Source of the DNA: Symbiodinium natans
Lineage: Eukaryota > Sar > Dinophyceae > Suessiales > Symbiodiniaceae
Assembly: GCA_905221605.1 (NCBI GenBank)
Contig: CAJNDS010002125.1
Coordinates: 327,809 to 391,808, forward strand
Length of the DNA stretch: 64,000 bases
Reading direction: 5' to 3'
The notes under the pieces were generated by a model, which made no database searches, was not told the origin of the DNA, and saw only the letters and a program-made list of their open reading frames with translations. Positions 1 through 64,000 of the stretch are shown piece after piece (the first letter of the stretch is position 1; every line of letters begins with the position of its first letter). Both the position numbers and the translations under genes were made by a program.

Positions 1-1297
1 GCGTGGGCGCCGGCGCGGCTTCGCCTTGGCCCACTGGAGGCACGGGTGCTTTGCAACGTAGGCTTTTTCAGTTCACAGCTACTTTGTCGGGGTTGACGAT
101 GCCTCCTAAGACTGGTAGCACGGAGCCCACGGCCATTCGTGGCTACTGCGTCATCAAACTCTGGAGCCTCTCAGCTCCTAACATGACCCCCTTTTTGGTA
201 AACCCTGAACCAGCAAGGAGTGCATGGCTTAGAAGGGTTGAGGATTTTGGTGTGTCCTGTCCTAATAGAGCTCATTATGGACTAACTTGTAGATTCCTTC
301 ATGGGGTGCGATGAGCCTGGCCTCCTCGGACAGCGGCTGCTCCTCGGGCAAGACCTGGGGGCCAAGTCGCGCGCCGGGCATGCAGGAGCGCAGGCGTCAC
401 GCAAGGAGGTCACGCAGAGGTCGTGCAGGTCAATTGGGGTGTCCGCACCGCAGCGGCCGCTGATTCATGCAGTGGCATGCAACGGTCGTGCGCGCGCCCC
501 CCGGTCCACAGCGGCCAATTGGGCATTCAAGGGTCGCGCAAGGGGCATGCACCACCTACTTATCGGCGAGCCCCTCACCCCTATCTTCCCGACGCCTTGC
601 TTATTTACCTCAGCGAGCCCACCTGCCCAACACCCTTCGACAGCCAACCCTCCCCCTACCGACCCAGCGCTTGCAGGAAACTCAAGTCAACGATGTTTCT
701 GGTCCATCCTGAAGGGATACACCATAGTATCTATCCTATACCATCCATAGCAGCTCGTGCTGGGGGGCGCATGCCATGCTCCGCTCCAGTCGACAGTACT
801 CCAAGCCAGGTACTACCAATCCGTTCCACTCCAGGCTCCACTCCATCCGCGCAAGAAGGGGGTTGGGAATCATGGTTTTGGAGCATGTTGGCTGGAAGCT
901 CCCGAACTGAAAAACTCAACCAAGAAACGATAACATCTGAGCACTGAGAGGGCGATGAGAGAGAGGAGATGGGAGGTTTGATGGCAGTGGGAAATGAAAG
1001 TGGACATGCGGGGGGGCGCGTTTGATGCCAGCGGGTTGCCCGCTGGTCCACAGGGCTGTTCCTCAAAGACGTTGCTTATCACTTCAAGTTTTTTGGGGCA
1101 CCCAATCCCATGTCCGACCAGAATGAATATTCGGCGTCACCCCCCCCCCCCCTGGGGGGGGCCGGGGGGGGGAATTTCGGGCCCCTGCCCCCATTTGGTC
1201 CTGATTTGACAAGTGGTGAAGAAGCACCGGCCCAAGAGACTAAAGCTTAGACCAACATCGTGAGCCCCACAGCTGCTTGCCGACTAGGATACAACTT

Positions 1298-1345
1298 GGT
1301 TTATGGTTTATGGTTTATGGTTTAGGGTTTAGGGTTTAGGGTTGA
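1298..1345 (+). repeat. Degenerate telomere-like TTTAGGG tract
   Basis: Several GGTTTAT units grade into GGTTTAG units, so TTTATGG and TTTAGGG heptamers are mixed. This is the plant/dinoflagellate telomere unit at an internal site, with point variants showing decay. Confidence 0.85.
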
Positions 1346-1433
1346 GGCTTTCGGGGGCCAGGCTTCAGAGTTGCATGCCCGACTATCTGAGGCCTTCGCC
1401 CGAAGAAACTTGAGGTTGCTTCCTTCCATCACT

Positions 1434-1530
1434 GTTTAGGGTGTAGGGTTCAGGGTTTAGGGTTTAGGGTTTAGGGTTTTGGGTTTAGGGTTTAGGGTTT
1501 AGGGTTAGGGCTGAGGGTTTAGGGTTTAGG
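1434..1530 (+). repeat. Interstitial TTTAGGG array, degenerate
   Basis: About a dozen TTTAGGG units with variants (TGTAGGG, TTCAGGG, TTTTGGG, CTGAGGG). The C-rich orientation appears nearby at 1575-1600. The array is internal, so it does not mark a chromosome end. Confidence 0.9.
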
Positions 1531-2555
1531 AAGACCAGGGACCACGGGGTGCCAACCATACCGTGCAACTGTAGCCCTAAACCCTGAACCCTCAACCCTT
1601 GTGTTGCTGTTCGATGCTCTGCATATTCTCTCTGGCCTCAAAGAGACAGAGTCTTTAGCCCTTTATTCTTAAACAGCTAGCGTCTCAGCTAGAAACTACG
1701 TAGCTCCTACGACTAGTTCATCTGGAGCAACCAGTCAATCAGCAGGAATGTTGCAGGAAGCTGTGTTAAAACCGTTTGTCTTACATTTAGGAATGCCAGG
1801 TCCGCGGCAATGGTGCTGTCATTGTCACCCTAAACCGTTTGTTGCTGGGCCGACCCACTGACACCAACATTGGCCTCCAGTTCTGGACTCTCTGAGGCTT
1901 CGTTGAATAATCCATTCTCTTGAACGGATTTCGTCGTGCGTCTGTTTCCGGGGTATTTGCGTTTCGCGGTGTTCCTCATGGCGTGTTGGCATCGGTCCTG
2001 TGTGCAGGCTGCTGCATTCTTACAGTTCTGAAGTGCTGTAGGGGTCTGAAGCGAACGGGATGGTTCCCGGGCCTTGCGCTTTGGCTTCCGCTGCGTCGTC
2101 TGCAACTTTCTGCTGCCCCTGATCGCAAAAATCGAAGCCCGTCCAAGGTCTTTGGGTTTAAGGATGACAGCTTCAGGACGTCTGAAGACAAGGTTTGGGG
2201 AACGTAGCGCTCCAAACCTGCAATCCTTGTGGCCTCACGCCTCCTGACGGCCACCTTGCAATCTGCCCTTTCATGTGACAGAGCCCGCGCCTGCGCCATG
2301 CCGGAATCCTTTGTGGAGCGTGTTGAAGTTTGTCGGGTAAATATGCTGACACACAGGCGCAAGGCACAACCCCAGCACTCGTGACTGGGGAACCACCCGG
2401 GCAGCATGACACGCACGCAATAAGGTACACGGCACTGCAACCAAATACCACACTTGAAATGGCAACGATGGTTGCGTCGAATATCCCTCCAAGACTAGCG
2501 CAGCCTAATGAACAACGTCACTACTCTCACACCTACCGTTCCTATCAAACGCACA

Positions 2556-2608
2556 CACAAACAAACAAACAAACAAACAAACAAACAAACAAACAAACAA
2601 ACAAACAA
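2556..2608 (+). repeat. (ACAA)n tetranucleotide microsatellite
   Basis: About twelve perfect ACAA/CAAA units. The tract causes spurious Cys-Leu-Phe-Val and Asn-Lys-Gln-Thr open frames on both strands. Confidence 0.95.
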
Positions 2609-3580
2609 AAACAGCGGCGAGCAACACATGATCGCATCTGCTTGCACAGGATTTCGACCTGGGGGCTGAGGGTGTATGATGTTTTAGGGGTCTTCTTCTG
2701 CGACGAGTCCCATTGAACATGTTTTAACCATGCGGTGAGGACCTCCTTTGCTAGCCTAGCCTTAGCCACCCTATGCCCTAGGCATTTCCCTTGTTGAGCC
2801 CAGTCTCTGATGCAGAGCGAATTCAGGGGATGGGAGGGACGATGAGCCAAAAATGCGCCGATGCAGTTGAAGTTGAACACGTAAGGGTGAAGGAGCCAGT
2901 GACCCTCCATACCCGACCCCCTGCTGTGATGTTTCAGGCTGCTTTTTGTTGCTCTGCAGACGCAGCGCAGTGACAATCGTTCATGCCTTCTGCGAACATG
3001 CCCAAAACACGAATTTGAAGCTCTTTGTGCCTCTTTCTACAACACGCGGGGCAATGATGTTTGACGTTTTGGGGACAAGACGCCTCAAGCAACGTTTTGG
3101 GTTGCCGACCCTCGTGACATGTGGTTAAGACCTCGGAAAAACCTACTCAGAAGCTAGGAACCCCTCACACGAAGTAGGCTCCACAAACAACACACCTTAA
3201 CATGTAGAAATGCGCGGAAAACTCGGGTTTTGGCCACCTCGCTTTGCAAATCCCCCAAAACCGAGAGGCAAACTAACAGGAGTCGTTGAGAGTGCTCCGA
3301 CTTTGTTTGAGGGTTACCAGTCTCTCGTTTGTTGCTTGGGGCTCTCCAGGTCGCTGCAGCAAGCAGCAAGCTTTATGGTGCGCGGGCTCAGAGGCTGCAG
3401 GATTCTCAGTTTCGGTTCTGGATTGCATGTACCAGGAAGGAGAATCCCTAAAATCGTGCCGGGGCAAAAGCCAAACACAAAACATGTTGCGAAACTAGAA
3501 CCCTTGCACCTGCAGGCCAACACTTGCAACCGAAGTCACGGGGAGAGCTAAGCCAGCGAGCCGGGAGCTGCTGGTGGTCT

Positions 3581-4240
3581 CATTTTTTCTGCCCAGGTGA
3601 GGACCCAAGGTGCGGTGCACATGCACAGCCCCTCCAGAACATGGCTTTAAATGTCCTCTCTGCTCTGCTCAAGGGGAGAGGATAAGGGGGCGCCCTTAGG
3701 GAAATATAGACCCTCTGAAGAAGGTCCCTGCTTCAGAGAGAGCCAGAAGAGGGTTAAGAAGGGTTCCCCTGTTAAGGGTCCCCCTTGTCCTATCTGGGAC
3801 ATGCCCCCTTTCGCAGTCATGTCGATTCCGGCCTTCCGAGTGGTTCTAGAATCGATACGACTTTTTGTACTCACCCTGCTAGGCACGGAGGCCAGGGAAA
3901 CATGCTGCGGCAAGAACTCCACTCCTCAGTCACCTTTCGGCACCGGCATTCGCTGGCAGCCCGAGCAGGCGAAGTCATGCACGGCACAAAACTGGTGCCA
4001 TCGAGATTAAAGTACTTCAGCAAGAATGAGGAGCTGTGACAGCACTCATACATTTCCCTCGGTCAGCGCTGGCCACATGTGCAGAAAGCAACGTGCAAGA
4101 CAATACAGCTGAAAGCGGACAAAAAGTTGGACGTAAGTCAACAAGGGTAGATGAACAACACAATACGAGACTGTGGCCGAGTAAGCCTTCTTGCTAGTGC
4201 ATACTGCAAGCTTTCGGGCAAGTGACCAGACATTCCAGTG
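3581..4240 (-). other. Conserved 3' block of tandem unit A
   Basis: This block lies downstream of the first DUF1826-like gene and is repeated downstream of the other two copies (about 8421-9013 and 12441-13138). Shared parts begin with a motif reading TTTCTGCCCAGGTGAGGACC. They also include a minus-strand stretch near 3920-3990 whose translation contains HDFACSGCQ in all three copies. It could be 3' UTR or one more C-terminal exon. A copy-specific inverted-repeat insertion sits at about 3665-3800. Confidence 0.5.
3665..3800. mobile_element. MITE-like palindromic insertion specific to unit A
   Basis: Units A and B align on both sides of this stretch, but B lacks it. Its left end (GATAAGGGGGCGCCCTTA region) and right end (TTAAGGGTCCCCCTTGTCC region) are imperfect inverted repeats of about 25 bp. 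A second inner palindrome, CTCTGAAG/CTTCAGAG, lies near the centre. This fits a short non-autonomous terminal-inverted-repeat element. A target duplication is not clear. Confidence 0.5.
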
Positions 4241-5476
4241 TCAAGAATCGACAAATCCCAGTACCTCTGTCATTTTGAGAACCAAGCGGTTCACTGCCAG
4301 TCCATTGTCATGGTACTGAACCTCCGGAGACTTGTGGACCAATCCGCTCGGTCCACAGGGGAACTTCCGGCCCTTCATGAAGAACACGTCCCCCACATTA
4401 ACAGACTGGATTCTTGACGTGTCCTTGATGATGCAAGCATTGTTGCCACAATTCTCCAGCTCCCAAAAATCGACGTTGTCGTCGGCCGTGTACTGGGTAC
4501 CCGCCGAGTTATAAGAGACGATGGCTCTTGCGCAGTAGTTGTCCCGGTGCCACCGGGGGCAGTTGTTCTCTCCCAAAAGCTCCAGCCTTAGTTTTCAGTC
4601 TCCAGGTGCATTGCAGGAAAGGTGCTGGCATTTGTCTGCAGATGGGCTATGTGTCTACTAGAAAATCACGACCGAAGCTTTCTTCCATCGGGCTCGTTGC
4701 CCCAAATGCTACAACAAGCTGGGCCTAGGCAGGTAACTTGCACCTTCGGGGTTGAGAGGTTTGTTGCAGTTGTCACTTTTGGGGTTGACGTGCTTCTGTC
4801 ACCTCCATTGTTGACACTCGCGTCTCTTTCAGCTGTGGCATGCTTGTTCATTGCTTAACCTTTGCCCTCGCCGACGCGGACGTTAGGATCGCAGAAATCT
4901 CCGGTTTTCTGAGCTCCAGTTTTCTGGGACAGCCGCACATGCTTAACATTGCACGGTCCCCAGGCACGATTCCCTCGCGCAGAAACATCAAGCTTTTAGC
5001 GCATCTTGGACCCAACACACGCATTTCGGAGACCGGTGCAGCCATGCATGTCGATGCTTCATGAGCCCTGAAATTTTGCAGCAAGCCGCGACATTGTGCA
5101 TCAAGCAACGATACTCGATGGTGCTAGAGTCTGCTAGAGCTTAGTACGGCAGAACGCGATGTAATTTACGATGTCACAGAAAAACTCATCTAACGCGCGC
5201 TGTGGATGCGTCTCAAAGTCGGGGGGAAGGAACACCCATGCCAGAGAACCCGTTGGAGTAGTGGAAGACATGAATGCGCTGACCCTTCTTTAGACCCAAA
5301 CCACCATTAACTGAACCCGAACCCCCACCGCCCGGTCAACAAATCTGCCAGGGAGCTTGACATCAAGGCCTTTGTGCCAGGGGCAGAGGCGCTCCACCAT
5401 CGCGCCTACCTCATGCATGCAAAGCTTAACGGGAGTTGCAGAAGCCTCTTGCGCACAATTCAACCAACTAAAAGAA

Positions 5477-5509
<33 letters not shown>

Positions 5510-6535
5510 AAAAAATAAATAAACTAATAAATAAACATCTATATATATATAAGATATGAGAGAGCCCCTGCCTGAAGCACATCTCGGCGGATGGCTTGGC
5601 ATAAATCCTCGGGCAGCACCACTCCCTTCAACAGCGCGTCCGCTGCCTCTGGGGCTGGATTGGGGTTTAGGTTTGGGGGTCTTTTTTTGCCACCCGCCTA
5701 GCTGAGACGCGCTGCAAGGAACAATACACGTTGCTGCTTCGTAAAATGTTGTGATGGGTTTAGGGTTTAGGGTTTAGGGGTCAGGGGTCCCCCTCCCGCG
5801 AAGTCTGCCCAGCGGTGCCATGCAGTAAACAAAGTCCACAAATACAGGTAAACGCATGACACACATGAAGCCAGGCAAGCTCTGTTCGTCTACTTCAAGC
5901 ACTACCAACGATCTGGCGGCGTCTCCTGCGATTCAATGGTGAGGGGTGTTGTACCTTCACTTCCTCTTTCTCTCACTCTTCCTCGCTCTTACCAACGTTT
6001 GACATGACTTGTAGTGACTTTAGGTGAAAACACAGAGTCAATTGCAGAAAGAAAGAGAGAGAGAGAGAGAGAAAGGAAAAAACAACAGAAAGACAGAAAC
6101 GGATAAAAACTGAGCGGCCAATCTTTACTTTTCATCCTTTCGTACACCGTCAATTTCACGACACCTTGGCTGTCCGTCGGGCTCATGTTCTTGCGCGCTC
6201 TGTCGCCAAACCAACCCATGAAACGAGCCATGTGACACCACCGCAAAGCCCCAGACTCCATGCCCGATTCACGCGGGCTTTCCTGATTTTGCTGCTCAAA
6301 ACTTCGAATTGACTTGTCAGGTGTGAACACGAAGCACGAAGCAAATAAAAACTTGTTTCGCGCTGTGAGCTATACCTCATGTGTGATCCCGCCCGCATAT
6401 GGTTTTGATAAAACGGATTGGTTGTAGGACTCGTTGCTGCAAAGAGTCTCAACAGGAACTGATTGCAAACAGCCTTCAACAAAAATGCAACTTCCAGAGC
6501 CAGTAGTCGCAAAAAAAATGCAACATTCAAAACTC

Positions 6536-6566
<31 letters not shown>

Positions 6567-7246
6567 GTATATTTATTTTTAATGTAATATGTATTTATGT
6601 TTTACATACTTATTTATTTACGTCTTTAACACACAATATTACTCTTCAGAGACGTAAAGAAGTCTACCGAGCTATTCACGAAGCCAATGTTTCATCAGGT
6701 CAATGCTCCCAAGTCCAGGGCCTGGGCAAGGTCTGCAGGGCCCTCCTTGGAGTCCGGCGACATGCGCACGAGAATCCGCTTCCCCGCAGTGGACTCCGTC
6801 TCCCCTCGGTAGGCACCTCAGTCCGCGACATCGGATGACAGACAGCGGTAAGAATGAGCGCAATTATCTTCTACCATTCCGCCACACGATTCTTCATGAT
6901 ACCCTACGCTACTCCCAATGTGCTAGAACTGCTTGTCGGCACCTCGGTCCACCGCGGCCTGGCAATTCCCCCAGGACGGCTGTCTCGCTAGGAGCAAACC
7001 CTTGTACTGAGAGCTCTCTGGACGGAGCCAGTCCGCAAGCCCCGTCGCATGCATCACCTGTGCCGTTGAAGGAGCATGCGCCTGCACGCGTGTCGCCTTC
7101 ACTTGAGACGCCGGCATCATTGCAGCCATCGGCGCCAAGATACGTGGTCCTCCGTATCTGTTTGGGGCATGGGCTTGGGACGCAACCATTGCCATGATTG
7201 AGGCAAAGCAGCAGCGAATTGCAAACCGGCAACGTGCAAGTCGCAT
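4241..7246 (-). CDS. DUF1826-like protein, tandem copy A (multi-exon)
   Basis: The last exon (4241 to about 4600) encodes the diagnostic DUF1826 block: RLELLGENNCPRWHRD, then a conserved VSYNSAGTQYTADD, GDVFFMKG and GLVHKSPE, ending RLVLKM. Upstream exons recognisable by comparison with copies B and C are 6943-7246 (from ATG, MRLARCRFAIRCCFASIMA, a basic amphipathic start resembling a mitochondrial transit peptide), 6722-6816, one near 5580-5660 (LPEDLCQAIRRDVLQ-like) and one near 5345-5420 (EVGAMVERLCPWHKGLDVKL). The intron 6817-6942 is GT-AG, with splice sites in a near-perfect 13-bp direct repeat. Upstream sequence out of frame with the other copies supports the MRLA start. DUF1826 has no established function; the His-x-Asp and later His suggest a metal site by inference. 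Exact borders of the middle exons are unresolved. Confidence 0.7.
5461..5560 (+). repeat. GA-rich and AT-rich simple repeats
   Basis: A purine tract of AGAG units passes into an A-rich AAATAAATAAAC and TATATATA segment. A comparable GA tract lies at the matching position of unit B (10843-10865), so it predates that duplication. Similar GA tracts occur at 6050-6075 and 11336-11405. Confidence 0.8.
6817..6942 (-). other. Intron in DUF1826 copy A, flanked by 13-bp direct repeats
   Basis: On the minus strand the donor is CCGAG|GTGCC and the acceptor CTGAG|GTGCC, so GGACCGAGGTGCC is repeated at both ends with one mismatch. The intron is 126 bp and phase 1. A homologous intron of equal length lies at 14840-14965 in copy C; copy B has none here. 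Confidence 0.75.
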
Positions 7247-8420
7247 GGCGCATGGGCACCCCACCCGAAGCTGAGCCAAAAGGCTGCCTCAGAGTAAAGG
7301 GCATAACCTTTAGAACCTTTTTTCCATGTTTGAGGCTAGCCAAGAATCCTACATGAGGCTTTACAGTTCGCACCTCCAAATCCGAGGCATTGGGCTCTTA
7401 ATTCCAAAAAGTATGCTTTGGTGGGGAGGTCAGGTGTCAAACAAGCTGCGAGAAACTTGATGGCCCGTCTCAGGGATTCGGGGTCTTGAGAAACTACACT
7501 CTTTGATGTAAAAATCAGCGAACACTTGAGTATCGGCCACATTCCACTCGCAGGCTTCCACAGCCAACGGCAAAGACAGCAGCCACTGAATGCTGAATGC
7601 ATAGTCACCTTCGTGACCTTGTTTCAGGGTTCCCGGTCTCCCTCTTTGTTGGGGTTTGCGGCAGCAAGCCATTCGAAGGGCCCCCGAGTAGGAAACCGAA
7701 GCCTTAGGACCTTAGGACAGGCGCTGAAAGGGCGATTCCTGAAAGCTCTTCCTTTGACGGCTCTGACTGGTACTATAGTACTTTGGGTTTGAGTTGAAAG
7801 CTAAGGTGGGGGGGGGGGGGCTGCTGCTGTGCTGTTTTTTGGCCACGCAGCCATGGAAGCTGAGCCCTGGAGAAGTTTGCCCCCTCAACACTCGCGATGC
7901 GGAGATACCCTATTGAGGTCCTCATGAAAAAGGGAACCCTGGCCTACTACTTGGGTCTATTTTAGCGGTCCCCCATTTTCGCAAACCCCATATGAAGGAG
8001 AAGCGTGACGCTTGAGGAGGGTTGAGGATGTGGATCGGAAAGGGCAGGCCCTTTGGGTTTGCTTCGGGGGCTTCAGGGGTTCAGGGCGCAGAGGGTTGTC
8101 CGGTGTCTGGGACGGTAAAACAGAACTTCAGGACAATAAGAGTTAAACACTTTTGTCCTCTGAATTTTGGATTCGAACAACCCGAAGAGCCCTAGAGACC
8201 ATGGGCATCTGCTTCAAGCATGGATGACATGTGCAAAATTCTGAGCCATGATGGCATGGCCCCAGGCAAGGATGAGTCGGAAAACCCCAGGGGCCCGTGA
8301 TCAGGAAACGCCAAAGTAGACCGGCCACACTTAGGGTTTAGGGCGTGCGGAACCCTGAGCCCTGAAACCCTCCATCCTAAACCCTGAACCCTAATCCAAA
8401 ACACGGGCAAAACACGGCCG
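7247..8420. other. Spacer between DUF1826 copies A and B
   Basis: This is presumed 5' flank of copy A and 3' flank of unit B on the minus strand. It contains a G run at about 7807-7821, a short AACCCT-type telomere-like patch at 8333-8400 and no frame that resembles a known protein. Confidence 0.55.
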
Positions 8421-9013
8421 TTGGTCATTTTCTGCCCAGGTGAGGACACAAGGTGCAGTGCAAATGCAGACCTCCAGAACATGCAAATGTCCTCTGCACA
8501 TGCCCCCCTTTGCGCAGTCATGTCAATTCAGGCCTTAGCCGAATGCACATTTCGCAGGAATTCAAACTATATGACTATGTTGTACGGCACTCTGCGAGGC
8601 GCGAAGGCCAAGGAAACATGCTGCTCTCAGCAAGAAATCCACTCCTCAGTCACCTTTCGGCGCAGGCTATGCCGGACATTGGCTGGCAGCCCGAGCAGGC
8701 GAAGTCATGCACGGCACAAAAATGTTGCCATCGAGAAACAGGCAAAGTACTTGCGCAACACTCAATATACAATTTCCCTCGGTCAGCGCTGGCCACTTGT
8801 GCCGAAAGCAACGTGCAAGACAAGACAGCTGGAAACGCGGTTGGCTGCTCCAAAAAGATGTCATATATGTAGGACAACAAAGAAAAAATGAAGAACACAA
8901 CATACGTGCCTAAATGATTAGAATTTGAGACTGGGCTACCCTATACCGTAATCAGCGTTCGGGCAAGTGGCCAGACAATCCAGTTCAAAGAGTCGACAAA
9001 CCCGGTCCCTCGA
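8421..9013 (-). other. Conserved 3' block of tandem unit B
   Basis: This matches the blocks after copies A and C, including the stretch at about 8640-8720 whose minus-strand translation contains VHDFACSGCQP before an early stop. Its conservation just after the DUF1826 stop codons suggests a shared 3' UTR or an alternative terminal exon. Confidence 0.45.
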
Positions 9014-12000
9014 TCAAGGGATGTCAATTTTGAGCACCAAGCGGTTCACTACCAGTCCGTTGTCATGGTACTGAACCTGCGGAGACTTATGGACCAAACC
9101 ATTCGGTCCACCTGGGAACTTCCGGCCCTTCATGAAGAACACGTCCCCCACATTAACAGACTGGATTCTTGACGTGTCCTTGATGATGCAGGCATTGTTG
9201 CCACAATTCTCCAGCTCCCAAAAGTCGACGTTGTCGTCGGCCGTGTACTGGGTAGCAGCCTAGGATGGCCCTAAATTCTATTTCTGAATATGATCCTCTT
9301 AAACCCAATAAGGGAAAATAGAAAATTTCCCAAGGCCTACCTCGCAGCCGAGTTGTAAGAGACGATGGCCCGTGCGCAGTAGTTGTCCCGGTGCCACCGA
9401 GGGCAGGTGTTCTCTCCCAAAACCTCCAACCTTTGCTGCAGTCTTGAGACAGGCTTCAGCAAAAGATGATGGCACTTGTTCGCAGATGGGCGATTTTGTC
9501 TACTAAACGATATGGGGGGTTTCCGAGAATAAGGGCGAAATAGTAGGAATCCCCTCACAATGCTGGCCCCGGAAACCACGGTATACAGAAGTGGAGCATT
9601 GAACTGCCGGATGGAAGTTTTGGTTCTATCGGGGTCGCGGCCCCACTTGCTTGCTCGGCCCCCCCTGGGCTCTACAAGTTGGGTCCTGGCCTGCATTTAA
9701 GGGGTTCAGGTCTTTCAGTAACTACACCTTACAAAGGGTTCAGGCGCAACGCCCTTTTGCATCGGGGCTTGTAGAGACTACTCAGGGTACACCCTGAACC
9801 CTAAACCCCAGGTTTGTGTTTCTTCCGGTCATGGACCTCTATTTCGAGGTTATTCCGGGGGTACTTAAGTATATAGAGACTAAATGAGGTGGATAGATAG
9901 GGGGTATATGTGGGTTGTATAGGGGAAAAAGATTAAGGGTCCATTCTAGGGGCCATTACCCAGCAACACTTGAGACTTCCTGTTGTGAACCGCATGTTCG
10001 CCAGCTACCAGTGCATCCATTGACCAGAGCTTTCACAACCGAACCACCCATTGACTTGATTGCTGACTGTGTTGGCCATTGCTGTGCATTGTCGGCGTGC
10101 ACGTTAGGCTCGCAGAAATCTCCCGTTTTCTGAGCTTCAGCTTCTGGGGCAACCGCACTTGCTTAACGTTGCACGATCCGAGAAGCAAAGCATACCGATG
10201 GGCCCTGTGCTATGATGGATGCATCTGGAAGTGGGGGGGGGGGGGGGGGCAGGCCTCCTAGAACACATGCGTTGGTTGAACACCACGAAGGAACCTTCTT
10301 TTGGAGAAACTAGCACCACCAAACACCGAACCCTAACCCATGCCCCCCCCCCCCCCCCCCCAATCAAAAAATGCGCCAGCGAGCTTGAACTCAAGGCCCT
10401 GGCGCCAGGGGCAGAGGCGCTCCACCACCGCGCCCACCTCACGCACTAAAGTCTGGAGCAGTTAGCTTGCGATGTTCAACATTCTACCATGTACCATCGC
10501 ATACTGCAAGATAAGGAATAACGGGTCTCGAATCTGACGGTAGACTACAGTCTACAACATCCGAATACAGTAGACAACGGCATGGGAACTACCCAACTGC
10601 TGGCCCCGTCGTGCCCATGGTTTGGCACTTGTGTCCCCCCTTCCTCTTGACCTGTGTTGAGGTCTTCGACGGGGCCCCATGGGTGTTTGCACGGCCGCAG
10701 AGAAACGCAATTCTGGTCTGTAGGAGTTTGCCAGGTTCACTACAGACTCCTATAGACTGGAGTTCTAAGCATGTCTACTTTGAAATGAAGACCCGTGTTA
10801 AACTTAAAGAGGGTTGGAACCCGATTGCGCACGAACCAACCAAAGAGAGAGAGAGAGAGAGAGAATATAAAAAAAGACGCGAGAGAACCCCCTGCCTGAA
10901 GCACGTCTTGGCGGATAGCTTGGCATACATCCTCGGGCAGCTCCACTCCCTTCAACAGCGCGTCCGCTGCCTCTGGTGCTGGATTGGGTTTAGGTGTCCC
11001 CCTCCCGCGGAGTCTAACCAGCGGGCACCATGCAATGTACAGCCCCCAAAACAGGTAAACGCAGGACACATATGGAGCAATGCAAGAAGGCTCTTGCACT
11101 TCAGGGAGGCAATCAATCTTCGATTCGTTCGTTGAGGGGTGTCATTCTCCAGGTGCAGCTGGTTCGTTCGTGTAGAAGTAGAAGCATATCCCTCAGAGGT
11201 TTGTCGTATGTCCCCTCTCTTCGTGCTCGTAGGGTTTGGTGAGGGCCTTAGAAGTTTGTCGCATGTCCCCTCCCCTTCGTGCTCGTAGGGTGAGGGCCCC
11301 TCGAGGTTTGGCCTGAAAGTCCTAGAATCATGATGGAGGGAGAGAGGGAGAGAGAGAGAGAGGGAGAGACAGAGCGAGTGAGAGACAGAGAGAGAGAGAG
11401 AGAGCAAAGTGTGAGTGCAACCTTTACTTTTCCCCTCGTACACCATCAATCTCATAAAATTCCTCCAGACTCATGTTGTCGCGCTCTCTCTTTTGCCAAC
11501 CAACACATGCAAAGAGACATATGACCACCACCGCGAAACCCCAGAATTAATGTCAAATTCATGCAGGCGTTCCTTGGGAATTTGCGGCCACAACTTTCTA
11601 AGGCGTGAGCAGACGCAGATGGACGAAGCACAACGAAAAACCAAAACTTGCTTGGCGCGGCGTGCAATGCGAACTGTCAATATGCGATCGAACACTTATT
11701 TCAATTTCCCTTTCAAACCAGAAAGGACGTATATACCGCACTATTCAAGAAGTCTATATCTCATTCAATGCTCCCAAGTCCATGGCCCCATGGCCTGGGG
11801 AAGGTCTGCAGGGCCCTCCTTGGAGTTCGGCGACGTGCGCACGAGAATCGACTCCATTTCCCCGTAGTCACCGCGGTAGGCGCCTCGGTCCACCATGTCC
11901 TGGCAATTCCTCCAAGACGGCTGTCTCGCCAGGAGCAAGCCCTTGTACTGAGAGCTCTCCGGACGGAGCCAGTCCGCAAGCCCCGTCGCATGCATCACCG

Positions 12001-12187
12001 GTGACGTTTCAGGAGCATGCGCCTGCACGCGCGTCGCCTTCACTTGAGACGCCGGCATCATTGCGGCCATCGGCGCCAAGATACGTGGTCCTCCATATGG
12101 GTTTGGGGCATGGGCTTGGGACACAACCGTGGCCATGATTGAGGCAAAGCAGCGGCGAATTGCAACTCGGCGACCCGCAAGTCGCAT
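9014..12187 (-). CDS. DUF1826-like protein, tandem copy B (multi-exon)
   Basis: The C-terminal coding part spans 9014 to about 9440 and is split by an extra intron (9261-9349) absent from copies A and C. Joined, it reads RLEVLGENTCPRWHRD, VSYNSAATQYTADD, VGDVFFMKG, GLVHKSPQ and NRLVLKIDIP before TGA. The N-terminal exon 11795-12187 starts MRLAGRRVAIRRCFASIMAT (likely organelle-targeting) and runs without interruption through ADWLRPESSQYKGLLLARQP and DRGAYRGDYGEMES, exactly 131 codons, where A and C need a 126-bp intron. Middle exons are near 10890-10975 (ALLKGVELPEDVCQAIRQDV) and 10376-10440 (EVGAVVERLCPWRQGLEFKL). DUF1826 has no proven function. Expression and exact splicing are inferred. 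Confidence 0.7.
9261..9349 (-). mobile_element. Copy-specific introner-like intron (89 bp)
   Basis: Copies A and C encode this part of the DUF1826 domain without a break. Copy B carries an 89-bp insert bounded by the direct repeat GGCTGC, which brings in-frame stops. Splicing TCG|GC...TAG|GC (a GC donor and AG acceptor) restores the paralogous frame. The insert ends are imperfect inverted repeats (AGGTAGGCCTTGGGAAATTT on one side against AGGATGGCCCTAAATT on the other). Target duplication plus inverted termini plus clean splicing is the signature of introner elements known from dinoflagellates. Confidence 0.7.
10238..10251 (+). repeat. Poly-G run with partner poly-C run at 10345-10362
   Basis: A run of G (10238 on) and a run of C (10345 on) bracket about 100 bp within unit B. 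Neither is conserved in units A or C, so both look like recent homopolymer expansions, probably within an intron of copy B. Confidence 0.7.
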
Positions 12188-13138
12188 GGGAAACTCACCC
12201 GAGGCTGAGCCAAAAGGCTGCCAGAGCGAAAAGTGCATAACTGCAGAACCTGCAGGCACAGTTAACTAGTATAAGGGGTGAACAGCCCAAAAATAGCCAT
12301 AGACATCGTACTACTGTATTTCTAGAAACGCTGGGTACCGTGGCAATGGTTGCAGCAGTAAACCCGTGGAGGGATGTGGTTCTACCTCGGCAACGTTCCT
12401 CGAACACTGCAAGAGCTAGAAGCCAGACCCGAGCCGAACCGCTCTCATTTTTCTGCCCTGGTGCGGACACAAAGTGCGGTGTAAGCGCAGCACTCCCGTA
12501 CATGCAGGTGACCTCTCTGCATGCCCGCTTGGGGGAAGAGGCTGCTAGCAAGAAACCCACTCCTCAGTCGCCTTTCGGCACAGGCCATGCCGGCCAGACT
12601 TGGCTGGCAGCCCGAGCAGGCGAAGTCATGCACAAAATTGTTTTTTTGGGGGGTTTGTTAGGGTTTATTAGGGCTTGTTTGGGCTTATTAGGGCTTATTG
12701 GGGTTTATTAGGGTGCATTAGGGTGCATTAGCCATCCAGAACACAAGCTCAGTACTTGAGCAAGAATGTGAGTCTGTGACGCCACTCACCACATTCTCTC
12801 GCCACTTGTAACAAAAAAGCTGTGCGCGAGACGAGGCAGCTGAAATGCGGCTTGCTACTCCAAAAAGCTGCCATACATTAAGACAAGTCATACAAAAAAT
12901 GTACAATATAATATAAGGACCGAAAAAAAGAATAGGGCTTTGGGCTGAGGTGTACGATACGTATCTAGAGCTTGTAAGAGGAGGAGGTTAGCAACTATTA
13001 GGTTGTCGACTCTGCTGCTAGCTCAACGCCGCACACAATCCTACCATACCTAGAACGCTTTCTGGCTAGTGCGTACTCCAGCCGTCAGGAATGACCTGAT
13101 AGTCGAGTTCAAAGAGCTGACAAATCCCGATCCCTTGG
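12188..13138 (-). other. Spacer and conserved 3' block of tandem unit C
   Basis: The segment from about 12440 matches the 3' blocks of units A and B, including a minus-strand HDFACSGCQP translation (about 12575-12633) that here stays open longer. An imperfect TTAGGGxTTATT-type tract at 12650-12730 separates this block from the DUF1826 stop. No other gene is seen. Confidence 0.45.
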
Positions 13139-15251
13139 TCAAGGGACGTCAATTTTGAGCACCAAGCGGTTCACCACCAGTCCGTTGTAGTGGTGCTTAA
13201 CCTCCGGAGACTTGTGGACCAAACCGTTCGATCCGCCTGGGAACGTCAGGCCCTTCATGAAGAACACGTCCCCCACATTAACAGACTGGATTCTTGACGT
13301 GTCCTTGATGATGCAGGCATTGTTGCCACAATTCTCCAGCTCCCAAAAGTCGACGTTGTCGTCGGCCGTGTACTGGGTACCCGCCGAGTTGTAGGAGACG
13401 ATGGCCCGCGCGCAGTATTCGTCCCGGTGCCACCGAGGACAGGCGTTCTCACCCAAAACCTCCAGCCTCAGTGCAGGCTTCGGAAAGTCCAATAGAGAAT
13501 ACAGGATCAGGTCATTGAACTATGCAAGCAAGACTTGAGTTTACAGCAGCATACCTGCACACAGCATACGCACCCCAATAGGTGGTGCTGTCATTTGCTA
13601 ACTCACTGAGGCACGATGTACCATGGTATACTATGTCACTGCCAGCCTGGCCCACACTTCTATAGTAGGGCTCATAAAATAAGCGCGGTGAGTACCCTCA
13701 AAGAGGACCCTTCGTCTTGAGAAGCCCAAACACTGGACCCTAACCCCCCGCGATTCTCAAATATTGCGCCAGGGAGCTTGAAATCAAGGCCTTTGTTCCA
13801 GGGGCAGAGGTGCCCCACCACTGCGCCTACCTCATGCACTCAATCAAGCACACGAGGGCTAGCTTGCTATCATGGAGTTCGAAACTGTTCGCACCATACA
13901 TAGACCATACGTAGCATCGTGGAATCTACGAGTAGAAACGCTGGAAGATGACAGTAGTCGAAGCCTACCGGAGTCCTAGAAATGACATGGGGTACCACCT
14001 GAATGTTCGTCCGTCCGCGGTTTGGGCTTTGACTAAGAGAAGACCCTTGCAAAAACGTAAAGAAAGAGAGTTGGAACCCCATTGCGCACAAACCAACCAG
14101 GACCAACAAAAATAGAGACAACAAAGACGTAAGAGACCCCGTGCCTGAAGTACATCTTGGCGGATAGCTTGGCATACATCCTCGGGCAGCTCCACTCGCT
14201 TCAACAGCGCGTCGGCTACCTCTGGGGATGGGTTGTGTTTAGGCCCCCTCTTTCGCGGAGTCTAACCAGCGGGCACCATGCTATATGCATATATATATAT
14301 ATATGCTCCCCAAACACAGTTTCTGCGATTCAATGGTGAGATGTGCCACTCCGCCCTTCTCAGCCGGCTAGCTCATGGACTCACGACGGGTTCACTCGTG
14401 CCTGTCCTTCCCTCCTGAGCGCAACTTCCTCTTCTCTCGCCGTTAGTACTGTTGCTTGACTTGTAATAAAACAACGTGGACAACACGTAGTCAATTTAAA
14501 CAAACGAAGTGGGCGGTTAACCTTCTCTTTTGCCACCATTGTTTCACGATGTAAACTATACTTTATGTGCGATCAAGCACTTAGTTGCCTGCTGCAAACA
14601 ACGGGCAACGAAGAACGCAACTTAAACAACCAGCGGCCGCAAAAACAAAGCATACTGCATGGTACGCTCGTTAGTATAGCCTGTTCTATGTCGAGCCGTG
14701 TACCGTTCTATTCATGAAGTCTTAATTTCATCAGCTCAATACTCCACGGCCTGGGCAAGGTCTGCAGGGCCCTCTTTGGAGTCCGGCGACATGCGCACGT
14801 GAATCGACTCCATTTCCCCGTAGTCACCTCGGTAGGCGCCTCGGTCGGCTACATCGGATGACAGACGGCGTGGTGTAAACGTAAACACCAGGTTCTACCA
14901 TTCACAACACCACAAGATTCTGCACCATACGCTTAGTTTATTTATGCCAAACTGTTTGTTGGCACCTCGGTCCACCATGTCCTGGCAATCCCTCCAGGAC
15001 GGCTGTCTCGCTAGGAGCAAGCCCTTGTACTGAGAGCTCTCCGGACGCAGCCAGTCCGCAAACCCCGTCGCATGCATCACCGGTGTTGAAGGAGCAGCCT
15101 GCACGCTGGTCGCCTTCACATGAGAGGCCGGCAGCAATGCGGCCGTCGGCGCCAAGATGCGTGGTCCTCCATATCCGTTCGGGGACACAACTGCGGCCAT
15201 GATCGAGGCAAAGCAGCAGCGAATTGCAACCCGGCGAAGCGCAAGTCGCAT
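13139..15251 (-). CDS. DUF1826-like protein, tandem copy C (multi-exon)
   Basis: The final exon (13139 to about 13480) encodes LRLEVLGENACPRWHRDE, the GTQYTADDNVDFWELENC segment, NVGDVFFMKG and GLVHKSPE, ending LVLKIDVP. The N-terminal exon is 14966-15251 (MRLALRRVAIRCCFASIMAA), followed by intron 14840-14965 (126 bp) and exon 14751-14839 (AYRGDYGEMES onward); their summed length is 125 codons, in frame. Middle exons lie near 14145-14215 (VELPEDVCQAIRQDVLQ) and 13765-13835 (EVGAVVGHLCPWNKGLDFKL). Among the three copies this is the shortest unit and has the fewest insertions. Function unknown, as for the family; paralogues differ by substitutions without stops, which suggests at least A and C are functional. 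Confidence 0.72.
14840..14965 (-). other. Intron in DUF1826 copy C, flanked by direct repeats
   Basis: Donor CCGAG|GTGCC and acceptor CCGAG|GCGCC on the minus strand. Length 126 bp, equal to the intron in copy A, with shared internal sequence near the acceptor (CTGTCATCCGATGT). Absent from copy B. Confidence 0.72.
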
Positions 15252-16137
15252 GGGAGACTCGCCCGAAGCGGAGCCAAAAGGCTGCCAGAGCGAAAAGTGC
15301 CCTTCTTCCCCACTACTCGTTTCCTTTGCTTGCAACCTGCACCAATTGTTACACTGCTAAATTCTGACACATATTGTCCCCTTAACATGTTGCACACAAA
15401 CCACAAGCATGCCATGACGATGGCACCAGCGGCAAGAGTAAACAACATCCGGTCATGGCAGTAATCGAAAGACAAAGGCACGCATCATGATGATGACGAT
15501 CATCATCATCATCAATGCTGATGGTCATAATGATGACGGCAGCGACGATGGTGAGTGATGAGGGTACAGATGATGATACGGATGCTAAGTAGCCCCGGCA
15601 TCCAACAGGAGTTGAAACCCTATGGCGAAAAGCTTGTTCAAAGCGACTGCGATGATTCCACGCTCAACCCCCACCCGAAACAGCAAAGTTGCAACGAATA
15701 CGCTTTAATGGCAAAAGACTCCCATAAACAGAAGCGCACCATCCGAAGACATGGGCCCATTTCAAAAAGCCGCGATGCTGTTCATCTGTTCTCCCCTTTG
15801 CATCGCCTTCATGAAAAGGAAAAGTCTCAGAATTGTTTGTGTTGGGTAGGACCTTGCCCGACAGGCTTGGAGCTTTTCTCACACAAGCATGGAGCCGGGC
15901 GGAGGCATGCTTAGTATAATAGCACGTCTCCGGTCCTGGAAATCGTTTTGCTCCCGACATCCGTCCAAAAACTTGGGAGTAACCCCCTACTTCTGCATAC
16001 AACCTTCAAGGTCTTTCTTCGCTCTTTGCTGAGAACTCTCTGGACCTCATGGACTCCAGAATAGCGCTTGTTTAGGAACCCGCCGATTTCTGCTGCAGAA
16101 GAAGGTGCCAAAGATGCTGAGTCTTGCAGCCTGTAAA
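15252..16137. other. Spacer with a GAT/ATC microsatellite
   Basis: The stretch separates DUF1826 copy C from helicase A. It holds an imperfect GAT/ATC trinucleotide tract at about 15486-15590. From about 15870 to 16137 it resembles the sequence at about 21240-21535, so the 5.4-kb helicase duplication extends past the stop codon. No separate gene is supported. Confidence 0.6.
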
Positions 16138-19100
16138 TCATGATGAGATCCGCAAACGCGCTACGATTGCTGGATGGGAATCAAAAAGTGCTGTTTGGAG
16201 CTCGGATGGGAGACCCACGAGCAGATGCCGCTGCCGGACCAACCAAGAATAGAGACCGCTCTCTCCATGCTTCCGGCGTGGTAGTCTGCGATGCGTTTGC
16301 ACGAAGTCATTAAGTTTGCTTAGCTTCTGCTTCCAGGGCCGGGAGTGGACTACGGTCTTGCGCGCTTGCCTTGCCTTGGTCCAATTTGCAACAACAGGGC
16401 CGAGTCTTGCCAAACGCTGGAGCCGCTTCGTTCGAGTGCTGCTCGCTAGCGCGGGCTTCACAAGTTGCACCAGGCTTCTGATCAGCTGGTCCTCGTCAGC
16501 ACTCGCCTTGTTCCACTGGGGCATGCGGTTATGCAATTGGACAAAACGCTGCAACTCCTCCACTCGCCTGTCGAAGCCTGTACGAGCATCAGGGTCTAAC
16601 CACTGCGCAGTGCGGGCCCTAATCGTGCGACATGAGGAGTTCAACAACTTCTGCACCTTGGCGGCCGGAAGGCTCTGCCTCTTGAGGAGGTAGCCGACCC
16701 TGCCTAGAAACGCACCCAAAACTGCCTCCGGAGACGCAGAACTCAGCACTGAACTTTGTTGGCGCGGTAGCCTGCCATGCTCTTGGACAAACCGCTCCAA
16801 CTCGCCCAGTCGACGCTCAAAGATTGTAGAAGGATCCAGCCAATCCACAGCACGGGCCCTCAGACTGCTACATGATGAGTTCAGCAGCTTTTGCATTCTG
16901 GTGGCTGCAAGCATTTGCCTCCTCAGCACACAGCCGACGTTGTGCAGCCATACTCCCAAAACACTCTCCTCAGGCAAAGCGGATCTCTGGCGTGGCAGCC
17001 TGCCATATTCCATGGTAAACTTCTCCACTGCCTGCAACCGCACATCCCACGGATCGCATTGCCGCAGGATCAGTGCCAAGTCATACCGCAAATTGCGAAC
17101 CAGTGGATGCAGCGAGATCTCTCGGTTCAGTCTGCAGTCAGTCGCCCACAAGCAAGACTGCAAATACCTCGCATCCTTCTGCGCAAAGCGGCTGTCACTT
17201 CTAGCGATCGCACCCAGAAACCGCTCCAGCTGCGCTGCGCAACCACTACAGAGAAATCCAGCATCACTAGCGGCCCTTACACTCGGTCTAAGATTGTGGC
17301 CAGGTGTGCGTGTTCCCATACGGTTTACAGCCTCAACACTCGATGAATTCATCTGGCTGCTGTTTTGGCTCACAGCCCGGATCGGGGGTCTGACGTGAGG
17401 AGGCCATGGCTGCTGCGATTTGGCAGCAGATTCCCACATGCCACCTGCTAATCTTGAACGGCCAGGTCTGCTGTCAGTTGCTGACTGCAAAGCCGCCATG
17501 CTTGCAGGTGGCCCTTCATCCGAAGAGTGCGGCACCAGCAGCGCGACGGGCGCAACGCCAGTCTGTGCAACCAGGTCGGATTGGGATGCGACCAGCATGG
17601 GCTTCGTTGACGACGGGGCTTTCACAAGGGGATTGCGAAGTCCGCCAATTCGTGCACTCGACCTGCCTAGCTCCGCCTCGTGAGGTGTTCCTTCAGCCCT
17701 GTTTCGGGCAACTTCCCGTGCTGCTTGGCCATCCCTGTCAGCCCGAAGCTCTAAACCTGGCACAAGCAGCTCACCAGCGCTCTCCTTCGCGCTACTCTCC
17801 TCGAGCCCGGAAGACAAACGCCTGGAAGCTCCCTCTTCACTTTCGGTTGGCTTTGGTTCGCTTCGACCGGGTGTGTGCAACGGAGCAACGCCCTGCGCTC
17901 CAGCATCCTTTGAAGCGCCGGCCTGCAATTTGGTGCTCGAAGCCTCCGCCGAAGACTTGCCGCGGCCCTGCATGGCGGCCACCTCCGCCATATGAGGTTC
18001 GGGGTCCGGCCGCGGTGCTTCTTGAAGCGGGACCTCGGTGCCCACATTCGTCTCCTGGCTTTCAAGCTTGCTTACCTCTGCAAGTGCATTCGGCGGTGCA
18101 TCTGAAGAAGCCGAGCTTTGCGGACTGGCGCTATTCGCAAGAACCGGCAGAGTACGAGCGGGATTTTTGGGAACTGCCAAAGCGGGCAGGACGACATGGG
18201 CCAGGGGCTTGCTCGCATGCAGCCGCAACACCCGGCCGATAGCCTGGATGATGCTCACGTAGCTGCTGCGTGGCTCCAGGAACATGCAGGTGTCCGCGTT
18301 GGGAATGTTGACGCCCTCCCCCAGCACCTGAACCGTCACCAGCACATGCACCGGCTTCGTCAATTCAGACGAAAATTGGCGCATCACCCGCTCGCGTTCC
18401 TTGCGACTAGTCTCGCCGTTGATGTGCCACGCCGCCAAATCCACGGTCTTCAGCACGCGCAGGAAACGCTTGGCTTCCGCGATGGAGTTGCAGTATGCCA
18501 GCACGCGCCGGAAGCGCCCGGCCTGCGACAGCAGCAGGTTCGCCAGGCAGATGTAGGGGTGGCCCTCGGTCGTTACGGGTACCGTGAGGTCGTAGTCACA
18601 CAGCACACCCTGCTCGATCGCCTGCCCGAGACCGTATCGGAAATCCGCTTCTTCCTTGTGCGTCGCAGAGAACTTGAAGAGATCCTTGCAGCTCGGCATC
18701 CCTTTTGGCACCGGGTGATGGGCCTCGTCAATAAAAGCGGCCTCGAACTTCAACTTGTTCAGAAGCTGAACGGAGTCGGTGACGGCAAGGAAGCCGCGTG
18801 ACTCCATGTCGATCTTGTCGTTGTAGCCCGTGCCGACCTTGCAGAAGCCCAGCAGCTCTGCAGCAAACTGCTCCAGGAGCACGCGCGATGGGACGGTGAC
18901 CAAGACCTGCGCCAAGAGTCGCGTCTGAATCCTGAATCCCTCGGTACATACATTTGCACACCCCTCACTTAACTTTGCACCACGACCTTGCCAGACTGCT
19001 TCTCTGCCAGCTCTCGCATCACGCGAGTCTTCCCTGTGCCGCAGGCCATCTCGATCACTCGAGCTCCTTTGAGGCACGCCTCCAAGCACGCCTCCTGGCA

Positions 19101-19863
19101 CTTTCGCAAAGGAAGGTCGGAAGCAGGGCCGCCGTGCACCTTGCCGGACATCAGTGCGGAACTGGCTTCCTGGCAAACCTGGGACAAGCACTTCTTCGTG
19201 AGGATCTTGTGCTGCCCGCCGAACTTGCGCAGCCAGCTTTTGGAATCGGCAAAGATTTTGCAGCCGCGGAGGGTCCAGAGCGTGCACTCAGCGTCCTGTG
19301 GAAGCAAAGCTGGGTCCCACATGCAACTGAACGCGCAGGGCCTACACAGGTTGAGCGGACAAAGCACCTGACCCACTCGCGCACCTTGCACACGCACTGG
19401 GCTGTTCGCAGGAACAGCTTCAAATCCCGATGAGAGGCGTTCCCCGCCCGGCAGAGAATCGCCCGCTGCCCATCCAAGCTGAAGAGGTCCACGCCTGTCA
19501 TCAAGCTGCGCATAAAGCACAAGCAATAGTGGACATTGCTCAAGTACATGCTGGCGGCCATCGCGCAATAAAGAAGTATGCGGTAGTATATGGTCGCTTG
19601 TTCCGTGACCCTGGCCTAGCCGGCGGCGGGTGAAGTTGTGCCTCTGAAAGAACCACGGGGGCAACTCCTGGGGCGGAAACTGGAAGCGCAACTTCCAATG
19701 TCCGCACGTAAGCACATGTCCAGGCCATTCGTTGTAGTCCTTCCCTCTCAGATTGCTGGCCCTCCTGTGAGGGCACGGCGTCGAACTCCAGCACCGCAGC
19801 CCAGACCAGGCGCTCCTGGTCATCCAGGAACGTCCACGTCAGGGCCTGCAGCATCAAAAGCAT
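16138..19863 (-). CDS. SF2 DEAH-type helicase with four HA repeats, copy A
   Basis: The main exon (16138-18906, 922 residues) encodes motif Ia VLVTVPSRVLLEQF, motif II FIDEAHH (18715-18735), motif III FSATH, motif V VLGEGVNIPNAD and motif VI QAIGRVLRL. Walker A, ACGTGKT, lies in the preceding exon near 19027-19047 across an 80-bp intron (18907-18986). After a low-complexity linker come four helicase-associated (HA) repeats of about 75 residues, each with a phrase such as FVQEHGRLPRQ or FVQTHRRLPRR. Further upstream coding parts shared with copy B include TLWTLRGCKIFADSKSWLRK, VDLFSLDGQRAILCRAGN, PPWFFQRHNFTRRRLGQ and ERLVWAAVLEFDAVPSQEG (to about 19863); joins are unresolved. An ATP-driven translocase on DNA or RNA is expected from the family; a specific role is not known. 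HA-repeat helicases occur in dinoflagellates, diatoms and actinobacteria. Confidence 0.8.
18907..18986 (-). other. Intron in helicase A (80 bp)
   Basis: Minus-strand splice GGCAAG|GTCGTG to GCGCAG|GTCTTG joins ...EKQSGK directly to VLVTVPSR in phase 0, restoring the usual spacing of helicase motifs I and Ia. Exon ends on both sides read AG|GTC, the repeated-junction style of dinoflagellate introns. Confidence 0.75.
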
Positions 19864-21535
19864 GGTGACCTTATATCCTTATTTCCAGTCATCTTGAATC
19901 AAGAACTTGTTCACCACCAGCTTGGACTCACAAAAGTTCAGCGTGGTTCGATTTGATGCGGTTGCGAGTATCTAGGCTTCGCAGCTTCGCACCTCCCGCG
20001 CCAGGCCGCGGAGACGCTCCATGAAGGCCGTGTCACGACCTCGTTGTCATGGGCAGTAACGCACCGCATCCACGGGGACTAGGAGCTGCTTTTGGGGCCT
20101 CTGCTTTCCGCCAAGCCGCCCTGCACGTCTGCTCCGAGCTCCTCCACACCAGGTCTCCCGGCACCCTCAGCTGCTGCAGCGTGCCACGTCCTCGCGGAAG
20201 CTGCGAAAACAAAAGCCCCAACCCCTTTACAAGGCATGCAAAGCGCACATGGCTAGAGATAAGGATGTCGTGGCTGTAGACAAAAGCTACCCCGAGCAAG
20301 CACGAGTCGACACCAGTCAATACCCACATTGTCACATGCACACAGACAATCACAGACACATGCGCATGTGCGAGTTCGGGTCCTTGGCAGTTCCCGTCGT
20401 CTGGACACGGCCGGGTGCACGAAAGGCGCCGCCGTCCAAACGATTCGAAGGAGGAGTCCGCACAGAAGCAAGGCCACCGTCCTCCTGGTGCCAGGCCTCC
20501 GGCACTTGTGGCAGGTAGGAACCTGAACCCTGGGCATCGGAGACAGCAGCGAAGCTGCCCAAGTGGCCGTCAGGGGATGAACTCAAGCAACATTCAACAT
20601 CGGAATTCCTGTTGGCGCAGGCGCAGGCACCAGCTCCTGAGCCCGCCAGCTGCGAAGATTCCGGCCGCACAAAACTCAAGTGCTGCATTGTCGTACAATG
20701 ACCCCGGGCACGCATGCACGAAGGAGTCTGACCATGTGAGATACGGCAAGGAAATTTCCGACTGGCCAGTGCAGCGACCATTGCATACGACAAAGCCTGA
20801 AACAGAAAGGGATTCTAAGATAAGTAAGTACTGCATGATAGTGTTTACTTGAGGCTCCTGGTTCCATGAGCTGGCTGGCTTTTGCGATCGTCAAGAGGCG
20901 GGATGTATTAGCAAGAGTCTGCGGCCAGAGGTTCAAATGAAACAAAAAGCTGAGGATGCTGGAAGGGCGTTGACATGCTTGGAACTTGGGCTTCCCAGCT
21001 GGGCTTCGCGTTGCGATCGCCTGCAGGTCTCGGGATGGTTGTGGGAGTAGAGCTGCTGGAGCTGAAAGGTAAAAGCAGTCTCTGAAACTTCTTTGAGGGT
21101 TGTGCAGCCTTTCCAAGCTGAACGGCTTCGAAGCCAGGCTCAGGAACGAATTCATGGCTTGATGTTGGAGGCCTTCAGAAGGCGAGCCTCCCCAAAACCG
21201 CCGGCTTGTGAGTCTATATCATACTGCGGACCTGTGTTCGCTTAGGACTTTGCCCATGCGAGCCCCAGCCGGTAGCTAGCTACAAGCGGCATGAAATAAT
21301 GGCACATCCCTGGTCCTGAAATCATTCTCATCCGTCTTTCTCTGCCGTGTGTGAGAGCACTCATGGTCATGCAGGCCTTGGCATCCTGAACACTTTGTGG
21401 TAACTTCTCGCCTGGGTCTGCGCTGCGCGTGGGAGTCTTCAACACCAGGCAGGCGACCATCCAAGCACAACAAGGCTTATGCTGCGGCCTGCACTCAAGG
21501 CTCATCATACAAGCCCCCACCACCCCTGTTGCAAA
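19864..21535 (-). other. Upstream region of helicase A and spacer between duplicates
   Basis: About 19864-20800 is duplicated at 25344-26300. A block near 19982-20046 reads DTAFMERLRGLAREVRSC on the minus strand and is conserved in copy B at 25467-25533, so it may be another 5' exon. A Cys-rich block is listed separately. Sequence from about 20850 to 21240 is unique to this copy, and 21240-21535 is the 3' flank of helicase B. Confidence 0.5.
20385..20530 (-). CDS. Cys-rich, WSC-like exon, copy A
   Basis: One minus-strand frame reads PCFCADSSFESFGRRRLSC followed by TRPCPDDGNC. Compared with the duplicate at 25856-25990 it shows at least five synonymous third-position differences and no stops, which supports coding in this frame. 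The spacing of Cys pairs (CFCADS...SC..PCP....C) resembles the second half of a WSC carbohydrate-binding domain, but the match is by eye only. It is not clear whether it belongs to the helicase gene, to a separate upstream gene, or is a pseudo-exon. Confidence 0.35.
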
Positions 21536-24349
21536 TCATACTCTGATCTGCAAATATGCAGCGACTAACGGATGGGAATGAGTAAGTGGGTTTCGGAGCT
21601 CAGGGGGGAGACTTGCCAGTCGCCGCCGCTGCCTGGCCAACCAAGAATACAGATGGGTCTCCCCAGGATTCTGGCGTGGCAGCCTCTTGTTAGTATTCAC
21701 AAAGCCAATCAATTCGTTTAACTTCCGCACCCACGGTCGGAATAGGACTCTGGGCTGTTGTGCTTGCCTTGACCTTGTCCAACTTGCAACAACGGGGCCA
21801 AGCTGTGCCAAACGCTGAAGCCGCTTCATTCTAGTGTTGCTCACTTGCGTGGGCCTGACAAGCTGCAGCAGTCTTTTCATCAGTTTGCGCTCGCCAACCG
21901 AACTCGCCTTGGCGTTTTGGGGCATACGCCCATGCAGTTGGACAAAATGCTGCAACTCCTCCACTCGCCTCTGGAAGCATGTGCGAGCACCAGCGCCTAA
22001 CCATTGCGCAGCACGGGCCCTTATCATGCTACATGATGAATTCAACAGCTTCTGCAGTTTTGCATGCAAGCCGCGAACCCTGCCGAGCCACACGCCCAAA
22101 ACAGTCTCCCCAGGCATAGAACTGTGACGGCGCGGGAGCCTGCCGTGCTCTCGAACAAACCGCTGCACCTCCTCCACTCGCCCCTCGAAGGTTGCACGAG
22201 TGTCAGAATCCAGCCACTGCATGGCACGGGCGCTTATCATGCTGGATGAGTTCAACAACTTCTGTATCTTGGCGGCTGGGAGCGTCTGCTTTCTGAGCAA
22301 GTAGCCGACCCTGCCTAGCCACCTGTTCAAGACCTCCTCCCGAGGGACAGAACTTTGCCAGCGCGGGAGCCTGCCATGCTCTTGGACAAACCACTGCAAC
22401 TCCCCCAGTCGCTTCTCAAAGGCTGTAGAAGGCTCCAGCCACTTTGCCACGCGGGCCCTCAAACTTCTGCATGGTGAGTTCAAAAGCTTCTGCATTCTGG
22501 TGGCTGCAAGCTCTTGCCTCTTTTGCAAGTAGCCGATGTTGTGCAGCCACACTCCCAGAACACTCTCCCCAGGATACGTTGATTTCTGACGGGGGAGCCT
22601 GCCATGTTCCTTGGCAAACTGCTCCACTGCCTTCAAACGCACATCCCAGGGATCACGTCGTTGTAAGATCAGTGCCAGCTGATCCTGCATGCTGCGAACC
22701 AGCGGATGCATCGAGACCTCTTTGTTCAACCTGCAGTCCGTAAACCACAAGCGAGATTGCAGATATTCTGTATCCTTCTCAGCATAGCGGCAGTCACTTC
22801 TAGCGATCGCACGCAGGAACCGAGCCAGCTGCTCTGAATAACTTGTCCCGAAAAATCCGACATCACTAGCGGCCCTTGACCTCAGTCTGGAATTGAGGCC
22901 AGGTCTGCGTGTTCCGATCCTGCTTCCATTTCCGTGTCCCCGCCTCTCAGCCTCAGCACTCGATGAACCAGTCTGGCTTTGGTCTTTGCTCACGGCCTGG
23001 ATCGGAGGCCCGTCAAGGAGCCATTCCTGTTCCGATTTCGCTCCAGCTGCCCTGCGAGGTGCGGTGCCGAAGTCAGGCATGATTGCAGGCGGCCTTTCAC
23101 TGGCCGAGCACGGCACAACTGGCACGACAGGCCGAACGCCAGTCGGGTTTCCTGCTGCCCTAGGCACCGCATTGCCACCCTTGTCAACCCCAAGCTTCGG
23201 AGCTGGCAGGAATGGCTCACCAGCCCAATCCACGCGGCTCCCTTCGAGCTCTGCAGACTGGCGCTCGATGTCATCAGCTACACTGTCGGTTTTTTCTCGG
23301 TTGTTTTGGCCTGCTGCGGGCACGCCCTCCTCTCCAGCAATCTTTGAAGTCTCATCCTTGCCATCCGCAGTTTTCATGCCAGGAGCGGCCGGCGGCGCGT
23401 TGCGGCGACTCTGCCTGGCGGCCGCCTCCGTCACGTGAGGCTCGAGGCCCCCAAGCAGTGTTTCTCGAAGCGGGACCTCGGTGCCCACGTCCGTCTCCGG
23501 GCGTTCAAGCATCGAGACCTCTGCGATTCCATTTGGCTGTGCCTCTGAAGAAGCTGCGACCTGCAGACTGGCGCTCTTCGCAGAAAGCGGCAGTGCACCA
23601 GCCGGACTATGAAGGACTGCAAGAGCGGGCAAGACGACGTGGGCCAAGGGCTTGCTTGGATGCAAGCGCAAGCCCCGGCCGATGGCCTGAATGATGCTCA
23701 CGTAGCTGCTGCGCGGCTCCACGAACATGCAGGTGTCCGCGTTCGGGATGTTGACGCCCTCGCCCAGCACTTGAACCGTCACCAGCACATGCGCAGGTTT
23801 CGTCAACTCCCCCGAAAATTGGCACATCACCCGCTCGCGTTCCTTGCGACTCGTCTCGCCGTTGATGTGCCATGCCGCCAACCCCACGGTCTTCACCACG
23901 CGGCGGAACCGCCTGGCCTCTGCAATGGAGTTGCAGTACGCCAGCACTCGCCGGAAGCGCCCGGCCTGCGACAGCAGCAGGTTCGCCAGGCAGATGTAGG
24001 GGTGGCCCTCGCTCGTTACCGGCACCGTGAGGTCGTAGTCGCAGAGCACCCCCTGCTCGATCGCTTCACCAAGACTGTACCGGAAGTCTGCCTCCTCCTT
24101 GTGCGTCGCAGAGAACTTGAAGACGTCCTTGCAGCTCGGCATCCCTTTTGGCACAGGGTGATGGGCCTCGTCGATGAAAGCGGCCTCGAACTTCAACTTT
24201 TGCAGAAGCTGCACGGAGTCGGTCACTGCAATGAAGCCACGGGACTCCATGTCGATCTGGCCGTTGTAGCCGGTGCCCACCTTGCAGAAGAGCGGCAGCT
24301 CTTCGGCGAACTGCTCCAGGAGAACGCGCGAGGGGACGGTGACCAAGAC
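21536..24349 (-). CDS. SF2 DEAH-type helicase with five HA repeats, copy B (main exon)
   Basis: This exon encodes 937 residues. It begins at VLVTVPSRVLLEQF after a 111-bp intron and carries FIDEAHH (24158-24178), FSATH, VLGEGVNIPNAD and QAIGRGLRL, the last with a Gly where copy A has Val. The acidic, Ala/Pro-rich linker is divergent from copy A. Five HA repeats follow (phrases FAKEHGRLPRQ, FVQEHGRLPRW, FVREHGRLPRR, FVQLHGRMPQ and FVNTNKRLPRQ), one more than in copy A; the third repeat here is the extra one and is slightly shortened. It ends at LQIRV. The role is inferred from family: a nucleic-acid-dependent ATPase. No nuclease or methylase domain is adjacent. Confidence 0.82.
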   Translation of the reverse strand, partial: VLVTVPSRVLLEQFAEELPLFCKVGTGYNGQIDMESRGFIAVTDSVQLLQKLKFEAAFIDEAHHPVPKGMPSCKDVFKFSATHKEEADFRYSLGEAIEQGVLCDYDLTVPVTSEGHPYICLANLLLSQAGRFRRVLAYCNSIAEARRFRRVVKTVGLAAWHINGETSRKERERVMCQFSGELTKPAHVLVTVQVLGEGVNIPNADTCMFVEPRSSYVSIIQAIGRGLRLHPSKPLAHVVLPALAVLHSPAGALPLSAKSASLQVAASSEAQPNGIAEVSMLERPETDVGTEVPLRETLLGGLEPHVTEAAARQSRRNAPPAAPGMKTADGKDETSKIAGEEGVPAAGQNNREKTDSVADDIERQSAELEGSRVDWAGEPFLPAPKLGVDKGGNAVPRAAGNPTGVRPVVPVVPCSASERPPAIMPDFGTAPRRAAGAKSEQEWLLDGPPIQAVSKDQSQTGSSSAEAERRGHGNGSRIGTRRPGLNSRLRSRAASDVGFFGTSYSEQLARFLRAIARSDCRYAEKDTEYLQSRLWFTDCRLNKEVSMHPLVRSMQDQLALILQRRDPWDVRLKAVEQFAKEHGRLPRQKSTYPGESVLGVWLHNIGYLQKRQELAATRMQKLLNSPCRSLRARVAKWLEPSTAFEKRLGELQWFVQEHGRLPRWQSSVPREEVLNRWLGRVGYLLRKQTLPAAKIQKLLNSSSMISARAMQWLDSDTRATFEGRVEEVQRFVREHGRLPRRHSSMPGETVLGVWLGRVRGLHAKLQKLLNSSCSMIRARAAQWLGAGARTCFQRRVEELQHFVQLHGRMPQNAKASSVGERKLMKRLLQLVRPTQVSNTRMKRLQRLAQLGPVVASWTRSRQAQQPRVLFRPWVRKLNELIGFVNTNKRLPRQNPGETHLYSWLARQRRRLASLPPELRNPLTHSHPLVAAYLQIRV

Positions 24350-24460
24350 CTGTGCCAAGAGTCTACCACAATCCTAAATTCTGAGCCCTGGTTGCCTGGA
24401 ACCGTACATACATCCTAACAGTCCTAACAGGCCCACTCCTGTTTAACTTTGCCAGGTGAC
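24350..24460 (-). other. Intron in helicase B (111 bp)
   Basis: Splice GGCCAG|GTCACC to GCACAG|GTCTTG on the minus strand, at the same codon as the 80-bp intron of copy A. The two introns share a GTATGTAC patch but differ in length by 31 bp. Confidence 0.75.
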
Positions 24461-25343
24461 CTGGCCAGACTGCTTCTCGGCCAGCTCTCGCATCACGCGC
24501 GTCTTCCCTGTGCCGCAGGCCATCTCGATCACCCGAGCTCCTTTGGCGCACGCCTCCAAGCACGCCTGCTGGCACGGCCGCAGCGGGGGGTCGCAAGCCG
24601 GGCCGTCAGGCTCCTCCCCGGATGCGAGTGCGGAAGCGGCATCCTGGCAAAGCTGGGACAGGCTCTTCTTCGTGAGGATCTTGTGCTGCCCTCCGTACTT
24701 GCGCAGCCACCCTTTGGAACCGGCGGAGATCTTGCAGCCGCGGAGGGTCCAAAGCGTGCACTCAGCATCCTGTGGAAGCGAAGCTGGGTCCCCTGCGCAC
24801 ACACACACACACACACACAGAGCGCCTAAAAAGCACCTGACCCACTCGCGCACCTTTGACACGCACGGGGCTGTTCGCAGGAACCGCTTCACATCCGAGT
24901 GGGAAACGTTCCCAGCCCTGCAGAGAATCGCCCGCCGCCCGTCCAAGCTGAAGAGGTCCACGCCTGGAATCCAGCTGTGAACAAGGCACTCAAAAGCAAC
25001 AATGAGCAACATAATGGACTTGGGTCAAATAAGATGCTGGTGGGCATCGCAGCTATGAAGAAGCATTCAGTTGCTTTTTCCGTGACCCTGGCCTAGCCGG
25101 CGGCGGATGAAGTTGTGACGCTGGAAGAACCACGGGGGCAACTCCTGGGACACAAACTGGAGATGCAACTTCAAACCACATGTCATCACACATTCCCTCT
25201 CGTTGGCCCTCCTGTGTGGGCACGGCGTCGAACTCCAGCACCGCTGCCCAGACCAGTCGCTCCTGTTCATCGAGAAACGGCCATGCCAGCGCCTGCAGCA
25301 TCGGCACAAAAGGAGGCAGCTTGCCTATTTGCATTTTTACCAT
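24461..25343 (-). CDS. Helicase copy B, upstream exons
   Basis: The exon adjoining the intron encodes DAECTLWTLRGCKISAGSK, then ILTKKSLSQLCQDAASAL and the Walker A segment MACGTGKTRVMRELAEKQ (near 24500-24519). Farther 5' are VDLFSLDGRRAILCRAGN (about 24880-24965), PPWFFQRHNFIRRRLGQ (about 25095-25150) and ERLVWAAVLEFDAVPTQEG (about 25220-25290). A CA/GT dinucleotide run at 24797-24819 lies in the intron between two of these exons and is absent from copy A. The first Met cannot be fixed; MLQALAWPFLDEQERLVWAA is a plausible start shared with copy A. Confidence 0.65.
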
Positions 25344-26300
25344 TCCGAACTTGTTCAGCTCAAATTGTGCAAGCTACACCCAAATGCTTGCGGCGTGCGA
25401 CTGACAAAACTGCTCGGCTCGGACTGAATCGGCTTGTTACGAAAATTCTTGTCATGCCAAATGCTCGGCAGCTTCGCGCCTCCCGCGCCAGGCCGCGGAG
25501 GCGCTCCATGAAGGCCGTGTCACGACCTCGCTGTCACGGGCTGTATGATACCACCGCGGCAAGGCATCTAATTGCGGGGACTCCGAGCCGCTTTTTGAAT
25601 TGAGCCTCTGCTTTCCGCCAGGCCGCCCTGCACATCGGCGGTGCCCCCAACTACAGCAGCGCGCCACGTCCTTGCAGAAGGTGCGAGGAAGAATGTCTCG
25701 GAACTTACGAAGCAAACTGTACGAAGTGCAAACACAAATGCCTTATAGATAAGGATACGGCGGGTGTAGGAAGATAAAACGCCCCGAGCAAGCACCAGTC
25801 AACACCAGTCAACCGCCACGTGCACAGAGACACATGCTCATGTACGAATGCGGGTCCTTGGCAGATGCTTTCTGGACACGGCCGGGTGCACGAAAGGCGC
25901 CGCCGTCCATACGACTCGAAGGAGGAATCCGCACAGAAGCAGGGCCGCGGCCCTCCTGGTACCGCGCCTCCAGCACTTACGGCAGGTAGGAATCGGAACC
26001 CTGGGCATACGAAGCTGCCCAAGTGGACTCAAGGGATGAACTCAACCAACATTCAACATCTGAATTCCATGTGGCGCAGACGCCGGCACCAGCTCCTGAG
26101 CCCGCCAACTGCAGAGATTCCGGCCGCGCAAAGACTCAAGCTGTAGCATGGCAGCCCCGGCTGTGCTGGCAGAGTCAGGCGGGTCCACATGACGTGCATG
26201 TATGGCAGGACGCAGCAGATTGGGTACCCTGGGCGCGAATTCAGAAAGTCACTGAGCATCCTTTTCCAACCCTTTGTGACATACGCCAGGGAAATTGTCA
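25344..26300 (-). other. Duplicated 5' flank of helicase B
   Basis: The stretch matches about 19864-20800 with scattered gaps. It contains the second copy of the DTAFMERLRGLAREAR block (25467-25533) and of the Cys-rich exon. Similarity fades after about 26300, which marks the end of the duplicated segment. Confidence 0.55.
25856..25990 (-). CDS. Cys-rich, WSC-like exon, copy B
   Basis: The minus-strand frame reads RPCFCADSSFESYGRRRLSC then TRPCPESICQGP. It is the partner of 20385-20530, with mostly silent or conservative changes in the Cys-rich part. A WSC-like fold is suggested by Cys spacing only; the parent gene is unresolved. Confidence 0.35.
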
Positions 26301-28109
26301 AATCCCTGGGAGCAGCAGCTCGGACCTCTTCAGAACCCCAATCAAACAGCCCCTACATGGCTGCAACTGGCCGTGCATACACACCTACGTACCCTGCACG
26401 GTTCGGCTCTTTTTGTGGCTCCTCGGCCGCATGCAGTCCTGCGAGGATGCTCCGGGCTTCGAAGATCTCCACTTCCCTGCGCCCGAGCTCGTCCTGCTCG
26501 GGGGGGACGAGTCCCTTCGCACCCAAACCAGAGACTCCGAGTCGTTTGGGCTGGACCCACACATAGAATGATGGAAAAATGTATCACATCAATGTCATTA
26601 CTGGGTTCTGGCAATATAGCATGCAATTATGAGATATCCTATATGCATGACACCCCCAAGCTGTCCCACAACCAAGAATTGAGGCCTTGAGCTCGTCGAT
26701 GACGTCGTTCTTCGACGCCAACACTCGGCGCAGCCGCGTCTCCAGGAGCCTCGAAAAGGGTCCCTTCGAGCAAGTTGAGGGGTTCCCGAACGAGGTTCAG
26801 GCCTGATTGGCGTTAAAACTTTGGAATTTGAGGACTTTGGGCCAAGGGGCTTGGGCTCACAGTGGGCGGCCTGTTGCTTTTGCAGCTCCCAAAGCGCAAC
26901 ACGGCCGATGGCTTCGTGGCACTGTGCTACGTGACATCGCACTGGCACTTCCTGAAGCCGAGCGGCTCGAGCTGTGAAGCCGAGTCATCCATGTGGCAGC
27001 TCCTCGGGGGCACACCCTTCACCCTTCCTCACAAGATATTGGCTGACAACCCTGAAGCATCGTCTTGAGTCTCAGAAGTTAGAGAACCCAACCATACCTG
27101 TTGGGTAAAGAACATTCCCTGAGCTAGAAGAGGGATCCTCACGTGCAGTTTAAGGAACCACCATGCCCAGGTAAACCCCAAACAGGGAGAAGACCGTGGA
27201 GACACGAAAGACTCATTCCAATGCTCCAGGAGCACGTGCAAAGGACACCAAGGGCTCAAAGCCCAACAGCGACGACGGTCTCACATTATTTGGTCAAGCA
27301 AGGCACCCACATCATTTCGCGAAGACGGACGTCCAAATTCGACGACAGTTTCGAAGACGGCGAGGGCGGGCGGCCCCGCGCCTAGGCTAGCGCGGACTTT
27401 TATCCCAAAAGCCAGGCTTTCAGACTCACCGCACGGGTCCCGGACGCCGCGCGGCAACATTTTCCTACCCCTATATTTAATTCCGAACGCAGGAACCCCT
27501 TAGTACTTGACACACCGTTTTGGGGAATATCCCTACATCGGGCATCATCCCTTCATGGGCCGAGGCGCAACCGGCCCTCCGCTTCGGCCAGGCGGAAGCG
27601 CAGCGCCTGGCGCGGGCTCTTTGGGATGGTTTCAACTCTCGCACTCGCACGGTGTAGGGTTTTGTGGGTTGAAAAAAAGGGCGTTTGGGTTTTTGTATGG
27701 ATTGTTCCATGAATGCACTTCTCGATTTTGTGTCATCTTTGCGGGGACATGCTAATCTTGATTCTCTGTGCAGATTCACTTTTATCCCTGAAGCGTTTCG
27801 GGTCCGTGGGTGTTCGTTGTGTTCTTGTCGTGGTGGGGGGGGGGAGCTGCAGTCGGGGTCTGAGGGGTTTCCAGGGTTTGGGCTTCACCACACAAGGTTG
27901 CGGCTAAGAAACTCACCCGCGCCCACCAGTTATCAGTTACAGCTCTTGCAGCCCCATTTGGGGCCTCGCGGCCGGGCGAGGGCATTGGCTCCGGCGCGCC
28001 TGAAAAAGAAGAAGAAAAAGAAGAAGAAGAAGAAGAAGAAGAAGAAGAAGAAGAAGGCTGTGATAGTTTTTGGTGTCAGTGCGTCATACTGAAGCTTGCC
28101 GGTTCTTAT
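26301..28109. other. Region without a supported gene
   Basis: Several moderate open frames occur on both strands, but none has recognisable motifs or a duplicate for comparison. At 28003-28056 an AAG trinucleotide run gives a spurious poly-Lys/poly-Phe frame. Confidence 0.5.
28003..28056 (+). repeat. (AAG)n microsatellite
   Basis: About eighteen AAG/GAA units with two early interruptions. It encodes only poly-Lys, poly-Glu-Glu or poly-Phe artefacts. Confidence 0.95.
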
Positions 28110-28117
28110 GACTTCCA

Positions 28118-28475
28118 TCCCCTAAACCCTAAACCCTAAACCCTTTTGCAACTGGCCCTAAACCCTAAACCCTAAACCCTAAACCCTTTTGCAGCAGGCT
28201 TGCAGAACGTCCTCGCCTGGATGGAGCCGTCACCCCAACATCTCGTGTGTCGGGCAATCTGGCCCCCTTTTGTCTAGGACAAACCCTAAACCCTAAACCC
28301 TAAACCCTAAACCCTAAACCCTAAACCCTAAACCCTAAACCCTAAACCCTAAACCCTAAACCCTAAACCCTAAACCCTAAACCCTAAACCCTAAACCCTA
28401 AACCCTAAACCCTAAACCCTAAACCCTAAACCCTAAACCCTAAACCCTAAACCCTAAACTAAACCCTAAACCCAT
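28118..28475 (+). repeat. Interstitial CCCTAAA arrays
   Basis: Two short arrays each end in CCCTTTTGCA (28118-28150 and 28157-28193), followed by a long near-perfect array at about 28281-28473 of roughly 26 units. The heptamer is the telomere unit in C-rich orientation. Being bordered by unique DNA, it is interstitial. The repeated CCCTTTTGCA end suggests a duplicated junction. Confidence 0.92.
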
Positions 28476-28827
28476 TTGTTTTGGACCATGCGGATGGTCG
28501 CAAACAAAAGGCAGCCTCTTGAATTTCACAGGGCCTGTCAACGCTGCCGCACAGGCTACGCCAGCCTTCGTTGTCCGTCAGGATGCCAACCTCCACCGTC
28601 TCAGGTGCCTGGACTGCCACTTGGAGGTTCATGGGTGCTTAGAAGTAGGGTGCTACATGCGTACCTAGAGGTAGGGCGGTAAGTACCCTACAACCTTATA
28701 TAATTCTAACCCTACTTATCTGTACCCCTGAACCTCCAGGTACAGCCTCCGGTCCACTCCCCCCCTTGGCACCCGAGAGCAGTTGCTTCAGTGAGGACTG
28801 TCGGACCATCCCCAACTTCCCCAAACT

Positions 28828-28858
<31 letters not shown>

Positions 28859-30470
28859 ACGCACACAAAAAGAAGGGGCAGCGTGGGCGCCTTCTTTGCC
28901 TCCTCCACCTCTGCGACTTGGGCCGCCTCACATGAGCTTCCGAAAGGACCCCAACAAGCACCCCTAACCAACCGCGAAAACCCTGAGAACACGACCTGTT
29001 GGAATTCTTGAGGGGGGGAGATGTGCTAGCTTAGGGTTTAGGACTTAAGGGCTTTGAAGAGTTTAGGGCTTACGGGTTCAGGAAGGCTCAAGCGCTTAGG
29101 TAAACGCAAAGCAGAAAGGGAAAGCAAGGGGGGGCCCCCAAAGCCACTCCTTCAAAGCCGAGCTCCAGGCCAGCAGACTGCGAAGACCTTGCCGAGCTCA
29201 GGAAAGCCGAAGTCTACACAAGGGTCTCGAGTGGAACAGGATCATGGGTTGCGAGAAACACGACACATATGAAAAACGACAGGCAAGTGAGGAACTGCAG
29301 TATGCATGACTCGTGGAAAGATAGGCTTCGGTGGCTTCTTTGGCTGCGCCAAGGCAAGGGCTGTCCAACTTTGTTCGCAGCTGCGTGGCCTCCGAGGCAT
29401 CTGCGTGCTTTCTCTTCCGTGGGTGGGCCAGGGGGAGGGAAGATCAAGAGTAACAGCAATTCTGGGCCCGCATGATATCTCTGTGCCTTCATTCCCTGCT
29501 AGCGAGCCAACAGTAGGCAAAGCCAAAATGCAAAAATCTGTACAACAGCACTGCGTGTCGCGGGATGACCCCTTTTGGATGTTGAGGCCTCTTCCTCTGC
29601 GCTCAGGCGGCGCTTTGCCTGACCGAGCATCTGGGGGGAGAAGGGCCGACAGAGGGTTCCTCTCAGCACTAGATGCGCTCACGGCCAGCAAACTTGGGGC
29701 GGAGTGGGAGCTGGATGAAGTAAACTTCTACGGGGGGGGATTCTACGGGCTACACAAAACGGTGCTGCACAAAGATTCGGGCCAAAAGGAAGAAGTCGAA
29801 GTTTTTTTTTCCACATCAACCCCCCGAAGCCCCCCGAAATCAATCCTCGAACTTCACGGCACCTCCTGCGCCGCTTCCACGGACAGGCGGAAATGCTCTC
29901 CTTCCAGCCTGGCCAAGACCTGGCAAAGCGAAGATAAAGATTTGGGGGGGTTCTCTCCGAAATTCGGGGGTACCTTGTAACCATAAAATGATCCCCCATT
30001 TGGGGGGTCAAGTTAAGGCTTTCAAAGTTCAGGGCTTATATGAAGCAGGCTTCAACAAGTCAAGAGCTTGTAAGGCTCACAAGCTGGGATGTCCCCCCAT
30101 AGTAACAGCTCTCTATGACGGCTTTTAAAGGTTTCGACTGTAGGGCTGTGGCTCTCACTCCTCGGCGGGCGGGCGCTTCCGACTATTTGGGCTTGCGACT
30201 CTCTGCTTTGCGTCCCAAAAAAGCGAACCCAAACACCTGAAGTGACCTCAGATCAGTAGAACCCAACTCTTCTCTCCCAAGAGCCCCCCTAAACCCTAAA
30301 CCCTAAACCCTAAATGTCTACATTCAATCCGAAACCCAAACACCTAAAATCCCAAAACGGCCCCAAGCGGCGAGGACCTCTCCGACCTGCTGCTCTCGAC
30401 GCAGCTCGAAGGCCGCCTTCACCTCGGGAGGGTCTCTTAGAGGGGTTTCGGAGGTTAGGGGCTGTAGGGT
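28476..30470. other. Gene-poor region with homopolymers
   Basis: It contains a C run of about thirty bases with single interruptions at 28830-28859, short GGGTTTAGG patches near 29030 and 30290, and one 224-codon plus-strand frame (29306-29980) without known motifs, judged weak. No gene is supported. Confidence 0.5.
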
Positions 30471-30485
30471 TTAGGGCGAGGGAGA

Positions 30486-30533
<48 letters not shown>

Positions 30534-30684
30534 GTGAGTGAGTGCGTCTTTGTGAGTGTGGATGTGCGTGAGCGTGAGCGTGAGCGTGAGCGTGAGCGTG
30601 AGCGTGAGCGTGAGCGTGAGCGTGAGCGTGAGCGTGAGCGTGAGCGTGAGCGTGAGCGTGAGCGTGAGCGTGAGGGTGAGGGTG

Positions 30685-30723
<39 letters not shown>

Positions 30724-30726
30724 AGC
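30471..30726 (+). repeat. Compound (GA)n, (GTGAGC)n and (GTGAGG)n tract
   Basis: A GA dinucleotide run (30479-30530) passes through GAGT units into a hexamer array GAGCGT (about 30565-30672, near 18 units) and then GAGGGT (to about 30725). Conversion of one C to G per hexamer separates the two halves. The resulting Arg-Glu, Ser-Arg and His-Ala open frames are artefacts. Confidence 0.93.
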
Positions 30727-30730
30727 TTGC

Positions 30731-33700
30731 AATGAGGCAGCAGTCTGCGCATCGTGACATGGCTCTACCGATAAGTCCGCCACTTCTTCGACCTCACCTC
30801 AGCATGCGCAACACAGTGAAGTGGGAGGGCCTTGCAGAAAGCCCAGGGAAACCTAGGTTTAGGGTTTAGGGTTTAGGGTTTTTTTTGGCACCCGACTAGC
30901 CACAGCAAAGCGGGGTTACATGGTCGGTCTCGGAAAAAGGCAAAAGGAAACCTCCTCCAGGGATCTGAGAGCACATTCCCTACCCGGAGGAGTCTCGCCC
31001 AAGGCATTCAGAGGAGGAAACGTGTGGGGGTGTAGACACCGAATTCAGCCCTTGAGTGCCCCCCAAACACCAAACCAGGAACCCCCAAAGCAACACACCA
31101 CTAATCCCCAACATACATAGATCCCGGGGCAAGTGGCTGAAAACGGCAGGGCGACCAGCTTTACTGAGGGCGCGGCAGGCAGGAACACACAACACTAGAC
31201 CAGACCCTAAACCCAGCATCGTGTCGCGCCTTGCCTCGGCCCCACGCGTGGCCACAACATAACTATGCACATGGCAGCCTTATTGCATGCCGTCCGGCTT
31301 GCATTGTCAGGCTTCCGGGAGGATTGCGACTTCAAATGTCTGCTAACGGCTGCAGCCAGGCTGGATACTCAGAGGACAGGTTAGAGGCACCCCGATCCCT
31401 AGGCCCAAAGCAGCCCAACAGTACAATCCAGAAGCTCATAACCACACGCCCTTGCATCCAGCCTGACAACATGGCATGGCTACAAATGTCCATGAAATGC
31501 TCGCGGGGATGCAGCAGGTCGGTGCGGGGCCACATTACACTAGTTGAAGGCCCGGAAGGACGCAATACCCACCTAGCAAACCAGATGGATTGCATTCAGC
31601 CCGCGGTGCATCCCCCTGTGAAACAGCTGGCCTTAAGAGGCGGCCCGCTGTGGTACATCTCAAAGGCGAACTGCCCGGGCACCGATGAGTGAAATCTGCT
31701 ATAGGCCCGCCTGTGGCCCGTTCATGAGTGCAGTATTCCCCGCGCAGTTTTCCTTTTTGCTGTGTGTGGAGGCTGACATACACCTCACTGCTACTGTGTA
31801 CACGACCCGCCTAGGCTCATTGGTCTAGGGAGTCAGTCCAGGCCCATCTCAACCGACAATTTGCAGCAAAGGACCCAACAGAGTACACAAAAGGACATAC
31901 AAGAAGTCGTCGGGTATGTGGCCTTGTGTGAGCAACTGTCATGATCCGCACGAGGTCGGTCCTAAATTCAGGTCATGGGCACGCCTGTGGCCGCTGAGAG
32001 ATAGGGGACTACCCTCGGTAAGTGCAGATCACAACCTTCCTGTGAGGTCGTCAAGACTTCACAAACAGTGCTGTTAGGTTGGACGCAAATCCAGCCCCGC
32101 GTGGCATCAAGTCGGATGATTTGCAGCAAGATATCGGCTATGGGCACGCCTGTGGCCAATTAGTGAATCAGTGCAACTACATCCGACTGGCGCCGACATG
32201 TCAAAGGGAGTGGCTCTACTGTCGCTCTGATCTAAGTCTTGGTGCACCTTTGACAAAGGACTAAGTACCAAGGCCTACTAGGCCAACAACGGCGAACATG
32301 AATATCCATGGCCACAGCAGCATATGCCATTTCACCAAGACTTAGGGGAGCCTGGCGGACATGCTAGCGAGGGCATGCAGCGAATTACGAATTAAGGGAG
32401 CTTGGTATGACGACAGTCAAAGTAAGGGAGCCCTATAAACGACCCTGATACATTATAAACGGAAGACGAGCCTACCCATAAGTTGAGGGCGTGCACCGAA
32501 TTTACGAATTACGAATTACGGATTCAGAGGAGCTCAGTATGACTAATTCTGAATTACGAATTAGGGGAGCTCTGCAGCCACAAGCATGTCAAAAGGTCTT
32601 AAACAGATAGGCACCAAAGTCTAACCACCAGTAAATATACACCCGAAACCTTCGCCCATGGCCCGTCAGAGCTGGCGTGGATGTGTGAGACTGAATTACA
32701 AATTACAAATTTGGAGGGACCCGTGGTTGCTAATTTTCATGCACAGAGCAGAGCTTGGGAATGCCCACGAACGCCGGAGGCCCTTCGAGGCTTCCTCAGG
32801 TGATGGGGAAACGTGTTCACCGAGATCGCCAGCTGTGCTGCGCAGGTGCCAGTCAGGCTCTGTCAGCTCACATTGCCACGTTCCTCTGCCAGTTAGTCAG
32901 TTTCCCTACCTCCTCTGTGTGTAGTGCATCCCACCACAACCAGCAGCCATCTCACCCCATGGCCAGCGCATTTCTTTCCTCTGTGCTTCCGCTACATCGC
33001 CCTGGATGGCAGCAAGAGCTTTGCGAGTGGTCTGGAGCCGCCGCACATGCTTCAATGGATCTTGTACAGCGCTGCTGTCTTCCCCATATTCAGCGTCTAT
33101 GTTACGACATGTCATTCACAAAGGTTCACAGCCAAAGCTCCACCGGCGGCCTGGATCTGGTGCACATATTGGCGGCCTGGATCTGCTGCACATATTCCAG
33201 TTAAGTTTGGACCCTGCGGCCTTTCTTCGGTTGATCCTTTGCAGAGCTGTTGTCGCCACCGTAGTCAGCCTCGCCCCAGGCCTGGTCCCCCTTCGCAGAG
33301 CTGTTGTCGCCACCGTAGTCAGCCTCGCCCCAATTGATGCCTGGTCCCTTTTCCAGAATTGCAGGAGAAGCCCTCCAAGGGGCTTTGAACCTGCTGTACT
33401 GTCCTCAGCTGTTCTGTTTCCCTGGGTTCTGGCGCCGAGGACCACGATCCAGAGGAGATGACGCTTCAGCCATGGCTGCACGGAGTGACCACTAGGGTTA
33501 CAGTCACTTAGTAGGGGGGTACTTACATATGAGTCAAGGGTAGGGGAATAGGGAGGATAAGGAGGGGAGTCACAGACGGGAGAGCAAGAGGCTGGAGAGG
33601 CGAGAGCGCAGAAGAGCCAAGACGAGGCGACGACCTGGAGCGGACGCAAAGCCGGGGGCATGGCGTGGCGTCAGGACGTCAGTCCTTTACGCTAAGTGTT

Positions 33701-34224
33701 TTAGGGCAGTGGCCTACTTCAAAGATCCTGTTGGCTGCCTGCATTAGTGTGCTGTGTGGGTACATGTTGGCGTCAGAGGCGGTCGCCTGTAATCAAGCAT
33801 GCTGCCCAAACAGACATGTATGTGCAAAGATTCACTCGCCCTCCCCTCCACCGGAACGAACAGCCGTCACGCGTGCATGTGAAGTCTGCAAAGCATGCAT
33901 GGGTGTGTGCATCGGCCTCTAATTGACTTGCATATCTCCCTTTGAGAGGGGAGCATGGATGTTCATGTCGCGTGCTGGCTTCCCTCCGAGGCAGCCCGGC
34001 TCAGCCTGGCTGGGAGGGTCTTGGCTCGCTTGATACGCTGGGGTGGGTCAGGGTGTACCGGATGTTCCGGCTGAGGGCTCAGTGGTTGCGCGCGTTTCAG
34101 GCACGGGGGGGGCTGGGGATTCAGTGGGTGTGTACGCGGCGGGCCGGGGGAAGGGCGCGATGTTCGGGTTGCAGCGGACGAGGGTTTCGGTTGTTCAAGC
34201 CACGGGACCTCATTTTCGACATCC
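30731..34224. other. Region without a supported gene, with short degenerate repeats
   Basis: Noted contents: a TTTAGGG patch at 30855-30880; recurring GAATTACGAATTA motifs between about 32380 and 32720; and a direct repeat of about 39 bp (33243-33281 and 33296-33334, CAGAGCTGTTGTCGCCACCG...). Open frames over these are short and unrecognised. Confidence 0.5.
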
Positions 34225-35073
34225 TCAGCATCCTCCTTCAGTAGCCTCTGCAGGTAATTGGGGGGGGGGGGGTTTTGCCATCCCGGTGACCCGCAAACCT
34301 ACTCCCTGAGTGTCTTCATCCGAGCTCGAGACATCTAGGAGCGGCACCACCTCCGTCATCGGGGTCTGCATGGAATGGGAGGGTTGAGCTTGAACCCCCT
34401 GTCTGACGATGGTGCTTGGCAGGGACAGCTGAGCCGTTCCTGGCCACGTCGTCTGTGCGCCATATCTGCAAAGCTGCGCCTTAGTCGGCATGACAAATCC
34501 TTGGGAGAGCAGCAGGGATTTGAGTTCCGTGGAGAATGTTTTCACATTCCTAGGGGTAAAAGCCACCAAGATCAGCCGACGTGTTCCAGTCCAGGGCATG
34601 GGCCCGTGGAGTAGGGTACAGGAAGAAAAGACCACGGGCATACGTTTGATGTCGTAGACTTTACCCCTCTTCACCGCACCCTCGTGGTTCACAGCCACAT
34701 CTCCCTCCGGGTGTTCAATCCAGAGATCTCCCCCGTCATGGTTCGTCAACCCCATGACGATCGCAGGAATCGCCGAGTTCATAGGGTCTCGGTGGACACC
34801 CTTAGCGGAGCCCTCCCTGATGGTGGCCCCCGCAAAGGGGATCCCCGGAGCTCTGGTCCTAATGTATCGTGTAAGGGCCTGTGTAACACATGGCGTGTCA
34901 AAGGTGTTGTGTACAGGCGCCTCCGAGTGTCTGTGACTGGCTCCCGTGATATAGGATCTGCCTTGTGTGGGACCCTGCAAGCATGGTTTGGGGAGAGCGT
35001 CCCAAAGGTCTAGGAGGTCCTGGGTAGTGATCCCTTCTGGTTTCTGGAGCTTGTCAAAGGCCAGTGCCTCCAC
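34225..35073 (-). pseudogene. 2OG-Fe(II)-oxygenase-like module, retroelement-type fragment
   Basis: The open frame encodes about 282 residues. The middle carries GATIREGSAKGVHRD (a His-x-Asp motif), then IVMGLTNHDGGDLWIEHPEG, later PVVFSSCTLLHG and PWTGTRRLILVAFTPRN, so the His-x-Asp...His...Arg order of a double-stranded beta-helix dioxygenase is complete. In my knowledge of dinoflagellate genomes, this GG-LW(I/V)E-P, HG-PW-GTR module recurs in copia-like polyproteins, where it is of unknown use. There is no ATG at the open start, and no integrase or reverse transcriptase is adjacent, so it is probably a relic or a domesticated fragment. The C-terminal part is degenerate and low-complexity. 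Confidence 0.55.
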
Positions 35074-36592
35074 TCTTTTTCCACCGTTTGACGAAGTTGT
35101 ATCATGTTGAGTTTCACACTCCTATTGTGGTTCCCAAGGTTTTCGGGGGGTCCTCAAGGGGGAGGGGAGAGGAAGGAGAGATGGAGGAAGGCAGGAGTGA
35201 GGGAGGCACGCCAGGGAGGCACAGGGCTTAGGGGAGAGGGTTGAGGCCGTGGGCTAGATTTACACATGAGCCTTGCTGTACTGCAATACTGCAAGTGGGA
35301 AGTTAGTCATGAGGATCTCAAAGCTCTAGACGGCCACGCGACTTGTGCATCGTGCAAGTGGAGAAGCTAGTCATGAGGATCTCAGAGCTCTAGACTGCCA
35401 CGCGACGTGTGCATCGTGTTCGGGAAAAAGTGGAGGAACAGAAAGAAAAACCTGGTAGAGGTCATCTCTTCGTAGCATGATGCTGTTGTTGCCTCAGTGT
35501 TTGTGTGTGTGTGTGTGTTTTTTTTTTTTGGGGGGGGGGTGGGGGAGGGGAGGGGGGCCTAACCAAGTCACTATGTGGAAGGAATCCTTGTTTGTGCTGG
35601 GGGCACGGAAGGGGAAAGCTGTAGGGGACAACAAAACAGGCAACTAGAAGGTGTGTATCATGGGTACCCGTGTCCTTTCAGGGGGTGCTGGGGAGCCAGC
35701 CACTTTTTTAGTCCAGGTCGACGCACCGCTTAGCACGAGAGAAGCATGCTTACCTTTAATTTCACATCCACCATTCCACTTCGCGGTATGGTACTTGCCC
35801 CTTGTTCTACATACGGGAAAGAGGAACAAACCACACAGTGGGCACTCCAGCCTGGCGCTAACGGGAAAGTATCATGATCATCCGGGGCCTGCGTCAAAAG
35901 ATGAATTACGAATTCCCAACTGAAACATCAACTGCAGAGCTAGAGCTTCGCTCTTGCGCTCTCATGCAGGTCGCTCACGTGTCACGAATTTTGGTGCAAA
36001 TTTGCTATTGACAAATGAAGTTCCCAGCCCGGCGGTACATGCGTGGGATGTCCCCAGGACAAGACAACTAGGACACAGTAAGAGAGCACGTGCGAACTCA
36101 GGCCCACCCAGCCTCGACTGCCTTGGCTTGCAGTTACTGCCTTTTGCATGCACCAAATTAGCGGCATGCACCAAGTTAGTGAATTATGACTTGCATGCAT
36201 CATATTGGCGAATTGTGACTTGTATGCCTCCTAAGGAGGGCAAGGATCATGGTCGCACCAATTAGGGAGGCTGGAAGCTCATGAAGGTGAGAAAGGGCAA
36301 AACCGAAGGCACCTAGACCTCACCAAAGGGAACCAACAGAACAACCCCCATAGGTTAGCATGCCCCCTTTCAAGCATCTGCATGCACCACCCCCAGACAT
36401 AGTGAATTAAATCCAATACAGCGGTCACGTGTGTGAACTCAGGGCAGAAGAAGCAAACTTGAACCCAAAGCCTCTAAACCCGATCACAAGTACCGCACAC
36501 AACTCCCTGAGTCACCACGGGACTCGTGCAAAATACTAATTACCAGCACTTTGCAAAGGACTAATTATCATTCAAACTCGTGCTTCGCTTTG
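35074..36592. other. Gene-poor region with a local tandem duplication
   Basis: A pair of about 65-bp direct repeats lies at roughly 35289-35355 and 35356-35420 (GTTAGTCATGAGGATCTCAA region, about 90% alike by eye). A GT run followed by T and G homopolymers lies at 35503-35560. Otherwise there is no supported gene. Confidence 0.55.
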
Positions 36593-37551
36593 GTTTAGGG
36601 TTTAGGGTTTAGGGTTTAGGGTTTAGGGTTTAGGGTTTAGGGTTTAGGGTTTAGGGTTTAGGGTTTAGGGTTTAGGGTTTAGGGTTTAGGGTTTAGGGTT
36701 TAGGGTTTAGGGTTAGGGTTTAGGATTGGCTTACTGCAACGAAGGCTTACGCAGCAGCTGAGGGGTCCACGAGTCAAACCCTCGCGTGCAGATAGGGCCG
36801 TGGCAGAAGCCTTCCAAGATTCACCCACATGCACCCCCCACGCGGTCGAGAAGGTATACTTCTTGAAGACACCAAGAAAGGTACGTACGTAGCAGCAACA
36901 GATACATGGAAGATTTTAAAGCACTGCACAGCAACCGAGCTGCCGTTTCTTTGAATCCAACTCGAGCACGCAGTGAGTGCATCGAGGCCGCTGCGGCCAC
37001 ACCACACAAACCTGCAAAGGACATCGGAGCGCGCCTCTTTTCTGGCGGAGGCCTCGGACAGTAGCGTGGAATCTTGTGGTTACAGACGTTTCGGGGGGCT
37101 TCGGGGTTCTCTGCTTTTGTTTGAAGGCTCTTGGACCCTCAAAACTCCAGGATGTGAGGTTTCAGAACCCTTCCTGGGAGGTACCAGTCCCTGTGTAAGG
37201 TTTCGGGTTTAATAGGGGTTTAGGGTTTCTGCAGCACCATCTCCAAAGAGCGAATATCGGGCGCCAACGTGAAACACGAGTCTGCACCGCAAGCCCAGGA
37301 CGGGGTTTAGGGTTTAGGGTTTAGGGTTTAGGATTTAGGGTTTAGGGTTTAGGGTTTAGGGTTTAGCAACACTTGCCATGTAACTCCCGAGACCCGCGCC
37401 GCATCGGCTTCGGCCGTGCGCGCGGCTCGGGAGGCCGCGCGCAGCTCTGCCGAGAGCTGCTCCTGGGGAGGGTTTAGGGTTTAGGGTTTAGGGTTTAGGG
37501 TTTAGGGTTTAGGGTTTAGGGTTTAGGGTTAGGGTTTAGGGTTTAGGGTTG
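36593..37551 (+). repeat. Cluster of three interstitial TTTAGGG arrays
   Basis: Near-perfect arrays lie at about 36593-36725 (near 18 units), 37304-37367 and 37469-37551, separated by unique G/C-rich DNA. All are in G-rich orientation. Single-unit variants (TTAGGG, ATTTAGGG) mark the ends. Confidence 0.93.
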
Positions 37552-38085
37552 AGACTGGCGCTTTGTGGAAAGGCATTGCGGAGTTTGCCCTTGAACCTTT
37601 GGGGCTTCGTCTTCTTTCTCTTTTCCCCGGGCTTGCTGGTCAAAATGTTGAGAACATTTGAGAGCTGGACAGAACCAAACGAATGCCTTCCGAGATCCTG
37701 AGAGGGTCTCAAGGCACGGGTGGCAAATGTAGCTGTCGCAGTGTCTCCTGACCACTCTGACGGAAAAGCCTTTCAGACCTGCAGGGGTGGAAAAACCAGA
37801 AGGGTTGCCCCATTTTTGGGGTAACGCGCGAACGGTGGCTTCCCCATCTCATAAATGCAGATGGAAGGCAGCAGGGTGGTCTGTGTGGCCCTGCAAACTT
37901 TCTTTACCTTTTGCATGCGCAAATGCTGCACTGGTACCATGTGTGATGCTAAGCACACTTGCAATAACAAGCAGGTGCCACTCTGAAGTGTGACCAAAAA
38001 TGTAGCGGGTCTGTGTCTGTGCTCGTAGTGAACTGGCTGACGTTCAGCCGAGCCACATCTGCAGTCAATTTACAAGCTTCAGCGG
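37552..38085. other. Intergenic spacer and 3' flank of the receptor gene
   Basis: No gene is seen. The short frames on both strands lack motifs. Confidence 0.5.
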
Positions 38086-41000
38086 CTAGAAAGAAAGATG
38101 ATGCTTTACATCATCTGGCTGCGGCAGCTCAGACCAAAGGTCTTGAGACAACTCCATCATTGCACCTGGGTCCCCAGGCTGATTTCTTGCCTCTGAGTGG
38201 CGGTCTGAGATGATATGAACCATGGCCTCTAGGTCACCAGGATCTGGCGCACAGGGCACGGCTGGGGAAAACTGCTTCTCCAGATCTTTGCTGTCCGTGT
38301 TTTGCCGGAAACTGTTGCGCACACTCCCCAACCTTGCGGAACTTCCCGGGCTCACGGAACTTAGCAAGTCCAGAGCTGTTGGGGCTCCCGGGCTTCCCCG
38401 GCCGGTTGCTATCTTGCCCATCACCCCACCATCCATGGAGGCTAGCAGGCGCTTGCTGATCTCCTTCGCCTGTTGCTGAAGCATGGGCTCTGCGGCATGA
38501 GAGCAGCCGAAAGGCACGGAGATCTTCTTGAAGATGGCTTTGTATGCATCCACTAGAAGAGGCCCCACGTCTGGTCCGAGATCCTCGGTGCCCAGGCCCT
38601 GTCCATGCAGGACCGTGTAGAACTCATGGCCTGGATACACGAAGCTGGTGTCTGCATTGACGGTGAGGAGCTGCCTCCAAGCCAACCCTTGCCTCTCGCC
38701 CCCAGAGTGAGATGATGCAATCGAAGGCACCTTGGTCATCGGAGGCTCCGAGCCGGTGCCATCATTGTTGTCCCTGGTCTGTCGACTTGCTTCCAGGACC
38801 ATCGCAGCAAATGTCGGATTGTAGAGCAACCCTTTGTGCAGCAGCACCACCAGGCTGTCAGCGTGGGGCAGCGCCGCGGTGAATTCCGCAAGCGTCCGCG
38901 GCCCGTGCACCCGCTCCTGCAGGAGCCGCTGCAGCAGCATCTGAAGCACCATGCTGGCCGACATCGCTTCGGCATCCTCTGTGTGCCCAATGACCAGGAC
39001 ACGTGCACCCTCGGATGTGGAGGCGGAGTCCACGAAGCGGCGGCGCTTCATCTCGCTGCTGGTGATGATGCCCAGGATGGCCGCCTCTTGATCCTCCGTG
39101 GAGTCCCGACGGCTGAGGCTGAGAGTCGGCAGACCATAAAGGTGCCCGATCATCTCCTCGATCATCTCCTCGTTGATGCCCACGGCCAAGAGGGGCTGAA
39201 AGTCGTCGGGGCTCCAGGAGTGCACAAGCTGTGCTGCGTTCAGCGAGGAGGCGATTCGGCAGCCGTCGACGGAGATGGGCAGAATCGGCACGCGGTTGAA
39301 GTGGGCGGTGACGAGCTCCCCGACACACCAGGGGCGAGTCATCATGTGAGGTGTGAGCAGCGGCACGAGGTAGGCCACGTTGCTGCGTACGCACTCGAAG
39401 AGAGAGTCCAAGTCCTGCAGCGCATCAGAATCCAGGAAGACTCTGTCATGCGAGTGCTTGCTCATAATGCTCTTGATGAAGCGCGCAAGTGCCCCGGCCG
39501 CACCCTTGTGATGTGTCAAGAAGATCTTGTAGGTCTTCTCTGGGTGGCACCGTCTCCAGAGAAAAAGAAGGATCACCACAAGCAACGTGAGCGAGGCAAA
39601 AGCCAGCAGCATGCAGAAGGACCAGGATAGGAAGACTGCGTAAGACTTGGTATCGGTGGCAATGTTGTCACTGAGAATGGGCCCCACCACCACCAGAAAA
39701 AGGATCACGGCTGTGGAGAAGAGCATGTCTGTGACGTTCGCCACCTGCGTTCTCCAAGGCCAAGTGCGAATTTGCACCAGCATTCCTGCGAGAAGCACGG
39801 CCGCCAGCAACACGACTTGGACGGTGGGAAGGCTAGCCACGGCAACAGGAATCAGGGACAGAAGCGTGTTCCTCAGCAGATAGGCGACCCCATAGTAGTA
39901 GCGACTGGCACGAAAGCGCTCGAAAAGGAATCGGTATCGGTTGACGATGAGAAGTCCCTTCCCCGAGCTGATGTAGGACGGATACATGATTGTGGCTCGG
40001 AGGGCCACGGAAAGAATTCCCACTGGATACATGAGGATGCCGAGGACGCACATGAACATCAAGGCCCAATGCTCATCGGACTCGAAGCATGTCACACCAG
40101 GCTGTGTTTGCATGCTGTACGTTCCGTTGGGGTTGGCGACGCATTGCAGCGGCAAGAGTGAGTTGATGGTCAGGGTCATGTACAGCGTGAGCAAAGCCAA
40201 GCCGTTCATGTTGATGACGTCATTGCGTGTTACCTCCAGCCCCAGGCGGCTGATGCATAGCCAAACCAGCACGAGCAACCCTGCGAAAACTGGATAGGCC
40301 AGCAGCTGCATGGCAAAAGTAAGCACGGCGCCATCGTTGGATACGACGCATCCGACGTTCAGAAAGTCCACGTCGAAGGCGAAGATCTCAAGAAAGTCAA
40401 TCACATGCAGCGCGGGTCCTGTCCATTGCAGGTCCAAGTTCCTCATGGCCGCCATAAGCTGCAGCATGAGGATGATCTGCCCAGCTGTCAGGAACACAGT
40501 CACCTGTCCGAGCCTCTGACGTGCCGCATTGGTATGGACGAAGGAGAGCAGAAGCCCTCCCAGCAGCAAGGTTGCCATCATGAGCAGCAGCACGGGCAGC
40601 ACATCCACCCCCTCGCAAGGCTTGCATCTGCCTCGTTGACCTTGGCGGTGCCACTCCTTGCAGTTGTTGCAGGCACGCCCTTCACGACCATCCGCGCAGG
40701 TGCCCAAAGGCCCCTCTGGGCACTGCCAGCTGTCGCGACATCGGAACGTTTCGAACGCCCCCAGCGTGTTGTCCACCCAGAACCCTGCCCTCTGCAGTGG
40801 GGCGCCATTGCCTCCTCGACACAAAAGCCCTGTGGTGCACGGGGTGCAGTGGCCGTCCGTCGAGCCGCTGCTGTTGTAAGCGCCCACGAGAAATTCGCCG
40901 GGGAGGCAAATGCACAGAGATGGATCTGTCACACCCAGCTCCGCCGTCCCCTTACCTCCCTCACACTGAGTGCAACTGCTAGAGCCTTCCTCTTCACTGT

Positions 41001-43064
41001 AAAAGCCACGGTGGCAAAGAGAACACCTCTCTGAGCCGTTGTTAGGCGCTTCTTGGCCAGGGTCACATGGACTGCATACCAGAGATCCTGTCTTCCCGCG
41101 GCTGGAATAACCTGGTGGACACGGCTGACATTCCACTGACGACGGCAGAGCCTGGAAAGTGCCCACCGGACACGCCTCACAGTTTGACTGCTCTGCAATT
41201 GGCTGAAAAGTCCCCGGATCGCATGGGCGGCATGGGGCACCGCCACCGATCGAAGCAGTACCCGCTGCGCACGGCGTGCAAACGCCATCGGCATCCGCCT
41301 GCCTGCCTGAAGGACAGTCAATTATCCGCATTGGGGGCGGGAGGACTTCGAGCACCACGGGTGACAGAGCTGCTGGCGCGCCATTGATGTCCACCTGAAT
41401 GATCTGTGTTCCAGACCCTTCCACATCGTACTCAAAAAAGTACTCCTGCGTGTCCTCCTGGCCCAAACTGATGTTTCGAACATCTGCAGGGTGCCAATTT
41501 CCATCAATACTAGTGCGAACACGCACACTGGTGACCAGTGGCGCATTGATGGCAAGCCGGCTGACAGTCCCGATCTGATCCAAAAGTACCCACCGGACCT
41601 TCTGTCCGGCAAAGACCTGGCCACACACAGACATGCGCTCGCAGCTGCTCGCCACGCGGGAGTCGTTGTTCACCTTCTCAACATCGATGTTGCCTCTCCA
41701 AGCAGTGCTTGACAATGAAGCTTTCAGCACATACTCTGGATCACGTAGCTTCGCGCATGGGGAGCACAGGCAGCTGTAGCCTTCGCGACAGTCCTCGCAG
41801 AAGACCTTGTCCCTCGCCTTCTTCACAAAGCCACTGGGACAGTTGATTGCCTCGTACTCATCCGAGCTTCGCAGGCACTTTTTTCCTGATTCATGGTTGG
41901 GATCGTATGAGATTTTTACATATTCATATTCCTTATAGGGTTTAAGTACCCTTAAAAATGTAAAATGTTACCCAACTAGGACGAAGTTTCGGTCTTGGTC
42001 ATAGTACTGGATGCTCCTTAGCATGTCCAAGAGGCCAAAGTAGTTCATGGGTGTAGACCAGCTGGCAAAGTTACCTGCAATGGCCGGTTCCGAGAGCTCG
42101 GGATCTGGTGAGAAGCGGTCAAGACTCATCAGGGAGCTTGCCACAAGCTCCGTGACCTCAGCATGAACGTGGGGCAATGCACCGATGGGCCACTCAGGTG
42201 TGAAATCGGTGGACCGAGCAAAGGGGAAGTCCGAATCAGCAATTTGGCCGATGACCCTGAAGTACTCCCACTTTGTTTTGTTGGCGGCAACGTTTCTGTC
42301 AATCAAGTCGGTTCTCACGAAACCAACGTCTGCGAGACCCAGCTCCACGTCCTGTACGATCTTGTTCTGGTTGAAGGCAAAGATAAGTTGAGGCACGTCT
42401 GTCATGATGTCCAACCCCTGAGATAAAAGTTCTGCCTGCTGGAGCTGCATTGCACCCAACCCAGAGATCGAGACAGCCTCGACGGTGGCGTTGCGCAAGT
42501 CGTCAACTGTGTGGAAAGGCGAGTCCTGCCTGGTGAAAATCACGCCTGCGAACTGCCCAAGCGCGTTGCCTTTGCGATAGTTGATGAGCGACGCCACGGT
42601 CCGCAAGTTGAACTCCACAGCCATGCATGTGTAAGCTGCTGGGTTGCTAAAAATGAAGTCCACCTGCCCGGCGCCCACGAGCTCAAAGTTCTGATTAAAA
42701 TCCAGCGGAATGGCTTCGAACTCCAAGCCCTTGGATGCATTGAGCCGTCGCGTTAGGTAGTCCTGGAAGGTCGGCCCGAGAGAATTCTCGAAGGCCGCAG
42801 CTCCCTGGATAGCCAGGCCACCAATCTGAACTCTGCAGTCCTGCCATAAAAATTGCCTCTATAAAAACCAGTTGTTTTTTGCTTGTGCTTTTTTGAAAGA
42901 ACAACTGAATTTTGTTTCTTGTTTTTATAAAAGCCCGTCTCTCTGCAGTCCTGCCATGCAGCTGAAGCCGCGGTGTCCCGGCACAGGGGCTTTGCGCTCA
43001 GGGCGGCCGCAAGCAAGGCAACTTGAGCAACCACCGGAAGTGGTCCGAAACCCATCCGGCCCAT
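38086..43064 (-). CDS. PhnD-like sensor / Cys-rich / multi-pass membrane / TIR receptor
   Basis: Exon 1 (about 42952-43064) starts MGRMGFGPLPVVAQVALLAA, a signal peptide. Exon 2 (about 41968-42840) encodes a type-2 periplasmic-binding (phosphate/phosphonate, PhnD-like) domain: VQIGGLAIQGAAAFENSLGP, QVDFIFSNPAAYTC, VIFTRQDSPFHTVDDLRN, LADVGFVRTDLID. Exon 3 (to 38086) opens KKCLRSSDEYEAINCPSGF, then several GCC2/TNFR-like Cys repeats (41340-40620; CPPGYSS, CHRGFYSEEEGSSSC), about eight hydrophobic spans (40610-39560), and a TIR domain from 39538 (YKIFLTHHKG, RVFLDSDALQDL, WCVGELV). The TIR glutamate equivalent to the NADase residue is present (codon 39316-39318). A second TIR-like fold without the WC-EL motif follows (VLVIGHTEDAEAM..., 39005-38800), then a low-complexity tail. 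Likely a plasma-membrane sensor with cytosolic TIR output; ligand and signalling are inferred. About 1,580 residues. Confidence 0.8.
41882..41967 (-). other. Probable intron 2 of the receptor gene
   Basis: The sensor exon runs into TAA at 41968 in the same frame as the downstream exon. Splicing GTTGG|GTAAC to CAGG|AAAAAAG removes about 86 bp and gives FVLVGKKCLRSS, which matches the Cys-containing start of the linker seen in related proteins. A 21-nt alternative, GTAAC...TTTAAG, would also keep the frame, so the exact intron is not certain. Confidence 0.5.
42841..42951 (-). mobile_element. Introner-like intron 1 of the receptor gene (about 111 bp)
   Basis: The 17-bp sequence ATGGCAGGACTGCAGAG occurs at both ends (42831-42847 and 42942-42958). 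Splicing within it, for example CAG|GA to CAG|GA, joins AAWQDC to RVQIGGLA in frame. Just inside are imperfect inverted repeats, GGCTTTTATAAAAAC against GCCTCTATAAAAACC. The interior is A-rich. A short inverted-repeat insert with a target duplication that splices out precisely fits an introner. Confidence 0.68.
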
Positions 43065-43378
43065 CCTTCGCTTCAACTTTCTTTTGGAAGTTGACGAAGC
43101 GTAAGCAACAAGAAGCCCCCGGATGAGGACGAGGATGCTTGACGGTGTTTACGCTGAAAACCTGGCGCAGAGATGCCTGCCCCTCTTTACACGAACTGCC
43201 GTTAGAACCCCGAGTCTGTGTTGAGTTGCCTCTCTTGCCATGTTGCCAATGATGCAAGTTGCGAGCTTGAGCCTCAGGGTTCAGGGTTCAGGGTGACGAA
43301 ACTCTCACTTTCCAGAGCTCTTGGTTCTTCTAGCACTCGTTGATGCAGAGAAGACCACTTGGGGGCTCGACTACTGCT

Positions 43379-43504
43379 TGCTTAAGAACCCCAAAAGAGT
43401 ATCCCTACAGTTCCCTTAATAAGGGAGAATATGCTTTTAATCCCTATATTTCCCTTAATAAGGGAGAGAATATGCTTTCATTTTTTGGGGGGTTCTCTTA
43501 AGCA
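43379..43504. mobile_element. MITE-like element, about 125 bp
   Basis: Ends are inverted repeats: GCTTAAGAACCCCAAAA on the left and TTTTGGGGGGTTCTCTTAAGC on the right. Inside are two copies of CCCTTAATAAGGGAGA(GA)ATATGCTTT (43413-43437 and 43452-43478), themselves with palindromic cores. It has no coding capacity. Confidence 0.55.
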
Positions 43505-43610
43505 ATCAGCAGCTCGGCAGGCACCCCCCCGACCCCCCAAATGCCACACAGTGCATCCCTGGCCTCGGCTGTCGACGCCTGGGCACGAAGCTCCGTCACC
43601 AGGGCCGAAG

Positions 43611-43785
43611 CCTATGCTCCCCTTAGAACCTTATCAAAACACCCTTATTAAAGAAGCTTATTGAAGAACCTTATTAAAGAACCTTATGAAAGAACCTTAT
43701 TGAAGAACCTTATTTAAAGTAGTATGTTTAATATCCTCTTGGGTTTTATTATACACAAGAATAACTCCCAAGGGGGATATAGAAG
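43611..43785. repeat. Hairpin repeat, copy 1
   Basis: It starts CCCCTTAGAACCTTAT and contains AATATCCTCTTGGG with the inverted partner CCCAAGGGGGATAT about 30 bp later. A diverged relative lies at 44203-44300 with the same order of blocks, so this is a dispersed family. Between the blocks here is a GAACCTTATTAAA tandem expansion. Confidence 0.55.
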
Positions 43786-44202
43786 CTGGGTTGCCCAGCA
43801 ACCTAGGATTAAAACATCGTGCCCCTTTCTGGCTTAAGGAAGTTATGAGCGAACCTTTTTCCCGAGAAAAAGGAAAGGAATAAGGGCGCTACTGGGCATC
43901 CTAGGACATGCACCCAAGCTTTGGTCAGCGAAAGACATGCAGGCGTTGGGACTTAGCTTCTATACACAAGCTCGCAAGAATGTTGTACCGCGCTGGAATC
44001 GCAGGTGGTCCCTAAACCCTAAACCCTAAACCCTGAACCCTGAACCCTAAACCTTAAACCGGCTAGCCAGCCTCACGGCGCTCGGAGGCCAAGGTCTCAT
44101 CGCGGCTGACCTCAGCAAGGCAGATCTTTGCCCCGGCACTTTCATGATCCTCGTAGTGGCCAATCAGCGCGGCAGGGTTGGTTCAAGCTCCTCTATACTT
44201 CC

Positions 44203-44300
44203 CTTAGAACCTTAATAAAAAAATAATACAAAACCATATTTTTAATATCCTCTTGGGATTTATATAAACAAATTTTTTTTATAAAAAAAATGGGGATATA
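44203..44300. repeat. Hairpin repeat, copy 2
   Basis: Matches copy 1 through TTCCCTTAGAACCTTA, TTTTAATATCCTCTTGGG and GGGGATATAG, but lacks the tandem expansion and has T/A homopolymers in the loop. Confidence 0.5.
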
Positions 44301-44505
44301 GTCCTAGGTCCTGGCGGTTGGACAAGCGCCCAGGTGATGGTCAAGGGTACCCAATCACTGGGGAGCACATCGTTCTGCAACTTTGCAAGTTAATAGGGGG
44401 CACAGCGCCGCGTGGCCAGACAAGTGCCTAGCTGATGCTCATGGTGCTCACCTCCCGCCTCAGCCTACATCGCGAAACCCTAAACCTTAAACCCTAAACC
44501 CTAAA

Positions 44506-44510
44506 CCCTA
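44506..44510 (+). repeat. Target site duplication, left (CCCTA)
   Basis: The last five bases before the 5' LTR are CCCTA, part of a CCCTAAA array. The same five bases directly follow the 3' LTR (53348-53352). Because the target is itself repetitive, the length could be misjudged by a few bases. Confidence 0.75.
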
Positions 44511-44797
44511 TGCGGAGCTGCAACTGGTATTGTAGAAAGGAGTTAGTGTTGGGTGTTGGAAGGGTCAACGTGCCCGGAAACCCTTTATGGCTCAAGATGG
44601 CCAAGAGCCGTCAGCTTTTGTTGAAAAAGTACGTACGCCTGGGGTTGGGTTTAACGGGTTGGAGTAGTCCCGTCCCTTCTCCCTTATCCTGTCCCCTTAG
44701 GGGTGGGTGTTCTTGTTTCTGGTTCGATCTGGGAAATCCATATAGGCGACTGTTGAGGGTTGGTTTCTTTCCCTGTTCCCTTTCGGTTGCCCCCGTA
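44511..44797 (+). repeat. 5' LTR
   Basis: Starts TGCGGAGCTGC and ends TTGCCCCCGTA (5'-TG...TA-3' rather than TG...CA). It matches 53063-53347 apart from G/A (CAACGTGCCC against CAACGTACCC) and an extra CC after GGAGTAGT. It should contain the promoter and the start of R; neither can be placed by eye. Confidence 0.92.
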
Positions 44798-44810
44798 GGT
44801 TATGAGCCCA
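44798..44810 (+). promoter_or_regulatory. Primer-binding site for half tRNA-iMet
   Basis: GGTTATGAGCCCA starts at the base after the LTR. It is complementary to the anticodon stem-loop of eukaryotic initiator tRNA-Met (GGGCUCAUAACC), not to a tRNA 3' end. Copia of Drosophila and Ty5 of yeast prime from the same internal part of this tRNA, using a fragment cut in the anticodon arm. Confidence 0.8.
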
Positions 44811-44864
44811 AATTAGGTTCCCTGCGGTTGAGTGTTCTCTTCAGATCTTTGGGATCAAGAAGCA

Positions 44865-45731
44865 ATGCCTTCTCCCAAGCGATGGCTCCAACCTTCCTCG
44901 GATGGTGGACAGAATGGTGGAGCTGGAAATGGTGCAGCTGAGTCTCTGGGTGAAAGGGCGGTGCTGGAAGAGGTGATGCCTGGCGCTGAAGAACATCTGG
45001 AAGAAGCCTTGGTTGCAGAAGACCCCAACGTGGGTATGAATCCCAATGTGGATATGGTTAGCAATGCTGAAGCTGAAGGACGTGCTGTCTCTGTATCGCC
45101 AAAGCCTGGTGAAAAAAGGAACTGGGATGCGACTGGTGGTATAGACCGTGAAATGGAGGTGACTGTTTTACGCGTGTTGCAAAAACATGGGTATCAGCCG
45201 TCGACTTCGACTTCGGGCCGAATGGTAGACCAAGGGTCTCAGACCGATCTGATTGGAGAAGTGCTGCAAGCGGCCAGGAGGCCTCTGAACAAGATTAAAG
45301 GGGATCCCTCTGCGAGTTCCCAAGGTGGTGGAAGCGGTTACGAACAGAAGGGTGCGGACAGCTTTGAAGCTGCACCAGCTGCTGAATACGCCATGGGGGA
45401 GGAGGAGATCTTACAGATGGAGGCTGAAAGGTTGCGCCAGTTGTCAGAAGAAGAGGATGAGATGCGTCAAGTCTCTGAAAGGGATGGTTTTCGGAAAGAT
45501 GAGCATCTGATCAAAGCGTGCGATGGGACAACGTGGGAATGGCACTTCCATGAAGATGGGAGACAATATTACTACTGCCTGGATACGCAGGAAAGCAAGT
45601 GGACGTTGCCGGTTGTAGGTGAAAAGATGAAGGGTCTCCTTCGGGCAATGAGCTGGAAATGGAGGCTGCACTGGGTTCTTCATCCTCTACTCCGACGCCT
45701 GAGTCTACGAGGGCATTCCAGGGTAGTGTAA
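44865..45731 (+). CDS. LTR element ORF1: acidic protein with WW domain
   Basis: Starts MPSPKRWLQPSSDG (an in-frame ATG upstream at 44832 is less likely). It is acidic and of low complexity, with a possible coiled segment (EEILQMEAERLRQLSEEEDE). Near its end is a WW-like domain, WEWHFHEDGRQYYYCLDTQE then SKWTLP, with both Trp, the YYY core and the final Pro. WW domains bind Pro-rich ligands. The frame closes at 45731, but the reading frame at -1 has been open since 45623 and carries ORF2, so ORF1 and ORF2 probably form one product by frameshift, splicing or an indel. After about 45623 the ORF1 translation turns basic and unlike the rest, supporting a switch there. Confidence 0.65.
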   Translation: MPSPKRWLQPSSDGGQNGGAGNGAAESLGERAVLEEVMPGAEEHLEEALVAEDPNVGMNPNVDMVSNAEAEGRAVSVSPKPGEKRNWDATGGIDREMEVTVLRVLQKHGYQPSTSTSGRMVDQGSQTDLIGEVLQAARRPLNKIKGDPSASSQGGGSGYEQKGADSFEAAPAAEYAMGEEEILQMEAERLRQLSEEEDEMRQVSERDGFRKDEHLIKACDGTTWEWHFHEDGRQYYYCLDTQESKWTLPVVGEKMKGLLRAMSWKWRLHWVLHPLLRRLSLRGHSRVV

Positions 45732-48700
45732 ATAGTGTAGGTGAAAAAGATTTTTCCTCTACTATCAGGGATAGCGGTCCTAGGGCTGGTGGTGACGCCC
45801 CGACCTCGGGTTCTCCTGATGAGGAGGGGATTCCTGGAAACCGAGCAGACATCGCTGGAGCTCAACATCTGGATCGGGAAGAAATGGAAGCGCTTTCTGA
45901 GGGTGTGGCAGCGGTGGAATCGGTGGGTCCAGAAGAAAAAATGCCCAATGTGGTGATCGGAACTGTGTCGGCTGCAGAAGAGAGAGTGGTGGATGTGGTA
46001 CCTGTCGTTCAGGAAGGTGGTCCTGGAGATTTGGAAGACGGAGGGAAAAAGTTGTCTGTTACGACTGAGGAGGTCTCTTCGTTTGGTGCCAAGAATCCTG
46101 CCATTCAAGGGGAAAAAGAAGCTTCTGGAATAGCTGGAGACACGGAAGATCTGAAAGATGAGGCCTGGAGCGCCAATGATGCGCGGGTCAATGTGCCAGA
46201 TAGTACCTGGAGTGCAAAGGAAGCACGGGTTGAGGCGCATATGGTGTCACGTTCCACGGGCGACTGCAACAATGGGGCGCAGGTCTCCGCAGCAGCTGAT
46301 GACGGAGGTTCACAGGTGGACGCACTGGTGCAACCTGAAGTTAGCTGCGAGGAACGAAATGGCAAGGGCTACACCGGAGCCGATGAGGCAGCTGTGGTCA
46401 ATGATGGTGGCAATTCTCCTTTGGAAACCATGGAACCAAAGGAGCCTGCGGTGGAAGAAAATGTACCTGCCGTGGATGATCAATTCAATAGCCCTGCAGT
46501 GGAAGAAAATTTGCCTGCTGCAGAAGGTGAGACAAAAGACTCCAATGATGGGTCCACTCCCATGAAGGGAGAAGTATTGCCGTCTGGAAGCTCGCCGGAA
46601 GTCGACACCGAGCGAACTGCAGCAGATGAGGCAAGGCCATTGGCTGGAAAAAAGGAAGGTCCTGAGCCCCTGGAGCACAAGATGGATGATCTTGTGGGAC
46701 TCGTGCAGGAGCCGGACGAGCAGTGTGACCCAAAGGTGAAGACAAAGGATGCGCCAGGAGCCGATGATACAGAGATGGTTTCTGAAGAGCATGCAAAGAA
46801 AGTGCCCCGAGCGGGAGCCTTGGAATCACCTGGGGAACATTGCTACCAAGAGGGAGATGAGATCATGGGTCTAGTGCGCTGCATCAATGGGTATGGAGCC
46901 TTTTTGGACCATGGTGATGTGAATGTATTGATTCCTGCAGAAGGGAACAACGCACATCAGTTCAAATTTGGTGATACTGTCAATGGAACAGTGAAGCGAG
47001 TGGAAGATGATGGTACCATAATCTTGGACACCTTTCTGGTTTTGGAAGAGGACGAGGAGGACTCTTCTTCGACGCTGCGTAAATGGAAACCCAGCGGCTG
47101 GAGTACGTGGTGGACAGATTCATGGTATGCTGGTCAATGGTACCAAGATTCCGGCAGTCAATGGGACTGGAAACGGGAAGAAGAGCAATCCGATGAAGGG
47201 CTTGCTGTACAGGAGTTATCCTCAGAAGAACGAGAGGAAAGGCAACTTTATGGAGAAAAGATCTATAAAGCTCTTCTTGAGGATGGAAACGCTGATAAGG
47301 CCTATGTGGGCAAAATCACTGGGATGCTGTTGGGTCGCCCAATGGAAGAGCTACAGGAGTGTGTTGCAGATCATGCATTCCTCAATGCGGAAGCTCGGCG
47401 CGCGTATGGCATCTTGCAAAGTGATGGTTGGGAACCTGATGGTACGGAAAGCACAGGTTTGGGAAAGATATCCACTTTTCCCCGAAAACAGTACCACAAC
47501 GCGCTTTTCGAACTGGCATGCAGAAAAAGGAGATTTACTCGACCAGTTGTGGGTGAAGCGGTGGCAATGGTGCTGAGTCAAGGGGAAGATGAACTTTGGA
47601 ACGCGCTTTGGTTGGACACCAAGCGATTTTTGCAGGAGCTTGATGGTGCAGTACAATCCATGAGTAAAAGGGAGAACAAGCCAATGGAAGCCTACATGGA
47701 TACTGACCAGTACAAAAAGGCTCACATGACTCCACAGACTGTGTCACCTGGATACAGCAAGCTGTGCAAGTTCTTCAATAAGGGAAGGTGTCGCAATGGT
47801 GATGGGTGTCCCTATGAGCATCGTCGTTATGGTGAAGGTTGGCCAGAAGGAGGATCAACTGAGCCAAAGAACAGCCAAGAAGCTGGAGATGAGGATGGGA
47901 ACATCGGTGACCCTCCCACAGAGGAAGGCGCAGTGGATGAGGCACAGCAGGAGCGGGAGGATTTAGCCTTCCGGGCCAAGTACAACTTTGGTAAAGGTGC
48001 ATCAAAGGGTGAACCTACGTCGGGTGAGCCAAAAGGTCGGCTGTGTCTGTATTACAATCAAGGTGGTTGTAAATATGGGACTACATGCAGGTATCTTCAC
48101 AACGATGACATAGCATTGGAAGGGACTTGGGAGCCCGGCAAATCTTGGGACAATGCTTCCAGGAAGGCACTAAGGGACGCGGGGTTCCACCATTGCTGTT
48201 TCGATTATTACATCAGAGGACGTTGCCGGAAAGGGTCAAATTTCTGCAAGTACTCCCACGACGAGATGTCAGATGAGCGGCTGACGCACCTGAAACACTT
48301 GGTACATGTGGCCAATCAGGTCCGGTTTGAAAAAGAGAGAGGATGGGAGATTTCGGACAGGAGCACTTTTCAGCTACCTGCGAGTGGGGGAGCTGAATCT
48401 TCATCATCCTCGGCACCAAAAGCGCTGCAAATGACCAATGTGTCACAAAAAGAAGGTGAAAAGGGTATCCTGGATGAAGCAGAAGATGATGAACAAAAGC
48501 ATTCGGTGGCGCAGTCCACTGGTACTCGGCTTCAAAATCCAGAGGAGCCAATTGAAAATTGGATGGCTCGCAACGAACACCTTTGGGTGTATACCCCTCA
48601 TGTAAGTGAGGTGATGATTACACTTGGTGTGACCAACGTGTCGGACTTGCAAGAGTTCATCTTTGTGGAAGATTTGGTTGACAAAGGGATCAACAAAGTG

Positions 48701-51700
48701 ACAGCATGCAAAATTCTGCAATTGGTTGGTGGTGTCCGATATCGTCCGGGAGGACCGGAAAAAGCAGTTCCTTCCGATGCATCTGTACGGGTACAACAAT
48801 CTTCTGGGAGCAAGGGAACTGGAAGAGAGGCGGTGCGAACCCTCACTCAGGTGCGTGAAGCTGAAGGCTCCGGTGCAAAAATAATGCCGAGAGGCTCCTA
48901 TCGGGAGCTTTTTGATAAGGTCAGGTGCCGTGATGCTTGGATGCTTGCGCAGAGGTCTCCGCTGTGCGTACAGAAGCTGCAGTTGGTGGGAGTTGGAATG
49001 CCGCCGGTGAACCCGCCAACAAAACAGTATCGGTCAAGATCAAACCCTGTAAGAAGGGGAAGGTCCTTGCTGGATAAAAAACAGGTGCGACAGGTGCCAC
49101 GCTCTCGTTCACAACGACGAGTGCAACCGGCGGAAGTGGTGGAAAAGCCAAAGCCACTGGAACTGAAGCCTCGTGGTGGGTTGTCGTATCGGTTCAGCAG
49201 AGCGTGGGCAGATGTGGTGGATGATGATGAACAGGCGGAGGCTTTGGTCTCTTATGCCGCTTCCTCAAGCGATTCAAGCGAGGAGGAGACCAATGCCGCG
49301 CAACGCATGAGGGAAATCTTTTTGCAAGAAAGGGATTCACAGAGAACTGCGATTCGTGGCAATGTTCCGCTGGGTGGTTCTTCAGGCCCCAATGACGGGC
49401 CGAAAAAGTCGGTTCACCTTGGCGAAGGGCGCGACAAAGCGTCGCGGGGGGAGACCCGCCAAGAAGTGACTTCACAAGTGTTTTCGCTACCACAACCTTC
49501 TCGTCGAACTGAACAGTCTCAAAAAAGAGCAAGGGATGGCTCAGCTATAGTTGGTTCGCTGGCGGTGGGCTCCACGGATGAGGTTTTACCTGGGCAAGGT
49601 GTTGCTGGACAGGTGAATGTATCTGAAAGCGCTCAAGTTCTTCCTGGGCAAGAAGTGGCTGGACAGGAGACGGCGCTGGAAGGAGCAGTGCAAATTTCTG
49701 GCGAGGAGACTGACCAAAAAGAAGGAGAAGGTGGGAGCAATGAACTCCGTGGTGATGGTGCGAAGATATTGGATGTTTGTCCGGTGAAGAAGGACCCTCA
49801 GCAATTGCTGGTTAAAGGTCTTCTGACTCGGATTTATTGGAAGGTTGCTGTTGGCAAGTTGCCTGTGGGGCAAAGAGGCTGCCAGAAGGGGTCCAATAAG
49901 ATGGATCGAAATTTGGTTATTAGCATGTCATCCGAGGGTGCAAGCGAACAGGATGAGAACCTGGCACTGGAGGACGATGCTGATCAGTCAATGGGTGATG
50001 GTGCGATGGTGGTTATGGTGTATGATCCAGGAACGCTGATTCAGTCGCCAACAACTGATTGGGTTATGCGTCGCGGTCTGACCGATCGTACCATCTGGCC
50101 AGCAATAGCGGCTACGGCGCAGAGGATATGTGCTGAAATGGTTCAAGTGGATGAAATGAATGCCCAGCTAGGGACTGGAGCACTCCTTTTTCAAAGGAGA
50201 GATCAAGGATATTATGGTGATTTGCATCATTCGTTCCATGACAATCCGTGCTTGCCGGCGGTGGGAAATTACCCTCTTTCGGTGATGGGTGCATTGCTAT
50301 CTCCTGGTCTGGAAGGGGAATTCAAAAATACTGATAAGTTTGGAACTGCTATGGAGGCAATTGCCTATGATTGGAGTCGCAGTCCAGGCATGGAAGTTCA
50401 CATTGAACTTATGGCGAGGGTAGCCAAATTGGTTCATTCTTTCCTTACCCCAGGAGCTCAAGGGTCAGTGATGATTTCGGAATTTCTCTGGCAGCGCGGG
50501 AGGGCTCAATTGATGGAGTTCCTTCAGGCGGCGACTTGCGCTGATCAATTGGAGGTTCTCTGGAGAAGGATGGACGACGATGCTGATGAAGAAGTGGATC
50601 CTTCGACAGCGGTGCTGGAAGTTCTTGGACCGGAGGTTGCGGTACTTGATCAAGGGAACAATGAATCCCTTATCCCCATTGAAGATGCTGGAGGTGAGAC
50701 AATTGGTGACACTGGAAGGGATGGCAAAGCGCCAGAAGTTTCTCCGGAAGAGGAGACATCCAGTGGGTCATCAAGACTGGCGGACACAAGGATTTTCTTG
50801 TGGTCAGTGTACTCCCGCGTTGCTTCCAATTTCTCTACGCAGGACCGCACTACTGGTAAGATCTTTGACAGCACAAAAGGGTATCCTGGTGAAGGACCAA
50901 ACAATGGTGACAATCCTTCCTCTAAGAGGAACTTACCCTGGATCTCGGAAGACTACCTCGACGAAGTGGTGTCAAAAAAGATGGAAAGGTCTTCAGATAT
51001 GGATGGGTTGGATGGGTTTGTTCCGGGAAGTGAGGGACCGTTGGAAAAGGTAGAGGTGGAGAATGTTACTGCCTCTAAAATTCTTATGGCTCTTTGGAAG
51101 AAGGGATATAGAGCTGGGTATAGGAGGTTGTGTCGTTTGAACACATCTGGATGCAAGGTTGGAGCAATGAAACGTCCAATCAAAAGGGTGCAGAAGATCG
51201 GCGCTAGAAAGGCCTTCCTGAAAATGTTCAATGTTTTTGGATCGTCTCAGCATGGCTCAGGAGCTGGCGGAAAACCAATCATGAAGGTGGTAGGACCAAG
51301 GCCAGGTTTTCCAGCTGTACTCCAAGCATCAAATACTGATAGCACCTTGGGTGAAGGGAGCAGTTCTCAGGCACATGGCAATGTTCATGTAGAGCAGAAT
51401 CGCCCTATGGACCGGTACGAGGCAGAGCGCTTGGAGAAGAGGAAGAAAGGCTTCTGCTATTGGTTCAGCAAGGGAAAAGATCGCTGCAAATTTGGTGAAG
51501 ACTGCAAATTCATCCATTCAGAAGATGATGTGGTGCTGCATTCATATTGGTGCAAATACTATGTGGCGGGGAGACCCTGCTTCGCTGGAAAGGAGTGTGC
51601 GTTCTCGCATGATGCAACTGGTGTGAGGTGCATCCAGTTTGCTCAGTCTGGGAAGTGTCGTTATGGTGACAGGCGTGTCTTCGAGCATGGTGATCCGCTG

Positions 51701-51940
51701 GAAGAACAGAGGCCAAGGTCTCCAAGGACGCCCCCAAGGGATGGTCCAAGGAGAAGTTCTGGTGCAAAAGGTGGAGAAAAGGAGATCTCTCCTGAACAGT
51801 TCGATGATGGTGAGGAGGATTTTATGGTTTATGACGATGATACCAAAATGACGGAACTGTTGATGGAGGCGATTTCATTTCTGTCCAATGGCAAGCCAGA
51901 TTTGGCTCGAGCAGAGGCGGACCCTTGTTCAAACTCCTGA
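45659..51940 (+). CDS. LTR element ORF2: 2093-residue S1/SAM/CCCH RNA-binding protein
   Basis: The first 390 residues are acidic and repetitive. An S1-like OB fold follows (about 395-458: GLVRCINGYGAFLDHGDVNV, GDTVNGTVKRVEDDG). Three CCCH fingers lie at about 700-865 (CKFFNKGRCRNGDGCPYEH; CLYYNQGGCKYGTTCRYLH; CFDYYIRGRCRKGSNFCKYS), then a SAM-like helical domain (about 965-1030: ENWMARNEHLWVYT, DLVDKGINKVTACKILQL) and a short Arg/Ser-rich stretch. A long unrecognised region (about 1400-1900) contains QGYYGDLHHSFHDNPCLPA. Three more fingers end the protein (about 1930-2000); in the sixth the third Cys is Arg. No catalytic motif is found. It is likely a nucleocapsid-like or RNP-forming protein binding element RNA; this is inference. 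Confidence 0.75.
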   Translation: MEAALGSSSSTPTPESTRAFQGSVNSVGEKDFSSTIRDSGPRAGGDAPTSGSPDEEGIPGNRADIAGAQHLDREEMEALSEGVAAVESVGPEEKMPNVVIGTVSAAEERVVDVVPVVQEGGPGDLEDGGKKLSVTTEEVSSFGAKNPAIQGEKEASGIAGDTEDLKDEAWSANDARVNVPDSTWSAKEARVEAHMVSRSTGDCNNGAQVSAAADDGGSQVDALVQPEVSCEERNGKGYTGADEAAVVNDGGNSPLETMEPKEPAVEENVPAVDDQFNSPAVEENLPAAEGETKDSNDGSTPMKGEVLPSGSSPEVDTERTAADEARPLAGKKEGPEPLEHKMDDLVGLVQEPDEQCDPKVKTKDAPGADDTEMVSEEHAKKVPRAGALESPGEHCYQEGDEIMGLVRCINGYGAFLDHGDVNVLIPAEGNNAHQFKFGDTVNGTVKRVEDDGTIILDTFLVLEEDEEDSSSTLRKWKPSGWSTWWTDSWYAGQWYQDSGSQWDWKREEEQSDEGLAVQELSSEEREERQLYGEKIYKALLEDGNADKAYVGKITGMLLGRPMEELQECVADHAFLNAEARRAYGILQSDGWEPDGTESTGLGKISTFPRKQYHNALFELACRKRRFTRPVVGEAVAMVLSQGEDELWNALWLDTKRFLQELDGAVQSMSKRENKPMEAYMDTDQYKKAHMTPQTVSPGYSKLCKFFNKGRCRNGDGCPYEHRRYGEGWPEGGSTEPKNSQEAGDEDGNIGDPPTEEGAVDEAQQEREDLAFRAKYNFGKGASKGEPTSGEPKGRLCLYYNQGGCKYGTTCRYLHNDDIALEGTWEPGKSWDNASRKALRDAGFHHCCFDYYIRGRCRKGSNFCKYSHDEMSDERLTHLKHLVHVANQVRFEKERGWEISDRSTFQLPASGGAESSSSSAPKALQMTNVSQKEGEKGILDEAEDDEQKHSVAQSTGTRLQNPEEPIENWMARNEHLWVYTPHVSEVMITLGVTNVSDLQEFIFVEDLVDKGINKVTACKILQLVGGVRYRPGGPEKAVPSDASVRVQQSSGSKGTGREAVRTLTQVREAEGSGAKIMPRGSYRELFDKVRCRDAWMLAQRSPLCVQKLQLVGVGMPPVNPPTKQYRSRSNPVRRGRSLLDKKQVRQVPRSRSQRRVQPAEVVEKPKPLELKPRGGLSYRFSRAWADVVDDDEQAEALVSYAASSSDSSEEETNAAQRMREIFLQERDSQRTAIRGNVPLGGSSGPNDGPKKSVHLGEGRDKASRGETRQEVTSQVFSLPQPSRRTEQSQKRARDGSAIVGSLAVGSTDEVLPGQGVAGQVNVSESAQVLPGQEVAGQETALEGAVQISGEETDQKEGEGGSNELRGDGAKILDVCPVKKDPQQLLVKGLLTRIYWKVAVGKLPVGQRGCQKGSNKMDRNLVISMSSEGASEQDENLALEDDADQSMGDGAMVVMVYDPGTLIQSPTTDWVMRRGLTDRTIWPAIAATAQRICAEMVQVDEMNAQLGTGALLFQRRDQGYYGDLHHSFHDNPCLPAVGNYPLSVMGALLSPGLEGEFKNTDKFGTAMEAIAYDWSRSPGMEVHIELMARVAKLVHSFLTPGAQGSVMISEFLWQRGRAQLMEFLQAATCADQLEVLWRRMDDDADEEVDPSTAVLEVLGPEVAVLDQGNNESLIPIEDAGGETIGDTGRDGKAPEVSPEEETSSGSSRLADTRIFLWSVYSRVASNFSTQDRTTGKIFDSTKGYPGEGPNNGDNPSSKRNLPWISEDYLDEVVSKKMERSSDMDGLDGFVPGSEGPLEKVEVENVTASKILMALWKKGYRAGYRRLCRLNTSGCKVGAMKRPIKRVQKIGARKAFLKMFNVFGSSQHGSGAGGKPIMKVVGPRPGFPAVLQASNTDSTLGEGSSSQAHGNVHVEQNRPMDRYEAERLEKRKKGFCYWFSKGKDRCKFGEDCKFIHSEDDVVLHSYWCKYYVAGRPCFAGKECAFSHDATGVRCIQFAQSGKCRYGDRRVFEHGDPLEEQRPRSPRTPPRDGPRRSSGAKGGEKEISPEQFDDGEEDFMVYDDDTKMTELLMEAISFLSNGKPDLARAEADPCSNS

Positions 51941-52692
51941 AGTTCAATGGAGATACTGACCAGATGGATAGAGAATGGGTTTCGTGGACCACTGGTATGC
52001 TGTCCGTGCTGGAACTTCACGAAGTAGTGAAGTCGTATGATGTTTCGCTCGCGGAGGTGGAAGAATGGGTCAATGACCTGAGGATATGGTACGAGCGAGC
52101 CAATTTGGGAGAAGAGAAAGATTCCAAAAGGGGCAAAAAGAGGTCCCTAGAAAGGGAGTCCAGCAAGGATATTCCTGCAGAAAAAGAAGTGGTTGAGACT
52201 TCGGAGACGGAGGTTGCCGTTGAGGAGGAGATGAAAAAGGTCAAAAAGAAGAGGAAAGCTGCAGCTATCGAAGATCCTTACACTCTTCTGGTTCCAAAGC
52301 CGAAGAAGATGCCGGCGAACATTGAGAGGGGTGGATCATCATCCAATGCGGTGGTTTCTGCAGGGGAAAAAGCCTCGAAAATGCGCACAAAGTCAAATGT
52401 CGGTGGAAAGACGAAGAAGAAGGAGAAAAGTCAGAGTCCCAAAAAGGAAGAGGTGGTAATGGTGCAAGGTCCTGAGGAAAAGGATCGTCCATCTGATGTG
52501 GATGCACCAGCGTCTACCACTGTGAATGCAGAGCTGGGTCAATCTTGCCAAGCGATTGAGGACGCAAAGAGAGAAGGATTGGTATCCTCAATTCAAAGGT
52601 GCGTGCAGGATCCTGTTCTTACAGTTTCGGACCTGGAGTATATTCTGCTGCAACTTCACCTCAGAATTGCCAACAATCGGAAAAAGAAGTGA
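51841..52692 (+). CDS. LTR element ORF3: Lys-rich protein with gag-like start
   Basis: Open from 51841 in the -1 frame relative to ORF2, overlapping its end by 100 nt, with no ATG before residue about 43, so it may be reached by frameshift or splicing. The start, LLKFNGDTDQMDREWVSWTT and LSVLELHEVVKSYDV, recalls the F-G-...-W-...-M-...-L pattern at the beginning of copia-type gag (UBN2-like), a weak match. A Lys/Arg-rich centre with likely nuclear-localisation clusters (KRGKKRSLE; KKVKKKRKAA) follows. It ends with a helical segment, LTVSDLEYILLQLHLRIANN, and KKK. Function not known. Confidence 0.55.
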   Translation, partial: YQNDGTVDGGDFISVQWQARFGSSRGGPLFKLLKFNGDTDQMDREWVSWTTGMLSVLELHEVVKSYDVSLAEVEEWVNDLRIWYERANLGEEKDSKRGKKRSLERESSKDIPAEKEVVETSETEVAVEEEMKKVKKKRKAAAIEDPYTLLVPKPKKMPANIERGGSSSNAVVSAGEKASKMRTKSNVGGKTKKKEKSQSPKKEEVVMVQGPEEKDRPSDVDAPASTTVNAELGQSCQAIEDAKREGLVSSIQRCVQDPVLTVSDLEYILLQLHLRIANNRKKK

Positions 52693-53050
52693 TTGGATGG
52701 TATGGATGAAGGGATGGTTTTTCTCTTTCTGGAGACAGGTGCGCTGGAACAGCCAATGTGCTGACAATGTGGTGGTTACTATTAAGGGTATGGAAATCCC
52801 TGATAGTAGAAGTCAGTAGTTTTTCGCGTAGCGAAGACCACGGTTTGTGGTGAAGAAGGCCGAAGAGTCTTCAATGATAAGAGGATCATGGTGGAAAAAG
52901 ATTCTCTGTGGTTAGTGGGTTAGCCAATGAGCTATAATTTCGTCCTGGATGACGTAAAACCATATTGTGCATTTCAAGCAGCTGGCTGCTGCCTTAATGG
53001 CAGTTTTTGGCCAAAAGATCTGCACCTCCAATGTGTCCTAGGAAATCCTA

Positions 53051-53062
53051 GGACAGGGGGAG
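53051..53062 (+). promoter_or_regulatory. Polypurine tract
   Basis: GGACAGGGGGAG lies immediately before the 3' LTR TG, the expected place for the plus-strand primer of an LTR retrotransposon. One C interrupts it. Confidence 0.7.
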
Positions 53063-53347
53063 TGCGGAGCTGCAACTGGTATTGTAGAAAGGAGTTAGTG
53101 TTGGGTGTTGGAAGGGTCAACGTACCCGGAAACCCTTTATGGCTCAAGATGGCCAAGAGCCGTCAGCTTTTGTTGAAAAAGTACGTACGCCTGGGGTTGG
53201 GTTTAACGGGTTGGAGTAGTCGTCCCTTCTCCCTTATCCTGTCCCCTTAGGGGTGGGTGTTCTTGTTTCTGGTTCGATCTGGGAAATCCATATAGGCGAC
53301 TGTTGAGGGTTGGTTTCTTTCCCTGTTCCCTTTCGGTTGCCCCCGTA
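53063..53347 (+). repeat. 3' LTR
   Basis: A 285-bp copy of 44511-44797 ending CCCCCGTA; see the 5' LTR for differences. It is followed directly by CCCTAAACTCACTTGGG, the right edge of the invaded CCCTAAA tract. Confidence 0.92.
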
Positions 53348-53352
53348 CCCTA
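53348..53352 (+). repeat. Target site duplication, right (CCCTA)
   Basis: Repeats the five bases at 44506-44510. Confidence 0.75.
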
Positions 53353-55198
53353 AACTCACTTGGGCAGTTGGCTCTGCTCAGGATCGGGCCCGTAGCTCCT
53401 CGACCTGTACTTGCCTCAGCACCCATGGGATAGGTCTAGTTGACCTAAAGACCGTTTTCCTGCTAAGATATGCGGAGCGCGCCTTGAACGCTCAAAGGAC
53501 TGAAAGGAGCCGAAATGCTTGTATTGCATCAGTGATGGCAACAAACACGCGCTTGGTATCAAGGGCTGCATGCCGACAGCAGCCGCTGTCTCACAACTGA
53601 ATGTTTGGAGATTGAGACGCCCGGCTCGCCTCTTGCGGAACTCTGAATTAAAACTCTCCTCCGTGCCTCATTTCTGAGATCTGGAAACCAAACACGCGGC
53701 CTTGCGGGACGGATCCTGAGCAAGCCACAGAGCTCGGATAGTCGATGCCTGGCGGGCATGCAGCAGTCGGGTGTTGCACCACGACTGTCGCGCAGCACTT
53801 CCGGGACACCAAGAGCGAAGCCATCCTAAGCAACGGCCTTTCGAAGCGGCAGTATGCAAGCAAGAAGCACCCAGGGAACTCCCAGAATCATGCGAAGTCT
53901 ACACGCACCGGAAAAGGCGAACAAAAAAGGACCAAGAAGAGGATCCCAAAATTGCGCGTGCCAGACCGAGGAGAATTCCAGGGCCATGACTGGGTCTGCC
54001 CTAAAACCTTCATAAACCTTTCAACCCTAAACCCCAAACTCTGAACCCTAAACCCTAAACCTCCTCGCGCTGGGGCCTCCGCGGCGCGATGTCTGGTCAC
54101 ATCCTCGGCAAACTCCGCGCGCCTCCGAGGCCGAAAGGGGAATCCCCGGCTGTGCTGCCCTTGTTGAGCCCTGGCTATTTCCAAAATAGGGTTTAGGATT
54201 AAGGGGTTTCAGGGTTTAGGGCTTAGGGCCTAGGGCTTCTTGAGCCCTGGTTATTTTCAAAATAGGGTGCCCTGGGTGTAGACCCAAAACAATGTGGTTG
54301 TGGGTTGGCTTCGGCTCCTCTCTCACTCGCACGCGGGAACCCCCTCCTTTCGACTTGAAGATCCGAACTTGGGATGTTGCCCCTTAGGGATTATAAAAGG
54401 GGGGGGGGGGGGGACCAATAATCCCTATTAGCGACTGCTAGTGTCAGGGGGAGCATCCCAAAGCAGAATTGCCACCGGAAGCCCGAGCCGACGTAGCAAG
54501 ATCCAGGAAAAGCTGTGGCTCGGGCATGGCTTCTATCTGCCGATGGGCCTGGGCGAAGAGCTGGGGGTTTCCGAACTTAGGCGTTTACGTTTCAGGTTTC
54601 GGGTTTGGGGTTTAGGGATATGGGGGGTTTCCGAAATTAAGGGTACCTTCTGGGGAACTTTTGGGGGACTAAATTAAGGGGGCCCTTATTTTCGTAAACC
54701 CCCAACTGGCGCCTATGTGCCAGTGATGAAGTTTATCGTTAAGTTCTTGCTGCGACGGCGGTTGCCACCGCCTACTCCTACCACTGCCGCTACCACGATC
54801 ACAGTCACCACCACGGTCACTACCACTACCACTCCCACTCCCACTCCCCCTACCACTACCACTCCCACTCCACTTACATGTACCCCCAAGTAACAGCTGT
54901 AAATAGCAGTAAGTGATAGTACGGCCGGCGTTTACTAAACTAGCGAGAAACTGGGAGCGCGATCACGGCACTGCTGGTAGTTCTACCCAAACCAGCATCT
55001 GCCAGAACGATTTCTCCGTGGAGAGTATGCGCATGAAGGGGTTCGGCCGAACAGTGACATGGGTGTTCCTGCCACAGGCCTGGTGGTTTTTGCCACAATA
55101 ACAATGCACTTTCCGGGGGTTTGTGAAACTTTAGCACTATCAGGTGCGAGGCATTACTCCTCTGACACCCGAGTGCAGAAGAAAGTTCGGTTCTCGGC
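53353..55198. other. Gene-poor region with simple repeats
   Basis: It holds CCCTAAA/TTTAGGG scraps near 54020-54060 and 54185-54225, a G run at 54402-54413 and a CCACTA/CCACTC hexamer-like tract at about 54765-54880. No gene is recognised. Confidence 0.55.
54765..54880 (+). repeat. Imperfect CCACTR/CCACTC minisatellite
   Basis: Successive CCAC(T/C)(A/C) hexamers with CCACCG and CCGCTA variants at the left, becoming regular to the right. Confidence 0.8.
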
Positions 55199-55546
55199 TC
55201 ATGCATCAGAATCACAGGTTGGCAACGCATTGTCACCTGTGCACCCTCCGTTTTTCGAGATTGCGTCGATGCCGGCATTCATGCTTTGGCTGATCTCGGA
55301 GTCGCCGCAGCAACTGTTCTCTTTGATACAATTGACCATGTCCTTCAGTGCGGCGCACGGTCGCGTCACTGCACCATCTATGATGTCTGCTTGGTTGTCT
55401 ACAACATACTGCTCCCAGGTGGAGACGCACTCGGTAGCCTTGGTCGTATCACAGCCGCCACAGCCTTGCAAGCTTGCAGCGAGCAGGGCAAGGCACAGAG
55501 CGAACACCTGAAGCATGTAGGATCGATCTTTGGCCCTACCTGCCAT
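55199..55546 (-). CDS. Small secreted Cys-rich protein, 115 residues
   Basis: Starts with ATG: MAGRAKDRSYMLQ, then a hydrophobic core LQVFALCLALLAASLQGC that fits a signal peptide. The mature part has about ten Cys, including CGGC, CVSTWEQYV, CAALKDMVNCIKENSCC and GGCTGDNALPTC. The CxxxxxxxC and CC spacing resembles small helical Cys-rich secreted proteins that are abundant in dinoflagellates, but no named family is recognised. The opposite strand also has an open frame (55059-55511) without such features. Likely extracellular or vesicular. Confidence 0.6.
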   Translation of the reverse strand: MAGRAKDRSYMLQVFALCLALLAASLQGCGGCDTTKATECVSTWEQYVVDNQADIIDGAVTRPCAALKDMVNCIKENSCCGDSEISQSMNAGIDAISKNGGCTGDNALPTCDSDA

Positions 55547-56100
55547 GGCGAACTTTTCACCTTTGACTGGCTTGAGCTTGACAAATCCTGACAGTCAGCG
55601 CACCCAGATATGTGTCAGCCGAAACATGAAACAGGTCACTTGCCGAACCCCCACAACGCTTGACAGGTGAAACCAACATGGGTCAATTCTTGCCACGATC
55701 CCGGGTGGGAGACGGACGTCCGAAATTGTGACCGCCCTGAACGCCAACTATGACCCGAGCATTCGGAGAAGCATGGAAAGCATTTTACATACATAGAGAG
55801 AGAGAGAGGCATACAATTATATGTGCATGTGTGAAGTACGAAATAAGAACAATCTATAAGACAATACAATATATCTATAACAAAACCTCTACTTATACAT
55901 AGAGAGAGATTGTGTGTGTGCTACCCCACAAGACAAAGCGACGTGTGGCTCGGCTCTCAGGCCGCATACTGCTCGGCCCGCATGGCTTCGTTGCAAGCGC
56001 TTTGCAACCTTGGCCGAAACCCACCAGGCATGTGCGCCCTGTTTGGGAAAACTCTGCGAAAAGTTGGGGAAGTTCGCTCCAAAGGCGAGATGCGTTGAGG
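55547..56100. other. 5' flank of the Cys-rich gene
   Basis: AT-rich stretch with GAGAGAGA runs at 55796-55808 and 55898-55908. No gene is seen. Confidence 0.5.
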
Positions 56101-56107
56101 GTTTTGG

Positions 56108-56354
<247 letters not shown>

Positions 56355-59300
56355 TCCAGGGTTGAGCGTTTCTGCTGCGCTATCTCTGAAGAGCGGCAAT
56401 CCGAGCGCGAGGTTTTAGGGTTTCGGGTGGTTAGGGACAAGTGGCTCTCTCCCCCACTGAATGGCCCCACATGTGGTTGTCCGAAAGGTCAAGTACCCAT
56501 GGAGGTTCCAGGTCACATCGGCACCCGATCCCCTAAAATCCTCATGAAACCTCCCTGCAACCGCAGGGTCCCCACATCCCCATCCTAAAAATCAACCCCT
56601 TCTAAGAAACTTGAAGCCCTAGATAACCCTAATTGATGGTTGAGGGCAGGAGGAGGGCTTGGCCTCCCCCCATAAGAAGGGCCCCGGGCTCTTCGGTCAT
56701 GCTCTGCGTCCGCAAGCGCTCGGCGTCCAGGCCTGGCAGGGTCATCCCGGAATGTGGGGTGCAAGAAGCCCTCAAAACGTAGACGTGTTGGCTTCCAGCA
56801 ACTTAAATCCTCGCAATTTCAGGGCTCCCCCCGTCAGAATTCTTGCACAGAAAGCAGGGGACTCCCAAGACATCATAGCTTATTGGGTTCTCTAGGGTCG
56901 GGGGAGGAGCTTGGGAAGCTTGGAGTCGTTGATACTGGCCATCAAGGCCCTTTGCTCTCATGCTCGGATGAATATGTTGCCCAACCTGGTTTAGTGTTTG
57001 GGGTTTAGGGTTTAGGGTCTAGGGTTTAGGGTTTAGGGCCAAGCAAAAGTCGTTGCCCCTCAACTCAACAATACCAGCCCGTCCCTGTCAGAAACACGCC
57101 AGCGCCGCGCAAGTCAAAGCGCGCCCGCAGCAAGGACACCTCCTGGGCCAGGTTCTTTGGGACCTACGTAGTTGTCTTAGTTGCTGAGTTCATAATCCCC
57201 CCAAAGTGTACACTTTCAGTTTCATATAGTATCCCAAAAAGTGTAAAGTGCACTCATCCAGCTACTATTGTTGTTGCGTGTTGAATTGGCAAGCTGCGGG
57301 CCGTAACCAAAACCTGGGATGAAGACAAAGATGCTGAGCAGCTCGAAGACCACACTGAGCCACCGGGCCACGTTGGCATGCCCAGCATCACACTGGCGGG
57401 GGCCTCTCAGGACGGTTCTCGCTCTTGGCCGTGCGAAGCAGCCGTGGTACTAGGGCGGCGACCATTCCAACTATTTCAGGGAAGAATGATGCTAAGAACG
57501 ACGACGCCCTGCAAGACCCCCCTTTTTCTGCGTCAGTTCACGGTCTGGACTTGCACGGCCCAGAGCTGACTCAAAAGTCGAGAAATCTCAGGAGACGCCC
57601 CTGCCGACCCCTTCAACGATCTTCACGATGCCCCCCCTCCCTCGGGTTGTCCAAATATTTTCGAGATCTCGTGAGGGGTGGCAGTCAGGCTGGAAGGTCA
57701 GAGTTTCCCTCAAGGGCGGAAGCGCGGAAGCATCCGTGATCCGCTCGAATGCACGAAGGGAGGCGAGTCCTTGTCCCTCCCTCGGATGGGCCACCGGCAG
57801 CCCAATTCTTCTTCGAGGCTGGGCCTGGAATCTTGGGGCAGAAAGTTGGCCAGGAGTCTGGCGTCTGGGTCCGGTGACCCACCCCTATAAGTGTGAAACG
57901 CAGGTCCAGGGTTGGAGGCTGACCACTCAAAGGGACACATGAAGCCTTGCAATAAAAAAGCCTTCATCACCCTCAGCCCCACTTGTAAGAAGGCAAACGA
58001 TCAGCCCCCACACGCTCGCCGTGAGTCGGAGCCGCCAGTCCCGCAAGGTAGCAAGCGGCGCGCTGCAGGTCCGTCCAGCTGGGGGGAGGGGGGGCGGGAA
58101 ATGGCCCAAAACCCTGAGGCCTCCAGGAGGCCAATCCCCCGCCTTCTTCTGCGTCGAGGGGGCGACGTGAAACAGTGACAAGAGGAGCGGCCCGATGCCG
58201 ATGGGATCTAGGAGTCTAGAGGCTCAAATTCGCGGAGGATGTTGTAACCTGGCAGGGCAGGGTTGAAGACTGTGGCCCCCCCGACTTCAGGAACGGACAC
58301 TGCGAAAGGGGCTCTTCCCCGTGAAACTCCGGCACTCAGCGGCAGTTGGACTGGCAGTTGTTCGCGGTTTCCTGTGCGACACGTCTTGGGAGTTGGGCGG
58401 GGAGGGGGGGAGGGCGGGGGGGGCGCATTGTGGGTTCAGGGTCTTTCAGGGCTTTCATGCCATCGATGCCCCTTAACTCCCCCCAAAAAAACGTGCAAAG
58501 AGTGTGAGCAGGAAGTCGTCCTCCCCTTAAGCCCCCAAGCCCCGGACCCTCTTCAGTGATCCCCAAACCCCTTTTGCACGCGAAACCCCCGGAGAGATGC
58601 TGCCGGAGCTGCGAACATGTTCGTCGCGGCGGCAGACAGCCCGGCCAAGAGCTGGAAGGACTCGCTCTTGCACCTACGAGGAGGATGGCTGGATGCTGTT
58701 CCGGGGGGACTTTATTTGATTTATTCGATGATCATGATTTACTTTATCCGATGGTCATTTTTGTAGTGTCATACTATCATTATTTTTACATTCGTCCATT
58801 ATTCTGCTATTCTGCCATTCTACTGCTTTTGTTCTATTGCTCTATTGTTCTATTATTTTATAAGCCCATTTATTTCCCTACTGTTCAATCATTAAAGTTC
58901 TGAACTACTGAGTTACTATTGTATCCGCCTGTTGTTGCATTTTGAAGCTGAGCCGGCTTGTCCATGATGAGGGCCCTGAGAGGGTGAGATGGGTTGCGGT
59001 AGCCAGCCAAGGCACACGGCCAGGGAGATGGTGTCAGTGTCGTCGCAGGCACCCTTCCTGAGAGCTGGACGCGGATCTTTCCGACTTGCCAGGAAACCCT
59101 TCCTTGCCCTAAACCCCCCAAAGAAAGCCAGGGGGGCCTCGCCTGCCTTTTTTGAGGAAGCACGAAGCCCTTATAAGTCCTCTTTGCCAGGCCCCTAAAC
59201 CCTAAACCCTAGACCCCAAACCCTAAACCCAAACAGCCCAGGCTCATCACGATGGTAGACATGAAGGCCTTGATCAAGAAGCTGCTGGTCGTGGCAACGC

Positions 59301-60860
59301 TCTTGGCGCAAACCCAGCCTCCCCAGCGGGCGTGGATTTGACACCCTGTAGGGCTTCTGCCTTCGCGTTCGGGGTACCCGGAACCTGGAGGGCCTGTTTC
59401 TTACTTCTTCAATAACCAAAGCAAAAAGGTATCCTTTATTCCTAGAAGTTTAAAGCTCAACTATTGGCTAAGCAAGGTATTCCTCACACCCCTACAGGGT
59501 CCGGAACAAAGGTGGCAGGACCAGGAGATATGAAATTGGAGGTCTAGTGCCAGCAGCATGAAAATCAGGACGACCGTGGTGAGGCCCAAAAAGGGGGGGG
59601 GGGGGCTGGGAGCCCTTGAACATACGCCACAATCCGGTCACCCACCCATCTGCGCAGCTAAGCAGCTGCTCTTGTAGCAGTTCCACCTTCGCTGCGTGGG
59701 GGGGGGGGTGAGGAGTCGCGTCGGCTCGATGCCAAGGGTGCCATGCTGGGCAACAAGCTTTTCTGGGATTTCAAGCATGCCTCGTGGTTCAAACTCCTGG
59801 CAAGCATAGGACGACATCCACGCTTCGTGATGGTGGCCCCCCTAGGGGTGGTTCTACAACAGGCCTTGTGTGCGTCAAACTAACCTTTTTTAGCCGAAAT
59901 ACCACAAAACTGATCTTGATGAACATACACCATCATGAGGACTTCATGATCCAAATCAAATGCCTCACCCTTTGGTACAAAATTCAAATGGTGCACACCT
60001 TGTTCATGGCAGGCTCGGCTCCACGTGGAACCGCTCTCCAGCAGATCGAAACTCTGTTGCTGCTGGAGAGGGAGGAGGGGGGCCTAGGGCTTCGAGCTTC
60101 TTCAGTCACCTGGTTTAGGGTTTCGGGCCTTTAGGGCTTAAGGGTTAAATGAAGGCTTAGGGTCTTTTTCAGGGCTGAGGGCTCAGGGCATGAAATTTGG
60201 GGTGAGGGCTCCAGCGGAAGAGCACCGAAGTCCCAGCGGCATCATGGACGCGCCGTCCTTGATCACCCCATCGATGCCGGACTGGACGTTCAAGGCGCTG
60301 GACCTCGGGCTCCCCCAGCATCCCAAGGACTGTGATGCAAAAAACAGACAAATGTGCAAGAAGAGCGCAGTATGCAAACAAAGGACAAGCCAACAGCGAC
60401 ATGAAGTAGTCTCTTCACACGCTTAGCAAGCCCCCCCTGGTGCAATAAATTATTTGCGGCACCTGCCCCCTTGAGACCGGTTTCCAAGACCCAAATATCA
60501 AGCTAGATCATTCAAATTCGACCCTAACCCCTCTCTCCCAAAACTCAAGAAAAACCTGCACCTGGCACCTGGCTGCATTTCCTAATCCCGAAACTCCCGA
60601 ACTTACGCTATTCTTGCCCCGGACCGAGATTTCTATATGAAGGAGGGGAGGGCTTTAATGTACTGACAGGGGAAAAGGATTAGATGAGCATATATGTTAG
60701 GGTTCAGGGTTCAGGGTTCAGGGTTTACGGCGTAGAGTTTAGAGATCCAAACAACAAGCGAGAATGGCATGCATACCCGGATCGCGCAAACCGTTTCGCA
60801 GGCCAGTCACTGGCAGTCCTCCTTGCTGTACAGCTCGGCGTTGCTGACCTTAGGCCCAAG
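56355..60860. other. Gene-poor region
   Basis: It contains several TTTAGGG scraps (57000-57035, 59195-59230, 60115-60180), a G run at 59595-59606 and TA/TC-rich DNA at 58730-58880. Open frames of up to about 115 codons lack motifs on both strands. No gene is supported. Confidence 0.5.
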
Positions 60861-61590
60861 GGTTTAGGGTTTAGGGTTTAGGGTTTAGGGTTTGGGGTTT
60901 AGGGCTTAGGGTTTAGGGTTTAGGGTTTGGGGTTTAGGGCTTAGGGCTTAGGGCTTAGGGCTTAGGGTTTAGGGTTTAGAATTTTGGATTTAGGGTTTGG
61001 GGTTTAGGGTTCAGGGCCCAGATCCAGTTTCCACAAAGGGGGCAAGCGACTGAGACGCCCTGCAACTCCCTCCATGCCAAGCCCATGGATCTGCTCCCCG
61101 AAACCCTAAACCCTGAAGCCCTAAAACCCTAAAACCCCCAAACCCGAAACCCTAAATCCTCTCCCCATGCATCTCAGCCGCATTGCAGTCGGATCCAGCC
61201 GTCACGATGTCCGAGTAGAGAGTGGTCAGCCTCGGTTTGCCAAGACATCGGCTCGCGCATGCCGACCCCTAAACTTACGTAAAATTTCTCTTGGTGAGTG
61301 TGGAACCAAGGAATAGTCATAAATCGCTAACTACGATAACCTAAACCCTAAACCCTAAACCCTAAACCATAAACCACCTCGATGAGGCGGACAGGCGGAC
61401 GGCACCGCAAGGCAACCTTTGTCTCATTCGGCGCGGGGTTGAGCGGCACCGACGGTGGGCACCTTGTCAGTTTCCATTTCCATGCTCCAGGTCGCTCGAG
61501 CCCAGAGGAACTGCCAGACTGTACAAGGGTTTAGGGCTTAGGGGTCAGGGTTTAGGGTTTGGGGTTTAGGGTTTAGGGTTTCGGGGTTGA
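60861..61590 (+). repeat. Cluster of degenerate TTTAGGG/CCCTAAA tracts in both orientations
   Basis: G-rich arrays lie at 60861-61016 and 61528-61590 with frequent TTTGGGG and CTTAGGG variants. C-rich arrays lie at 61100-61160 and 61338-61372. Opposed orientations within 700 bp argue for repeated insertion or rearrangement rather than one decayed array. Confidence 0.9.
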
Positions 61591-62018
61591 ACCCACAGGC
61601 TTCCAGCAGAGTTCCTTGGGCCCTCTCCAGCGAAAGCTTTGCATGGACTGTACAGAAATCCACTGCTGATTCGGCAGCTTCAAGTGGGCAGGCAGTCATG
61701 CGCAGTACAGCACAAAGCCTGCCCAAAGAAGCCGGGAAATAGAAACGGAACGGGACTCCTCACAGCCTTGCCCAGATAAGAGTGAAGGCTTGGTATGCCC
61801 CAGAATGGGTTCCCAAGAAGTGTGGAGACCTTCACGCAACACAGATGCAGTCGCCGTCCCTGGACATCGTGGCGCTGTGGTGGCGTCTGCAGCTTCGGAG
61901 GGCCGAATGCTCCTCGTCACCCTCGACCTCCTCCTGGGGTGGATTTTTACTAGGGGGGGGGGGGGTTTTAGGGCCCTGGGCTTAGGTCTCTCTAAACTTG
62001 AGCTTGTCTATGGAGTTT

Positions 62019-63215
62019 TCATGGGATCAAAACAAAGGACGAGTTCGGGAACAAAGGAATATGTGCACCTGCTTCATTGCAATCAAGCCCAGGCTCCCCC
62101 TCGAAGAACATCTTGCGGACCTGAGCCTTGGGTTGGTGACGCGCGATGCGACCTTGCGGAGGCGTGAGGCCCTTGTCTGGGCAGAAACGTGGTGCGCCTC
62201 CCTCCACCAGACCCGGCGCATGTACCCCACCGTTGAGGTGGCGGTATGCCGTCTTTTGCAGGCGATATGCAGCTTGAATGCGCGGCTGAACACGGGACCA
62301 TTCTTCTCTGGCGACCGCGCACTGGAAAAAGAGCAGCTCTTGCCCATTCAAGGATTGGTAGGCCTCCAGGCTTTCGCCAATGCTCTTCGCAAACTGTTGC
62401 AGATACTCCGACAGGAAGAATCTGTCACTTCCCACCATGGCAGGATCATAGCGGGCCCAAGTAGTCAGCCCCATACCCTTGCCGGCATCGATCGTGGTGA
62501 CATGCTCCCCGTGGGCATGCACATTCCCCACTGGCAACAAAGGCATTCCCCGCTTGCAGCTCTGTATGGTGAGGATAAGATAGAAGTGCTGGTCATGTTG
62601 GCGGATGTCACTGATGCCCGGTCGGTGAACAAGGTGTGGTGCCAAGACCTTTCCAGACTGCAGGACGCCTTCGAGTTGCGCGGTAACGCTCTCGGAGTAG
62701 TCGAGGCTCCCCGGCACTCGGAGGATGTGGTACACATGGACGGCCCCTTTGTCAGTCGGGCGGCAAAAAGTCATGGCATCAGACTCGCACAGGCTGGTGA
62801 TGGTCTGGGCCACATCGCCTCTCTGCGGGAAGTCGCGCCAGGTGCGCACGCGCATCTCCGTGGCAAGCCGCATGCCTGTCGCACCAAACAGCGCCGCCAG
62901 GAGCCGCACAGCGGCGCAGGGCGCCTCCATGTGAACCACAGCATCCCCCAGCGCAAGCTGCTCCTCCAGGGTCACGTGGCTCCATTCCCCAAGCTTGCCG
63001 GTCTCCCATGAAGCCACTTCTGGCCGGACAAGAACCCTCCACAGATCCTCAGAATGTTCCAGAAAGGAGATCTTCACCAAAGTTCCACCCCAAGGGCAGC
63101 TGCAGTGCAACAGGGCGGTCGAAGCGCCTGCCAGGATAGGCCGCCAGCCGTCGTCATCCAGCAAGTGAGGGACAAGGTGGACCCATTCCTCGATGCTGCT
63201 GGGACGTGCCGTCAT
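62019..63215 (-). CDS. Unrecognised protein, about 398 residues
   Basis: Reads MTARPSSIEEWVHLVPHLLD through to FPNSSFVLIP, without gaps or low complexity. The frame is open upstream to about 63311 (SGEIWKIDCVVLRANKLSR precedes the ATG), so it may start earlier or join an upstream exon. Segments such as WGGTLVKISFLEHSEDLWRV and HDQHFYLILTIQSCKRG look like a folded globular protein, but no domain, signal peptide or membrane span is recognised. An overlapping plus-strand frame (61998-63011) is rich in Arg, His and Cys and is judged the shadow. Confidence 0.5.
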   Translation of the reverse strand: MTARPSSIEEWVHLVPHLLDDDGWRPILAGASTALLHCSCPWGGTLVKISFLEHSEDLWRVLVRPEVASWETGKLGEWSHVTLEEQLALGDAVVHMEAPCAAVRLLAALFGATGMRLATEMRVRTWRDFPQRGDVAQTITSLCESDAMTFCRPTDKGAVHVYHILRVPGSLDYSESVTAQLEGVLQSGKVLAPHLVHRPGISDIRQHDQHFYLILTIQSCKRGMPLLPVGNVHAHGEHVTTIDAGKGMGLTTWARYDPAMVGSDRFFLSEYLQQFAKSIGESLEAYQSLNGQELLFFQCAVAREEWSRVQPRIQAAYRLQKTAYRHLNGGVHAPGLVEGGAPRFCPDKGLTPPQGRIARHQPKAQVRKMFFEGEPGLDCNEAGAHIPLFPNSSFVLIP

Positions 63216-63311
63216 GACTCTGGACAGCTTGTTGGCTCGAAGGACTACGCAATCAATTTTCCAGATCTCTCCGCTCGAGCCTGCCCGCCAAGCAACACCC
63301 CCACTGAAACC

Positions 63312-64000: not shown

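Follow-up and report, generated by a model that had tools for sequence, protein, structure and literature searches.

Positions 44511-53347 of the DNA analysed here, a stretch of 64,000 nucleotides from the dinoflagellate Symbiodinium natans (the window), hold a young LTR retrotransposon of 8.8 kb. We consider it probable that this is a non-autonomous element which is mobilised by Copia elements and encodes an RNA-binding protein acting in cis. The reading builds on what was directly observed of its anatomy, its copies, the selection on its protein and its target preference, and on a reverse transcriptase in the frame of a sister element.

Structure of the element

The element is bounded by direct repeats on the forward strand, a 5' LTR of 287 bp (44511-44797, TGCGG...CCGTA) and a 3' LTR of 285 bp (53063-53347), which differ by one substitution and by 2 nt in length and are thus as young and nearly identical as the original prediction had stated. 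Both are flanked by a CCCTA target-site duplication: the left one (44506-44510) consists of the last bases of a CCCTAAA array (44475-44510), and the right one (53348-53352) is followed by AACTCA, where the array stops. The primer-binding site (44798-44811, forward strand) is complementary to nucleotides 27-40, the anticodon arm, of a tRNA-Met that we take to be of the initiator type, judging by the T-loop GATCGA. The complementarity to this tRNA of the same genome extends over 14 nt, whereas none of 1,000 shuffles exceeded 11 nt. A pattern including the T-arm yielded eight genome matches, and the one retrieved is the tRNA-Met; a first idea about the tRNA was dropped, as none of the eight matches of CTGGGCTCATAACCC is a tRNA. 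The polypurine tract ACAGGGGGAG (53053-53062, forward strand) directly precedes the 3' LTR and is unchanged in 21 of 21 copies; the same ten bases precede the 3' LTRs of the sister elements shown (C8, C80, C90). All predicted structural marks are hence present, each at its proper place.

Of protease, integrase and reverse transcriptase, which had been reported missing, Pfam detects none in the three ORFs of the window, in two homologues of full length or in six pieces run separately. Two PDB sequence searches gave no sign of a hidden pol either; the original prediction had named its discovery by sensitive profile search as evidence against itself. At the level of sequence profiles, the element thus lacks the enzymes of an autonomous retrotransposon.

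The long frame and its protein

The coding region had been described as three ORFs, but a single frame of about 2,610 codons on the forward strand underlies all of them: ORF1 (44865-45731, first ATG at 44865), ORF2 (45659-51940, 2093 aa) and ORF3 (51925-52692), which carries a Lys-rich tail. The window copy is split by two frameshifts, one at each junction; copy L029 has the same frame with one in-frame stop and no frameshift.

Several of the predicted CCCH fingers pass the Pfam cut-offs; a first cluster of three lies at 47765-48265. The WW domain (45534-45611, E 0.027) and the S1-like RNA-binding domain (46847-47026, E 0.0018 on a separate piece) stay below the cut-offs, and SAM is undetected by Pfam at E 10. 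The 70-residue stretch that had been labelled SAM is nonetheless conserved, with a dN/dS of 0.20-0.22 based on five nonsynonymous variants. An MLLE domain of the C-terminal poly(A)-binding protein (PABP) type (47225-47413) went unnamed in the original prediction; it scores above the Pfam cut-off, and its region gives weak PDB profile matches to PABP (E 0.015-0.95). Three further CCCH-type fingers, recognised by eye, form a second cluster (approximately 51455-51688), the third of which lacks one zinc ligand in the window copy. Twelve zinc ligands stand out in a 720-residue piece compared across 38 diverged homologues: 22-30 of the homologues cover each of them, and their conservation is 90-100%, whereas the piece as a whole averages 77%. 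An orphan segment between the clusters (approximately 49799-50595; residues 1400-1760 in the frame of L029) appears globular on inspection by eye and has no match in Pfam or among PDB sequences. None of its 42 homologues is named; precomputed Pfam domains exist for six of them, all CCCH-related.

Sister elements with gag-pol

The search for autonomous relatives proposed earlier leads to sister elements that have the primer site and target of the window element and LTRs related to its own, and that carry gag-pol instead of the CCCH/MLLE frame. They measure about 9.6-9.7 kb from LTR to LTR, and their Copia gag-pol frame runs to about 3,090 codons. Two of them, L058 and L060, begin beside TTTAGGG arrays and share LTR termini and primer site with the window element; their LTRs are 220-221 bp long, compared with 287 bp in the window, and the inner parts have diverged. 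In the original prediction, pol in place of the coding region of other copies would have marked a captured gene. Such a replacement does exist in relatives with related LTRs, but these LTRs are internally diverged.

The sister gag has a CCCH-like motif ahead of a CCHC-like knuckle, both below cut-off, as is the CCHC knuckle of the L060 protein. A copy of the L060-type gag (C1961) lies within a frame of 3,087 codons, and L061 is an RVT_2 reverse transcriptase (39.7 bits, cut-off 31.6); by their coordinates, both are placed in this same frame, from which we deduce that the sister is of the Ty1/copia kind. LTR-to-LTR spacings fall mainly into two classes. Among 41 elements of 8.4-8.7 kb, 20 have a scored match to the ORF and one to gag; among 27 of 9.4-9.8 kb, nine have gag and none the ORF. 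The remaining 18 long-spacing elements, including all four shown with the window's own LTR start, have no scored gag row. The sister copies C8, C90 and C1961 are absent among the 150 RVT_2 matches listed out of 2,237 candidates. An abundant Copia family (L057) was rejected as helper, as neither a copy of the LTR nor a telomere array was seen by eye in the 2 kb read there. Heat-activated copia elements in Symbiodinium are the subject of a study cited in PMC11453091.

The MLLE/CCCH protein could itself be the gag of the helper lineage in a strongly diverged form, making the element a TR-GAG type with an enlarged gag. We regard this as unlikely. Both proteins have a similar CCCH finger (BLASTP E 5e-06 over 41 and 1e-05 over 27 residues), and the orphan segment has no other name. 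This weak CCCH similarity is, however, the only link between the two proteins: a profile comparison aligns just 29 columns around the finger (probability 39%, E 0.0003), albeit not the best comparison possible because in L058, its first gag row, the frame is broken at the finger, and the CCHC is unmatched at E 1 in a homologue of 2,606 aa.

Copies and selection

As the search for further copies had anticipated, the same genome holds multiple copies of the family. Judged by open-frame length among 150 scored copies, 12 still have at least 2,600 codons in an open frame; ORF2 is hence not degenerate in every other copy, which had been named as a finding against the prediction. The long intact frame that had been claimed is thereby found in some copies, but not in the window copy with its two frameshifts, and all 21 copies read are disrupted. 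At least one frame-breaking indel occurs in 19 of 20 aligned copies, the exception being L029 with its stop; one copy, L038, carries an inversion. A copy has on average 3.2 of these indels, and all but two of the 61 distinct ones are private. Given the few stops caused by point mutation, they may in part be assembly errors.

Across the 20 aligned copies, dN/dS is 0.48 in the frame, whereas the two alternative frames give 1.57 and 1.31. New stops number 5 in the frame, where 45.5 are expected, and are near expectation in the others (26 against 27.3 and 35 against 32.4). These values indicate that the protein was under purifying selection during amplification; selection had been suggested before. 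Constraint along the frame is uneven and depends on how the synonymous rate is scaled: dN/dS is 0.81 with the frame-wide and 0.48 with the local rate for the Trp-rich and MLLE stretch, and 0.72 and 0.34, respectively, for the first CCCH cluster, whereas the local value is 0.90 over the first 430 residues of the L029 frame.

The same data bear on whether the frame is a host RNA-binding gene, captured by recombination and carried as a passenger, whose conservation was left from selection on the host gene. Cellular RNA-binding proteins contain MLLE and CCCH domains, and the coding region stands where the sister elements have gag-pol. Variants that arose among the copies, singletons included, nevertheless show a dN/dS of 0.55 and 3 stops against 19.7 expected, which is not how a passenger behaves, and we consider this explanation quite improbable. 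A host progenitor is not apparent either: maize Bs1 is said to be a case of host-gene capture, and here the homologues listed (at least 13, at least 39, and 42) are all without names. Since they are unnamed and the searches cover only listed matches, this last point is a weak argument.

A single register of telomere-like repeats

The most striking property of the element, overlooked in the original prediction, is its near-exclusive insertion into one register of the telomere repeat. All 21 full-length copies lie within or at the edge of telomere-like repeats. The two sides of the target duplication are identical in 20 of them, and 18 have exact CCCTA or TAGGG on both sides, which is one physical site in two orientations. 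A genome-wide count of LTR starts that match exactly over 25 nt and have a base other than T at -10 gives 430. The purine tract precedes 223 of these, a pentamer fitting the pattern YMSKR (which covers 32 pentamers, CCCTA and TAGGG included) precedes 201, and six are preceded by neither. The pattern thus fits 201 of 207 flanks of 5' LTRs, compared with 2.9% of window positions. Both the element and its sister kind are inserted in one register of TTTAGGG repeats, at a fixed repeat position as befits a telomere-repeat-specific retrotransposon.

Interstitial CCCTAAA arrays are common in this genome (2.1% of the window by 12-mers; 5,809 places with CCCTAAACCCTATG and, 21 bases on, a non-T base), so that insertions elsewhere might have been lost or repeat-rich contigs be over-represented; yet such a survival or assembly bias is very improbable, as it would not fix the register, and the seven of 21 copies without any LTR difference, too young for much selection, all have exact CCCTA or TAGGG.

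According to PMC4700185, it is contacts of integrase with cell factors, not a DNA sequence, that direct those LTR retrotransposons whose targeting is known. In the open-licence literature searched, mostly titles and the beginnings of abstracts, we found neither an LTR element with a base-level telomere-repeat target nor one of this pol-less MLLE/CCCH architecture. If true, the element would make sequence-precise integration by a retroviral-type integrase accessible to study, and its preference bears on why this genome holds so many interstitial telomere arrays.

A model of mobilisation

The sister gag-pol elements are the likely helper. We infer mobilisation by this Copia sister, cis action of the protein and a role in packaging as follows. 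Since the helper shares LTR ends, tRNA-Met primer site and purine tract, its enzymes could copy the RNA of the pol-less element. Integration would then take place in one register of CCCTAAA/TTTAGGG arrays, where a 5-bp staggered cut would duplicate CCCTA. Because the helper has the same target without the CCCH protein, targeting most likely resides in its putative integrase or in a factor bound by it. Relatives with related LTRs and the same primer site and target carry gag-pol where the window element has its frame of about 2,610 codons, so that this frame seems to have replaced gag-pol.

The question arises why a non-autonomous element keeps 2,610 codons under selection if its enzymes are external. 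Cis action on its own RNA is the simplest answer: as the amino-acid sequence is conserved although the enzymes would be supplied in trans, the most likely target of the protein is its own coding RNA, be it in stability, translation or entry into helper particles. More tentatively, the two elements may form a two-part telomere-repeat system, in which a Copia integrase complex reads the TTTAGGG register, a giant cis-acting MLLE/CCCH partner competes for helper particles, and interstitial arrays serve as a safe harbour.

Comparison with known systems

The sister elements resemble Ty1/copia in their RVT_2 reverse transcriptase, 5-bp duplication and long gag-pol frame. Copia primes from the internal anticodon arm of initiator tRNA-Met, as do the window element and its sisters to judge by their primer site. 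They differ in strongly preferring a single register within arrays of a telomere-like heptamer and in the sister gag, with its CCCH-like motif before the knuckle.

Among non-autonomous elements, LARDs have a long non-coding internal region, TRIMs are short, and TR-GAGs carry a gag-homologous ORF. With all three, the window family shares LTRs, primer site, purine tract, the lack of pol and the need for a helper; it differs in its conserved MLLE/CCCH frame without recognisable gag. The selected interior is unlike a LARD, the 8.8 kb exceed a TRIM, and the alignment with gag, at sequence level, is limited to one CCCH finger. The likeness to poly(A)-binding protein lies in the MLLE domain; its surroundings here are S1-like and CCCH domains, with no RRM among the Pfam matches of the protein.

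SART/TRAS elements have no LTRs and a different integration chemistry. The window element has LTRs, no endonuclease domain, 5-bp duplications in both orientations, and arrays inside contigs. It resembles SART/TRAS in inserting into telomeric repeats, for which these insect non-LTR retrotransposons are specific (PMC7265360). Yeast Ty5 is likewise an LTR element with a preference for telomeric regions, which PMC4700185 describes as led to silent chromatin by contact between integrase and Sir4; in the element described here, an exact base register is kept.

Structure and copies of the element

The retrotransposon (window 44511-53347) possesses LTRs of 287 bp (5') and 285 bp (3'), whose sequences, apart from the 2 nt in length, differ by a single substitution, and is bordered at both ends by the target duplication CCCTA. 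The 14 nt directly 3' of the 5' LTR are complementary to positions 27-40 of a tRNA-Met of the same genome, compared with a maximum of 11 nt in 1,000 shuffles. Copies were sought in the genome (759 Mb in 2,543 contigs) with a 490-bp query from the 5' end (40 scored matches from 1,526 candidates) and a 363-bp query from the 3' end (40 from 812); the 20 full-length copies fetched are those with both ends among the scored matches. All 20 possess both LTRs, and the purine tract upstream of the 3' LTR has the same sequence in 21 of 21 copies, the window copy included. Within these 21 LTR pairs we counted no substitution in seven, one in eight and two in six. In one fetched copy, L038, roughly 3 kb of the interior is inverted, with LTRs and target duplication intact; this copy was left out of the alignment because of the inversion, and the window copy and the other 19 are 96.2-99.5% identical in pairwise comparison. 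On contig C866 of the same assembly (G000:C866:28807-43082), one piece of the reading frame matches twice in a copy with 14 kb between its LTRs, which suggests a tandem or nested insertion.

Integration into telomere-like repeats

Arrays of CCCTAAA/TTTAGGG hold or border all 21 copies. Ten copies are flanked by duplicated CCCTA and eight by duplicated TAGGG, and the other three carry telomere-like variants, one of them with unequal sides; because CCCTA and TAGGG are reverse complements, the same physical site is used in both orientations. Segmental duplication left no sign among the first 20 matches listed between the 300-bp flanks, all of which are 77-88% identical across 52-142 bp, as would be expected from telomere-like repeats.

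Genome-wide, LTR starts (exact over 25 nt, base -10 not T) number 430, a count that mixes both LTR sub-types and does not separate solo LTRs. The purine tract precedes 223 of them, the telomere-like pattern YMSKR (32 pentamers, CCCTA and TAGGG among them) precedes 201, and neither precedes 6. YMSKR thus fits 201 of 207 5' flanks versus 2.9% of window positions. Letters were shown for 34 rows, 17 of them 5' flanks; all 17 look telomere-like, and 14 are exactly so over 10 nt, versus 0.18% of window positions. The window holds 158 near-matches to the telomere-like repeat (0.2 in shuffles), and telomere-like 12-mers cover 2.1% of it; such arrays are common, yet far below 97%. We consider it almost certain that the element targets these repeats in a register-specific manner.

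Interstitial CCCTAAA/TTTAGGG arrays of the window include 28281-28473, 36592-36724, 37303-37550 and 60859-61016, among others. At 56104-56354 lies a G-rich array of 36 copies of the heptamer TTGGGGG (97% matches), unlike the TTTAGGG arrays.

The encoded protein and its constraint

The original prediction divided the coding region into three ORFs; stop-free stretches across copies instead reveal a single frame of about 2,610 codons, and two entries of the protein collection, 2,606 and 2,609 aa long, are full-length homologues. Models for MLLE and the CCCH family pass the Pfam cut-offs in the window protein and both homologues. The proposed WW and S1 modules appear only as weak matches, at 15 bits (cut-off 26.9) and 19.1 bits (cut-off 22), while no SAM domain was detected in the domain search, which also found no pol domain, as predicted. 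Weak profile matches in PDB sequences agree: a PABP (E 0.015), a WW protein (E 0.021) and an S1 protein (E 0.05 across 22 residues). Within the first CCCH cluster, the twelve zinc ligands are 90-100% conserved versus a mean of 77% in 38 diverged homologues (of 52 compared; each position covered by 22-30). Three homologue searches returned at least 13, at least 39 and 42 relatives, all without names, so a host progenitor of the protein is possible.

The frame is interrupted in all 21 copies read, at positions mostly differing between copies. The 20 aligned copies have 3.2 frame-breaking indels on average (two in the window copy); of the 61 different indels, 59 occur in one copy only. A genomic search with a 126-residue piece (582 candidates) recovered open frames of at least 2,600 codons in 12 of 150 scored matches; three of the twelve exceed the typical length (2,679-3,367 codons).

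Across the 20 copies, dN/dS in the true frame is 0.48, with 5 stop-creating variants versus 45.5 expected; the two shifted frames gave 1.57 and 1.31, with 26 stops versus 27.3 expected and 35 versus 32.4. Singletons alone yield 0.55 (3 stops versus 19.7 expected), and shared variants 0.43 (2 versus 25.8). Regional values rest on small counts and change with scaling: by the frame-wide synonymous rate, constraint is strongest in the stretch formerly called SAM-like, at 0.22, and in residues 1681-1965, at 0.29 (numbering of the frame of copy L029), and the Trp-rich plus MLLE region, at 0.81, and the first CCCH cluster, at 0.72, are weakly constrained; by local rates, these four regions score 0.20, 0.43, 0.48 and 0.34, respectively, and little constraint seems to act on the N-terminal 430 residues (0.90) or on residues 1081-1425 (0.84).

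A sister Copia element

The pattern of LTR end plus primer site occurs at 578 places in the genome, with several leader variants among the 100 listed. Two such elements, L058 and L060, share the identical LTR start and adjoin TTTAGGG arrays, and code for a different protein. We name it gag because the L060 protein has a CCCH-like motif and, after it, a CCHC-like knuckle, neither of which reaches the cut-off, and because of its position before a reverse transcriptase. Among 118 scored gag matches (2,269 candidates), 19 lie in open frames of 3,081-3,091 codons (eight of 3,087, eight of 3,091), and one in a longer frame of 4,564 codons. On contig C1961, which carries a 3,087-codon frame, a 901-base stretch encodes a reverse transcriptase of the Copia type that has YVDD; judged by coordinates, it shares the gag frame.

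LTR pairing of 86 of the 100 rows in one listing with the 100 rows in a second gave spacings of 8.4-8.7 kb in 41 (short class) and 9.4-9.8 kb in 27 (long class), with 14 others and 4 unpaired. Scored matches of the pol-less element's frame (62 of 150 rows on paired contigs) fall in 20 short-class and no long-class elements, and scored gag matches (50 of 118) in one short-class and nine long-class elements, the remaining members of both classes being without a scored row and uninformative in either direction. Four long-class elements (on C71, C161, C180 and C222), none with a scored gag row, start with the LTR start of the window copy, TGCGGAGCTGCAAC.

Other reading frames in the window

Side by side on the minus strand, two similar frames (16138-19287 and 21536-24358) have a helicase C-terminal domain and a helicase-associated (HA) domain; they are apparently a tandem duplication. 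Also on the minus strand, a frame at 41968-42726 has a phosphonate-binding periplasmic-type domain, and the product of 38086-41826 has ephrin-receptor-like repeats and a TRP-like match that is weak and does not reach the cut-off; the neighbouring frames in 38086-42726 are possibly one gene with an intron.

Proposed mechanism and comparison with known elements

The sister element lacks the CCCH protein yet prefers the same target, so the protein is not required for targeting. With its reverse transcriptase, and with a primer site and purine tract common to both elements, the sister is a natural helper that would copy the pol-less element's RNA through these shared sites; we regard mobilisation by this Copia lineage as very likely. 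If all functions were supplied in trans, the long frame should decay; amino-acid drift is limited, which makes it probable that the protein benefits its own coding RNA, and we presume, with some confidence, cis action of some kind. CCCH fingers bind RNA, and MLLE provides contact with poly(A) or translation factors; this combination suggests a role in stability, translation or packaging, and we offer packaging or RNA stability as a tentative possibility.

In the open-licence literature searched, we found no LTR element described as targeting telomere repeats at base level, nor any element with the same protein architecture. Already known are non-autonomous LTR elements, Copia elements and telomere-repeat-specific elements of the non-LTR type.
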